Below the pieces are notes generated by a model. That model was not told the DNA's origin and made no database searches. It saw only the letters and a list, made by a program, of their open reading frames with translations. From Siphonodentalium dalli (lineage: Eukaryota; Mollusca; Scaphopoda; Gadilida; Siphonodentaliidae): 64,000 bases of DNA. Position numbers and translations under genes: made by a program. Shown one piece after another: positions 1 to 64,000 of this stretch. The stretch lies in contig CP136063.1 of assembly GCA_032622095.1 (NCBI GenBank), positions 41,266,106 to 41,330,105 on the forward strand, read 5' to 3'. The stretch's first letter is position 1; every line of letters begins with the position of its first letter.

Positions 1-268
1 CTGCGGATCTTACATTTTGTTTGCAAACTTATTTCATTATTTTAATTTTCAAACGTCTTAAAAAGGATTAAAAATCAGATATATGCTGCGGAATTTAATT
101 AGAAACAATTAAAACAATAATTTTATGAAACTTGAAAAACTTTTTTATTATTGTGATACAGTTGTGATCAAAATAATTATGGTTACAATTATGGCCGATA
201 ATATCGGCCCTGGCAATTTATCAACCGGACATTTGGGCCGATAATATCGGCCCCTGGCAATCAAAGAG
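1..268. mobile_element. Terminus of a piggyBac-type (TTAA) element
   Basis: Homology to the other two copies of the duplicated unit begins exactly at a TTAA (269-272). Read from the minus strand, the sequence next to this TTAA starts CTCTTTGATTGCCAG, which resembles piggyBac-superfamily ends (CCCTTTG-like, TTAA target). The 17-base palindrome GGCCGATAATATCGGCC occurs twice, at 193-209 and 236-252, each followed by CTGGCAAT, giving subterminal structure. No transposase is visible; the rest of the element lies left of the window. The superfamily call rests on the target site and end sequence only. Confidence 0.5.
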
Positions 269-316
269 TTAATCTGGACGACATACATCAGAGCCTTATT
301 CAGATGACACAGTAAA

Positions 317-565
317 CTAGAAGTCATCATTTATAAACAGACAGTCACCACTCTTAGACGAGGATAGGGGACGTTTTCCGGCATCCACTTGGTCGGATGA
401 CTCGGGTAGCTGGGCCTCCAAGGGCCCTTCTACCTCTGCCCCGTCCACATACACTACACTCTGGATATCAGACGGGCTTGAGTAAAGGGCAGAGGCCTGT
501 GCAGGCTCCGCCCTAGGGGCTTTTTCCTGGGCCCAAGCCCGTTTTTCCTCCTCCGAAATAGACAT
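317..565 (-). CDS. Small acidic ORF of unknown function, copy 1
   Basis: An 82-residue ORF starts at an ATG at 565. It is rich in Glu, Ala, Ser and Pro (start MSISEEEKRAWAQEK) and has no recognisable domain, signal peptide or membrane segment. Just upstream on the minus strand is a pyrimidine-rich tract ending TTTCCAG, so the ORF could be the first coding part of an exon with a 3' splice site. It lies downstream of the repeat-rich ORF at 950-1909 on the same strand and might be part of the same transcript. The same ORF is intact in copy 2 and broken in copy 3. Function unknown. Confidence 0.4.
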   Translation of the reverse strand: MSISEEEKRAWAQEKAPRAEPAQASALYSSPSDIQSVVYVDGAEVEGPLEAQLPESSDQVDAGKRPLSSSKSGDCLFINDDF

Positions 566-949
566 GTTTGTCAGTTAGTCTAGTTAGTCTTACTCTGGAA
601 AGCAAAAGGCATAATTTAGGTGCTGATCAGACAATAAGGGCAAAGATAATTATCAATCTTTTCTGCCTCCTGTTTAAACTTTATGCACCCCCCCCCCATG
701 AAAGCAGTCTGTACACTTGCCACATTCTATCATGAAACCCTCCTCGGGTTTATGCGAGATGGAAAATAAAGGAACAGGCAATCCCCATAGCTGAGAAAGA
801 GCCCTTTGTCTTTCAATCCACGGTGGCAATACCTAATCTTTACAATGGTTTTGTGATACCCATAATATATGAGCAGGTGGATGCACGCACCCCGGTCCCA
901 CATATAGAGGCACCCCTGTCTTGAACTTCGATAGTGGAAACTTCACTAG

Positions 950-1909
950 TTATGTCCAGAGCAGTCTACCTTGCGGCAGTTTACAAAATGTCAGGATAGG
1001 AGTAACAAAAATATAGAATATACGTCTAGACTCCCTTGGATTAACTGATCTATCAGCAACTTCCTCCTTTACAGTAACACTAAGGAGTTTGAACCTCACA
1101 GTATCAAAAAGAACATTTAAACTTGGTTTCAGATTTTTTACCTTGGAAATAAGCTCATTCAAAACATGGCCCCGATGAAGCCTGAATTTGATGTCCCTGC
1201 ATTCACGAACCTCATCGTCGAATAACGCAGATTGCAGGAGTTCAGATAACGGATCATTTACAGTTGGTGTAATCTCTTCTGCAGATGAAAAGCTGTGGTG
1301 GTCAAGATCCATGCTGATATCCAATTCAGCACTGCAGTCAAGATCATCTGTTTTGTCATCGTGTTGCTTGCAGTCAAGATCATCTGTTTTGTCATCGTGT
1401 TGCTTGCAGTCAAGATCATCTGTTTTGTCATCGTGTTGCTTGCAGTCAAGATCATCTGTTTTGTCATCGTGTTGCTTGCAGTCAAGATCATCTGTTTTGT
1501 CATCGTGTTGCTTGCAGTCAAGATCATCTGTTTTGTCATCGTGTTGCTTGCAGTCAAGATCATCTGTTTTGTCATCGTGTTGCTTGCAGTCAGGATCATC
1601 TGTTTTGTCATCAGGTTGCTTGCTGTCAAGATCCTCTGTTTTGTCATCAGGTTGCTTGCTGTCAAGATCCTCTGTTTTGTCATCAGGTTGCTTGCTATCA
1701 AGATCCTCTGTTTTGTCATCGGGTTGCTTGCTGTCAAGATCCTCCTCATCGTGTTGCTCTTCAACTGCATTTTGACTGCTTAAGTAGAATGTCAGAATTC
1801 CAATTTTATACAGCTGGTAACAATCTGCTACTGTAACGTCATTTGGAACTCTCTGTTCCTTAGGCCACACAAAGTTAATTTCCTGTTTCTCAAAGGATTT
1901 TTTTTTCAA
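950..1909 (-). pseudogene. Acidic 12-residue-repeat gene, copy 1, truncated by a stop
   Basis: The 319-residue ORF begins MKKKSFEKQEINFVWPKEQR and carries about 11 tandem copies of an acidic 12-residue unit of the form DLDxKQxDDKTx. A C-terminal part follows (FRLHRGHVLNELISKV then FDTVRFKLL). That part resembles the start of HECT-like regions in invertebrate E3-ligase-like proteins; this is a weak family memory, not proof. A stop (TGG ACA TAA) ends it at 950, where copy 2 reads TGG ACA TCA and continues 43 residues. The repeat gives long open frames in other phases, which are not separate genes. Probably one exon of a larger or decayed gene. Confidence 0.45.
1333..1743. repeat. 36 bp coding minisatellite, copy 1
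   Basis: About 11 head-to-tail 36 bp units encode the 12-residue acidic repeat on the minus strand. The left half is nearly homogeneous (TCATCTGTTTTGTCATCGTG type); the right half is a TCCTCTGTTTTGTCATCAGG variant. This suggests local amplification of one variant. Confidence 0.95.
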
Positions 1910-2185
1910 ACCCAGCAGGCAGGCAGGTTTGTATATAATGTTTTTATGACTAAAATTTTCCAGCAGGCAGGTTTTTATATCTACTTTTTATGACAAAATG
2001 TTACCGGCAGGCAGGTTTTTACATATGTAATACCATTGTTTTATTAAAAACTTTAATTTTGAACATTAAACAACCTGTAGTTTTCACATATGCATATAAC
2101 AATTATAAGAAACAGAAGAATTAAACAAATGAGATTAGAGACGATCATATACAAGTTAAACTTTGTATGGATAAATCTTTATATT
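1910..2185. repeat. GCAGGCAGG-containing short repeats, copy 1
   Basis: The motif CAGGCAGGTTT recurs three times between about 1916 and 2020, each followed by a TATATxTxxTTTTTATGAC-like stretch, giving a degenerate local tandem repeat of about 55-60 bp. No gene is visible in the remaining AT-rich sequence. Copy 2 has the same at about 23580-23850. Confidence 0.6.
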
Positions 2186-2189
2186 TTAA

Positions 2190-2660
2190 AGGTACTCAAT
2201 CCGATCAGAGGGTCCCCATCTCAACAGATTCCAACAACAACAATCCGATCAGAGGGTCATATATTACTATTTCTTTGGCTTTGGGGGTAAAAAATATTTG
2301 ATTCGAGTCGAGCAACCCATCAAACAAAGCTCAAGAGTTATCAGATATTGATTTTTGAAATTTTTTATTTTCTCGAGATGAGTACTAATAATTGCCCTTA
2401 ACTTTGTAATCTGCTCGAGATGTGTACACAAAAACACTATTCAAACAGACAAGGATGGATAACTCTAAAATCAAGTGGTAATAATAACGCAATTTTGACT
2501 GTGTTCTGGGCCAGAAAGAATAGAAATAACGAAACTTCAAATATCGATATCTGATCACCCTGAGCGTTGATTGGTAGGTTCCTCGACTCAAATAAATTAT
2601 TTTTTACCCCCAAAGCCAAAGAAATAGTAATATAGGACCCTCTGATCGGATTGAGTACCT
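2190..2660. mobile_element. TTAA-flanked MITE, copy 1
   Basis: A 471 bp element is bounded by TTAA at 2186-2189 and 2661-2664. Its inverted ends begin AGGTACTCAATCCGATCAG, and a further inverted stretch (ATTACTATTTCTTTGGCTTT near 2267, mirrored near 2610) pairs inside. CCGATCAGAGGGTC is also duplicated directly near the left end. No coding capacity. The TTAA target fits a piggyBac- or Kolobok-type non-autonomous element; the ends do not decide which. Confidence 0.8.
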
Positions 2661-3017
2661 TTAATCACTACAGAAAAACATTTCACAATCATTTTCGAGT
2701 GCAATGTGTGAATTATGTGACCATATCAGATTTTGCATGGTTACGTTTGGTTACTTTAATAAAATGTTTATTTGGATATTTATTATTTTATATATTATGA
2801 AATATGAAATTTAATGTAGTATCACATGTTTCCACTTGTATTTGATACTCCCAAAAAAGAAAATAGGCAAACATATTTATATGGAACTCAGACTCAGAAA
2901 TAAGTACATTGTACTTTCAAATGCCAAGATTTAGTTTAATACAATGCCAAATGCCAAGATTGTTCATGTAAAACCATGAACTTTGCAAAGAGGAGAAATC
3001 CTGACAAAACATACTAT

Positions 3018-6000
3018 CTATCCCTTTTTACCTTTCTTGCCACCACCGAGATTCCCCTTACTATTAGCCGCCCTCTTTCTCCTCGGAATAATAGGAAATT
3101 TGACAAGACACCCATTACACTGTGGGAAAACCCCTTCTGTTTTTACAAGATCATCACCTGAACCACATTTGACGCAGATATCCACGAAACACTTTGAACT
3201 GTAATAAGCAGTTTCTATATCATCTTGGCATTTGAATGGTCTAATGAATAGCTTCCTGGGTATACTGCTAACTTGAGGAGCTTTATCTGATATAAGATCA
3301 TGGATATCTGCTCCACAACTGTATTCATAGAACTGTATGAATTTATTTAGAGTGCCTTTCTCCGATATTATAAATTGCGATTTGCTGTGCATGACACGAG
3401 GTTTCATGCATTCCGTGCAAGTTGCTGTTTCCCTTACGTTGCTAGCAGTATGGCCTGACAAGGGAAATGGTGGCTTTACACTAGACATACTTGGAGTACT
3501 GGTCTTAAGAAATGATGGCCTTTCACTTTCAGATGTTTGCACCTTACCATACAATTGTTGAAAGGTTTTATAATGTTCCCCAGAGTCATCTGCCATTGGA
3601 TCGGGAAAGTTGTGTAAGGTAGAAAAGATGTGCTCTGGAAGACGAGGTGGTGCACACATCTGACAAGTAGATTTGCCACATTTCTTAACACAAAAATAAT
3701 ACTTTGTAGACGCACAACAATGCTCCATGAACATTTTAAGTGACATTTTGCCCTTGAGCTGACTTGCGGATCGATCGGTAGCTGATATTGCTGTATCTAA
3801 TTCCTGTACACATTTCCACAATTCTTCAATATCATTATCACTAGCGGCACAAACATTTGTATGGTTTATCTTTGAGGGATAACCTCTTAATCAGACTCTC
3901 AATCAATGTCTTAACATCTTTGAGGCTTGCACCCACTGCTTCCTGGAGGCCTTCCACTTTACTAGCAGCGTTACGTACAGCTTTCATGGTATTACATGAA
4001 CGCAGTACCTTCTCAAAATCACTAATGGTCTCTGCCCTCATGAGACCAACACAATTGAGCGCAATATTAATGGAGGACATTATCCTTTCGGGGGGATTCC
4101 TCCAGGAAGCATTGGGTGCGGTTCTCAGGGCCACAAGATAATCAAGGTCATGTTTCTTAAACAAACAAATCAAAGAGGCCTTGACACTTAAAAAATTAGT
4201 TCGGTGATCAGGGCCACCGTCTGTGTGCAACAGCAAGATCGGTTTAATGGAATCATCTGGAACGGTGTCATAAAGAATCGCTGAAAGTTCAGTCATGTGG
4301 CGCATGGGACTCGATGCCTCGAATATGTGGTCTTTTATGCCAACATGTATCTGCCCACGGTAAAACGAACCATCGATATTCTCTGGGATGTCGATGTTCA
4401 TTATAACGCTTGGAATTACGCTCATCTTTGCGAAATCATGATCAGACACAGCAAACATCTTGTTTTCCGCTACTACGACCTGATGTCCCCTTTCGACGGC
4501 TGCCAATGGATTTCCTGGTTCCCCAACTTTGCAAAAATGCTTGTCGTCCATACATATAAAGTTCACATCAGACCGATACATGATCGCCATTTCACGCTGG
4601 TAACGGAAGAATGCAGCACAATAATGGTCATCAATGTGCTTCTTGCGGAAACATCTGGACTGGACCATGAACTTCAGTCCAAGTTTACCTGTATATTGAC
4701 TTGATGCAACCGCCCACGGATTCTTTGGGGCAAATTGAAAGCGAAGCCATTGCTCACTGGGGATAGGAGTACCATCAGGGCACAGCTTGGACACCTCTCT
4801 GTGAAGATCGGGCACTGACATGGCCGTAGCCATGTATGTTAACTTATAGTGTCTTCTTTCTTGGCATGCCTCGCCTACAACATTTGATATGTATTGCTGA
4901 CACTTTTCGAAAAATATAGAATATTTCGATGGTTGTCCTTCATTGTGTGACCTCAAGTCCGTTACAATATCCGGGTCTTCAAGCGAGAATGCTCGATTAA
5001 CTCGGGAATCAACATCTTTACAGCTTTTGTCAGAATTCACTGAATTGTCGCCGGATAGACGTTTATATATCCCTCTCAGGTAACCACTGTTGACATTTAT
5101 CCGTAGTCGCCCACACATTCTGATAAATGTAGTTCTCATCGCCCTTGTATGATAGATAGGTATTGTTGATTTTAACTTGGTTATGATATGTGTGTTCGTT
5201 GAGAGCTGCTCACTGTCGTCGGAACATGTATCAGGCTTCCACAGGTAGTGTTATGTCCCTAGATTATTCCCGTAGCTGTAGGAATACATGAATGCAGACA
5301 CTGGAAACATTTCCCTGATATATCGCAAATAATGTTGCCTCTCCTGATTATTTTCGGGGGTGAATTCATCAAGACATATGGGTTCACCAACAGACGCATT
5401 CTGCAGTGCATCTGCAAGAGTCTTATACCTGACCACAAATGTTGGTTTAATTACGGACTTAGGTGTGATTTGGCACAAATCCTCAGCATCGTTTTGATCA
5501 CGTACCGGCTGTGTGGCTTCATGGTTCTCCCCAACAACCAACCTTTGTTTGTGTAGATAGGCCGCATACTTTTGAAGTGAGTCCGTCAGCGTAATCACAA
5601 TACTTTTGACTTCAGCCCAACACTGTCTTTGTATGAACGGTTGCTCTAGCATTGCTGCCAACTGACCACTATACTCAAGCAACTTTGATTGCTCCAACAC
5701 CGGAAGCTTATGCTTCGATCGTCTTGGATCATGCAGACCGAAGAGCCCGTTTAATTATTCTGGTACTTGGCACGACCGATCACAGAGTTTTCCACGGTGT
5801 GGATCTATGTACCATACGACGTTACAAATTAATTGTACAAAATTCTTGCCAATGACTTCAACACTTTGTGATGAAAAGCCGAGATTCCTTGAGGCGAGAA
5901 ATGCAATAAACTTTGAAGCTAATTCGTCCCGGTTATTGCGTTTGTCCAACTTGATTTTCGGCAACACTCTTCTTTCCTCCATTAGAATAGAGAATGCAGA

Positions 6001-6237
6001 ATGTTCATTTGTTGTCAATATTGGTATATCTGGAGCATCATCCAGCAAATTAGGAGCAGGTTTAATATTTATCCTGAAGTAGCGTCCAAAGATATCAGCC
6101 ACCTGATATCCGACCAGTTCCTGCGACACCTGTTTCCTGTAGACATATACACTGTCGGTTACCCGTTTAGGTTCGTACATTCCAAGATGGCGGCCCAAGT
6201 AAACTAGATAAACGGTAATTGTATATATTGTCTCCAA
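3018..6237 (-). pseudogene. DDE-like, zinc-ribbon transposase-like gene (unclassified family), copy 1
   Basis: This is a single-exon gene of about 1,060 codons read from 6237 to 3018. The N-terminal third is a helical region of unknown type. The middle holds acidic motifs spaced like a DDE nuclease: FICMDDKHFCKVGEPG near 4530, LLLHTDGGPDHRTNF near 4200 and NPPERIMSSINIAL near 4080. The C-terminal part has Cys pairs (CGKSTCQMC, CTEC, CVKCG, CNGC) resembling zinc ribbons and ends in a Lys-rich tail. I recall similar uncharacterised proteins in cnidarians, sponges and molluscs but no named family. Copy 1 is broken by two point nonsense changes (near 5754 and near 5251) and a 2 bp loss near 3853; the stretch between 5139 and 5250 is in frame here. 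Confidence 0.6.
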
Positions 6238-6834
6238 GCATCAATTAACGACATCTTTCGGTGATACACCTTTAAACACTTGTGTAGGAATGTGTATGCC
6301 CAAGATGCGTTTCGCACGACAGGCATGTGAATTGTTGTATTTGGCGTGTCAAGTCATAAGTTTTCAAAATTTTATCGAGGTTGCGAAATGTTCGCTTTTT
6401 CTTATTTTTTTTTGCCCTGGGCTCATGGATCCGCAAATTTATGTTTTGTTGTCGGTAGATTAGGTTACCACACATCTTCGGAATGCAAAACCGACGATAT
6501 TTTTATTGTCTAACTCCGAAAAACGACCTTTGAAAATTTCAAAATTTACATGTTCAGATTCGCAATATTCCCGATAAAATTTCTAAAACTTCTGACTACT
6601 TTACACGCCAAATACAACAATTCACATGCATGTCGTACGAAATGCATGCTACGTATGTGTTGGGCATACACATTCCTACATAAGTGTTTAAAGGTGTATC
6701 GCCGAAAGATGTCGTTAATTGATGCTTGGAGACAATATACACAATTACCGTTTATCTTGTTTACTTGGCGCCGCCATCTTGGAATGTACGAACCTAAACG
6801 GGTAACCGACAGTGTATAATAGTCTACAGGAAAA
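6133..6834. repeat. Foldback (about 250 bp arms) over the 5' end of the DDE-like gene, copy 1
   Basis: The sequence from about 6133 to 6385 is repeated in inverted orientation from about 6560 to 6834. Both arms include the segment encoding GMYEPKRVTDSVYV and the untranslated bases upstream of it (for example TCAATTAACGACATCTTTCG). The arms are imperfect, and 170-180 bp of unrelated sequence separates them. A transcript reading through would form a long hairpin containing the gene's own 5' coding part. Confidence 0.85.
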
Positions 6835-6983
6835 AATAACAACTTCGAGCTGGTAATACGCGAAAACTACTGTATAGTAGTATATATGTCCGAAAAAAAA
6901 GTCTAATCTTTTCAAACAATGAATCACATCAGAAATTCAGAATTTATTCAACCACTGAAAGTAAATATATATATATACGTATA

Positions 6984-7107
6984 TACATGATAATTCTTAT
7001 GTTATTATAATTATGGCACATTTATCTGAGCTTCGAAATATATATATATGCTTAATGAAGCTCAGATAAATGTGCCATAATTATAATAACATAAGAATTA
7101 TCATGTA
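6984..7107. repeat. Near-perfect palindrome, copy 1
   Basis: Arms of about 50 bp starting TACATGATAATTCTTATGTT mirror each other around a short AT-rich loop (GAAATATATATATATGCTTA). It is flanked by degenerate direct repeats of about 40 bp (TGAATCACATCAGAA at about 6919 and TGAATCACGTCAGAA at about 7128), as if the palindrome were inserted in, or generated with, a local duplication. There is no coding content. Confidence 0.9.
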
Positions 7108-7483
7108 CATATGTCGAACTCCTCAAATGAATCACGTCAGAATTTTTTCAACCACGGAAAGTATGTAAGCAACCATATATATCAATAGATTGTTGACAAA
7201 TTCGAGATCAACTTGAAATTAAAGTGTAAGTATTCGCGTGTTACCAGTTTGCAGTCTTTTTTGTATAGAGGGGACGGTTTTCCTGGAACGCACAGTGCCA
7301 TATATATGATTTTGAAAATAAATTATCACCTATATTGTAATCGAAACAATGCGCGGAAGATACTACCGTGCATGCGAATAAAACAATAAAAATCTTACAA
7401 AATCGCGACTAAAGACCTACTACATGTAATATATTTTATTCATATATTCAACAGTAATAATTTTTTGTCATATTAAAACTTAC

Positions 7484-7590
7484 CCGTCATCAGAAAGCTG
7501 GCGTTTAACTGCTATTGTCTGAAGACCACGCTGCTTTAAAATGACGATCTTGTGACGAATGGAGAGAGGGACGCGAACACCACCAGCCAT
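7484..7590 (-). CDS. First exon of a helix-turn-helix protein, copy 1
   Basis: An ATG at 7590 opens a 107 bp exon that ends at a consensus donor (G followed by GTAAGT at 7478-7483). The encoded start, MAGGVRVPLSIRHKIVILKQ, and the following residues RGLQTIAVKRQLSDD have the spacing of the N-terminal HTH of Tc1/mariner-type transposases (R, IV, L, G, IA). No matching DDE exon was found downstream, so this is an orphan exon or a host HTH fragment. The family call is inference. Confidence 0.4.
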
Positions 7591-7594
7591 AGTA

Positions 7595-8960
7595 TGAAAC
7601 TATTTTTGAGTCAGTAGCAGAGCACTTTAAGGTGAACACGAACTTGTAACAATTAATTGGAGACCAATGGAATTCAGAGCGCATACTTGTTAAGCGATTC
7701 AGTGGAAACCCGAAAAGACTAGGTGTGATAGACGAATTCGTTTTATGATTCCAATTCACCAGACTCTTCTGTCAGCAGCAGACAATGGCTGTATTGCGTA
7801 ATTGTTTTATGATCCTGTAAAGATCCGCCTGCCTGGGCTTGACACAATAGACCAATTAGTAAGCTTGAGCTTTGCTATGCCGATGGTCAACGGCTTCGTG
7901 GATTAGATGAGTGGCCTTTGACGATTTAACGAAAACACTTTTCAATTTTATTGTAATAATTTGTAACAACACTCAAGGTTTCATTAAAGGCACGTGAGGC
8001 CTTAGTTGTCGAAAATATTCATATTTGTTCCAATCACCGTAAACAGAAAAACATTAAAACGCATACAGTTTCGTTCATATATACCATGACCATCTCGTAA
8101 ACATCATGTTATCATAAAGACCTACTATATTTTACCTAAGCAAGAGCCTGATAGTGTAACAGAAGACAGCACAATGCTACTGGCTAATCACACAAATGGC
8201 ATAGACGCTCTTTATTACTTCCATATCAGGAATTCACCAACAAAGAACGCTCTTTATGTTTACCAGTATAATATAAACAAACACCAGAAAAGTAACTTTT
8301 GATACTTTCGTTTACATAACAATGGTAAAACATATGACAATAACATACTGTTTATGCGATATTTCTTATTTGTATACGGACAAAGTCTGTCTGCATTTTG
8401 ATGTTCTTTCTGTTTGTGGCGGTTTTTTGACGGGTGGAAATATGTTCACAGGATACCCACCGCCAAGGCCAACCGTACCTTTAATCACTTCAAAATCTCA
8501 CGACGATAAAACCACATATACGCGATTACATAAAAACTTTATTTACTTCTAGTGGGTCAAGGAATGGGCCTCTCGGACCATTCCAAAATCCCAGGGTTAG
8601 CCCCCCCCCCCAAACACGCCCTGTAATAGTGGGTGAAAAACACACACAGGACTAATATATATACATACAGGCCCACATGTGAGAATTAAGCTATATATAA
8701 TGCCCAAAAAATGCAACCCATCATATACATGTGCATGTAGTGTAATATAATTCATATGGTAAACTTAAAGAGCGTTTATTTCACGTATTTGCACAAAATT
8801 TAAAGCAAGTATTTGTAGGTAAACCAAAATTTTGTGTATTGATCAACCGCTTATACCTCAGACCAAATTACGTTTGTGGGTGATAAAAGGAATGAGTCTC
8901 CTCTTCAGTTACAAGAAGATCAAATTCCTATAATGAATACATATATACAGATGTTTTGTG
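7595..8960. other. Gene-poor stretch, copy 1
   Basis: Mostly AT-rich sequence with no convincing gene. A 76-codon ORF at 8322-8552 (plus strand) is conserved in copy 2 at 30439-30669 with one difference, but has no domain or codon signature that supports it. A run of C occurs near 8600. In copy 2 (29579-31059) the left part has about 140 extra bases at 29646-29785 without inverted repeats or target duplication. Confidence 0.5.
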
Positions 8961-9493
8961 ATATATCATGCTTTTCGATCAACCAACCAACCACATGTAA
9001 GTAAAGTAGTATATACATGTACAAACATACCATCTATGATATAATGACTCTCAGACAGAATATTTTTTTGAAATACAGATGCATAACTAGATTCAGCACT
9101 GACGTCCGGTAATATATTCCAGTTATATATTACTAGCACAGGTACCCAGGCAAAATTAAAATTGAAACAGTTTTGGAAGAAACGAATCCCGGACATTTCC
9201 CTACCGGATATTTCCCCACCCGCCATTGAAATGGCAAAGCGGACATTTCCCCACTTACTCAATATCAAAGCGGACATTTCCCCACCGGACATTTACCCAC
9301 CTTTGACTGTTTAATACTATGTGTGTGGTTTATTGACTCATACTATGTGTATGTGTTAAAATCAGATTTATTTCAGTGAACGAAATTATATACATATACA
9401 CAGCAATAACAATAAATAGTAACGATACACTTAACAACAACACTTAATCTTTCTTGACTGGCCGAATGGCCAACAATGTCGAGGAAATCGACC

Positions 9494-9640
9494 ATACTCT
9501 ACTTTTCGCTGTCGAAGTCCACACACAGCTTATGAAGATTGTTCTGAAGTGCTGACATCTCTCGTCGAACTTTCTTCGATGGCCGCTCACCCAGTCTCAA
9601 TCTCTCGATGTCAGTCAGTGCAGCAGTCTGGTCCTTTATA
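9494..9640 (-). pseudogene. C-terminal tail of the MULE-like protein, copy 1
   Basis: The minus strand reads TAALTDIERLRLGERPSKKV and ends LHKLCVDFDSEK and a stop. The same tail is at about 34175-34318 in copy 2. In copy 1 it directly abuts sequence that in copy 2 lies beyond the hAT insertion and the upstream MULE segment, so about 1.26 kb is missing here. Confidence 0.45.
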
Positions 9641-9679
9641 TCTGTTCTTCAGAAAATATATCAAATTAAATGCTCTTTA

Positions 9680-11155
9680 GGCCAGACCAATTTAATTACT
9701 TGTTTTACGAACACCGCCGATAGCTTTTTCCGCCAAAACCGAATAAAAATAATACACTTTTCTTCCCAGAGAAAAAATTACGTTTTCCGGATTTTAGTGA
9801 TTTCGTTCCGCCTACGAGTTGTGTATTCCGGATTATAACGCTCCGTATTCCGGCCTTCCGAGTTATGCGTTCCGGTTCCGGTTCCGTGACCTTTTGTTTA
9901 CATCTGTCAGCGTGCATAACTTCCGTTGTTTAGTGAAACATGTGCGAAATAGAATGGAGACTGCAGATTACTTCAGCTTAAAAATACTAACAGACACGCA
10001 ACGGACGCCGAAGCAAAAGCTAGTTCAATTGAGTCTTTCTGATGTAGTATCCGTGACATTTAGTGAGGTGGGCGATGACTTTAAAGTGGATAAAATCACG
10101 GTTAAAAACGGTAGTGACTCAACTGATGGCCACGAAGTTCAGCCAAACACCCCCCTCAATATTGTTTCCCGATTTGGCGCATCATGCATCATTCTCCACG
10201 TCTCAAAGCTGTCAGTTGGTGATGGTGTGTCAGTTTCTAAGAAGACTTTGGATGCATTCGATGTAATGATGTCGGCACGAAGTGACTCTTGTTACCCAGA
10301 TAAAGTCGAATTCAAAATAAACAGAAGAGACATTGGTTCTTGGTATTGCCAAGTTCTTGTTTAATATTTGTGTTTATGATTAGTATTAAAGGCTATCATG
10401 ATTAATGATCTTGGCATCCAATAAACTGGCTATTGTCTTCCCCTGGTTTGTGACTTAGAAAATGCTTGGGTTCATTGGTAAATTTTAATAACATGTCGTA
10501 GCCTCTTTCTCGACTCCGTATTTGGAACAAAAGACAATCTGTAATTGTATCTTCTTCTCAGATCAATTGTCGTCAATTGATCTGAATTTTCGTCACTTGT
10601 AGAACACATGGATATAGATCTGGAAATTGCATGTCGAACCTAAAACTATATATACGAGGATCGATGAGATATTGCCGATTCAGATATGTCAATTAATACG
10701 AGCACATATTCTTCTATGGGTCTGATATGCAAGTGGTATCTATCAGTGTTTTTACCGTATCCAAACTCATTATCCACCATATAATGTACCCACCAACATG
10801 CATGTATTGTACAATATGGTAAACATCTTTCAGTAGCAAGTTACTAGCAACTTTCAGAACACCCACAGAACAAAACATATTAATTACCAATTAACTCAGG
10901 TCTTCCCAAGTCACAGTACCACAAGCTAGAAGACATGGATAATTACATGTATATCTGTTTTGTTTTGAGTTATTTCTTATTGAATAAAGTTTGTTTACCT
11001 TATTCACTACTTATTACATTATTTAGAAGCTATGGGATGTATATCGGTCATTTCTGATTTTTTTTTAGGAATATTATTTATTTTTTTATTCCCTCCTGCA
11101 TCTACATATTTTTTTCCCAGTCGTTCGTAAAACAAGTAATTAAATTGGTCTGGCC
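9680..11155. mobile_element. 1.48 kb TTA-flanked element with its own ORF, copy 1 only
   Basis: The ends are 33 bp perfect inverted repeats starting GGCCAGACCAATTTAATTAC, flanked by TTA at 9677-9679 and 11156-11158. Copy 2 has the empty site (GCTCTTTATGGAAATTTG near 35621). The TTA target fits PIF/Harbinger (or Zator) elements, but no transposase or Myb-like protein is present. The only convincing ORF is 9954-10364. The ends are perfect and the site is empty in copy 2, which indicates a recent insertion. Confidence 0.85.
9954..10364 (+). CDS. 136-residue protein of unknown function carried by the TTA element
   Basis: I chose the Met of METADYFSLKILTDTQRTPK as the start because the frame upstream lies in low-complexity (TTCCG)-rich sequence. 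The protein is soluble, rich in alternating hydrophobic and polar residues (VVSVTFSEVGDDFKVDKITV), with no signal peptide or membrane segment, and looks beta-rich. AATAAA-like signals follow (about 10419 and 10982). It is not a transposase I know; it could be captured host sequence or an accessory protein. The frame is uninterrupted, unusual in this window. Confidence 0.5.
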   Translation: METADYFSLKILTDTQRTPKQKLVQLSLSDVVSVTFSEVGDDFKVDKITVKNGSDSTDGHEVQPNTPLNIVSRFGASCIILHVSKLSVGDGVSVSKKTLDAFDVMMSARSDSCYPDKVEFKINRRDIGSWYCQVLV

Positions 11156-11204
11156 TTATGGAAATTTGCACACATATCATTGGATAATTAACCAAGAACG
11201 CTTT

Positions 11205-11387
11205 TTATATCTGTTCTTCAGAAAATGAATTAACATCCTGGAAATTGAGACTCGTCACCAGTTGTGACACACCCCTTGCATGTGAGAGTTTTTCGCTGCG
11301 AACACTCCCATCTGATTGACGATTTGTTGACTTTCTTTTTGGTATACGCATGGCCTTCGAAACATAATTGTCACAACATTGTTTCAA
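11205..11387 (-). pseudogene. FLYWCH-type exon, copy 1, frameshifted by a 44 bp deletion
   Basis: Compared with 35675-35896, the segment between two CATAATT repeats, starting TGCCACCACC, is deleted together with one repeat. This removes the first part of the finger and shifts the frame, so only the FQDVNSFSEEQI tail reads as in copy 2. A second small indel (loss of TTAA near 11250) adds to the damage. Confidence 0.6.
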
Positions 11388-11632
11388 CTGCGTTGATGTT
11401 CCAAACTATCGTAAAAACACTCTTTCGTGTTTGTCAAAAAACACTTTCATGTCTGTCAAAACATTACATCGGCTGAGTTGACATCGCTTGAGATGGCCTC
11501 ACTGATCAGTCAAAACATTCTTTGATGGCTGCATTTTATTAGCAGGGTGGGGAAATGTCCGTATACCGGAAGAAACAATATATATTGGGACATCGTGCAG
11601 AGATTCAAAACAAGTTTATTCTGTTCATTGAT

Positions 11633-12017
11633 ATGTGTTTATTTAAATCAATGATTTTTTTTTTTTAAATCATTGATTTAAATCGAATTTGTTCAAATGA
11701 AGCACAGGTCTACCTTTCCAGATATCATAACATTGGAACCCACGTGGAACCAAGTGTATGCATAAAGCACATGGACGCTATTTCTGTGTTGCCATGATAT
11801 ATGTGTGTTTCATTGGTATGCAGAATATAATAAAAAATAATACAATCACAAAACTATGATTAATCCAGTCTAGATATAATAAGTAACACCTTTCAGAACA
11901 TTCATTTATCAGCGAAATTGCACAATTACATATTTTCGTAACAGTTAGAAAAAAAGCAAATAAATCGATTTTTTTTTATTTATTTTTTAAAAAAAATCAA
12001 AAAAATCAACAACCCTG
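11633..12017. mobile_element. Possible hAT-type MITE remnant, copy 1
   Basis: A hairpin of AAATCAATGATTT (about 11647-11685) is followed about 270 bp later by AAATCGATTT and a T/A-rich run. The end ATCAACAACCCTG at 12005-12017 reads CAGGGTTGTTGAT from the other strand, a hAT-like terminus. The matching left terminus is not found, so boundaries are uncertain. Copy 2 has the same at about 36172-36552. Confidence 0.35.
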
Positions 12018-12478
12018 GTTTATTACATAAACATTATAGAATATTACATATATTATGACAATCAAGATATTCAAATATGACATATATAATAATAACAAAT
12101 TTCATATGAGGAACACGTGAGCGCATTATTATGTATTTGGTAAGTTTCCATTCGGGTGATGATTTCAGGTACTGTGTGCGGGACTTTGTAGTCAGGGGTG
12201 TATATGGCCTTTTACAAAATAGGGGTGGGTTCATGGAATATCAATGGTATAGCCTCAAGTGGACTTGCCAAAAATATCCTGCAGGTTCGGGACCAAACAC
12301 ATATATTACTCGTCGATCGGCATCATTAAAATACGCCATGCCCATTATTTTCGTGGCCAAAAAGACATGTTTCGTGCCGATGGGTCATCATGCAGAGACA
12401 GGGAGTCAGACAAACAATGCCTTTTATGTATAAAAAGATGATATAAATAGCACGGACTTTTATAGTGCAGGCACTTAC

Positions 12479-12619
12479 AATCAGATCAACGGGTTCTGAC
12501 ACTCGCACTGGAGTGGAAGGCGGGCATTGCACCATCGACAGTTGAGGAGCCCCAACCGACCTTAAGTCAACCGGCTGGCATTGCACCCTCTTCCTAGCGT
12601 TGAGCCCGTGGTACAAGTC
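12479..12619 (-). CDS. 141 bp exon-like segment, copy 1
   Basis: Between a 3' splice site (GAATTCAG before 12619) and a consensus donor (GTAAGT, 12473-12478) lies an exactly 47-codon open segment starting DLYHGLNARKRVQCQPVDLR, with VQC, a Pro-rich stretch and EPVDLI. It is preserved base for base, apart from a few changes, in copy 2. No domain is recognised. An internal exon of an unknown gene, supported only by signals and an open frame. Confidence 0.3.
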
Positions 12620-12859
12620 CTGAATTCAACAGACTAAGGCAATTGGAGTCTATGCAAGCACTCATTAGGACATTATGCAACTACTCTTCACAACACATAT
12701 CAATATATGCAAATTCACACGGATTAATCAAGGTAAGTCTCCTCGTCGGTCCTGCTTCAGAATGGGGTGGGGCTTTGCTTCTTGCTTTGGTGGCACCCAC
12801 CTCACTGTGCATGAGCTCATATCAAGATCACAACTTTACAAACGCTCTTCAGCGGAATT

Positions 12860-13045
12860 AAGGCAATCAACAGTGGGTTGTAGGAGAGGACTGACGGTCC
12901 CTTTCAAATCTTCCCGGGTATCACCACAAACTCCAAACTCGCAGTACAGGCACTCAAACGGCCTTGTATAATGGTAAAACAAGTTTACTTGCTTAGGGAC
13001 AAATATGAGTAGGCCTACATTTATGGTTGGAACTAAATTTGTTCA
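12860..13045 (-). other. Possible exon with a CxxC pair, copy 1
   Basis: A minus-strand frame of about 60 residues contains YTRPFECLYCEFGVCGDTRE. This looks like the first half of a C2H2-type finger (TRPFECxxC), with no clear His pair, and it stops within the following 40 codons. It could belong with the 141 bp exon-like segment downstream. Support is weak. Copy 2 has the same at about 37730-37930. Confidence 0.2.
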
Positions 13046-13049
13046 GTAT

Positions 13050-13640
13050 ATCTGTAGCACGCACCGACCAAGCCTTGTTTAAAATCTAGGGCATTCTGCG
13101 TATACCAAGAGATATATAGCTATATTTAAGTCTACAGTGGAAATAAGAATATAACTATAGTGAAAAATACATATTGTTTATTGACCACAAATATATATAA
13201 TAAATAGCACATACTAACATAATAAGATTTATAACGATTAACAAAACGGAAATGCACAACAAATTTATCCGATATTTATATAAGTAAATACGTTCGTAAT
13301 ACAAATGTACCTGTAAGAATACGCCCAAACGGTTTTACTAAAATAATAAAATAATTGCCTTAAATAATTAATTGAGATGGCGCTCTGGCAAAATTCAATT
13401 GCAACATTACATAAGTCTGACCTCATAATGAATCTTTATTTAACATTCACGATGGACTGAGGTTTATTCTTTTAATAAATATAAACAGATCTCGAGCTCA
13501 AAACGCCTACTTTATTATTACATTGATTATTATTTATATTTACCGTAAGCATACCAGACAATTATCAGGAGCTCGAAATGAGCAAGTGTGTAGCTGAATC
13601 GCCACGTACATTTATCTAATTACAAAGCAACGGACACATT
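13050..13640. other. AT-rich stretch without recognised features, copy 1
   Basis: I see no gene, inverted repeat or splice-bounded frame here. The matching stretch in copy 2 (37935-38558) has 41 more bases near 38463-38503. Position 13600 is 3' of the BEN-like ORF, so part may be its untranslated region. Confidence 0.5.
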
Positions 13641-13643
13641 AAA

Positions 13644-14828
13644 TTACATCAATACAGAACAGTCACAAAATTTCTTGACCTTATGGTTGTGAATGTTTCT
13701 GTTAGTTTGGTCAATCACCGTTGTCATCTTCTTCCAAGTGCTCTGCTCCAGAGACGCATCAACCGAATACAGTCTGAACAAATTCTCCTTGATGAAGTCT
13801 GTCTTATTGTTGTTAAGCTGTTGGCGTCCTTGTGCACCGGTGACGTTTCTGTTGAAGGTTTCGCCAACAGCGAATATCTTCAGGAATAGCTTTCGTACGA
13901 AAACACTTTGGTTCTGGCTCCCGCTCTCCCTGAACAGTCGCTGGACTGTGTCGGTTTCTATGTAACCGGGTGGATAGTCAGTCAAATCAGCGGCGACACT
14001 CATCATGTTGTCAGCTGTTTTCTCTGTAATTTTTGTGGGCACTAATTCGAGTGGGATCAATAGCAATCTTTTGTCGGTGATCTGTCGAACGGCTGTTGTT
14101 GTTGTTGTTGTTGTGGTTGTTGCTGCTGCTGGTGCGGTTGTTGATTGTGGTGGTACGGGCTGATTCTCTATTTGGCTTAGTTTGGTTTCGCACACAACCA
14201 CACGTCTTTCTAGATCCGCATACTTGTTTTTCCACACTCTTAGTTCATGTCGCAGTTCGTCTCGATAGAGATTGTCATCGATGTCGAAATCGAAAACGGA
14301 AGTCTGGGGCTGGCTGTCTGAAGAAGGCTGGCTGTGGGGGTCCGGTGAACTCTGGTTCGCAAAGATGTCGGATGAGTTGTCCAATATATCTGGTTGTCGG
14401 CTGTCAGGTGAAAGAAGATTGTAGTACGAAGGCTGGTGGTCAGGTGAAGTCGAAGGTGATGCAAATGTGATGTCAGGTGAAGTCGGCCGGCTGTCCGGTG
14501 AAAGCTGCTCGTTGATGTTGGCAGGTAAACTCGATCGGTTGTCGGGTGATAGCTGCTCGTAGATATTGCCAGGTGAAGTCGGTCGGTTGTCGGGTATTAG
14601 CTGCTCGTAGATGTTGCCAGGTGACGTCGGTCGGTTGTCGGGTGATAGCTGCTCGTAGATGTTGCCAGGTGAAGTCGGTCGGTTGTCGGGTGATAGCTGC
14701 TCGTAAGTGTTGTCAGGTGAATTCGGTCGGTTGTTGGGTGCAGGCGGATTGTCTGATAAGAGCTGCTTGTCAGGCGAAGAGGTATCGTTCTCAGCGGTCG
14801 CGTTGAGCCGTTTGATCTGTGCTTCCAT
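13644..14828 (-). CDS. BEN-domain-like protein with 17-residue repeats, copy 1
   Basis: The ATG at 14828 (MEAQIKRLNATAEND) is the best start; the frame is open back to 14903 but without an upstream ATG. Residues about 20-170 are a Ser/Pro/Asp-rich region with about six units like SPDNRPTSPGNIYEQL. A short coiled coil (RHELRVWKNKYADLERRVVV), a Gln/Thr-rich linker and a C-terminal helical domain follow (ESGSQNQSVFVRKLFLKIFA, then NRNVTG and WKKMTTVIDQTNRN). This last part fits a BEN domain, which binds DNA or chromatin; I infer it from the pattern only. The ORF is intact in both copies, unlike its neighbours. Upstream WSPKDIDEAVMLYSGPR recalls P-transposase-type HTH sequences. Confidence 0.5.
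   Translation of the reverse strand: MEAQIKRLNATAENDTSSPDKQLLSDNPPAPNNRPNSPDNTYEQLSPDNRPTSPGNIYEQLSPDNRPTSPGNIYEQLIPDNRPTSPGNIYEQLSPDNRSSLPANINEQLSPDSRPTSPDITFASPSTSPDHQPSYYNLLSPDSRQPDILDNSSDIFANQSSPDPHSQPSSDSQPQTSVFDFDIDDNLYRDELRHELRVWKNKYADLERRVVVCETKLSQIENQPVPPQSTTAPAAATTTTTTTTTAVRQITDKRLLLIPLELVPTKITEKTADNMMSVAADLTDYPPGYIETDTVQRLFRESGSQNQSVFVRKLFLKIFAVGETFNRNVTGAQGRQQLNNNKTDFIKENLFRLYSVDASLEQSTWKKMTTVIDQTNRNIHNHKVKKFCDCSVLM
14520..14745. repeat. 51 bp coding repeat in the BEN-like ORF, copy 1
   Basis: About five tandem units of the form GGTCGGTTGTCGGGTGATAG, then CTGCTCGTAGAT and TTGCCAGGTGA(A/C)GTC, encode the SPDNRPTSPGNIYEQL repeat on the minus strand. The number is the same in copy 2 (39437-39662), unlike the other two coding arrays. 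Confidence 0.8.
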
Positions 14829-14929
14829 ATATATCTCAGCATCACACCGTGGGCCGCTATACAGCATAACAGCTTCATCGATGTCCTTGGGAGACCAGCG
14901 CACCCAAAAGTAGTATTAAAGTTTTTAAA

Positions 14930-17210
14930 AGCTGAAATGCTAACCATATTTAAAAAATTACATTCATAACCTGTTGTAATGTGGAATCTGCTGCTGTGGC
15001 TTCTTCGAATTCCTTCCATTTTGTTTTCAGAAATTGGTAGAGATGATCTTATAGAATCAACACACATAGTCAATTCCTCGGACAACTCAATATCAGAAAT
15101 AACGTGAGGTAGGTAGGCTCGCGATAGTGTGTCTGCTATAACAAGTTTCCCTGGCGTGTAAGTGTAGGTAGGTAGGTTCGCGATAGTGTGTCTGCTATAA
15201 CAAGTTTCCCTGGCGTGTACGTGAGGTAGGTAGGCTCGCGATAGTGTGTCTGCTATAACAAGTTTCCCTGGCGTGTACTGGAGGTAGGTAGGCTCACGAT
15301 AGTGTGTCTGCTATAACAAGTTTCCCTGGCGTGTACTGGAGGTAGGTAGGCTCACGATAGTGTGTCTGCTATAACAAGTTTCCCTGGCGTGTACTGGTAC
15401 GTGAGGTAGGTAGGTTCGCGATAGTGTGTCTGCTATAACAAGTTTCCCTGGCGTGTACTGGTACGTGAGGTAGGTAGGTTCGCGATAGTGTGTCTGCTAT
15501 AACAAGTTTCCCTGGCGTGTACTGGTACGTGAGGTAGGTAGGCTCACGATAGTGTGTCTGCTATAACAAGTTTCCCTGGCGTGTACTGGAGGTAGGTAGG
15601 CTCACGATAGTGTGTCTGCTATAACAAGTTTCCCTGGCGTGTACTGGTACGTGAGGTAGGTAGGTTCACGATAGTGTGTCTGCTATAACAAGTTTCCCTG
15701 GCGTGTACTGGTACGTGAGGTAGGTAGGCTCGCGATAGTGTGTCTGCTATAACAAGTTTCCCTGGCGTGTACGTGAGGTAGGTAGGCTCACGATAGTGTG
15801 TCTGCTATAACAAGTTTCCCTGGCGTGTACTGGTACGTGAGGTAGGTAGGCTCGCGATAGTGTGTCTGCTATAACAAGTTTCCCTGGCGTGAGGTAGGTA
15901 GGCTCGCGATAGTGTGTCTGCTATAACAAGTTTCCCTGGCGTGTACGTGAGGTAGGTAGGCTCACGATAGTGTGTCTGCTATAACAAGTTTCCCTGGCGT
16001 GTACTGGAGGTAGGTAGGCTCGCGATAGTGTGTCTGCTATAACAAGTTTCCCTGGCGTGTACTGGAGGTAGGTAGGCTCACGATAGTGTGTCTGCTATAA
16101 CAAGTTTCCCGGGCGTGTACTGGAAATTCAGGTCATACTTATGTAATTTCATCATCATTCTTTGGATATGTGGTGTCATGTCGTTAAGATTCTTCCCATG
16201 TATGGCAACTATGGGTTTACTGTCCGTTTCGATTGTCACTGGTTTCCTATATATATATTGGTGGAACTTAATACAACCATGCAGAATGCCAAGCATTTCC
16301 TTCTCGAACACTGCATATTGTGTTTCAGCATCTGTCAATCTGCGTGATGCATATGCGACTGGTTGCCATGAGTCATTATGTTTCTGAAACAACACACACC
16401 CGGTTCCATTTCGTGAGGAGTCCGTTGACACCTTTGTTTCCAGCTTAGGATCGAAATATTTAACGACAGGTTCTTTCATAAGTACTGTCTGCAAGTACTT
16501 AAATTCACGGACATGTTCATAAGTCCATTGCCAGTCATTTTTATCCTGTAACAATGATCTCAACGACGAAGTATTTGCTGACATGTTCGGAATAAACACT
16601 ATTCCTAGAAATCTCAGTAAATCCGTTTTGGTACGGCATTTCTGATATCGCACAGACTTTAAATGGATCAGGCAATGAACCAGCTTCCGTAAGTTTATCT
16701 CCTGGGAAATTCAGAGTCTACTCCGAACTGACATTTTTTCAGGTTCAATTTAAGGTTTGCCTTGCGAAACTTCTCAAGAACAATTTTCAATCGCCTATTA
16801 TGTTCTTCTTGGGGTAGTTGCCCACAGAATTACATCATCGTGCACTGACGTCATACCTTCTGTGTCATCTAGGATCTGAGTAATGGCCTTATGCAGTACC
16901 TCCGACCCGCTTTTCACCCCGTATGGCAATCTTAAGAATTTGTGTCTTAGGGAATAACTATTAAACATTTGCCCAACAAAGCGTAACCCATGCAGGATGG
17001 TGTAGACAACTGTGCACGTGGTCCGCGCTACTGAATGTCTTGTTCAGGCACCGAGTGTAGGATTCCTCGCAATCTGTTAATCATCGGTGTCAGTGATCGC
17101 TCGTCCTGTGTAAAAAGCGGACTGGCCAAGGTATGTGGCTATTTTGTGACTCATTAAGTCAAGGTTGGGGAGGGGAACGAGGCTGCTGGACGGCCGTACT
17201 GGCGGAAACC
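14930..17210 (-). pseudogene. Ty3/Gypsy pol remnant interrupted by a minisatellite, copy 1
   Basis: The minus strand encodes a decayed Gypsy polyprotein. RT pieces come first (FLRLPYGVKSG near 16910 and VHDDVILWA near 16840, in place of the usual YxDD), with several frameshifts and stops. RNase H follows in a clean ORF at 16078-16653 (TKVSTDSSRNGTGCVLFQKH, ETDSKPIVAIHG). The RNase H to integrase linker TPGKLVIADTLSRAYLP is where the minisatellite begins. Beyond the array the linker continues (VISDIELSEELTMCVDSIRS, then WKEFEEATAADSTLQQV near 14990) and is cut off at about 14930. No LTR or integrase core is seen. Confidence 0.8.
15104..16128. repeat. Minisatellite derived from the Gypsy RNase H/integrase linker, copy 1
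   Basis: By hand count about 17 units share a 50 bp core (TAGGTAGGCTCGCGATAGTG, then TGTCTGCTATAACAAGTTTCCCTGGCGTG) followed by variable spacers (TACTGG, TACTGGTACGTGAGG, TAAGTG). On the minus strand the core encodes TPGKLVIADTLSRAYLP in the first unit, so the array arose from coding sequence. Units are 57-66 bp, often not a multiple of three, so the frame is lost along the array. Confidence 0.95.
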
Positions 17211-17222
17211 GTGGCTTCTCAT

Positions 17223-17670
17223 ACAAGGGTTTCTATTATCTGTTTCCCCAAGGGTTTCTATTATCTGTTTCCCCAAGGGTTTCTATTATCTGTTTTGCTC
17301 TAGCTATCATATCTGAATATCTTAGTTGATCTTTGTCAGATGTTTGAGGTCTCAATATTAATGTTCACTTTGATGACAGGCTGGGCACCCGGCTCATTGA
17401 TTGCTTTCTGCGACATGAATCGGTGTTTCTTACTACGTTGCTAGGCACCCGGCTCATTGTATCCTCTCTGCGACATGCGACGGTGTTTCTTACTACGTTG
17501 CTGAACATGAATAACTATTTCGTGAAGTTCAGGGTCTTTCCCTAGAACAAGCCTTTACCACAGTTAGCTTAGTACAACATGCACACCCTAGAACAAACCT
17601 TTACCACAGTTAGCTTAGTACAATATGCACAGTAAGCCTTTACCACAGTTAGCTTAGTACAACATGCACA
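17223..17670. repeat. Cluster of short tandem duplications, copy 1
   Basis: Three local arrays follow one another: about three units of CAAGGGTTTCTATTATCTGT plus TTCCC (17223-17300); two units of about 62 bp starting GGCACCCGGCTCATTG (17383 and 17446); and three units of CCTTTACCACAGTTAGCTTA plus GTACAA (about 17550-17665). None is coding. Copy 2 has the same cluster at 44576-45020, with an extra fragment of unique sequence before it. The cluster lies between the gypsy remnant and the piggyBac-like MITE. Confidence 0.8.
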
Positions 17671-17952
17671 GTTATTTTACTAAGTTAATTAACACTATAG
17701 ACAGTTGTTTATCATGATGGATGTAACTATTCATGTCCGAAAAGTAGTTGCCCGATTAATTCAATAACCCCATATGTCTTACTTTTGTGGCTGCATTCAT
17801 TTTTATTGTCTTGTTGATCGTATCGACCACAACACCCTTCAGGCTATAATACGTCTGATCGATCAAATTTATTTGGAAATAAGCGTATGTGTCCTTTTTC
17901 TCCTCTTTCTGTTGCAAAACAACCACTATGTGCACAAATTATCATGAATTAA

Positions 17953-18341
17953 CCCTTTACCCAACAGAAGGGCCCTGTGCCAATGCATTCTCTTATATAT
18001 GCGAGTCGACCATAGGTCGCCTCGCATATATAAGAGAATGCATTGGCTTAACACATTAAAAATTATAAAATTGTTAAAGAATGTAATAAAAAATGGTAAA
18101 AAGTGTTAAAAGATTTTTTTTAGGCCAATGCATTCTCTTATATATGCGAGGCGACCTATGGTCGACTCGCATATATAAGAGAATGCATTGGCACAGGGCA
18201 TAACTGTAACCATCACAATGTGGTCAACGAGCCGATTCCAATGATATCCATATTTGTATGGTTCTATTGAGACAGACCGAAGATATTTTAGGCTGTTGAA
18301 GCTTTATTTGGCCGGTTTTGGCCGTTTTGTTGGGTAAAGGG
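17953..18341. mobile_element. piggyBac-like MITE with two internal hairpins, copy 1
   Basis: A 389 bp element with TTAA on both sides (17949-17952, 18342-18345) and inverted ends CCCTTTACCCAAC, as in piggyBac-type elements. Inside, a 70 bp self-palindrome (GCCAATGCATTCTCTTATAT, then GCGAG, centred on GACCATAGGTC) occurs twice, at about 17976-18047 and 18123-18194, in inverted orientation. The transcript or strand could fold into two hairpins or one long cruciform. Confidence 0.85.
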
Positions 18342-18408
18342 TTAAATGTTGGTTTACTCATCAGCATCATGTTGATCGAACCCTTCACCTCCTTTCATTT
18401 GTAAGGTT

Positions 18409-18645
18409 CTCTATGGCACAACTATAATAGAAAGGTGTGAATTGTTCAAAATGTGTACGGACGGGTACTTTAGTTAATTAGGGTACTAAGTGAAATGAGA
18501 CACTATTTTAGCATAAATTGGGAACCAAAGGCAGACTCACTCATTTAGCGCATTGTTGAGCACACTCTTCTCATCTTTTCTTCCATTAGGTTCTCCATGG
18601 CACAACTATAATAGGAAGGTGTGAACTGTTAAAACGTATATATAT
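18409..18645. repeat. Diverged direct duplication, copy 1
   Basis: GGTTCTCTATGGCACAACTA plus TAATAGAAAGGTGTGAA (18409) recurs as GGTTCTCCATGGCACAACTA plus TAATAGGAAGGTGTGAA (18591), about 180 bp apart, with similar sequence just upstream (GTTGATCGAACCCTTC and GTTGAGCACACTCTTC). It is an old local duplication next to the P-like element. Copy 2 equivalents are at about 45777 and 45959. Confidence 0.7.
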
Positions 18646-18689
18646 ATCAGAATGTTTCAATGACCAAATGTGCTCACTGAAGGCTTTGT

Positions 18690-20549
18690 CAATTCCCAAT
18701 CACAACACTTTGTTTTCTCTTGTCCCCTTTTTGCGACGTTTGGGATTTAGCACTCCCGGAAACGTCACGCGGAAGTTGTCAGCTGCTTCGGTTGTGTTGG
18801 ATTTTGCAGAGATGGTAGATTGCTGCAGTAATATCGCCGTGTTTGCCGGTCCATATTGCGTCAGAGTAGGGTTAGTGTTTAAACCGTGCCTGACACCGCG
18901 CTGTTGACAAAAGTGATTCTCTACTATATCACTGTTGAAGTTTGCCGGAACAATACTGTTGTCTCCGTTCAGGACAAGTCTGAACAGAGCAATGGTTCTT
19001 TTCATGGTCGAACATATGCCTTGTCTGGTTTCGTCTGAGAACAAATTTTTATTTGCACTATAAATTTCATTTTCTTTGACACTGTTCTCCCACGATTCGA
19101 TGAAGTCAATTACTGTGTCAAGTTCGGAAATTTGTTCATCATTTGCTGATGTGATTGGTCTAGTGTCGGTGAAGAAAATTATTAGTTTGGACGTAGCATC
19201 CAAATTGTTGAGGACAGTTTTTCCGGTTTTTCCTGGTTTTTCAAGAGATTCTGAGTAGCCTTTCATGAGATACAGCATATTGGAATCTAACACATCAATG
19301 GCCAGTTTATTTCTCATTTTTGTATACAGATGTTAATGATATGTGTTCCTGAGTGAGATGGTTGTGTATTTGAAGTCCTTTGATGAAATTGAAACGGAAA
19401 GCAGATTCCTACTGATCCCAGACAACATCTTTGCCATGTAGAATCAAATATTTGCCATTACATGATTTGTTCTTCTGCCTGCTATGTTCGATATTATTCC
19501 TAATCTTTTTGATTGTGTGCATAGGATCTTTTATGACTGCTAATGGCTTATTTGACTTGAAGGCATTGCGTGTGATAAAATTGCAGTCTCTAAGCTCTCC
19601 TGGAAATAACAAATGCATGCACGATCGATTTATCGACGCGCCATCAAACATTATATAATTTACATTAAATTGGTAGTCGTCACAAGCGCCGATGATGTCC
19701 AAAATTATGTTTACTAATTGGAACGCTGTTGCAGTTGAGGTACCATAATGCGCCACAGGCCACCTGAACCCTTCATTCCCCTTAAAGATGACCTGTAGCC
19801 ATTACTACCTTCTGGCCGTTTTGGATATAATTCACCATGTTGTTAATGGGAGCAACGTCTGTCGCCCCGACGATCCTATACTGCAGATTGTCTTGGATGG
19901 CCATCTCATCTAACACCAAACCCCCACACACGCCAGATTTGGATATGTTTTTCTTTTTCGCTTCCGATGCCATCCATTTATTATTGTCATGGTTGATGCC
20001 TGGCATCTGCTTGATGGAATTTTTATAATACGACAGGAGACGTTGGGACGGGAGGATGAAGTATCCGCTATCTTGGATCTCCCGATAAGCGTTTGGAGAC
20101 CGTTGGTATATTGCCAAACAAATGCTTATTAATCTTGGATTCCAACGTCTCCCTCGTGGATCGTTTGTGTTGGTGTTTCTTAGTTGATCCCTAATGAACA
20201 TTTTTAACCCCTCCGGTATTTGTTGTTCTAAAATTTTATTCGCAATGACTCGGAGGTCGGTGTCGTCCTCTTCATTGAGTGGTAAGGTATATTTTGAACG
20301 CTGTGGATAAATGAATAATACAATAATTTAAATTGACTGTAGAACAAACGTGTATTAAAGATAATCTGTCGATTCCTGAACTGCACTATGAAAAGGACAC
20401 AATGCATGCACTGATAACTTCACCATTCATTCTAAAAAAAACAGGTAGAAATAAACTTGATACGATGCGGTGCAATACTCCGGGAGTGCTAAATCCTAAA
20501 CGTCGCAAAAAGGGGACAAGAGAAAACAAAGTGTTGTGATTGGGAATTG
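18690..20549 (-). mobile_element. P-element-like transposon, copy 1
   Basis: An imperfect inverted repeat of about 70 bp starting CAATTCCCAATCACAACACT bounds the element at 18690 and 20549. It encloses a P-type transposase in several frames. On the left, this repeat contains the last codons of the transposase (FPGVLNPKRRKKGTRENKVL), so the same peptide is mirrored at the other end. No clear 8 bp target duplication is seen, so the true ends may lie further out. Confidence 0.6.
18700..20301 (-). pseudogene. P-element-type transposase, copy 1
   Basis: Read from about 20301, where TCCACAG looks like a 3' splice site, the first part (to 19782) has the P-transposase motif SGVCGGLVLDEMAIQDNLQY. The second (19409-19756) has MFDGASINR and KPLAVIKDPMHTIKKIRNNI, the conserved D-P-H-x-x-K-x-x-R-N block. 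The third (18700-19317) has the C-terminal helices and NSDIVENHFCQQRGVRHGLN, like the family's SDxVEN/FFxxxRxxG block. No N-terminal THAP finger is found. A stop (GATCAGTAG near 19404), a frameshift near 19317 and another near 19790 break the frame. The first two are shared with copy 2, so it was dead before the duplication. Confidence 0.8.
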
Positions 20550-20769
20550 GCAGTAGTTGTTCATCGCTCTGCATTTTTCACCCCTGGTCAAGTGGTCCTG
20601 CTGTAATGTGATATAATGCGGGTAGGTCCCGCTGGATTGCTATGATGCTGTTAGGTCAGACACAAATTTACCCTGACATTTTCTTGCAGCAAACGCAGCG
20701 GCTTAGATGGCGATGATTGAGCTCTAACAGAACAGTATTAGTCTCTTTGGTTCAAGTGAATTCAGAGTA

Positions 20770-20936
20770 CAGTAATGCCCTAAGTAATCAACCTCGTAAC
20801 CAAAGCAGAATTATGGGTAACTTTTCAGGATTTAGTCGGAAATATGGCTTGTTGCCATTCATCGGAAAGCTCTCGCCGAGAAAAGTTACCCATAATTCTG
20901 CTTTGGTTAAGAGGTCGATTACTTAGGGCATTACTG
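20770..20936. mobile_element. pogo/mariner-like MITE, copy 1
   Basis: A 167 bp element flanked by TA (20768-20769, 20937-20938). Its inverted ends of about 58 bp start CAGTAATGCCCTAAGTAATC; CAGT followed by a TA target is typical of Tc1/mariner/pogo elements. The short centre contains no gene. Confidence 0.9.
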
Positions 20937-21107
20937 TACTCTTGCTCTAAGTAGTGTTATTATAAATTTTACACAGTACAAATGGGCAGCACAATTGTAT
21001 TCTTATACATTAAGGGGGAATATATGCAATGGTTCACATTAGCAGAGTGATTACATGTCTCCGAGTATATTCATAAGACTTTGTGTATAGAGTGTCTGCG
21101 AGTAACA

Positions 21108-21300
21108 ACCAGGCTGGGTTATCTCCCTTAATCTGCCTGTGGACGACACATACATCAGAGCCTTATTCACCAATGAGGATGGGTTATCTCCCTTAATCTG
21201 CCTGTGGACGACACATACATCAGTCTTATTTAAACACCTATCTGGGTTATCTCCCTTCATCTGGATGACATACTTCAGAGCCTTATTCAGATGACACAGT
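21108..21300. repeat. Short tandem repeats at the copy 1/copy 2 junction
   Basis: GGGTTATCTCCCTTAATCTG followed by CCTGTGGACGACACATACATCAG occurs twice (about 21117 and 21181), then in a shorter form (GGGTTATCTCCCTTCATCTG at 21243, with GACATACTTCAGAGCC). The same triplet is at about 48459-48620. Copy 1's left edge retains only the last unit (TTAATCTGGACGACATAC at 269), so the piggyBac-type insertion hit this repeat. It may also be a site of recombination between copies. Confidence 0.8.
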
Positions 21301-21303
21301 GAA

Positions 21304-21552
21304 CTAAAACTCATCGTTTATAAAAAGACAGTCACAACTCTTAGATGAGGATAGGGGACGTTTTCCGGCATCCACTTGGTCGGATGACTCGGGTAGCTGG
21401 GCCTCCAAGGGCCCTTCTACCTCTGCCCCGTCCACATACACTACACTCTGGATATCAGACGGGCTTGAGTAAAGGGCAGAGGCCTGTGCAGGCTCCGCCC
21501 TAGGGGCTTTTTCCTGCGCCCAAGCCCGTTTTTCCTCCTCCGAAATAGACAT
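21304..21552 (-). CDS. Small acidic ORF of unknown function, copy 2
   Basis: This is the copy 2 counterpart of the 82-residue ORF at 317-565. It differs by only two residues near the C-terminus (Gly to Cys and Asp to Glu), with the same start and stop. Conservation of the frame is consistent with coding, but also with a recent duplication; too few differences exist to tell. Confidence 0.4.
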   Translation of the reverse strand: MSISEEEKRAWAQEKAPRAEPAQASALYSSPSDIQSVVYVDGAEVEGPLEAQLPESSDQVDAGKRPLSSSKSCDCLFINDEF

Positions 21553-21819
21553 GTTTGTCAGTTAGTCTAGTTAGTCTTACTCTGGAAAGCAAAAGGCATA
21601 ATTTAGGTGCTGATCAGACAATAAGGGCAAAGATAATTATCAATCTTTTCTGCCTCCTGTTTAAACTTTATGCACCCCCCCCCCATGAAAGCAGTCTGTA
21701 CACTTGCCACATTGTATCATGAAACCCTCCTCGGGTTTATGCGAGATGGAAAATAAAGGAACAGGCAATCCTCATAGCTGAGAAAGAGCCCTTTGTCTTT
21801 CAATCCACGGTGGCAATAC

Positions 21820-23577
21820 CTAATCTTTACAATGGTTTTGTGATACCCATAATATATGAGCAGGTGGATGCACGCACCCCGGTCCAACATATAGAGGCAC
21901 CCCTGTCTTGAACTTCGATAGTGGAAACTTCACTAGTGATGTCCAGAGCAGTCTACCTTGCGGCAGTTTACAAAATGTCAGGATAGGAGTAACAAAAATA
22001 TAGAATATACGTCTAGACTCCCTTGGATTAACTGATCTATCAGCAACTTCCTCCTTTCCAGTAACACTAAGGAGATTGAACCTCACAGTATCAAAAAGAA
22101 CATTTAAACTTGGTTTCAGATTGTTTACCTTGGAAATAAGCTCATTCAAAACATGGCCTCGATGAAGCCTGAATGTGATGTCCCTGCATTCACGAACCTC
22201 ATCGTCGAATAACGTAGATTGCAGGAGTTCAGATAACGGATCATTTACAGTTGGTGTAATCTCTTCTGCAGATGAAAACCTGTGGTGGTCAAGATCCATG
22301 CTGATATCCAATTCAGCACTGCAGTCAAGATCCTCTGTTTTGTCATCGTGTTGCTTGCAGTCAAGATCCTCTGTTTTGTCATCGTGTTGCTTGCAGTCAA
22401 GATCATCTGTTTTGTCATCGGGTTGCTTGCTATCAAGATCATCTGTTTTGTCATCGGGTTGCTTGCAGTCAAGATCCTCTGTTTTGTCATCTGGTTGCTT
22501 GCAGTCAAGATCCTCTGTTTTGTCATCGGGTTGCTTGCTGTCAAGATCCTCTGTTTTGTCGTGTTGCTTGCTGTCAAGATCCTTTGTTTTGTCATCGGGT
22601 TGCTTGCTATCAAGATCCTTTGTTTTGTCATCGGGTTGCTTGCTGTCAAGATCCTCTGTTTTGTCATCGTGTTGCTTGCTGTCAAGATCCTCTGTTTTGT
22701 CATCGGGTTGCTTGCTGTCAAGATCCTCTGTTTTGTCATCGTGTTGCTTGCTGTCAAGATCCTCTGTTTTGTCATCGTGTTGCTTGCTGTCAAGATCCTC
22801 TGTTTTGTCATCGGGTTGCTTGCTGTCAAGATCCTCTGTTTTGTCATCGGGTTGCTTGCTGTCAAGATCCTCTGTTTTGTCATCGTGTTGCTTGCTGTCA
22901 AGATCCTTTGTTTTGTCATCGGGTTGCTTGCTATCAAGATCCTTTGTTTTGTCATCGGGTTGCTTGCTGTCAAGATCCTCTGTTTTGTCATCGGGTTGCT
23001 TGCTGTCAAGATCCTCTGTTTTGTCATCGTGTTGCTTGCTGTCAAGATCCTTTGTTTTGTCATCGGGTTGCTTGCTATCAAGATCCTTTGTTTTGTCATG
23101 GGGTTGCTTGCTGTCAAGATCCTCTGTTTTGTCATCGTGTTGCTTGCTGTCAAGATCCTCTGTTTTGTCATCGTGTTGCTTGCTGTCAAGATCCTCTGTT
23201 TTGTCATCGTGTTGCTTGCTGTCAAGATCCTCTGTTTTGTCATCGTGTTGCTTGCTGTCAAGATCATCTGTTTTGTCATCGTGTTGCTTGCTGTCAAGAT
23301 CCTCTGTTTTGTCATCGGGATGCTTGCTGTCAAGATCCTGTGTTTTGTCATCGTGTTGCTTGCTGTCAAGATCCTCTGTTTTGTCATCGTGTTGCTTGCT
23401 GTCAAGATCCTCCTCGTCGTGTTGCTCTTCAACTGCATTTTGACTGCTTAAGTAGAATTTCAGAATTCCAATTTTATACAGCTGGTAACAATCTGCTACT
23501 GTAACGTCATTTGGAACTCTCTGTTCCTTAGGCCACACAAAGTTAATTTCCTGTTTCTCAAAGGATTTTTTTTTCAA
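21820..23577 (-). CDS. Acidic 12-residue-repeat gene, copy 2
   Basis: The 585-residue ORF has the same N-terminus and C-terminal region as the copy 1 ORF but about 30 repeat units. The units use mostly Ser and the DKTE form, where copy 1 has many Cys and DKTD units. One unit has lost a residue (HDKT), so all length changes kept the frame. The C-terminus continues past the copy 1 stop to QNHCKD. Part of the C-terminal region resembles the beginning of a HECT-like domain, but no catalytic HECT Cys is present. Function unknown; it could be a single exon or a TE-associated gene. Confidence 0.45.
   Translation of the reverse strand: MKKKSFEKQEINFVWPKEQRVPNDVTVADCYQLYKIGILKFYLSSQNAVEEQHDEEDLDSKQHDDKTEDLDSKQHDDKTQDLDSKHPDDKTEDLDSKQHDDKTDDLDSKQHDDKTEDLDSKQHDDKTEDLDSKQHDDKTEDLDSKQHDDKTEDLDSKQPHDKTKDLDSKQPDDKTKDLDSKQHDDKTEDLDSKQPDDKTEDLDSKQPDDKTKDLDSKQPDDKTKDLDSKQHDDKTEDLDSKQPDDKTEDLDSKQPDDKTEDLDSKQHDDKTEDLDSKQHDDKTEDLDSKQPDDKTEDLDSKQHDDKTEDLDSKQPDDKTKDLDSKQPDDKTKDLDSKQHDKTEDLDSKQPDDKTEDLDCKQPDDKTEDLDCKQPDDKTDDLDSKQPDDKTDDLDCKQHDDKTEDLDCKQHDDKTEDLDCSAELDISMDLDHHRFSSAEEITPTVNDPLSELLQSTLFDDEVRECRDITFRLHRGHVLNELISKVNNLKPSLNVLFDTVRFNLLSVTGKEEVADRSVNPRESRRIFYIFVTPILTFCKLPQGRLLWTSLVKFPLSKFKTGVPLYVGPGCVHPPAHILWVSQNHCKD
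22321..23413. repeat. 36 bp coding minisatellite, copy 2
   Basis: About 30 units of the same 36 bp repeat as at 1333-1743, with H/P and E/D/K/Q variants interspersed. Runs of variants recur as blocks (for example paired units encoding KDLDSKQ), which suggests multi-unit duplication rather than single-unit slippage. Confidence 0.95.
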
Positions 23578-23857
23578 ACCCAGCAGGCAGGCAGGTTTGT
23601 ATATAATGTTTTTATGACTAAAATTTGCCAGCAGGCAGGTTTTTATATCTACTTTTTATGACAAAATGTTACCGGCAGGCAGGTTTTTACATATGTAATA
23701 CCATTGTTTTATTAAAAACTTTAATTTTGAACATTAAACAACCTGTAGTTTTCACATATGCATATAACAATTATAAGAAACAGAAGAATTAAACAAATGA
23801 GATTAGAGACGATCATATACAAGTTAAACTTTGTATGGATAAATCTTTATATTTTAA

Positions 23858-24327
23858 AGGTACTCAATCCGATCAGAGGGTCCCCATCTCAACAGATTCC
23901 AACAACAACAATCCGATCAGAGGGTCCTATATTACTATTTCTTTGGCTTTGGGGGTAAAAAATATTTGATTCGAGTCGAGCAACCCATCAAACAAAGCTC
24001 AGAGTTATTAGATATTGATTTTTGAAATTTTTTATTTTCTCGAGATGAGTACTAATAATTGCCCTTAACTTTGTAATCTGCTCGAGATGTGTACACAAAA
24101 ACACTATTCAAACAGACAAGGATGGATAACTCTAAAATCAAGTGGTAATAATAACGCAATTTTGACTGTGTTCTGGGCCAGAAAGAATAGAAATAACGAA
24201 ACTTCAAATATCGATATCTGATCACCCTGAGCTTTGATTGGTAGGTTCCTCGACTCGAATAAATTATTTTTTACCCCCAAAGCCAAAGAAATAGTAATAT
24301 AGGACCCTCTGATCGGATTGAGTACCT
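23858..24327. mobile_element. TTAA-flanked MITE, copy 2
   Basis: This 470 bp element occupies the position orthologous to 2190-2660, with TTAA at 23854-23857 and 24328-24331. It was present before the duplication. Just right of it copy 2 lacks about 23 bases that copy 1 has, between short ATCA repeats. Confidence 0.8.
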
Positions 24328-24660
24328 TTAATCATTTTCGAGTGCAATGTGTGAATTATGTGACCATATCAGATTTTGCATGGTTACGTTTGGTTACTTT
24401 AATAAAATGTTTATTTGGATATTTATTATTTTATATATTATGAAATATGAAATTTAATGTAGTATCACATGTTTCCACTTGTATTTGATACTCCCAAAAA
24501 AGAAAATAGGCAAACATATTTATATGGAACTCAGACTCAGAAATAAGTACATTGTACTTTCAAATGCCAAGATTTAGTTTAATACAATGCCAAATGCCAA
24601 GATTGTTCATGTAAAACCATGAACTTTGCAAAGAGGAGAAATCCTGACAAAACATACTAT

Positions 24661-27600
24661 CTATCCCTTTTTACCTTTCTTGCCACCGAGATTCCCCTTA
24701 CTATTAGCCGCCCTCTTTCTCCTCTGAATAATAGGAAATTTGACAAGACACCCATTACACTGTGGGAAAACCCCTTCTGTTTTTACAAGATCATCACCTG
24801 AACCACATTTGACGCAGATATCCACGAAACACTTTGAACTGTAATAAGCAGTTTCTATATCATCTTGGCATTTGAATGGTCTAATGAATAGCTTCCTGAG
24901 TATACTGCTAACTTGAGGAGCTTTATCTGATATAAGATCATGGATATCTGCTCCACAACTGTATTCATAGAACTGTATGAATTTATTTAGAGTGCCTTTC
25001 TCCGATATTATAAATTGCGATTTGCTGTGCATGACACGAGGTTTCATGCATTCCGTGCAAGTTGCTGTTTCCCTTACGTTGCTAGCAGTATGGCCTGACA
25101 AGGGAAATGGTGGCTTTACACTAGACATACTTGGAGTACTGGTCTTAAGAAATGATGGCCTTTCACTTTCAGATGTTTGCACCTTACCATACAATTGTTG
25201 AAAGGTTTTATAATGTTCCCCAGAGTCATCTGCCATTGGATCGGGAAAGTTGTGTAAGGTAGAAAAGATGTGCTCTGGAAGACGAGGTGGTGCACACATC
25301 TGACAAGTAGATTTGCCACATTTCTTAACACAAAAATAATACTTTGTAGACGCACAACAATGCTCCATGAACATTTTAAGTGACATTTTGCCCTTGAGCT
25401 GACTTGCGGATTGATCGGTAGCTGATATTGATGTATCTAATTCCTGTACACATTTCCACAATTCTTCAATATCATTATCACTAGCGGCACAGAAACATTT
25501 GTATGGTTTATCTTTGAGGGATAACCTCTTAATCAGACTCTCAATGTTTTAACATCTTTGAGGCTTGCACCCACTGCTTCATGGAGGCCTTCCACTTTAC
25601 TAGCAGCGTTACGTACAGCTTTCATGGTATTACATGAACGCAGTACCTTCTCAAAATCACTACTGGTCTCTGCCCTCATGAGACCAACACAATTGAGCGC
25701 AATATTAATGGAGGACATTATCCTTTCGGGGGGATTCCTCCAGGAAGCATTGGGTGCGGTTCTCAGGGCCACAAGATAATCAAGGTCATGTTTCTTAAAC
25801 AAACAAATCAAAGAGGCCTTGACACTTAAAAAATTAGTTCGGTGATCAGGGCCACCGTCTTGTGTGCAACAGCAAGATCGGTTTAATGGAATCATCTGGA
25901 ACGGTGTCATAAAGAATCGCTGAAAGTTTAGTCATGTGGCGCATGGGACTCGAGGCCTCGAATATGTGGTCTTTTATGCCAACATGTATCTGCCCACGGT
26001 AAAACGAACCATCGATATTCTCTGGGATGTCGATGTTCATTATAACGCTCGGAATTACGCTCATCTTTGCGAAATCATGATCAGACACAGCAAACACCTT
26101 GTTTTCCGCTACTACGACCTGACGTCCCCTTTCGACGGCTGCCAATGGATTTCCTGGTTCCCCAACTTTGCAAAAATGCTTGTCGTCCATACATATAAAG
26201 TTCACATCAGACCGATACATGATCGCCATTTCACGCTGGTAACGGAAGAGTGCAGCACAATAATGGTCATCAATGTGCTTCTTGCGGAAACATCTGGACT
26301 GGACCATGAACTTCAGTCCAAGTTTACCTGTATATTGACTTGATGCAACCGCCCACGGATTCTTTGGGGCAAATTGAAAGCGAAGCCATTGCTCACTGGG
26401 GATAGGAGTACCATCAGGGCACAGCTTGGACACCTCTCTGTGAAGATCGGGCACTGACATGGCCGTAGCCATGTATGTTAACTTATCGTGTCTTCTTTCT
26501 TGGCATGCCTCGCCTACAACATTTGATATGTATTGCTGACACTTTTCGAAAAATATAGAATATTTCGATGGTTGTCCTTCATTGTGTGACCTCAAGTCCG
26601 TTACAATATCCGGGTCTTCAAGCGAGAATGCTCGATTAACTCGGGAATCAACATCTTTACAGCTTTTGTCAGAATTCACTGAATTGTCGCCGGATAGACG
26701 TTTATATATCCATCTCAGGTAACCACTGTTGACATTTATCCGTAGTCGCCCACACATTCTGATAAATGTAGTTCTCATCGCCCTTGTATGATAGATAGGT
26801 ATTGTGATTTTAACTTGGTTATGATATGTGTGTTCGTTGAGAGCTGTTCACTGTCGTCGGAACAGGTATCAGGCTTCCACAGGTAGTGGTATGTCCCTAG
26901 ATTATTCCTGTAGCAGTAGGAATACATGAATGCAGACACTGGAAACATTTCCCTGATATATCGCAAATAATGTTGCCTCTCCTGATTATTTTCGGGGGTG
27001 AATTCATCAAGACATATGGGTTCACCAACAGACGCATTCTGCAGTGCATCTGCAAGAGTCTTATACCTGACCACAAATGTTGGTTTAATTACGGACTTAG
27101 GTGTGATTTGGCACAAATCCTCAGCATCGTTTTGATCACGTACCGGCTGTGTGGCTTCATGGTTCTCCCCAACAACCAACCTTTGTTTGTGTAGATAGGC
27201 CGCATACTTTTGTAGTGAGTCCGTCAGCGTAATCACAATACTTTTGACTTCAGCCCAACACTGTCTTTGTATGAACGGTTGCTCTAGCATTGCTGCCAAC
27301 TGACCACTATACTCAAGCAACTTTGATTGCTCCAACACCGGAAGCTTATGCTTCGATCGTCTTGGATCATGCAGACTGAAGAGCCCGTTTAATTCTTCTG
27401 GTACTTGGCACGACCGATCACAGAGTTTTCCACGGTGTGGATCTATGTACCATACGACGTTACAAATTAATTGTACAAAATTCTTGCCAATGACTTCAAC
27501 ACTTTGTGATGAAAAGCCGAGATTCCTTGAGGCGAGAAATGCAATAAACTTTGAAGTTAATTCGTCCCGGTTATTGCGTTTGTCCAACTTGATTTTCGGC

Positions 27601-27881
27601 CACACTCTTCTTTCCTCCATTAGAATAGAGAATGCAGAATGTTCATTTGTTGTCAATATTGGTATATCTGGAGCATCATCCAGCAAATTAGGAGCAGGTT
27701 TAATATTTATCCTGAAGTAGCGTCCAAAGATATCAGCCACCTGATATCCGACCAGTTCCTGCGACACCTGTTTCCTGTAGACATATACACTGTCGGTTAC
27801 CCGTTTAGGTTCGTACATTCCAAGATGGCGGCCAAGTAAACTAGATAAACGGTAATTGTATATATTGTCTCCAAGCATCAA
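24661..27881 (-). pseudogene. DDE-like, zinc-ribbon transposase-like gene (unclassified family), copy 2
   Basis: The counterpart of 3018-6237, with different lesions. The first 368 residues (27881-26775) are open where copy 1 has two stops. A 1 bp loss near 26805, a 1 bp gain near 25860 (CGTCTTGTGTG against CGTCTGTGTG) and a 4 bp loss near 25545 then shift the frame. The junction into the C-terminal zinc-ribbon part (near 25490) is in frame here and broken in copy 1. The acidic motifs MDDKH, DGGPDH and PPERIMS remain. The 5' end overlaps the left arm of the foldback at 27771-28474, so the true start may be the Met of LGMYEPKRVTD or upstream. Confidence 0.6.
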
Positions 27882-28474
27882 TTAACGACATCTTTCGGTG
27901 ATACACCTTTAAACACTTGTGTAGGAATGTGTATGCCCAACATGCGTTTCGCACGACAGGCATGTGAATTGTTGTATTTGGCGTGTCAAGTCGTCATAAG
28001 TTTTCGAAATTTTATCGAGGTTGGGAAATGTTCGCTTTTTCTTATTTTGTTTTGCCCTGGGCTCATGGATCCGCAAATTTATGTTTTGTTGTGGGTAGAT
28101 TAGGTTACCACACATCTTCGGAATGCAAAACCGACGATATTTTTATTGTCTAACTCCGAAAAACGACCTTTGAAAATTTCAAAATTTACATGTTCAGATT
28201 CGCAATATTCCCGATAAAATTTCTAAAACTTCTGACTACTTTACAGGCCAAATACAACAATTCACATGCATGTCGTACGAAATGCATGCTACGTATGTGT
28301 TGGGCATACACATCCCTACATAAGTGTTTAAAGGTGTATCGCCGAAAGATGTCGTTAATTGATGCTTGGAGACAATATACACAATTACCGTTTATCTTGT
28401 TTACTTGGCGCCGCCATCTTGGAATGTACGAACCTAAACGGGTAACCGACAGTGTATATGTCTACAGGAAAAAA
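27771..28474. repeat. Foldback over the 5' end of the DDE-like gene, copy 2
   Basis: Same structure as 6133-6834, with the same arm lengths and a similar spacer, so it formed before the tandem duplication. The right arm again preserves the mirrored 5' coding segment up to YVYRK. Confidence 0.85.
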
Positions 28475-28623
28475 TAACAACTTCGAGCTGGTAATACGCG
28501 AAAACTACTGTATAGTAGTATATATGTTCGAAAAAAAAGTCTAATCTTTTCAAACAATGAATCACATCAGAAATTCAGAATTTATTCAACCACGGAAAGT
28601 ATATATATATATATATACGTATA

Positions 28624-28747
28624 TACATGATAATTCTTATGTTATTATAATTATGGCACATTTATCTGAGCTTCGAAATATATATATATGCTTAATGAAG
28701 CTCAGATAAATGTGCCATAATTATAATAACATAAGAATTATCATGTA
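28624..28747. repeat. Near-perfect palindrome, copy 2
   Basis: Counterpart of 6984-7107 with the arms still nearly perfectly paired in both copies. Such long palindromes usually decay quickly, so it is either young or maintained by arm-to-arm conversion. Confidence 0.9.
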
Positions 28748-28945
28748 CATACGTCGAACTCCTCAAATGAATCACGTCAGAATTTTTTCAACCACGGAAA
28801 GTATGTAAGCAACCAAATATATCAATAGATTGTTGACAAATTCGAGATCAACTTGAAATTAAAGTGTAAGTATTCGTGTGTTACCAGTTCGCAGTCAGAT
28901 TTTTTGTATAGAGGGGACTGTTTTCCTGGAACGCACAGTGCCATA

Positions 28946-29288
28946 CCGCTATTCTCAAAGTGATTGACCAGAAAAACGGGGTGATACCCCGGTCATGACC
29001 GCGGTGATACCGGTAATAAACGGTAGCGGTATCACGACGGTCATGGCATGGAGTTACGGTATTGGGCGATAATGATACCGTGGTCTTTTAGCGGGCACCG
29101 CATTAATTTTGTTGAATACCGCGGTGATTTTCATGGAACTCTTTTAGGGGAGGTATTTACTCACACATACTTGTTCGCGTTAACAAGCGGTATCAGTACC
29201 GTGGTATTGGAGGATACCGCGGTATAGTACCGCCATATTAACGGGGTGACACCACATTATTGGTGGTCAATTACTTTAAGTATAGCGG
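28946..29288. mobile_element. TA-flanked MITE, copy 2 only (insertion A)
   Basis: A 343 bp insertion sits between a duplicated TA (28944-28945 and 29289-29290). Its inverted ends start CCGCTATTCTCAAAGTGATT on the left and CCGCTATACTTAAAGTAATT on the right, about 24 bp in all and ending in TTGACC. The interior is rich in ACCGCGGT-like motifs. Copy 1 has the empty site (GTGCCATATATATG near 7299). The TA target fits a Tc1/mariner-related non-autonomous element, but the ends match no family I recognise. Confidence 0.9.
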
Positions 29289-29471
29289 TATATATGATTT
29301 TGAAAATAAATTATCACCTATATTGTAATCGAAACAATGCGCGGAAGATACTACCGTGCATGCGAATAAAACAATAAAAATCTTACAAAATCGCGACTAA
29401 AGACCTACTACATGTAATATATTTTATTCATATATTCAACAGTAATAATTTTTTGTCATATTAAAACTTAC

Positions 29472-29578
29472 CCGTCATTAGAAAGCTGGCGTTTAACTGC
29501 TATTGTCTGAAGACCACGCTGCTTTAAAATGACGATCTTGTGACGAATGGAGAGAGGGACGCGAACACCACCAGCCAT
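29472..29578 (-). CDS. First exon of a helix-turn-helix protein, copy 2
   Basis: Same 107 bp exon as 7484-7590, with the donor ACTTAC (minus GTAAGT) at 29466-29471 conserved and one Asp to Asn change near the end. Again no partner exon is recognised. Confidence 0.4.
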
Positions 29579-31061
29579 AGTATGAAACTATTTTTGAGTC
29601 AGTAGCAGAGCACTTTAAGATGAACACGAACTTGTAACAATTAATAACGGAATCGGACGCATATAGTGAAAGTAAAATAATTGGGTATGGGACTTTACAC
29701 AAAAACATCACTATATATTAATAGTATATCAAAGATAATCCAATGGTTTCCGGACGGTATTGCACGTGACATATGGGAGACCAATGGAATTTAGAGCGCA
29801 TACTTGTTAAGCGATTCAGTGGAAAACCTAAAAGACTAGGTGTGATAGACGAATTCGTTTTATGATTCCAATTCACCAGACTCTTCTGTCAGCAGCAGAC
29901 AATGGCTGTATTGCGTAATTGTTTTATGATCCTGTAAAGATCCGCCTGCCTGGGCTTGACACAATAGACCAATTAGTAAGCTTGAGCTTTGCTATGCCGA
30001 TGGTCAACGGCTTCGTGGATTAGATGAGTGGCCTTTGACGATTTAACGAAAACACTTTTAAATTTTATTGTAATAATTTGTAACAACACTCAAGGTTTCA
30101 TTAAAGGCACGTGAGGCCTTAGTTGTCGAAAATATTCATATTTGTTCCAATCACCGTAAACAGAAAAACATTAAAACGCATACAGTTTCGTTCATATATA
30201 CCATGACCATCGCGTAAACATCATGTTATCATAAAGACCTACTATATTTTACCTAAGCAAGAGCCTGATAGTGTAACAGAAGACAGCACAATGCTACTGG
30301 CTAATCACACAAATGGCATAGACGCTCTTTATTACTTCCATATCAGGAATTCACCAACAAAGAACGCTCTTTATGTTTACCAGTATAATATAAACAAACA
30401 CCAGAAAAGTTACTTTTGATGCTTTTGTTTACATAACAATGGTAAAACATATGACAATAACATACTGTTTATGCGATATTTCTTATTTGTATACGGACAA
30501 AGTCTGTCTGCATTTTGATGTTCTTTCTGTTTATGGCGGTTTTTTGACGGGTGGAAATATGTTCACAGGATACCCACCGCCAAGGCCAACCGTACCTTTA
30601 ATCACTTCAAAATCTCACGACGATAAAACCACATATACGCGATTACATAAAAACTTTATTTACTTCTAGTGGGTCAAGGAATGGGCCTCTCGGACCATTC
30701 CAAAATCCCGGGGTTAGCCCCCCCCCCCCAAACACGCCCTATAATAGTGGGTGAAAAACACACACAGGACTAATATATATACATACAGGCCCACATGTGA
30801 GAATTAAGCTACATATAATGCCCAAAAAATGCAACCCATCATATACATGTGCATGTAGTGTAATATAATTCATATGGTAAAATTAAAGAGCGTTTATTTC
30901 ACGTATTTGCACAATATTTAAAGCAAGTATTTGTAGGTAAACCAAAATTTCGTGTATTGATCAACCGCTTATACCTCAGACCAAATTACGTTTGTGGGTG
31001 ATAAAAGGAATGAGTCTCCTCTTCAGTTACAAGAAGATCAAATTCCTATAATGAATACATA

Positions 31062-33638
31062 CAGCTATGCTCTCAGTAAGCGACCTGTTTAACGAGGTTA
31101 TGGGCCGGTACTTACCGCGGTGTTACCACCAAAATACCGCGGTTACCATTCTGTACCGCGACGGAGGGCGGTTGACCCGCGGTACTGGTACGGTATTTTT
31201 ACCGTTGGCTACCGCAGATCACCGCGTTATTGGTGTTCGTTACCGCCGTACACCGCGGTATTTTTTTCGTAACCGCGTTCAAATTACCGCTAACGGCCCT
31301 CCACCGCGGAGAGAACACGACTGAAACAAGGCGTCACACGGTAGGTAAATGATTATGAATAACTTTTGTATTGAATGAATACCTGTAAGCTGCACGTAAT
31401 TATGTACATACGTAATGAATATAAATGAATAATAATGCAATCGGATTACATATGAACATGTCTGGTTTACATGTAACATATTACAAATGTACACGTACAT
31501 CACGTTTAATCACGTCGGCGGTTTTTGAACTCAGCTATAATTTCTTACGGCGACTGGATTACGCAAAACACCGTGGAGTAATAGTTTTGTTGTTAGCATC
31601 TATCTTACATATCGTCAAATGATTTACGCACCCGATTCCTATATCGGTTTCCACTCATGCAGATTTTTTTTTTTTTTTTGTGTGTTTCCGAAATCTAAAT
31701 TTCTTATAAAAATGGGAAAAGTAAATCCTCCATTTATCTGAATTTGGTCGAAACCAGCGGGGACGGTGCATTAGTAACACCGAGTCCGAGTTTAGTCTTG
31801 GAGGCCAGGGCGGCGATCGTTGCAGAAATATTCATATTCGTTCAAATCTATAGTTGTGTTCATATGCCAAACATAATCGGCGTGTAAATAGTATATTATC
31901 GCCAAGACGTATGATTGTACGCATTCGTGAAATAGTAAAGCAATTTACAAACATTTGCGCCGGAAGATTTCTTGTCGGTGGGAATAAAATGTATAACTAA
32001 GAAAGCGTGGCACATGTCATGCAGCAAAGTAAAGTTGTTATCATCACCAATGTGCGCGACAAAAGACACACGCAAAACACCAAACATTGAAAGACACAAC
32101 GTTGTCAAATCAGTCTTTGATTTTGTTTCGTGAACATTCATTGTGCTCACGAGTGCGTGTCGGGCGGCATCGTTTGATGTGAAATTGCAACTTTTGGCGA
32201 GGGCGTGCACTTGTAGTTCTTGGTGGGTCGCAGTATAAATTATATCACATACCGGTATTCCTATCTAATCATTATTCGGAAAAAACATGCATGGTGTTGG
32301 AAAGATAAAATATGTTTGTTTGGTTATATACAGAGGTTAACATTGTAACATAATTATTTCAAGTGATCGAATTCGGTGTGTTTTAGTCCTTGTTAGTTTA
32401 TTCCCGATACGGTAGCAATAAAGAGCGTTTGTCTCACTATTGTGCGACAAATATTTATAAATAGCTATTACGTGCACAACATTTTAAAGATCGAATGAGA
32501 CTTGTCTGTTTAAAGCCACGTAGCGGTTCGCACATACTATTATTCGCAATACCAAAATAGATCGATAAATATCTGAACTACCTTCTGCGAGCATTATGTA
32601 AGCCAAACGGACGCATTGAAGTAATGGAAATACAAGTGTCCAAAACACAAAACAGCCATTCGCGCGTGCGTCACGTGTGTAGTTTTACTATATAATAGCA
32701 CCATCACCCATTGAGGCCAGTTATAAAAAGACATGACGACATCTTAATTTAAGTGCCCCGTGACCTATATTAACAAAGTCTGCCAGCTGCAGTATGACGT
32801 AATCAGTGACACGTGCTTTTGCCAGAATGTGTTTTTTCCCCCTGGATATACGGGAGTTACACGTTGTGTCTTTGATTGCTAAGACAATAATTCCCGTTAT
32901 ACGAACAAATGGTGTTTGTGATTTGCAGTTAATGAATGTCAATAAAGTTAATAACGATATTTATTCTGGGGACTATTTAAATAGTGGTCGTTATCATTCA
33001 ATTTAGGGATCACGTACATCTGAACATTGATATAAACTGTATAGATACGGGATTTATCGAGCTGTCTAAAATGGCCGAAATCATTTGTTCCCTTCCCGAT
33101 AACCAACACTGATTACAAATAGTGTCATTTATGGGAATTTTAGGCAATAAAACGAGACTAGAAATGTTATTGTAATATTTTAATATTCACATTAATTGAA
33201 AAATGACTTTCTCAAAGTAACTTATACTTACCTTTACTTAATCTGGAAGCCCGTTATAATGGGCATATTTCCCGATACTCGGCTTTCATCTATTTCAATA
33301 TTTTAATAATACACTTCACGGTACACAAACATGGACGGAGATCGTGAGAACGGCCGGTCCTATTTTGGAAGATTGACGGTCAGCCATCGAATCCCGTCAT
33401 TAACCTCGTTACAAAAATGCTACCGCCTAGCGGTAATGTCACCGCGTTTGTGCGGTGCATTACCGCGTTACCAACATTCGTTACCGCTGGTAGTGCGGTG
33501 GTACCGTGAACGTCGCGGTGGTACCGCGGTACGCGCGTGGTAGTGCAACCGCAAATCGGCGGTATGTCGCGGTATTGCACCGCGGTAGTAACGCATGTAC
33601 ACCTCGTTAAAACAGGTCCCTTAATTTGAGCAGTGCTG
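31062..33638. mobile_element. 2.58 kb TA-flanked non-autonomous DNA transposon, copy 2 only
   Basis: It is bounded by TA at 31060-31061 and 33639-33640; copy 1 has the empty site (GAATACATATATACAG near 8935). Imperfect inverted ends of about 36 bp start CAGCTATGCTC and CAGCACTGCTC and share GACCTGTTT then AACGAGG. Inside both ends, about 31100-31320 and 33410-33600, are GC-rich clusters of ACCGCGG/CCGCGGT motifs in otherwise AT-rich DNA, probably subterminal binding sites. The middle contains only short ORFs (for example 31896-32210 minus) with no recognised domain, so it probably needs a transposase from elsewhere. Confidence 0.85.
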
Positions 33639-34316
33639 TATATACAGATGTTTTGTGATATATCATGCTTTTCGATCAACCAACCAACCACATGTAAGTA
33701 AAGTAGTATATACATGTACAAACATACCATCTATGATATAATGACTCTCAGACAGAATATTTTTTTGAAATACAGATGCATAACTAGATTCAGCACTGAC
33801 GTCCGGTAATATATTCCAGTTATATATTACTAGCACAGGTACCCAGGCAAAATTAAAATTGAAACAGTTTTGGAAGAAAAGAATCCCGGACATTTCCCTA
33901 CCGGATATTTCCCCACCCGCCATTGAAATGGCAAAGCGGACATTTCCCCACTTACTCAATATCAAAGCGGACATTTCCCCACGGACATTTACCCACCTTT
34001 GACTGTTTAATACTATCTGTGTGGTTTATTGACTCATACTATGTGTATGTGTTAAAATCAGATTTATTTCAGTGAACCAAATTATATACATATACACAGC
34101 AATAACAATAAATAGTAACGATACACTTAACAACACTTAATCTTTCTTGACTGGCCGAATGGCCAACAATGTCGAGGAAATCGACCATACTCTACTTTTC
34201 GCTGTCGAAGTCCACACACGGCTTATGAAGATTGTTCTGAAGTGCTGACATCTCTCGTCGAACTTTCTTCGATGGCCGCTCACCCAGTCTCAATCTCTCG
34301 ATGTCAGTCAGTGCAG

Positions 34317-35371
34317 CAGTCTGGGCGGTTTTGATTTTTTACGTTCGGTTTCGTTTTTTTTGGGAGAAAAAACCTCGGTTTCGGTTCGGTTTTCGTTTTT
34401 TTTTTTACTAGATAGTGAAATTATACTGAAATACATACAATTTGAGTATATATTTTCAAAGTAACCGTAATTAGAGTCAATAATGTCCCAATAACGTTGA
34501 ATATTTGAGGAAGGAACTGCGATCACCAGTAAACAACGGGACAAAATGCCAACGCAAAATGAATCCAATGCGATAAGATCATAAAGATGATACAATTCGG
34601 TATTTAAAAAAATAAACACCCCCATCTTCACTGTTCAATGTTCATCCCTTTCTGACATGTTTAAAACATATTTATCATATTATATGCATTATAGTATCTG
34701 AGAATTCAACCGCAAACAGCAAATTCACAAACAGTGGGCGTCCTTGACCTGACTGTAACAATTCTTGACACGTGCATGATTGACCCACATTCAATGACTG
34801 CGGTGTGATCGCTTTGATGTCTGATTGATGTTGCGACATAGTTTACAAGCTGCACATGGTTTGCCCAGATTACGTCACATCGGAATGTCCAGACGATCAA
34901 AGTGTTCATACCATTTACTTGGTTTAGTTTTCGACTGTCTGGCCAGGTTGCTGGTATTTGCATGCTCCGATACGACGTTTTTATGACATATTAAGCAGCG
35001 ACATTTTTTGGAGTCGTCTCCAGTTAGACGCGTAAAATAACTCCAAACAGGGCTTTTTGTTGAACCCTGTTCGTTATTTTGTTCGGCCATGTTTTGAAAA
35101 AGAACAAAAACAGTCGCCTACGATATTATAACAACACATATCTGAGACGAAATGGACACATTCCGATATAATATTGATCAGAGAGGCCGATAATTTGATA
35201 ACAATATCAACTAATAAGTACCTTGGGAGGTATAATAAGTCGATTTAAGTGAAAAATAAACATACAAAAAAAAAACGTAATGTCGGTTTGAGCAGAATCA
35301 CGTCGGTTGGTTTTCGGTTTATTGTCAAAAACCGAAACCGAGTTGTTTTCTCGGTTAACCGCCCATCACTA
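34317..35371 (-). mobile_element. hAT-type element nested in the MULE, copy 2
   Basis: Ends resemble hAT termini: CAGTCTGGGCGGTT on the left and, reverse-complemented on the right, TAGTGATGGGCGGTTAACCG. Both are followed by ACCGAAACCGA-like repeats typical of Ac-type elements. The inside keeps only a BED-finger fragment. No matching 8 bp target duplication is visible, so an end may be lost. Its position splits the C-terminal coding sequence of the MULE protein, so it inserted after the MULE. Confidence 0.65.
34875..35090 (-). pseudogene. BED-type zinc finger fragment of a hAT transposase
   Basis: The 71-residue ORF reads SPVWSYFTRLTGDDSKKCRC then LICHKNVV and ANTSNLARQ. This is a BED finger (aromatic W/F start, CxxC, then TSNL before the expected His pair). 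After NLARQ the expected HLxxxH is replaced by unrelated sequence, so the finger is incomplete and the ORF ends early. The catalytic and dimerisation parts of the transposase are missing. Confidence 0.65.
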
Positions 35372-35387
35372 TTCTGTATAGGCACCG

Positions 35388-35542
35388 GATTGACAACCAT
35401 AATCCGGGCTGGCCATGCATGGCCGACGAGGTGGTTGTGGCTGTTGCTCCACGATTCACAGATGTTGTTGGTGCGGGATATGTTGTCAACTGTGGCATCG
35501 TTGACATTCCAAACATCAACTGGAAACCTTGGCTTTGTTCGT
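35388..35542 (-). pseudogene. MULE transposase C-terminal fragment, copy 2
   Basis: One minus-strand frame reads PRFPVDVWNVNDATVDNISR followed by TNNICESW and LVGHAWPARI. RTNN..E.W...HN.LVGH.HP is typical of the C-terminal part of invertebrate MULE/FLYWCH proteins. The hAT element is inserted directly after it. The tail (LTDIERLRLGERPSKKVRRE, ending DSEK and a stop near 34190) lies on the other side of the hAT element. Absent from copy 1 apart from the tail. Confidence 0.5.
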
Positions 35543-35674
35543 TGAGTTTTTACATATTATTGGATTATTATCTATGAACGCTCTTTATATCTGTTCTTCA
35601 GAAAATATATCAAATTAAATGCTCTTTATGGAAATTTGCCCACATATCATTGGATAATTAACCAAGAACGCTTT

Positions 35675-35896
35675 TTATATCTGTTCTTCAGAAAATGAAT
35701 TAACATCCTGGAAATTGAGACTTAACTCGTCACCAGTTGTGACACACCCCTTGTATGTGAGAGTTTTTCGCTGCGAACACTCCCATCTGATTGACGATTT
35801 GTTGACTTTCTTTTTGGTATACGCATGGCCTTCGAAACATAATTTGCCACCACCACGATTGTTCTTAATCAGTTCCATGGTCATAATTGTCACCAC
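35675..35896 (-). pseudogene. FLYWCH-type zinc finger exon of a MULE-like protein, copy 2
   Basis: The 73-residue ORF contains GGGKLCFEGHAYTKKKVNKS, then RWECSQR, then YKGCVTTGDE. This is the Leu-x-Tyr/Phe, Trp-x-Cys, Cys pattern of a FLYWCH finger, though the closing His pair is missing. FLYWCH fingers are often attached to MULE transposases. The bases encoding FSEEQI at its end (GAACGCT, then TTTATATCTGTTCTTCAG) are duplicated about 95 bp away at 35577. Copy 1 has lost 44 bp between two CATAATT repeats here, which shifts its frame. Confidence 0.5.
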
Positions 35897-37013
35897 ATTG
35901 TTTCAACTGCGTTGATGTTCCAAACTATCGTAAAAACACTCTTTCGTGTTTGTCAAAAAACACTTTCATGTCTGTCAATACATTACATCGGCTGAGTTGA
36001 CATCGCTTGAGATGGCCTCACTGATCAGTCAAAACATTCTTTGATGGCTGCATTTTATTAGCAGGGTGGGGAAAGTGAAGGTGGGGAAATGTCCGTATAC
36101 CGGAAGAAACAATATATATTGGGACATCGTGCAGAGATTCAAAACAAGTTTATTCTGTTCATTGATATGTGTTTATTTAAATCAATGATTTTTTTTTTTT
36201 TAAATCATTGATTTAAATCGAATTTGTTCAAATGAAGCACAGGTCTACCTTTCCATATATCATAACATTGGAACCCACGTGGAACCAAGTGTATGCATAA
36301 AGCACATGGACGCTATTTCTGTGTTGCCATGATATATGTGTGTTTCATTGGTATGCAGAATATAATAAAAAATAATACAATCACAAAACTATGATTAATC
36401 CAGTCTAGATATAATAAGTAACACCTTTCAGAACATTCATTTATCAGCGAAATTGCACAATTACATATTTTCGTAACAGTTAGAAAAAAAGCAAATAAAT
36501 CGATTTTTTTTTTATTTATTTAAAAAAAAAATCAAAAAAATCAACAACCCTGGTTTATTACATAAACATTATAGAATATTACATATATTATGACAATCAA
36601 GATATTCAAATATGACATATATAATAATATAAAATTTCATATGAGGAACACGTGAGCGCATTATTATGTATTTGGTAAGTTTCCATTCGGGTGATGATTT
36701 CAGGTACTGTGTGCGGGACTTTGTAGTCAGGGGTGTATATGGCCTTTTACAAAATAGGGGTGGGTTCATGGAATATCAATGGTATAGCCTCAAGTGGACT
36801 TGCCGAAAATATCCTGCAGGTTCGGGACCAAACACATATATTACTCGTCGATCGGCATCATTAAAATACGCCATGCCCATTATTTTCGTGGCCAAAAAGA
36901 CATGTTTCGTGCCGATGGGTCATCATGCAGAGACAGGGAGTCAGACAAACAATGCCTTTTATGTATAAAAAGATAATATAAATAGCACGGACTTTTATAG
37001 TACAGGCACTTAC

Positions 37014-37154
37014 AATCAGATCAACGGGTTCTGACACTCGCACAGGAGTGGAAGGCGGGCATTGCACCATCGACAGTTGAGGAGCCCCAACCGACCTTAA
37101 GTCAACCGGCTGGCATTGCACCCTCTTCCTAGCGTTGAGCCCGTAGTACAAGTC
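37014..37154 (-). CDS. 141 bp exon-like segment, copy 2
   Basis: Counterpart of 12479-12619 with both splice signals kept and the frame open. In copy 2 the sequence upstream on the minus strand is interrupted by MITE insertion B (37267-37610), which would lie in the preceding intron. Confidence 0.3.
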
Positions 37155-37266
37155 CTGAATTCAACAGACTAAGGCAATTGGAGTCTGCAAGCACTCATTA
37201 GGACATTATGCAACTACTCTTCACAACACATCAATATATGCAAATTCACACGGATTAATCAAGGTA

Positions 37267-37610
37267 CCGCTATACTTAAAGTAATTGACCACCAATAACG
37301 TGGTGTCACCCCGTTAACATGGCGGTACTATACCGCGGTATCCTCCAATACCACGGTACTGATACCGCTTGTTAACGCGAACAAGTATGTGTGAGTAAAT
37401 ACCTCCCCTCAAAGAGTTCCATGAAAATCACTGCGGTATTCAACAAAATTAATGCGGTGCCCGCTAAAAGACCGCGGTATCATTATCGCCCAATACCGTA
37501 ACTCCACCACCATGACCATCTCGATACCGCTACCGTTTATTACCGGTATCACCGCGGTCATGACCGGGGTATCACCCTGTTTTTCTGGTCAATTACTTTG
37601 AGAATAGCGG
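37267..37610. mobile_element. TA-flanked MITE, copy 2 only (insertion B, opposite orientation)
   Basis: A 344 bp insertion of the same family as 28946-29288, in inverse orientation, between TA at 37265-37266 and 37611-37612. The empty site in copy 1 reads AATCAAGGTAAGTCTCC near 12735. Both insertions being new to copy 2 suggests the family was recently active. Confidence 0.9.
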
Positions 37611-38560
37611 TAAGTCTCCTCCGTCGGTCCTGCTTCGGAATGGGGTGGGGCTTTCCTTCTTGCTTTGGTGGCACCCACCTCACTGTGCATGAGCTCATAT
37701 CAAGATCACAACTTTACAAACGCTCTTCAGCGGAATTAAGGCAATCAACAGTGGGTTGTAGGAGAGGACTGACGGTCCAATTCAAATCTTCCCGGGTATC
37801 ACCACAAACTCCAAACTCGCAGTACAGGCACTCAAACGGCCTTGTATAATGGTAAAACAAGTTTACTTGCTTAGGGACAAATATGAGTAGGCCTACATTT
37901 ATGGTTGGAACTAAATTTGTTCAGTATATCTGTAGCACGCACCGACCAAGCCTTGTTTAAAATCTAGGGCATTCTGCGTATACCAAGAGATATATAGCTA
38001 TATTTAAGTCTACAGTGGAAATAAGAATATAACTTTAGTGAAAAATACATATTGTTTATTGACCACAAATATATATAATAAATAGCACATACTAACATAA
38101 TAAGATTTATAACGATTAACAAAACGGAAATGCACAACAAATTTATCCGATATTTATGTAAGTAAATACGTTCGTAATACAAATGTACCTGTAAGAATAC
38201 GCCCAAACGGTTTTACTAAAATAATAAAATAATTGCCTTAAATAATTAATTGAGATGGCGCTCTGGCAAAATTCAATTGCAACATTACATAAGTCTGACC
38301 TCATAATGAATCTTTATTTAACATTCACGATGGACTGAGGTTTATTCTTTTAATAAATATAAACAGATCTCGAGCTCAAAACGCCTACTTTATTATTACA
38401 TTGATTATTATTTATATTTACCGTAAGCATACCAGACAATTATCAGGAGCTCGAAATGAGCTTTTACTTTTTACAATTCTCAGATTTGAACGATATGCGC
38501 AAGTGTGTAGCTGAATCGCCACGTACATTTATCTAATTACAAAGCAACGGACACATTAAA

Positions 38561-39745
38561 TTACATCAATACAGAACAGTCACAAAATTTCTTGACCTTA
38601 TGGTTGTGAATGTTTCTGTTAGTTTGGTCAATCACCGTTGTCATCTTCTTCCAAGTGCTCTGCTCCAGAGACGCATCAACCGAATACAGTCTGAACAAAT
38701 TCTCCTTGATGAAGTCTGTCTTATTGTTGTTAAGCTGTTGGCGTCCTTGTGCACCGGTGACGTTTCTGTTGAAGGTTTCGCCAACAGCGAATATCTTCAG
38801 GAATAGCTTTCGTACGAAAACACTTTGGTTCTGGCTCCCGCTCTCCCTGAACAGTCGCTGGACTGTGTCGGTTTCTATGTAACCGGGTGGATAGTCAGTC
38901 AAATCAGCGGCGACACTCATCATGTTGTCAGCTGTTTTCTCTGTAATTTTTGTGGGCACTAATTCGAGTGGGATCAATAGCAATCTTTTGTCGGTGATCT
39001 GTCGAACGGCTGTTGTTGTTGTTGTTGTTGTGGTTGTTGCTGCTGCTGGTGCGGTTGTTGATTGTGGTGGTACGGGCTGATTCTCTATTTGGCTTAGTTT
39101 GGTTTCGCACACAACCACACGTCTTTCTAGATCCGCATACTTGTTTTTCCACACTCTTAGTTCATGTCGCAGTTCGTCTCGATAGAGATTGTCATCGATG
39201 TCGAAATCGAAAACGGAAGTCTGGGGCTGGCTGTCGGAAGAAGGCTGGCTGTGGGGGTCCGGTGAACTCTGGTTCGCAAAGATGTCGGATGAGTTGTCCA
39301 ATATATCTGGTTGTCGGCTGTCAGGTGAAAGAAGATTGTAGTACGAAGGCTGGTGGTCAGGTGAAGTCGAAGGTGATGCAAATGTGATGTCAGGTGAAGT
39401 CGGCCGGCTGTCCGGTGAAAGCTGCTCGTTGATGTTGGCAGGTAAACTCGATCGGTTGTCGGGTGATGGCTGCTCGTAGATATTGCCAGGTGAAGTTGGT
39501 CGGTTGTCGGGTAATAGCTGCTCGTAGATGTTGCCAGGTGACGTCGGTCGGTTGTCGGGTGATAGCTGCTCGTAGATGTTGCCAGGTGAAGTCGGTCGAT
39601 TGTCGGGTGATAGCTGCTCGTAAGTGTTGTCAGGTGAATTCGGTCGGTTGTCGGGTGCCGGCGGATTGTCTGATAAGAGCTGCTTGTCAGGCGAAGAGGT
39701 ATCGTTCTCAGCGGTCGCGTTGAGCTGTTTGATCTGTGCTTCCAT
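38561..39745 (-). CDS. BEN-domain-like protein with 17-residue repeats, copy 2
   Basis: The counterpart of 13644-14828 is fully open. It has the same repeat number and a handful of substitutions, mainly in the repeat region (for example Leu to Pro and Ile to Leu within units). The C-terminal BEN-like domain and coiled coil appear identical. Retention in both copies suggests it is functional or very recently inserted. Confidence 0.5.
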   Translation of the reverse strand: MEAQIKQLNATAENDTSSPDKQLLSDNPPAPDNRPNSPDNTYEQLSPDNRPTSPGNIYEQLSPDNRPTSPGNIYEQLLPDNRPTSPGNIYEQPSPDNRSSLPANINEQLSPDSRPTSPDITFASPSTSPDHQPSYYNLLSPDSRQPDILDNSSDIFANQSSPDPHSQPSSDSQPQTSVFDFDIDDNLYRDELRHELRVWKNKYADLERRVVVCETKLSQIENQPVPPQSTTAPAAATTTTTTTTTAVRQITDKRLLLIPLELVPTKITEKTADNMMSVAADLTDYPPGYIETDTVQRLFRESGSQNQSVFVRKLFLKIFAVGETFNRNVTGAQGRQQLNNNKTDFIKENLFRLYSVDASLEQSTWKKMTTVIDQTNRNIHNHKVKKFCDCSVLM

Positions 39746-39849
39746 ATATATCTCAGCATCACACCGTGGGCCGCTATACAGCATAACAGCTTCATCGATG
39801 TCCTTGGGAGACCAGCGCACCCAAAAGTAGTATTAAAGTTTTTAAAAGC

Positions 39850-42800
39850 TGAAATGCTAACCATATTTAAAAAATTACATTCATAACCTGTTGTAATGTG
39901 GAATCTGCTGCTGTGGCTTCCTCGAATTCCTTCCATTTTTTTTCAGAAATTGGTAGAGATGATCTTATAGAATCAACACACATATCCAATTCCTCGGACA
40001 ACTCAATATCAGAAATAACGTGAGGTAGGTAGGCTCGCGATAGTGTGTCTGCTATAACAAGTTTCCCTGGCGTGTACTGGAAATAACGTGAGGTAGGTAG
40101 GCTCGCGATAGTGTGTCTGCTATAACAAGTTTCCCTGGCCTGAGGTAGGTAGGCTCGCGATAGTGTGTCTGCTATAACAAGTTTCCCTGGCGTGAGGTAG
40201 GTAGGCTCGCGATAGTGTGTCTGCTATAACAAGTTTCCCGGGCGTGTACTGGAAATAACGTGAGGTAGGTAGGCTCGCGATAGTGTGTCTGCTATAACAA
40301 GTTTCCCTGGCGTGAGGTAGGTAGGCTCGCGATAGTGTGTCTGCTATAACAAGTTTCCCTGGCGTGAGGTAGGTAGGCTCGCGATAGTGTGTCTGCTATA
40401 ACAAGTTTCCCTGGCGTGAGGTAGGTAGGCTCGCGATAGTGTGTCTGCTATAACAAGTTTCCCGGGCGTGTACTGGAAATAACGTGAGGTAGGTAGGCTC
40501 GCGATAGTGTGTCTGCTATAACAAGTTTCCCTGGCGTGTACTGGTACGTGAGGTAGGTAGGCTCGCGATAGTGTGTCTGCTATAACAAGTTTCCCTGGCG
40601 TGTACTGGAGGTAGGTAGGCTCACGATAGTGTGTCTGCTATAACAAGTTTCCCTGGCGTGTACTGGTACTGGAGGTAGGTAGGCTCACGATAGTGTGTCT
40701 GCTATAACAAGTTTCCCTGGCGTGTAAGTGTAGGTAGGTAAGCTCGCGATAGTGTGTCTGCTATAACAAGTTTCCCTGGCGTGTACTGGTACGTGAGGTA
40801 GGTAGGCTCGCGATAGTGTGTCTGCTATAACAAGTTTCCCTGGCGTGTACTGGAAATAACGTGAGGTAGGTAGGCTCGCGATAGTGTGTCTGCTATAACA
40901 AGTTTCCCTGGCGTGTACTGGAGGTAGGTAGGCTCGCGATAGTGTGTCTGCTATAACAAGTTTCCCTGGCGTGTACTGGTACGTGAGGTAGGTAGGCTCA
41001 CGATAGTGTGTCTGCTATAACAAGTTTCCCTGGCGTGTAAGTGTAGGTAGGTAGGCTCGCGATAGTGTGTCTGCTATAACAAGTTTCCCTGGCGTGTACT
41101 GGAGGTAGGTAGGCTCACGATAGTGTGTCTGCTATAACAAGTTTCCCTGGCGTGTACTGGTACGTGAGGTAGGTAGGCTCGCGATAGTGTGTCTGCTATA
41201 ACAAGTTTCCCTGGCGTGTACTGGTACGTGAGGTAGGTAGGCTCGCGATAGTGTGTCTGCTATAACAAGTTTCCCTGGCGTGAGGTAGGTAGGCTCGCGA
41301 TAGTGTGTCTGCTATAACAAGTTTCCCTGGCGTGTACGTGAGGTAGGTAGGCTCACGATAGTGTGTCTGCTATAACAAGTTTCCCTGGCGTGTACGTGAG
41401 GTAGGTAGGCTCGCGATAGTGTGTCTGCTATAACAAGTTTCCCTGGCGTGTACGTGAGGTAGGTAGGCTCGCGATAGTGTGTCTGCTATAACAAGTTTCC
41501 CTGGCGTGTACTGGAGGTAGGTAGGCTCACGATAGTGTGTCTGCTATAACAAGTTTCCCTGGCGTGTACTGGAGGTAGGTAGGCTCACGATAGTGTGTCT
41601 GCTATAACAAGTTTCCCTGGCGTGTACTGGTACGTGAGGTAGGTAGGCTCACGATAGTGTGTCTGCTATAACAAGTTTCCCTGGCGTGTACGTGAGGTAG
41701 GTAGGCTCACGATAGTGTGTCTGCTATAACAAGTTTCCCTGGCGTGTAAGTGTAGGTAGGTAAGCTCGCGATAGTGTGTCTGCTATAACAAGTTTCCCTG
41801 GCGTGTACGTGAGGTAGGTAGGCTCACGATAGTGTGTCTGCTATAACAAGTTTCCCTGGCGTGTACTGGTACGTGAGGTAGGTAGGCTCGCGATAGTGTG
41901 TCTGCTATAACAAGTTTCCCTGGCGTGTACTGGAAATAACGTGAGGTAGGTAGGCTCGCGATAGTGTGTCTGCTATAACAAGTTTCCCTGGCGTGTACTG
42001 GAAATAACGTGAGGTAGGTAGGCTCGCGATAGTGTGTCTGCTATAACAAGTTTCCCTGGCGTGTAAGTGTAGGTAGGTAAGCTCGCGATAGTGTGTCTGC
42101 TATAACAAGTTTCCCTGGCGTGTAAGTGTAGGTAGGTAAGCTCGCGATAGTGTGTCTGCTATAACAAGTTTCCCTGGCGTGTACGTGAGGTAGGTAGGCT
42201 CACGATAGTGTGTCTGCTATAACAAGTTTCCCTGGCGTGTAAGTGTAGGTAGGTAAGCTCGCGATAGTGTGTCTGCTATAACAAGTTTCCCTGGCGTGTA
42301 CTGGTACGTGAGGTAGGTAGGCTCGCGATAGTGTGTCTGCTATAACAAGTTTCCCTGGCGTGTACTGGAGGTAGGTAGGTAGGCTCGCGATAGTGTGTCT
42401 GCTATAACAAGTTTCCCTGGCGTGTACTGGAAATAACGTGAGGTAGGTAGGCTCGCGATAGTGTGTCTGCTATAACAAGTTTCCCTGGCGTGTACTGGTA
42501 CGTGAGGTAGGTAGGCTCGCGATAGTGTGTCTGCTATAACAAGTTTCCCTGGCGTGTACTGGAAATAACGTGAGGTAGGTAGGCTCGCGATAGTGTGTCT
42601 GCTATAACAAGTTTCCCTGGCGTGTACTGGAAATAACGTGAGGTAGGTAGGCTCGCGATAGTGTGTCTGCTATAACAAGTTTCCCTGGCGTGTAAGTGTA
42701 GGTAGGTAAGCTCGCGATAGTGTGTCTGCTATAACAAGTTTCCCTGGCGTGTAAGTGTAGGTAGGTAAGCTCGCGATAGTGTGTCTGCTATAACAAGTTT

Positions 42801-44530
42801 CCCTGGCGTGTACGTGAGGTAGGTAGGCTCACGATAGTGTGTCTGCTATAACAAGTTTCCCTGGCGTGTAAGTGTAGGTAGGTAAGCTCGCGATAGTGTG
42901 TCTGCTATAACAAGTTTCCCTGGCGTGTACGTGAGGTAGGTAGGCTCGCGATAGTGTGTCTGCTATAACAAGTTTCCCTGGCGTGTACTGGAAATAACGT
43001 GAGGTAGGTAGGCTCGCGATAGTGTGTCTGCTATAACAAGTTTCCCTGGCGTGTACGTGAGGTAGGTAGGCTCACGATAGTGTGTCTGCTATAACAAGTT
43101 TCCCTGGCGTGTAAGTGTAGGTAGGTAAGCTCGCGATAGTGTGTCTGCTATAACAAGTTTCCCTGGCGTGTACGTGAGGTAGGTAGGCTCACGATAGTGT
43201 GTCTGCTATAACAAGTTTCCCTGGCGTGAGGTAGGTAGGCTCGCGATAGTGTGTCTGCTATAACAAGTTTCCCTGGCGTGTACTGGTACGTGAGGTAGGT
43301 AGGCGTGTACTGGTACGTGAGGTAGGTAGGCTCGCGATAGTGTGTCTGCTATAACAAGTTTCCCTGGCGTGTACTGGTACGTGAGGTAGGTAGGCTCGCG
43401 ATAATGTGTCTGCTATAACAAGTTTCCCTGGCGTGTACTGGAAATACAGGTCATACTTCTGTAATTTCATCATCATTCTTTGGATACGTGGTGTCATGTC
43501 GTTAAGATTCTACCCATGTATGGCAACTATGGGTTTACTGTCCGTTTCGATTGTCACTGGTTTCCTATATATATATTGGTGGAACTTAATACAACCATGC
43601 AGAATGCCAAGCATTTCCTTCTCGAACACTGCATATTGTGTTTCAGCATCTGTCAATCTGCGTGATGCATATGCGACTGGTTGCCATTAGTCATTATGTT
43701 TCTGAAACAACACACACCCGGTTCCATTTCGTGAGGAGTCCGTTGACACCTTTGTTTCCAGCTTAGGATCGAAATATTTAACGACAGGTTCTTTCATAAG
43801 TACTGTCTGCAAGTACTTAAATTCACGGACATGTTCATGAGTCCATTGCCAGTCATTTTTCTCCTGTAACAATGATCTCAACGACGAAGTATTTGCTGAC
43901 ATGTTCGGAATAAACACTATTCCTAGAAATCTCAGTAAATCCGTTTTGGTACGGCATTTCTGATATCGCACAGACTTTAAATGGATCAGGCAATGAACCA
44001 GCTTCCGTAAGTTTATCTCCTAGGAAATTCAGAGTCTACTCCGAACTGACATTTTTTCAGGTTCAATTTAAGGTTTGCCTTGCGAAACTTCTCAAGAACA
44101 ATTTTCAATCGCCTATTATGTTCTTCTTGGGGTAGTTGCCGACAGAATTACATCATCGTGCACTGACGTCATACCTTCTGTGACATCTAGGATCTGAGTA
44201 ATGGCCTTATGCAGTACCTCCGACCCGCTTTTCACCCCGTATGGCAATCTTAAGAATTTGTGTCTTAGGGAATAACTATTAAACATTTGCCCAACAAAGC
44301 GTAACCCATGCAGGATGGTGAAGACAACTGTGCACGTGGTCCGCGCTACTGAATGTCTTGTTCAGGCACCGAGTGTAGGATTCCTCGCAATCTGTTAATC
44401 ATCGGTGTCAGTGATCGCTAGTCCTGTGTAAAAAGCGGACTGGCCAAGGTATGTGGCTATTTTGTGACTCATTAAGTCAAGGTTGGGGAGGGTAATGAGG
44501 CCGTACTGGCGGAAACCGTGGCTTCTCATA
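39850..44530 (-). pseudogene. Ty3/Gypsy pol remnant interrupted by a minisatellite, copy 2
   Basis: Same remnant as 14930-17210. The RNase H ORF is now split by a new stop (GACTAATGG, reading Asn-Asp-stop, near 43690; copy 1 has GACTCATGG), giving 43687-43971 and a separate downstream part. The linker-derived minisatellite is about 3.4 kb here. The truncation point near 39870, next to the BEN-like ORF, is the same, so the truncation predates the duplication. Confidence 0.8.
40017..43443. repeat. Minisatellite derived from the Gypsy RNase H/integrase linker, copy 2
   Basis: By hand count about 56 units of the same core as 15104-16128 over 3.4 kb. Higher-order patterns are visible: the spacer TAAGTGTAGGTAGGTAAG recurs in alternating blocks between 42060 and 43140, and short 50 bp units without a spacer cluster at 40140-40440. 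This indicates block duplication. Copy 2-specific spacers such as ACTGGAAATAACGTGAGG match the array's left flank, so expansion probably recruited flanking bases. Confidence 0.95.
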
Positions 44531-45319
44531 CAGCTCATTGCATGATGAGATGCAATTGTTTTTATCCAACAGCAGTTTCCCCAAGGGTTTCTATTATCTG
44601 TTTCCCCAAGGGTTTCTATTATCTGTTTCCCCAAGGGTTTCTATTATCTGTTTTGCTCTAGCTATCATATCTGAATATCTTTGTCAGATGTTTGAGGTCT
44701 CAATATTAATGTTCACTTTGATGACAGGCTGGGCACCCGGCTCATTGATTGCTTTCTGCGACATGAATCGGTGTTTCTTACTACGTTGCTAGGCACCCGG
44801 CTCATTGTATCCTCTCTGCGACATGTGACGGTGTTTCTTACTACGTTGCTGAACATGAATAACTATTTCGTGAAGTTCAGGGTCTTTCCCTAGATAAAGC
44901 CTTTACCACAGTTAGCTTAGTACAACATGCACACCCTAGAACAAACCTTTACCACAGTTAGCTTAGTACAATATGTACAGTAAGCCTTTACCACAGTTAG
45001 CTTAGTACAACATGCACAGTTATTTTACTAAGTTAATTGACACTATAAACAGTTGTTTATCATGATGGATGTAACTATTCATGTCCGAAAAGTAGTTGCC
45101 CGATTAATTTAATAACCGCATATGTCTTACTTTTGTGGCTGCATTCATTTTTATTGTCTTGTTGATCGTATCGACCACAACACCCTTCAGGCTATAATAC
45201 GTCTGTTCGATCAAATTATGATATTTGAAATTTGAATTGAATTGGAAATAAGCGTATGTGTCCTCTTTCTCCTCTTTGTTGCAAAACAACCACTATGTGC
45301 ACGAATTATCATGAATTAA

Positions 45320-45713
45320 CCCTTTACCCAACAGAAGGGCCCTGTGCCAATGCATTCTCTTATATAAGCGAGTCGACCATAGGTCGCCTCGCATATATAA
45401 GAGAATGCATTGGCTTAACACATTAAAAATTATAAAATTGTTAAAGAATGTAAGAAAAAATGGTAAAAAGTGTTAAAAAAAAGGATTTTTTTTAGGCCAA
45501 CGCATTCTCTTATATATGCGAGGTGACCTATGGTCGACTCGCATATATAAGAGAATGCATTGGCACAGGGCATAACTATAACCATCACAATGTGGTCAAT
45601 GAGCCGGTTCCAATGATATCCATATTTGTATGGTTTTATTGAGACAGACCCAAGATATTTTAGGCTGTTGAAGCTTTATTTGGCCGGTTTTGGCCAGTTT
45701 GTTGGGTAAAGGG
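45320..45713. mobile_element. piggyBac-like MITE with two internal hairpins, copy 2
   Basis: Counterpart of 17953-18341, 394 bp, TTAA at 45316-45319 and 45714-45717. The hairpin arms carry a few differences (TATATAAGCGAG, CCAACGCATT), and the poly-A/T spacer is longer. Confidence 0.85.
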
Positions 45714-46061
45714 TTAAATGTTGATTTATTCATCAGCATCATGTTGAGCGAACCCTTCACCTCCTTTCATTTGTAAGGTTCTCCATGGCACAACTATAAT
45801 AGAAAGGTGTGAATTGTTCAAAATGTGTACGGACGGGTACTTTAGTTAATTAGGGTACTAAGTGAAATGAGACACTATTTTAGCATAAATTGGGAACCAA
45901 AGGCAGACTCACTCATTTAGCGCATTGTTGAGCACACTCTTCTCGTCTTATTTTCCATTAGGTTCTCCATGGCACAACTATAATAGGAAGGTGTGAACTG
46001 TTAAAACGTATATATATATCAGAATGTTTCAATGACCAAATGTGCTCACTGAAGGCTTTGT

Positions 46062-47882
46062 CAATTCCCAATCACAACACTTTGTTTTCTCTTGTCCCCT
46101 TCTTGCGACGTTTGGGATTTAGCACTCCCGGAAACGTCACGCGGAAGTTGTCAGCTGCTTCGGTTGTGTTGGATTTTGCAGAGATGGTAGATTGCTGCAG
46201 TAATATCGCCGTGTTTGCCGGTCCGTATTGCGCCAGAGTTGGGTTAGTGTTTAAACCGTGCCTGACACCGCGCTGTTGACAAAAGTGATTCTCTACTATA
46301 TCACTGTTGAAGTTTGCCGGAACAATACTGTTGTCTCCGTTCAGGACAAGCCTGAACAGAGCAATGGTTCCTTTGATGGTCGAACATATGTCTTGTCTGG
46401 TTTCGTCTGAGAACAATTTTTATTTGGACTATAAATTTCATTTTCAATGACACTGTTCTCCCACAATTCGTTCATCATTTGCTGATGTGATTGGCCTAGT
46501 GTCGGTGAAGAAAATTATTAGTTTGGACGTAGCATCCAAATTGTTGAGGACAGTTTTTCCGGTTTTTCCTGGTTTTTCAAGAGATTCTGAGTAGCCTTTC
46601 ATGAGATACAGCATATTGGAATCTAACACATCAATGGCCAGTTTATTTCTCATTTTTGTATACAGATGTTAATGATATGTGTTCCTGAGTGAGATGGTTG
46701 TGTATTTGAAGTCCTTTGATGAAATTGAAACGGAAAGCAGATTCCTACTGATCCCAGACAACAGCTTTGCTGTGTAGAATCAAATATTTGCCATTACATG
46801 ATTTGTTCTTCTGCCTGCTATGTTCGATATTATTCCTAATCTTTTTGATTGTGTGCATAGGATCTTTTATGACTGCTAATGGCTTATTTGACTTGAAGGC
46901 ATTGCATGTGATAAAATTGCAGTCTCTTCGCTCTCCTGGAAATAACAAATGCATGCACGATCGATTTGTCGACGCGCCATCAAACATTATATAATTTACA
47001 TTAAATTGGTAGTCGTCACAAGCGCCGATGATGTCCAAAATTATGTTTACTAATTGGAACGCTGTTCCAGTTGAGGTACCATAATACGCCACAGGCCACC
47101 TGAACCCTTCATTCCCCTTAAAGATGAATGTGTAGCCATTACTACCTTCTGCCCGTTTTGGATATAATTCACCATGTTGTTAATGGGAGCAACATCTGTC
47201 GCCCCGACGATCCTATACTGCAGATTGTCTTGGATGGCCATCTCATCTAACACCAAACCCCCACACACGCCAGATTTGGATATGTTTTTCTTTTTCGCTT
47301 CCGATGCCATCCATTTAATATTGTCATGGTTGATCTCTGGCATCTGCTTGATGGAATTTTTATAATACGACAGGAGACGTTGGGACGGGAGGATGAAGCA
47401 CCCGCTATCTTGGATCTCCCGATAAGTGTTTGGAGACCGTTGGTATATTGCCAAACAAACGCTTATCAATCTTGGATTCCAACGCCTCCCTCGTGGATCG
47501 TTTGTGTTGGTGTTTCTTAGTTGATCCCTAATGAACATTTTTAACCCCTCCGGTATTTGTTCTAAAATTTTATTCGCAATGACTCGGAGGTCGGTGTTGT
47601 CCTCTTCATTGAGTGGTAACGTATATTCTGAACGCTGTGGATAAATGAATAATACAATAATTTAAATTGACTGTAGAACAAACGTGTATTAAAGATAATC
47701 TGTCGATTCCTGAACTGCACTATGAAAAGGACCCAATGCATGCACTCATAACTTCACCATTCATTCTAAAAAAACAGGTAGAAATAAACTTGATACGATG
47801 CGGTGCAATACTCCGGGAGTGCTAAATCCCAAACGTCGCAAAAAGGGGACAAGAGAAAACAAAGTGTTGTGATTGGGAATTG
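46062..47882 (-). mobile_element. P-element-like transposon, copy 2
   Basis: Counterpart of 18690-20549 with the same inverted repeat starting CAATTCCC and the same mirrored C-terminal peptide. It is slightly shorter because of internal deletions in the C-terminal coding part (near 46420 and 46470). Confidence 0.6.
46072..47639 (-). pseudogene. P-element-type transposase, copy 2
   Basis: Fragments correspond to those of copy 1: 47538-47050 (DEMAIQDNLQY block), 47092-46745 (DPMHTIKKIRNN block), 46653-46444 and 46416-46072 (C-terminal part). Beyond the lesions shared with copy 1, a deletion of about 30 bp near 46467 and a 1 bp loss near 46418 split the C-terminal part. One indel seen in copy 1 (GATGACCTGTAGCC) reads GATGAATGTGTAGCC here, closer to the presumed original. 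Confidence 0.8.
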
Positions 47883-48112
47883 GCAGTAATTGTTCATCGC
47901 TCTGCATTTTTCACCCCTGGTCAAGTGGTCCTGCTGTAATGTGATATAATGCGGGTGGGTCCCGCTGGATTGCTATGATGCTGTTAGGTCAGACACAAAT
48001 TTACCCTGACATTTTCTTGCAGCAAAGCTTACACAATGCAGCGGCTTAGATGGCGATGATCGAGCTCTAACAGAACAGTAATAGTCTCTCTGGTTCAAGT
48101 GAATTCAGAGTA

Positions 48113-48279
48113 CAGTAATGCCCTAAGTAATCAACCTCATAACCAAAGCAGAATTATGGGTAACTTTTCAGGATTTAGTCGGAAATATGGCTTGTTGCCA
48201 TTCATCGGAAAGCTCTCGCCGAGAAAAGTTACCCATAATTCTGCTTTGGTTAAGAGGTCGATTACTTAGGGCATTACTG
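48113..48279. mobile_element. pogo/mariner-like MITE, copy 2
   Basis: Counterpart of 20770-20936, same length, TA at 48111-48112 and 48280-48281, differing by about one base. Inserted before the duplication. Confidence 0.9.
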
Positions 48280-48598
48280 TACTCTTGCTCTAAGTAGTGT
48301 TATTATAAATGTTACACAGTACAAATGGGCAGCACAATTGTATTCTTATACATTAAGGGGGAATATATGCAATGGTTCACATTAGCAGAGTGATTACATG
48401 TCTCCGAGTATATTCATAAGACTTTGTGTATAGAGTGTCTGCTAGTAACAACCAGGCTGGGTTATCTCCCTTAATCTGCCTGTGGACGACACATACATCA
48501 GAGCCTTATTCACCAATCAGACTGGGTTATCTCCCTTAATCTGCCTGTGGACGACACATACATCAGTCTTATTTAAACACCTATCTGGGTTATCTCCC

Positions 48599-49110
48599 TT
48601 CATCTGGACGACATACTTCAGAGTCTTATTCAGATGACACAGTGAACTAAAACTCATCGTTTATAAAAAGACAGTCACAACTCTTAGATGAGGATAGGGG
48701 ACGTTTTCCGGCATCCACTTGGGCGGATGACTCAGGTAGCTGGGCCTCCAAGGGCCCTTCTACCTCTGCCCGTTCACATACACTACACTCTGGGTATCAG
48801 ACGGGCTTGAGTAAAGGGCAGAGGTCCGTGAAGGCTCCGCTCTGGGGGCTTTTTCCTGGCAAAAGCCCTCTTTTCCTCCTCCGAAATAGACATGTTTGTC
48901 AGTTAGTCTAGTTAGTCTTACTCTGGAAAGCAAAAGGCATAATTTAGGTGCTGATCAGACAATACGGGCAAAGATAATTATCAATCTTTTCTGCCTCCTG
49001 TTTAAGCTTTATGCGCCCCTGATGAAAGCAGTCTGCACACTTGCAACGTTGTATCATGAAACCCTCCTCGGGTTTATGAGAGATGGAAAATAAAGGAACG
49101 GGCGATCCCC
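48599..49110. repeat. Truncated third copy of the duplicated unit
   Basis: This repeats the first 0.5 kb of the unit, including the region of the 82-residue ORF, then stops matching near 49110. Substitutions and small indels are clearly more frequent here than between copies 1 and 2. Copies 1 and 2 are therefore each other's closest relatives, and this segment is older, or was the flanking direct repeat that mediated the duplication. Confidence 0.85.
48647..48893 (-). pseudogene. Frameshifted third copy of the 82-residue ORF
   Basis: The ATG (48893) and the first residues are kept. Small indels after the eighth codon (the sequence GCGCCCAAGC of copy 2 is shortened here) and a lost C in the CCCCG run shift the frame. 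The stop equivalent to copy 2 lies at 48647-48649. This copy is clearly decayed. Confidence 0.7.
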
Positions 49111-49370
49111 GTACAATGTTTTAAATGGTCATGATTCACCATCTGAGTTGAGTGTTAACCAAAGTTGTCGCCATTATCTCAGCTGTTTGTTGGCAAAGGC
49201 AGACAATCAATCTATTTGGTAAATTAGTCGGCCACCATCAAGACATATTCATTTCCTTTAGCGGTTTTAGGCTTTTAGGTGTTAGGATTTCAAAATGCAT
49301 AGCGTATACATGCCTTTCACCTTGTTATAACTGGGTTTAACATAGAAGTATGCTGAGATGCTAGCCTATT
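49111..49370. other. Unique sequence after the duplication
   Basis: Homology to the unit ends near 49110 and this stretch shows no recognised gene or repeat. It marks the right boundary of the segmental duplication. Confidence 0.5.
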
Positions 49371-49374
49371 TGGA

Positions 49375-49620
49375 GACGAATAACATATACTCAGAGAATG
49401 ACATACACTCAGAGAATAACATACACTCAGAGAATAACATACACTTAGAGAATAACATACACTTAGAGAATAACATACACTCAGAGAATAACATACACTC
49501 AGAGAATAACATACACTCAGAGAATAACACATACACTCAGAGAATAACATACACTCAGAGAATAACATACACTCAGAGAATAACATACACTCAGAGAATA
49601 ACATACACTCAGAGAATGAC
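49375..49620. repeat. 18 bp minisatellite
   Basis: About 13-14 units of ACATACACTCAGAGAATA. Variants have ACACTTAGAG in two adjacent units, a G in the first and last units (AATGAC), and one unit with two extra bases (ACACATACACTC) that shifts the frame. Apparent ORFs on both strands here are consequences of the 18 bp period. Confidence 0.95.
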
Positions 49621-49639
49621 CGACAAGGTCTCACCAAAT

Positions 49640-50990
49640 GATTGAAATCTTAAAAATGGAAATTATTCAAGAAATACGGTATACAAATCTCTTTTGTGAC
49701 ATGATTAAGACATTGTTTCGGAAATTGATTACTTCTTCCCATAGATGTTTCATTCTCGCACCTTTTTAAATTAATCTGATATGGACAAATGACCGTTTTA
49801 CTTAGTTCGCGTAACCGGTAATCGAGTTCGCGGATCTCCAGTGTGTTCAAGAATAACATTATAGTGTAGATTCTTGCCCAGATTATTCCGACCGATGCGT
49901 TCAAATAAGTCTCTATTTCCATTAACATGTTTTCACTTGTCACCTTTTACTCATTGGTTAATTCAGCTTGGCATTGCACACCTCTAATTGTATATAAATA
50001 CCTTCACCTTCAAACTTTAAAAAAAACATTTCATCTAGACTAGTCACTATATTGTTTCACGTCATTAGGATTACCATGGGACACTTTGAGCTAATGTTAT
50101 AAGGAATACCTGTTGCTGTTATATGCTATGTTCATCTTGGAAAACCAGATCATTGTAAATAAAAGCTATTCCCCCCACAATGGACTTGTTTGTTTAATGA
50201 CATTGGACATCTCCAGATCCCGACTACCATATCCACAGAAGTTCTGCCCTGTTATACTGAAAGCTTTGCAATTTATTTATATAATAAGTCATTATTTGAA
50301 TGTTCACAATTGGATAGTCACTTGGCAAATTCACTATGACAGTAACGGGGCTGGCGGTCTAGAAAATCCAGGCGGGCTATTAATTATTGCCCTCCTCAAC
50401 TTTTACATTCATTCAGTCATTGCTTTGGAATATATCTCTGGATTTGAGTCTGGAGGCTTGTACACTTCTTTTGACCAATTGTAACGGTTCGACTGCTAAA
50501 GTGACTAGTTTCTAGAGGCCTAGAACCGAACATTAATTTCCCTTTCTCTTCGGATTTATTCAGACTGAACTATTGGTCAAATTATATATTATTTATTCAT
50601 AACATAACTAAACATTCCACAAACTCAACATAAATCCAAAATATAAATGTTCAACGAAATATAAATATATTAATTAATATAAGAAACCAAGTAAATTACT
50701 GAAACTTAACCCATCCTTTATAATCTCTATACACATTATCTATACTCTAGATCACTATAGTATGTTCCAGAAGTTTAACTAGGTTCAACTCCTTGCAGTG
50801 GAAAAGGCGAGCCCTTAACATTGCAAGACCTGCCACCAAGGTGAACGATTGGAAACTATTTGATGATTGATAAATAGTGTTGTTGCTTTAAAGTGTTCCC
50901 CAACTAGGTCTAGGCCGGGATACCAAAAGTTTATACCAGGAACGATACCATAAGAAGTTAGGCCATTCTGGCAGCCATCTTCTGTGAAGA
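49640..50990. other. Gene-poor unique stretch
   Basis: AT-rich sequence without recognised domains. A 123-codon frame at 50113-50484 (plus) has no ATG context, domain or repeat relationship that supports it. A poly-A tract occurs at about 50020. Confidence 0.4.
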
Positions 50991-50996
50991 GATGAG

Positions 50997-51114
50997 ATTA
51001 AACATGATCCAATCGCTACGTACGATTTGTGACCAAGTTAAGATCGAATCCATCAAGCCAGAGATAAGATAAAACATGATCTCATCGTTACGTGCCATAT
51101 GTGACCAAGTTGTT
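50997..51114. repeat. Diverged direct repeat next to the LINE 3' end
   Basis: AAACATGATCCAATCGCTACGTACGATTTGTGACCAAGTT (51000-51039) recurs as AAACATGATCTCATCGTTACGTGCCATATGTGACCAAGTT ending at 51110, where the LINE poly(A) begins. The divergence is too high for a fresh target-site duplication; it is probably an older tandem repeat into which the LINE inserted. Confidence 0.6.
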
Positions 51115-51698
51115 TTTTTGTTTTGTTTTTTTTTATTATACGTTTATTCAGAAAATAATATATAGAATACAAAAGTAAACGCTGACATATAGTCAGAGAC
51201 AGGTTGATACGGTACATAATGAAATAAATAGAAGGCTGGCTAACCGCCAGCACCGTACATGCCCCCGCTCCGATTAAAAACAGACGAGTCTGCGGTATCA
51301 CAGGTTTGGAGCGGGGGTTTAAAAACAAAAAAAACAGTTGGGGGGGGGGGGGGGAATTCCGACCCACCAAACTCCCACGAAGATGAGGACAAAACACAAT
51401 GTAGAGTTACCCGCCCTACGTCAGACATTTAGGAGGGGTAACTCTACGGGAAAGTTCGAAAAGCAGAACGTAATACATTTAACCAAGGTCGAAATAAAGG
51501 AAAAGGGTAAAAGCGAGGTATATGCGGACCAGCCGTAGAAGGTACCAAGCGATAAAAGCAGTTAAAAGTGTATGTATAAATAAATTACTGAAAGGGGCGC
51601 AAAGCATTTGAAATTAAATGACGGGGATGCCGGCAATGGCACGGACGTCTATGAAACAAGCGATTGGAACTTAAAAGGTAAAATGAATAGAATCATCG

Positions 51699-54600
51699 CT
51701 ATCGTTCAGTTGGCAAATGTCTGGTCTGTAACCACATATTTTCAAATACATGTAGGGGCAGTCGGTGGTGATCTAGGAGCATGTGAGTGCAGATTCGAGA
51801 AAGGAATGATAAAATAGGGAAGTGATCAGGTTGTGAAGCTGTGGGGCGGGGGTTCATAAATTTTTGAGCATGGTGAATGCGGTTTCGGAAATACCAAATA
51901 GTCGCCACGGCTTCCGAAATGAGAATGAGAGCTAAAGCTCGATTATTTGGATTGTCAGCGCGGACCAGAAGGAAGCGAATGAAGCCTAAATGAGTGTGAA
52001 AATTTTCGCGTAGTGTAAGGGGGGTAATCCAATCACGGACTAGGTTCCATAAAGGCTGGACGACGGAGCAATCGACAAACAGATGCAGTACCGTTTCGGG
52101 AAGGGAATTACAAAGGGGACAAATTTTGTGGACCCGGGGGCCGTAAAATTTGGCCATTCTGTCCCGGGTCGGGAGGACTCCATATATTAATCGATAAAGA
52201 ATCCCACGAATCTGGGGATCAATGGCTGAGTTGTGTAAATTAGCCCATACAATATGAAGGGGCATTTTGGGGTAAATCAGACAGAGTTTAGGGGGGGGAA
52301 ATGACGTCAGGTAAAAGTCGAGTGTAAAACTCTTTGGAAGTAAGTTGTGCCAGCAGGAGGGTGGGGGAGTGTTTTTCGAAGGTTTTGATGGACGCTAAAC
52401 AACGGCGATAGAATAAGGGAATATGTTGGGGGTCACAATGTGCCGTGTTGTGGGAAGCGAAAAGGGGCTGGTACTGGCGAATTGAAAGACCGATCCAGTA
52501 AATGGCAAACACAGACCAACGTACATCCGGGCTGGTAAGCAACCTCTGAACTTGACGGAGATAATAAGAATGAAACTTAGTCGATAGATGGACAATATCA
52601 GCGCCCCCTAATTTTTTGGGGGCGTACATGAGACTGCGGGGGAGGGGTTCCGATTTGGTGGCCCAGAAAAACTGGAAGGACGCTCGTTGGAGCGTAATAT
52701 AATGAGGGGTCATGGGGATTATTGAGGAATAATACCAGAGCTTGCTTAAGGCGTAAACATTAAGATAAGAAGCCCTGGTGAATGAGGGGAGGCGGGCAAA
52801 CTTGCCAAATTGAAGAGATTTCGAAAAATTTTGAAACAAATTGTGAGTGGTGACCTGAGATCCAAATTGTATACCGAGGATTTTGTGGGATTTGACCCAC
52901 TTTAGGCCATTGGGGCTGTCGTTACGTCGGCTCCATGAGCCCAAAAAGAGACTGACGGATTTGTTCAAATTTATCTTGGAGCCGGAGCCGTGCCCAAAAG
53001 TATCAATAATGGACAGGGCAGCATTAATAGAGGCGTCAGTCGTCACGAAAAGGGTGACGTCGTCGGCATATGCCGTTAATTTGAAAGGCGTGGGCGCTCC
53101 CGGTACCGTAAGGCCGGGGACGGCCGGATCGGAGCGAATTTTGATTAAAAGGCTCCAAGCAAAGAATATATAAAAGGGGAGATAAGCTACAGCCTTGTCG
53201 AACTGAGCGAGTGACAGGGAAGGGGGTGGAAATGTGCTGATTGATATATACACTGGAAAATATGTCCGTATAAAGGAGGCGAACCCACGAAATAAAAGTG
53301 GGTCCGAACCCAAAAGCTGAAAGGACGTGGAATAAATATTCATGATCAACTCGATCAAAGGCTTTTTGTTGATCGAGACCTAAAAATGCACAGGGAATAT
53401 TTTTTTGAGCGCAATAATCTTGAATATTACGCATGAGGTGGCAATTGTCCAAAATGGTGCGGCCTGGCACACCGCATGTTTGATCGCCAGAAATGACGTT
53501 ATGAATAACAACCTTCAGGCGGTTGCATAATGTTTTAGAAAGTATTTTGTAATCCACGTTTAATAAACTGATGGGGCAATAATTGGAGGGGACCTCGGGG
53601 TGGTCCAAATCTTTGGGTAGGAGAGTGATAAGGGACGTCCTTTGAGAAAGGGGTAATTTATGGGATAGACATTTGTTGTATAGGACTAGAAGGATGGGGG
53701 TGACCAGATGGGAGAATGTGGAATAAAATTCCACACCCAAACCATCTAATCCGGGTGCCCGGCCACTGGACATACCTTTAATGGCATCAGTTAAGTCCAG
53801 GGCAGTTAAAGGGCTGTCACATAAGGTGACGTCTGAAGTGGGAACCTGTGGTAAATCTCGCAAAAATGTGGGACGGACTTCGGGGTCAGTTAAGCCCCGA
53901 GTGAAAAGAGAGGACCAAAATTCTCGAAATGCGGTCATAATGCCGTCTTGGGATGTATGGGTGATCCCGTCATAGACAGCAGAGGTAATTAATTTCCGTG
54001 AACTGCAGGTGTTTTCCAACGAACGAATGTAATCCGACGAAACGTCTTTGGAATTGAGAATTTTAGACCCGGACCTAATATAGGCCCCTTGAGTGGCATT
54101 GATCAACGATTTTGAATGCTTTCCTTTATGGGAACAATTTGATCAGTGTATGTACCGGGGGAGAAGCGTTCAGCACGTAAAAGGGCATGATATTGCCTCT
54201 CCATACGACGAAGTTGAATTTGTTCAGACGAAGCTTTAGTACGAGAGTAATCTTGTAGAAAGCTCTTTATGGAATCTTTAAGTTGATCCCACCATTCCGG
54301 CGTGATTTCGTCATCGTGCACGGAAGAAGTAGAATCAAGCCAAAATTCCGTAAAGGATTCCCTGAACTCAAAATCCGAGAATAAAGCACTGTTAACCTTC
54401 CAATACCCAGGCCCTAAGGTAATATTAGGGGAATTTTGGAAATGAATGGCGATCGTGTCGTGATCGGAGTAAGGAAATGTTTGTTGTGAAAATTGGGGAG
54501 GGGATGACATGAGGGATTTTGAAATGTAGAATCGATCCAATCTGGAGTGGATATCACCGGTATGGCAGGTTGTTTGAACTTGTCTAGGGTGTAAAGAGCG

Positions 54601-55179
54601 GTAGATGTCGACCAGCCCATAAGTAGACATAGTGCGAATCCACTCCTTGGCAAAAGGGGAGGGGCGGTAATCCCCACCTATCTTGTCAAGGGATGGATTT
54701 AGGATGAAATTGAAATTGCCACCTAAAATAATGGCCCGACTTGTGTTGAAATGGGGCATTAAAGTTTGATAAACTAGGTTCTTATTCAGGTCGGTTTTTT
54801 GTGGCCCGTAAAAGGAAATTAGCCGGAGGGGAATTCCGGAGATGTCGTCATCGACACCCACGAAACGCCCATCCAGCTCTGAAAAAGTGCGGTGAACAGT
54901 GAAATTCAACGAATGTTAGACCAAGACTGCTGTCCCACAGGAGTGATTGGAGCCTGTGGCCCAAAAACCCCTACATCCCAAATCTACAGCCATCTGGTCG
55001 CCCAGCTGATAGTCGTCGACATACGTCTCCTGAAGGAAAAGTATGTCAACGCTATCAACCGAGAAAAGGTATTTCAACGCCTGCATCGTCTGAGCATTTC
55101 TCAGTCCTCGAGCATTCAAGGAAGCGATAAATAACCCGTCCATGATAGGAGTGGGAGGGGAAGAACTGAACGAACGCAC
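51699..55179 (-). pseudogene. LINE ORF2 (endonuclease and reverse transcriptase), broken
   Basis: From the start MDGLFIASLNARGLRNAQTM (within 55179-54916) the APE-type endonuclease runs through LFLQETYVDD, GGNFNFIL, SRLDRFYIS and YSDHDTIAIHF (to about 54450). RT follows with SNYCPISLLNVDYKILSKTL, FLGLDQQKAFDRVDHEYLFH, VRQGCSLSPLLYILCLEPF and TAYADDVTLFV. The C-terminal part has CPLCNSLPETVLHLFVDC (zf-RVT-like). Lesions are one TAA stop near 54913, frameshifts near 54105 and 53160, and an indel in a C8 run near 52290. The catalytic YADD and the endonuclease His of SDH are intact, so the element died recently. Confidence 0.9.
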
Positions 55180-55396
55180 ATAATTCTATACAAAACACAA
55201 CAAAGAAAGGATAAATGAAATGACCTCAAAGCAGACCGCGACCAGAAATATAAAAGTACATTACTAAACACTACTCAGACAGCTTGACACTGCGTGCCAA
55301 GCTTAGGTTGTAAGATGTGGGCGATCTCGAAGTCCAGGGTCGTATCCAGGGTCGCTTGCCGGAAAAGAATATACCATAATCGGGGACATGTCCAGG

Positions 55397-57713
55397 TCAA
55401 AAGTAAATTAGGAAAGTACATAAAATGTCACATGGAAAAAGTTCTCCCTCCCCGTTGTGCGCACATTTCTGTGTGACTGTGTAGGGGGCCGTTTCCATCC
55501 CCTCCGGAGAAGCGGGAGTTTCCGAAATAACAGAACACTCGCCCCCCGTGGGAGCGCCAGAGTCAATCTGCTCTGCCATACTCACAGGGGGGGGGTCTCA
55601 TTCACATCCATACTCACAGGGGGGGGGGTCTCATTCACATCTCCATACTCACAGGGGGGAGGTATCATTCACATCCATACTCACAGGGGGGGGTCTCATT
55701 CACATCCATACTCACAGGGGGGGGGGGTCTCATTCACATCCGAGTCAATCTGCTCTGCCATACTCAGGGGGGGGGGGTCTCATTCACATACTCACAGGGG
55801 GGGGGTCTCACTCACATGGGGGGGTCTCATTCACATCCATGCTCACAGGGGGGGGGTCTCATTCACATCCGAGTCAATCTGCTCTGCCATACTCACAGGG
55901 GGGGGTCTCATTCACATCCATACTCACAGGGGGGGGGGGGGGTCTCATTCACATCCGAGTCAATCTGCTCTGCCATACTCATAGAGGGGGGTCTCATTCA
56001 CATACTCACAGGGGGGGGTCTCATTCACATCCATACTCACAGGGGGGGGTCTCATTCACATACTCACAGGGGGGGGGGTCTCATTCACATACTCACAGGG
56101 GGGGTCTCATTCACATCCGAGTCAATCTGCTCTGCCATACTCACAGGGGGGGGGGGTCAATCTGCTCTGCCATACTCACAGGGGGGGGGTCTCATTCACA
56201 TCCATACTCACAGGGGGGGTCTCATTCACATACTCACAGGGGGGGGGGTCTCATTCACATCCGAGTCAATCTGCTCTGCCATACTCACAGGGGGGGGGTC
56301 TCATTCACATCCGAGTCAATCTGCTCTGCCATACTCACAGGGGGGGGGGGGGGGGTCTCATTCACATCCATGCTCACAGCGGGGGGGTCTCATTCACATA
56401 CTCACAGGGGGGGGGTCTCATTCACATCCGAGTCAATCTGCGCTGCCATACTCACAGGGGGGGTCTCATTCACATCCAATTTTAACACATTTCCAACAAG
56501 AATTTGGGTGTGTCACGTGTGTGGCTCTTAAATTAAGTTTAACAATTATGTTGACAGTCTGAGTGAAAGCAATCGCTAATTGATTCTCGGCTTATGCCAC
56601 AACGGCTTCTTTGAAAATGTTTAAATCAAAGTGGCTCCAAACAATAATGGTTGAAAAAATGTGGCTCAATTAAATGAAAAGTGGCTCAAAAACATTCACA
56701 AGTGGCTAAGATGGTGGCTGAAGAAAATTTTGGGCCAGTGTGAACACTGTTCCTGGAATGGTTCTCTGACGGAACCGCCTTTTGGCATCTCTGCACGTTC
56801 TTCAGCAGGTATCTCTACCTCGTTAAGGGGAGCAGATCCTTTGAAATCCGGAACACTCGGACCATCTTTATTTGTGGGAACTACTGGAGAAATATCCTGA
56901 GGCAGAACCTTGTGACGAGTTCCTTTCGTGCCACGGTGATCTGTTGTTAGGGAATCGCGACCGGCCGCCTGAGTGTAAGATCCGGGTGCTCCTTTTGGGC
57001 ACTGAGCCCTAACATGACCTCGTTCCATGCACCGGAGGCAAATGGGCGGACGGCCCACTATGGTAACAAGGCATTTGTGGCCTTCGATCTGGATGAAGTC
57101 CGGAAACTCACGGAAATCTTCTACTGACATCTCCATTTTAACTAACCTCTTTCCTGTGGTGATAGTCCTGGTGTCTTTAGTAAAGGTGTCGTACTCAATG
57201 AAGGTAACGGTTCCATATTCCGTAAGGCGAGATACCACGGTCAGGTGTGGGATATGGAAAGGTACCCAATTAACCCGGACAGTCCGGGGACGTTTAGTCA
57301 GCCCGGTCTGCCCAATGTACAAGTCATCCTCGAACGGGCGGGATTCCTGCAGGTTGTAATAACGGCGGACATCCTCTTCCGATTCGAACACTATATTCCA
57401 GTCTCGAATGTTTTGTCCTCGATATATGGAGTATAGGGATGCGTCTGGCATCTCACTCAATACTTTCCCCGCGAGGATCTCCGGGGTCAGCCTACCGGGG
57501 TTCGCCCCCCTGACCCCAACACTGGCCGTGCAAGCAAGAATGAGCCTTGACATCAACAATCAGGGCATCTCCAGTATAACATGGGTTGTAAGGATCACGT
57601 GGATCTAAAGAAGTGACTTCCTTAAATTGTGTAGGAGTGATATGTACAATAGGTGGGTCAGGGGGCTGGCGCCTGACCCCGGCCACACGTCCATCGCTAG
57701 TAACGTTCGTCAT
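55397..57713 (-). pseudogene. LINE ORF1 (CCHC nucleic-acid-binding protein), frameshifted
   Basis: A start at 57713 (MTNVTSDGRVAGVRRQPPDP) fits the N-terminus, but the frame shifts near 57520 and continues in the ORF ending at 56696. That part contains an RRM-like region (IRDWNIVFESEEDVRRYYNL to RVNWVPFHIPHLTV) and the zinc knuckle CLRCMERGHVRAQC (C-x2-C-x4-H-x4-C). After 56696 comes about 200 bp with repeated GTGGCT motifs, then the G-run array. On the minus strand the array and the segment to 55397 read in part as DVNETPPVSMAEQIDS, then GGECSVISETPASPEGMETA, plausibly the original C-terminus of ORF1. The protein would coat the LINE RNA. Confidence 0.7.
55562..56480. repeat. G-run minisatellite within LINE ORF1
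   Basis: About 30 short units of the form CATACTCACA, a run of 6-15 G, TCTCATTCACAT. They are interspersed with longer units that add CCGAGTCAATCTGCTCTGC. On the minus strand the long unit encodes DVNETPPVSMAEQIDS. Variable G-run length shifts the frame repeatedly. Unit types alternate irregularly (short-short-long), which suggests repeated unequal exchange plus slippage. The G runs could form G-quadruplexes. Confidence 0.95.
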
Positions 57714-57739
57714 TACCGAGCAAAAAGTAAATAACACTT

Positions 57740-58930
57740 ATCTGTGTACTGTAAACCAGAAAAACTTTTCCAATCAGCAACCGTCCTGAAGAAATCACGA
57801 AAAAACAGAAGCATACGTTTCCATGCCGTAGTTCTCGATGAATCCGCAGCAATAGAACAAAACAAAACAAACACCCCGGAGTGGGGTTAAGATGAATCCA
57901 TCCAGTCCTCAGTTCAAACATTAGAAAAAACGCCAGCAAAATCGGCCTGACATTTTTAAGATAGAATCAAGCACTGTGGAAGCACTGAATCAAGCATACC
58001 GAAATGCAATAAATTATACAGAGTAACCTTCTAGCGTAGAGCACCAGGTGAGGTGTTGTATACCAGAGGTTTTGATTAAGTATAGAAATATAAAAAATAT
58101 ACTTTAGATATAAAGTTAACTATATTGAAAAATATATATGTAATATAAATGCACTTTTCTGGGAGGAAGAATGTGAACCTATCTCAAATCATTTTGCCGT
58201 AAATACATCATTTATAAAGACTTAACACAATCAGTGCGATATTTTAGAAAACACTTCAGTAAGAAAGTAGATGCGATCAAGAGTTATCTCCCAATTGCAA
58301 ATGGCGGCTTACATGAAAAATAAGGAAGTCATGACTTGAAATCCGTCACACAATCGTTGAACTTTGACCTTTTTTTTTAGGTTTTCTCTGTGTGATTGCA
58401 TCAACCGCGTATAGATTTGTTGATGGATTTTGGCTTGCATTCAGGGTGCAGCTGTGATAACCAATCAGTGCATTCGTCTAGACCATTTGCCTTGTAATAA
58501 TTACTGACCATTCTAGATTAGATGGAGGTGTGATTGACTTATCAATAGCCCAGTTTACAGTTAGCAGTGCGCATGTCCGGGACTGGGTTATCTTCCTTGA
58601 ATTAAGTGTAAACAACAAACAAGTTTTCTCTAAAATTAAATCTGTATACGTCTTTCTTGCTTCAGGTTCCATTTCTCTACCATATGAGCCTTATGATTAA
58701 GTTTCAGGTGTATACGATTATAGTTTGGTGGTGGAACTTGTTCCTGTGCCTGAAGAACGTTCTTGTGGATGTAAATGTTCCAGTTCCCGGGCACTGCGGC
58801 ACAGAACTCGCCATTCCGGTAATCGGCCATAATGGTCAATTATCCTCTCGGAACTGACTTAAAGTGTCATCTTTTTCAATATCAACACTCATAATCGTGT
58901 GAATATAAAGATTTCTTATGTTTAGATACG
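57740..58930. other. Stretch without recognised genes
   Basis: It includes the possible LINE 5' region (to about 57960), then AT-rich sequence. Short frames here have no domain. No splice-bounded exon stands out. Confidence 0.4.
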
Positions 58931-58933
58931 TAT

Positions 58934-59395
58934 TTAAGGGCTAAATATTTCCCTGGGGTTGACCATTCTACCAGACCTAGTAGTAGTTATGGGAATTGCC
59001 TCTATTTCATCATCCCAATCTGAATTCTCATCCCAAGATATGGCAGCATGTTCATCCACTTCAACTATGTCATTTGAACAACTCTCTAAAATCCAATTAT
59101 CAGGAGTATTGGTGCCCTCATAGGACTTCAAGTGATCCACATGCACTGTTTTACGATCAGCAGATTGAGTTTGTTGTATAACAATAGTAATGTCTGACAA
59201 TTTATCCACAATAATCTAAGGGCCAGTCCAACCATGTCCTAATTTTTTCTTGGCTTTTGATGGATACCACCTCCAAACCCAGTTTCCCACTTTAAATTAC
59301 CTAGTTTTGCATGATTCATCTACACCTAATTTCTCATGTGCAAACTCAAATGAATCCCTGAATTTTTTCTGAAGCCATTCCACATAACAGGACAT
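58934..59395 (-). pseudogene. Ty3/Gypsy integrase C-terminal remnant
   Basis: From about 59395 the minus strand reads EWLQKKFRDSFEFAHEKLGV, a stop, VGNWVWRWYPSKAKKKLGHG, then WTGP-stop-IIVDKLSDITIV, RKTVHVDHLKSYEG and PDNW, ending at 58934. This is the conserved integrase C-terminus of Gypsy elements (VGDWVW, GPY, VHVDRLKPY). The two TAG codons replace an Arg/Lys-region codon and a Trp. It is a different Gypsy family or part from the remnant at 14930-17210. No catalytic core, LTR or other part is near. Confidence 0.8.
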
Positions 59396-60235
59396 ACACT
59401 AGCTTGAGATAATTCTCCATTCCACATAACAGGACATACACGCTTGAGATAAGTGCAAGTGTATGATCGTAAACCGTGATGCTTGTTTATGTGCTCCATA
59501 TATTGGTGTCGATACACGAAGCCTTTCTTGCATACGTTGAATTTATATTCTCCTTTGTGCTCTTGAAAATGCCTCTTTAATGCAGTTTTTGACAGATGTT
59601 CCCTGTCTGTCGCATTCTGTACAAGAATGACGAGTACCTTTGTGAGCCGACAGAAAGTGAAGTTTCAGTGAATATTTTTCTCCGAATGTTCAACTACAAA
59701 TGTCACATGGTATTCGTATGTCGCCTCATGTGGCGTTTTTGTGAATAATTCGTGCTGAAATGTTTGGATCACACTGTGCATTTTCAGTCTGCTGATGAAC
59801 TTGAGTGTTCACAAGTTCTAGATACTTCTGTCGTAACGTGTGTCTCGTTGACTGCCAGATCGTCAGAGGGAATGGTTTCATTCATATAAACCCATTCCAG
59901 TTCAAGACTATTCACACCAGATTTATCTGTTGGTGTCGACGTAATCGGTCCATCGATCGTGTCAAATGAGTTCATCAGTTGTCTCATCCGGTACCATGCT
60001 ATCTATACTATACAGTCTTCTGTTTCTTCAAAGGGTATGCTTTGATCCAGAAACATACTTTCGACATCCAAATATGACGCAGGACTATTGAGTATGGGGA
60101 CCGAACGAAGATCATCCATTATTTCTCTGAAAGAAAAAAGGTCTGGATTCTCATGATGTGGAGTTATATTTTCATTTGGCAAAAGTTTTGGCAAGTCACT
60201 TTTCAATTCCTCAAGGAATTTGACAAATATTCGTC
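59330..60235 (-). pseudogene. Decayed C2H2 zinc-finger gene
   Basis: The minus strand around 59480-59700 shows finger-like sequence in shifted frames: FGEKYSLKLHFLSAHKGTRH with SCTEC, then HFQEHKGEYKFNVCKKGFVY, RHQYMEHINKHHGLRSYTCT. Upstream (60206-59784) is an acidic region, MKSDLPKLLPNENITPHHEN and DTIDGPITSTPTDKSGVNSL, interrupted by TAG at about 60003. ATTCCACATAACAGGACATACAC is duplicated in tandem at 59378 and 59419, at the junction with the Gypsy integrase fragment. The gene was probably a zinc-finger transcription factor cut by the retroelement; frameshifts suggest decay. Confidence 0.5.
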
Positions 60236-60239
60236 AATC

Positions 60240-60777
60240 AATACCATTCATTTCAGGAAGCTTTTACAACATTATTATTTCGGAGGTGTTTTATAAGGTT
60301 TAGGGAAAGTTATCACCTCTATTAAGATGCAGTTAATCTCATAGCATTAGTACTGATGGTTAGAGGGATTCCTAATCCTACTGTGATATGCCTTTCTGAT
60401 GGAGAAACCCTTCATTTTATTGTTCGGCTATTAAAACAATTAACTAACTGCTTTCCTATCGATATCAAAAGTCGTTCAAACCGCGAGTGTCGGAATATAA
60501 GACTTAAGGTTGCAGAAAAGGGTACTATCAGTGATAACATTTGGCAAATTCTAAAAGGATTTGGCAAAAAATATTTTCATTTGGCAAATTATTTGGCAAA
60601 AGTAAATTTCAGTCCAGCGCGAACCCTGACCATCTGGAATCAACATATTCACGATTATTATTAAGCAGCATTGAAATAACTGGAAAGAGAGTGTCTGACA
60701 CAATTTCGGCTTCTCCCATGTTGTGATCAAGGAACTTAATATGACTGTTTGTTCACTTTGTCAACATCCATTATTTT
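60240..60777. other. Stretch with TTTGGCAAA repeats
   Basis: TTTGGCAAA-type motifs recur at about 60174, 60540, 60560, 60581 and 60592. No gene is supported; the 102-codon frame at 60356-60664 is a product of this repeat. Confidence 0.4.
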
Positions 60778-61188
60778 TCAAATCACTTTGAAACAACAAT
60801 TTGAGTTAGCAGGTTCTACAAGCTGTTGAAACTGCATCTGTTCGGCCAGTGATAGTTTAACATACGTTACAGTTTTATACAGTTCGTTCATTAACACTAA
60901 ACACAAATTTAGATCTAGATAAAATCCGGTTATATCGAGCACTTCCAACACGTCCATTGCTGCTGCCTGGTCACACAGATCAGAGCTCATCTCCATGTTT
61001 TGCCCAGAAATTATTTTTATCTGAGTATTGAACTTTTGTTCCATGGTCTTCATTTCATCTTTAGTAACAAAGTTTTGTGTACATACTTCCAGTTTTTCGA
61101 TTGTAACAAAGTTTTTTGTGCCCTCTTCAAACTTCTCAATTGTCACCAAAGACTCCATTTTTTCCTTCATACCTTTCAGTTCGGCCAT
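60778..61188 (-). CDS. Small coiled-coil-like ORF of unknown function
   Basis: A 136-residue ORF starts at 61188 with three related units, FVTIEKFEEG-, FVTIEKLEVC- and FVTKDEMKTM-like, of about 14 residues. This gives a coiled-coil-like N-terminus (MAELKGMKEKMESLVTIEKF). The C-terminal half is hydrophobic and helical (LDITGFYLDLNLCLVLMNEL). GTGATT after CAAA near 60784 could be a splice donor, so this may be an exon of the zinc-finger gene downstream, but I cannot confirm it. Confidence 0.3.
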   Translation of the reverse strand: MAELKGMKEKMESLVTIEKFEEGTKNFVTIEKLEVCTQNFVTKDEMKTMEQKFNTQIKIISGQNMEMSSDLCDQAAAMDVLEVLDITGFYLDLNLCLVLMNELYKTVTYVKLSLAEQMQFQQLVEPANSNCCFKVI

Positions 61189-61189
61189 G

Positions 61190-61695
61190 ATATCTCTGTT
61201 AGTTATTTCTTTGTAGTTATTTGTAGTTAGTTATTTCACTGTAGTCATCCGAACTTGTTTTTCCTCCTCGTTTAGGGGGCATTTTTTGTCTTCGGAAATG
61301 TATTCATGTGGTGTTGCACGAAAATAGGTGAAGCGCTTGTGCGGTTACGTTTTTTTCTTGTAAACTAATCAGCAAAAGTCTCTATTTCAATGTTTAATTA
61401 TACACAGCTAATATTGAATATAAATATGTTTATTATATAATACATGCTTAAGATATAATATGATAATATATTGACTATAATATACTTGGCTTATATGAGG
61501 ACCAAAACAGCTGACTTCGCTCTATCTATAAATCACGAGTTTAATTAAACTATTGTGTTACATGTAAGTACGATCTAAGAATGATTAATGGCAATTAACG
61601 TGTTAATGTTACATGTGACCAATTAAACTCGCGTCGCAACTAGCATCTTAAAAGTCTTAAATGTACCTTTAATTGCTTACTAAAGTGTAGCAATT
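61190..61695. other. AT-rich stretch without features
   Basis: I see no gene, array or inverted repeat. It may contain the 3' part or flank of the DIRS element that follows. Confidence 0.4.
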
Positions 61696-61699
61696 AGAC

Positions 61700-64000
61700 T
61701 CACGTGACATTAATTAATAAGATGGAAATGTTTTTGGGGATCGAATACAGAATTGTATCCCCAATAAAGAGTGGAGCGAATGATCCCCAAAAAGCCTGGA
61801 TATAGTTTGTGAAATAAAGGAGTGCCATAAACATGAAATTGTTTTTAGCAGCGCACCATGTGAGTCGCCGTACCAGTTTCATTATAAATGAATGTTTATA
61901 GGAGCTAGGGCCCTTCTGCAAGATGTTAACTGTGGCAGCGTTATCGCAATGGAATACAATTTGTTTGCGAACCCATAAGGGTTCCCACAGTACGGCTGCA
62001 ATAACAATGGGGAAGATTTCTAACAAGGCCATAGAAGCTTTCGTGTCGGTGTCTGCACACATTGTTTTAAACTCATCAGTCCAAATTCCCTGAAACCACA
62101 TTTGTCTTTGGAAAATGCCACCAAACCCTCGTGTAGATGAACTATCAGTGTACAGGTGGAAGTCGGGAGCGTGAGTGATACTATGCTCCAGGAACAACAA
62201 CACACCATTCCATTCACTAATAAATTTGCACCACATATGCAGTTCGCGTCGACAGTTGTAAGTGTAACAAAGTTGTTCAGTTTTTTTACTCGAGTGGACA
62301 CAGTAATCAAATGTGATATGAATGATCTGCCCGGTGGGATAACCCGGCATGCATTGTTTAGATGACCAAGAATCACGAGAAGTTCGCGTTTTGTACATGT
62401 CGTCCTTTTCAGGAATGGTAAGATAATAGATTTCAGATGTTCGCACTTATCTTCTGGTAAACGCACTTCCATGTGAACAGAATCTAAATACAATCCTAGG
62501 TACACAATGCACGTGGACGGACCCATTGTTTTGTGTTCAGCTAATGGAATATGTAACTGCCTTAGTTCGATGCGCGTCCTCTGAACAAGTATAAAAACAG
62601 ATATAGTCATTTAACAATGACAATATATGTTGAACGCCATAATGGTGTTTGGCCACCCAACACAAGGCACGGGAAAGGTGATCAAATATTTTGGGTGCAC
62701 TCCGGCTACCGAAACACAGACGGAAAAAAAGTAATACACATCTTTCCATTTGACACCATATAGGTGCCACAATGCTGGGTCGGTCCCCATAATTTTGAAC
62801 GTGTCGGCTTGATCGTATTTTGACATCAGACAACCCTGTCCCAAATCATGTATTATTCGAATTGCGTCATCTATGCGTATATACGAGAGCGAACACGATT
62901 CCTTGTCTATCAGGTCATTAATGCTGAATTGGTCAGGACTGTCGTGTGGAGATGATAAGTCAACGATTAATCTCTTTTTCTTGGAGTATTTTCCCTCAGC
63001 AATGCCCAGTGGACTGACCCGATATATAGGGAACGGCCGAGTTTGGTAAGGACCGATGACAAAATCTTTCCGCACCTCGTCTTGGAGAAGTTCAGTGACC
63101 GCATCCGGTTGACGGCGTGCCGATTGCAGGTTCTTACATTCCAATGAGGTAGATAGGAGTTTTGAGACACCTGTGTGAAATCCGAAATGTAAACCATGCA
63201 CTAAATAATCAACGAACGTGCGATCTGGGTGTCGTGTCAGTAAGGTCGTGATGAGTGTATTGTTAATAGGAGTTGATGCTTTAAAAACAGGCGGAGATAC
63301 AGTTCAATTACATTGATTAGAGCCTCCAGTAACTTCATTAAGGGGCTTGTCGAATGGTAGTCACTTTTGAGTATTTTTCCCCGATTTGTTGTCACCACAG
63401 AGGCTAATTGGGTGGCCTCCCTTGCATCCGGTACAATTATGTGCACGAAAACAGGATCAATTTTTGCACCCGCTGTCGGAATTAAAATTGTTACATATTT
63501 CACGGCCTTGGACAAACTCTTTTTTGCAACCGCGGACATCAGAATTACCAGAACCGAACTTGTTGCGGAAGCTGGAATTGGAACCCGCACTAACCTTGGT
63601 AGTGGTCGACGGACTGAAGCCATCGCTGTGCGAAATTTGCTGACATAATTTGCAGCGAAGCATCTGGTGACCCGAGAAGATGTCGGCGAACAGAGTTGAA
63701 TCACGTTGGGACCAATCAATTTTCTGTCCGCGTAAGCTAAACAAAGTGGCCGCTTTGGCGGAAAAGGCACGATGGTATGAATAGAATAGTGAGTCGCCAA
63801 ACTTTTGAAACTTTTGTCCGAGATCAACGACTAAATTCTCATACGAGTCAAGTTCAATTCGACGTGATGGGTACTGTTCACACATGATGGTTTTATAGGT
63901 CTTGAAAGCAATGATGAACTCGGACAGGTTCAGGTCTTTAGACAATCTGGGGTCATTGCGTGATATTGTGGTGAGATCGTTACCTACGCGTTGGTTTATA
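61700..64000 (-). pseudogene. DIRS-type retroelement (gag, RT, RNase H), decayed and cut by the window
   Basis: At the right edge, on the minus strand, a Gag-like part (63945-63457) has CKLCQQISHSDGFSP and GREICNNFNSDSGCKN, like DIRS Gag proteins, and continues beyond frameshifts. RT follows with YRVSPLGIAEGKYSKKKRLI, LSSPHDSPDQFSINDLI, LMSKYDQADTFKI and LSLLNDYICFY, where the catalytic Asp of L-x-D-D is Asn. RNase H (62446-61700) has FHLYTDSSSTRGFGGIFQRQ and VFHCDNAATVNILQKG. Frames shift near 63210, 62700, 62610 and 62030. The tyrosine recombinase and methyltransferase-like parts of DIRS are not seen before 61700. The SPLGI and CDNxAxVxIL motifs distinguish it from Gypsy. Confidence 0.85.

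Follow-up and report, generated by a model that had tools for sequence, protein, structure and literature searches.

Introduction

In characterised DDE transposases, two metal ions at a triad of acidic residues cut the ends of the element and join them to the target, and the transposases of Tc1/mariner elements are roughly 350 amino acids long. Among named eukaryotic superfamilies, Zator has been related to ISAzo13 or TP36 (PMC5718144, PMC10045372, PMC7386202, PMC8533490). In the available parts of these reports, Zator is presented as the eukaryotic counterpart of prokaryotic ISAzo13 (PMC10045372; the pairing also appears in PMC5718144), and both are said to make 3-bp target duplications (PMC10045372). 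Zinc-finger motifs are known in the transposases of Dada and Kolobok, according to the accessible sections of two papers (PMC3706591, PMC9587614), the latter of which also describes tandem arrays of KolobokP in which a long direct repeat (~450 or 660 bp) is common to the units (Kojima and Bao 2022, PMC9587614).

In this study, we examined a transposase-like gene in a window of 64,000 nucleotides, by which we mean the whole stretch of DNA that was analysed, and relate it to these systems. We read the locus, with a probability of about 0.7, as a dead pair of copies of a DNA-transposon transposase gene that belongs to the IS630-Tc1-mariner group and there to the ISAzo13/Zator type, apparently in an animal genome. 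The host is regarded as an animal on the strength of the preliminary description and of the kinds of mobile elements nearby. Most likely its lineage is either Zator, in a very divergent form, or a sister lineage without a name. The preliminary description of this DNA had put forward an undescribed superfamily; this is not established, because ISAzo13 relatives already have a named eukaryotic counterpart in Zator, with which our protein was compared by description only.

Results

Structure of the gene

On the minus strand, the coding capacity from the ATG at 6180 to the stop at 3018 amounts to ~1,054 codons (copy A). The features of this gene, and of its second copy, are as follows.

3018..6180, minus strand: broken copy A of the transposase-like gene, from ATG 6180-6178 to stop 3020-3018 (from ORFs, three-frame translations and comparison with copy B)
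5254..6180, minus strand: N-terminal part, ~309 aa, without a recognised domain; contains TAA 5757-5755, found in copy A only
5251..5253, minus strand: TAA in copy A, TAC in copy B (from the comparison of both copies)
3994..4650, minus strand: putative DDE catalytic domain, residues 201-419 of a 469-aa ORF (from hhalign local alignment to ISAzo13, covering residues 212-412, and hmmsearch)
4546..4548, minus strand: predicted first catalytic Asp, D235, the first D of MDDKH (from alignment with ISAzo13 and IS630)
4435..4443, minus strand: Asp-His-Asp motif D270, H271 and D272, shared with ISAzo13 (from alignment)
4219..4221, minus strand: predicted second catalytic Asp, D344 of DGGPDH (from alignment with ISAzo13 and IS630)
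4087..4089, minus strand: predicted catalytic Glu, E388 of PPERIM, separated from D344 by 43 residues (from alignment)
3849..3851, minus strand: 2 bp present in copy B and deleted in copy A, by which the frame is lost ahead of the C-terminal part (from alignment of both copies)
3018..3850, minus strand: C-terminal Cys-rich part and basic tail, with four CxxC pairs (mapped from copy B)
6133..6833, no strand: palindrome over the 5' end of the gene, with arms 6133-6377 and 6572-6833, one arm being 89% identical to the other in reverse; shared by both copies
24661..27818, minus strand: copy B of the gene, disabled by a different set of lesions (from self-BLAST of the window, ORFs and alignment of both copies)

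An intact single-exon gene had been proposed for 3018-6237. Instead, we found four ORFs, three of which share one frame while the fourth lies in another, and the gene is broken by TAA 5757-5755 (GAA in copy B), by TAA 5253-5251 and by the 2-bp deletion at 3850. An intron is not required for the reading frame, because each stretch is open in copy A or in copy B. Position 6237, formerly given as the start, falls inside the palindrome, and the ATG at 6180 was chosen instead, by eye.

Other parts of the preliminary description held. The motifs MDDKH (4551-4537), DGGPDH (4221-4204) and PPERIM (4095-4078) follow one another in a single open frame of the minus strand. The C-terminus is Cys-rich as claimed: the corresponding piece of copy B has four CxxC pairs (2,000 shuffled versions of this piece reach that count in 1.3% of cases), and their positions transferred to copy A are 3665-3654, 3419-3408, 3176-3165 and 3119-3108. 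The basic tail is likewise present, as RRKRAANSKGNLGGGKKGKKG, and terminates at the stop 3018.

Tandem duplication and decay

Comparison of the window with itself by BLAST revealed a tandem repeat, in which 269-21255 recurs as 21256-48598 and a third fragment follows at 48599-49110. The gene is therefore present a second time, at 24661-27818, a copy that goes unmentioned in the preliminary description. Apart from this tandem duplicate, no further copies of the gene were seen within the window. Insertions separate the matching blocks of the tandem units, the unit spans 21-27 kb, and a repeated stretch of ~510 bp lies at the joints of the units. An array of the KolobokP kind was considered for these tandem units and is unsupported, given a unit of this length and a protein without C/DxxH.

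Across the gene and its flanks, 5,367 columns were aligned, of which 46 show a substitution between the copies (99.1% identity). Copy B carries lesions of its own: it has lost 1 bp at 26804 and 4 bp at 25540 and has gained 1 bp at 25860. Within the coding region, the 25 substitutions between the copies comprise 6 synonymous, 17 replacement and 2 nonsense changes, to which frame-breaking indels are added. Among random changes, about one in four is silent, and the coding differences look neutral, approximately as expected without constraint. Because the lesions differ between the copies and the differences look neutral, we conclude that an intact ancestor was probably duplicated recently, along with the sequence around it, and that decay of both copies came later, an order of events that we infer. 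The gene would thus have been intact until the surrounding 21-27 kb were duplicated in tandem, after which both copies would have decayed without selection. Some of the single-base indels could be assembly errors. Within the window, both copies are dead and probably without function.

Predicted catalytic residues

The predicted protein has three acidic residues in the order D, D, E (D235, D344 and E388), all placed on the columns of the triad in an alignment with 19 ISAzo13 and six IS630 sequences, which included the window protein, so that the columns are fitted to it. Asp is found in the column of D235 in 18 of the 19 ISAzo13 rows (one gap) and in that of D344 in all 19, and Glu occupies the column of E388 in 18 (one gap); all three columns hold the same residue in 6/6 IS630 rows. 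The neighbouring pair behaves differently in the two families, with His in the column of H271 in 18/19 ISAzo13 rows (one gap) and 2/6 IS630 rows, and Asp in the column of D272 in 17/19 (one Ser, one gap) and 0/6, respectively. Between the second Asp and the Glu, the window protein has 43 residues, compared with 42 in all 18 ISAzo13 sequences in which this could be measured. In a seven-row alignment of the window protein with six ISAzo13 proteins, to which it is 19-25% identical, 14 columns are invariant. The C/DxxH signature was looked for between the second Asp and the Glu, and residues 344-388 contain none.

Relation to ISAzo13 at the profile level

The likeness of the motifs to those of ISAzo13 transposases was first spotted by eye. 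An ISAzo13 query matched 164 plasmid records, and an ISAzo13 label lay under the match in 12 of the 40 matches listed; a second search with one divergent member matched 115 records, of which 40 were listed. Our set of 19 ISAzo13-type sequences combines 12 of the first 40 listed with 7 from the second search, and in two of them the domain is incomplete. Seven carry an annotation as ISAzo13, and all four loci that were scanned match PF07592.

In a comparison that was post hoc, picked after the resemblance had been seen by eye, the profile of these 19 domains scored the 469-aa ORF at a modest 15.6 bits (hmmsearch without filters; E 3.8e-7 for one sequence). This placed the ORF first among 20,002 sequences (20,000 shuffles, the reverse and the ORF itself), of which 8,589 received a score from hmmsearch, the best shuffle having 8.8 bits. 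The earlier claim of a DDE transposase is, at this level, supported. The profile was also run on 218 sequences: the protein itself, the six IS630 proteins, four IS proteins of E. coli, and the ORFs of the window and of an E. coli stretch. Scores above 3.3 bits were confined to pieces of this gene and to the six IS630 transposases, which had 4.5-24.2 bits and two of which outscored the 15.6 bits of the window protein; the IS5 transposase had 0.9 bits, and the transposases of IS30, IS1 and YagA were outside the best 14 of 218.

With all 19 sequences, hhalign in local mode aligned residues 212-412 to 179 columns (P 0.0059) and kept D, D and E in register; an earlier comparison of this kind with 12 sequences had given only P 0.039. 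As to controls, none of 400 shuffles reached the score. Among 64 E. coli ORFs one did so, over 60 columns, and no ORF equalled the summed alignment probability of the window protein. Profiles built from halves of the set gave 4.0 bits for the nine cyanobacterial-type sequences (25 of 10,000 shuffles scored as high) and 5.5 bits for the other ten (3 of 10,000). When the triad was masked, the full-profile score fell to 4.4 bits; masking the DHD motif left 11.6 bits, and masking both left 2.5. Most of the relation to ISAzo13 thus appears to lie in the catalytic motifs and the residues around them. Similarity borne by motifs is what is expected for very distant DDE enzymes.

Single-sequence structure prediction was of little help, as two AlphaFold models had mean pLDDT values of 34.7 and 40.6, too low for use. 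With the second of these models, Foldseek returned no match at E 0.001, its best being E 0.13 to unrelated-looking chains, to which we attach no meaning. A simple propensity calculation, to which we give no weight, placed a strand before each Asp and before the Glu region, without the expected helix at the Glu. The unusable models, together with a profile score that is modest and drops with half of the sequences, would suit the view that the motifs arose by chance in a protein of another fold and function; the first rank against 20,000 shuffles and three catalytic columns in register over ~180 columns argue the opposite, and we hold this view to be very improbable.

Library, database and literature searches

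Pfam gave zero families at E up to 10, both for three pieces spanning the gene (including the 469-aa ORF) and for a 230-aa piece with the domain alone. The ISAzo13 model PF07592 (DDE_Tnp_ISAZ013) is part of Pfam and fails to detect either the 469-aa or the 230-aa piece. NCBIfam had no match at E up to 1 for four gene pieces, and PHROGs had matches at E 0.12 or worse only, none of them significant. The 469-aa ORF alone had no match among PDB sequences; with a joint profile (E up to 10), the sole match was a weak one to the Sleeping Beauty transposase (5cr4, E 0.85). No relatives were confirmed in the collections viral_contigs, genome_contigs and phages, which hold mostly prokaryotic and viral DNA and hardly any animals, so that absence there says little; in the phages collection, the ISAzo13-type query was also without a match.

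These results bear on whether the protein belongs to one of the known superfamilies with a C/DxxH signature (hAT, P, MuDR, Kolobok or Dada). It shares with them the DDE order, and, as the parts of the literature available for Dada and Kolobok indicate, zinc-finger motifs occur there as well (PMC3706591, PMC9587614). Nevertheless, with the signature absent between the second Asp and the Glu and Pfam without a match, we give such membership hardly any credence.

In the open-licence literature of PubMed Central, we recognised no description of the protein, a search by which a name given in Repbase or in a subscription journal could be missed. The term 'DD43E' was absent from the same literature, and 'DGGPDH' had a sole occurrence there, which concerns glycerol metabolism and is, by its title and abstract, unrelated.

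Placement in the tree

In a tree of the 19 ISAzo13 sequences, the six IS630 sequences and the window domain (152 columns; Zator not included), the window protein sits on a long branch of 2.77 and joins neither the ISAzo13 clade (support 90) nor IS630 (support 99). A profile of the six IS630 sequences gave it -0.9 bits, rank 1,157 of the 10,389 sequences scored (mostly shuffles), which is not above the shuffles.

The best explanation given above has a narrower form, in which the gene is a divergent member of the named superfamily Zator. This would fit the profile and motif relation to ISAzo13, which Zator resembles and with which it shares 3-bp target duplications, as the accessible text on this pairing states (PMC10045372; pairing also in PMC5718144). 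Against it stand the long branch outside the ISAzo13 clade, in a tree without Zator sequences, and the blindness of PF07592 to the window protein, neither of which excludes Zator. Such membership is quite conceivable, at a little short of even odds. Somewhat less probable, and considered only tentatively, is that the family is a superfamily of DNA transposons in animals that has no name yet ('DD43E'), a further deep eukaryotic branch of the IS630-Tc1-mariner/ISAzo13 group beside Tc1-mariner, pogo and Zator.

Flanks and candidate ends

Within the window, the palindrome arm matches only its partner arm and copy B. We rejected the palindrome (6133-6833) as a transposon end or as an inserted foldback, since by eye there is no target duplication at its outer ends. 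Comparison of the near flanks by 10-base seeds gave a few short words only. When 1-3017 was compared with 6187-13500 by BLAST, the best direct pair was 1854-1888 / 9671-9705 (80%, E 0.003) and the best inverted pair, which is AT-rich, 2040-2097 / 13204-13149 (71%, E 0.003).

Inverted ends were further sought beside duplications of 2, 3, 4 and 8 bp, with five random flanks as controls. For 14-base ends with at most 2 mismatches, there were 13 matches beside 2 bp (random flanks 1, 35, 3, 3, 1), 2 beside 3 bp (0, 0, 2, 0, 2) and 3 beside 4 bp (0, 0, 0, 1, 0), the last being slightly above the controls. For 18-base ends with at most 4 mismatches, the corresponding numbers were 8 (3, 5, 1, 1, 4), 1 (2, 0, 0, 1, 1) and 1 (0, 0, 2, 1, 9). 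Beside 8-bp duplications, neither scan found inverted ends. Two candidates may be named, each unconvincing alone: 2078-6869, with CTG on both sides and 12 of 14 end bases matching, and 2027-8331, with ATAT, the best pair of the 4-bp class. Overall, the candidates are mostly as frequent as in random flanks, and we judged none of them convincing. Copies A and B give no empty site, because their flanks are shared through the duplication. That the element was mobile we infer solely from the type of protein it encodes.

Alternatively, the gene might belong to a family of host genes that derives from a domesticated transposase and is no longer mobile; this would account for an end scan without assignable ends and for two copies that stem from segmental duplication and not from transposition. 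The neutral decay of both copies speaks against maintenance of such a gene. So do the many unnamed proteins of a similar kind in the proteomes of corals and molluscs, a point to be taken as a lead only and not as a test. Domestication seems unlikely to us.

Discussion

Proposed mechanism

If the gene is the remnant of a DNA-transposon transposase, as we favour, its protein of ~1,054 aa would have begun with a long N-terminal part, followed by a DDE domain of RNase H-like fold, a C-terminal part that carries the paired Cys, and a basic tail. The paired Cys were probably zinc-binding, and the N- and C-terminal parts may have bound the ends of the element or assembled the complex. Two metal ions at D235, D344 and E388 would have cut the element out and joined it to a new target. 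A short target duplication would be left, perhaps of 3 bp, if the behaviour was like that which the available part of one report ascribes to Zator and ISAzo13 (PMC10045372).

Should the tentative 'DD43E' superfamily prove true, it would have a transposase of ~1,050 aa with zinc ribbons that is missed by annotation, escaping the automatic kind because no library model detects the family. If such genes are widespread, they would swell the counts of 'uncharacterised protein' and 'unknown repeat' in animal genomes, and, with a profile made from them, annotators could recognise the whole class. They would also add an extra eukaryotic branch to a group known from bacterial IS630, ISAzo13, Tc1-mariner and Zator.

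Comparison with known systems

The KolobokP arrays resemble the window in having tandem units, here with the ~510-bp repeat at the unit joints; they differ from it in that the window unit spans 21-27 kb and the protein studied is without C/DxxH. IS630 and Tc1-mariner belong to the same wider group, the triad aligning in 6/6 IS630 sequences, all six of which also score with the ISAzo13 profile. Unlike the window protein, however, the six IS630 rows do not conserve the His-Asp pair, and the IS630 profile gives the window protein -0.9 bits.

The likeness to ISAzo13 extends over D-x-K-x4-(I/L/V)-G at the first Asp, the downstream His-Asp pair, D-x-G at the second Asp and P-x-x-S-x-x-N-x-x-E at the Glu, with nearly equal spacing (43 here vs 42). 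In contrast to ISAzo13, the window protein adds the N-terminal part of ~309 aa ahead of the 469-aa ORF, extra residues within the domain and the Cys-rich C-terminal part, and, at 19-25% identity over the domain, it is missed by PF07592 and stands outside the clade. With Zator, compared by description only, it has in common a eukaryotic host and a domain that appears distantly related to ISAzo13/TP36.

Structure and content of the tandem units

Self-comparison of the window revealed a unit of 21-27 kb duplicated in tandem (unit A, 269-21255; unit B, 21256-48598), with matching blocks of A and B at about 93-99% identity and insertions between the blocks. The third unit (48599-49110) ends at 49110, and its 510-bp start, at 92% identity, is more diverged. 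Short repeats (cttaatctg...tggacgacacatacatcag) adjoin the unit joints. Units A and B each carry one copy of the broken DDE transposase-like gene.

Features of the window
950-1909 and 21820-23577, minus strand: ORF lying 3' to the transposase-like gene and sharing its strand
2190-2660, again at about 23858-24327: palindromic element, beginning AGGTACTC and finishing GAGTACCT
6133-6833 and 27771-28471: palindrome spanning the first codons of the transposase-like gene
6977-7114 and 28617-28754: hairpin tgataattcttatg...cataagaattatca, located upstream of each gene copy
16078-16653, minus strand: reverse-transcriptase-associated RNase H (PF17919, E 3.5e-29; PF17917, E 4e-28)
19782-20201 and 47050-47538, minus strand: ORFs, one per unit
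About 28946-29289 (unit B): element with ends ATACCGCTAT..ATAGCGGTAT
51699-54909, minus strand: ORFs resembling, by eye only, LINE endonuclease and reverse transcriptase

The element with ends ATACCGCTAT..ATAGCGGTAT is present in unit B and absent from the corresponding site of unit A (7301/7302), and therefore probably postdates the unit duplication. Its insertion site was apparently TA, and an inverted relative lies at 37265-37612.

As the palindrome at the 5' side of the gene includes its first codons, two opposed gene starts point outward from a shared centre; it also contains CCAAGATGGCGGC, which we take to be YY1-like. The neighbouring hairpin is probably a small foldback element. On the 3' side, the ORF contains a 36-bp in-frame repeat (DLDSKQ.DDKTE), which recurs about 11 times in the unit A version and about 30 times in that of unit B. 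Its B version gave no match in Pfam, and the ORF is possibly a second gene of the putative transposon carrying the transposase-like gene.

Elsewhere, the RNase H probably represents an LTR-retrotransposon remnant. The 47050-47538 ORF matched PF21787 (TNP-like RNase H N-terminal domain) weakly, at an E-value of 0.025 and below that family's cut-off, and with its 19782-20201 counterpart perhaps constitutes a P-element/THAP9-type remnant in each unit.

Comparison with Kolobok

The 2190-2660 palindromic element has TTAA on either side (2186-2189 and 2661-2664). Kolobok elements, according to the KolobokP paper (Kojima and Bao 2022; PMC9587614), combine TTAA duplication with 5'-RR..YY-3' ends, and the flanks and termini found here fit that description.
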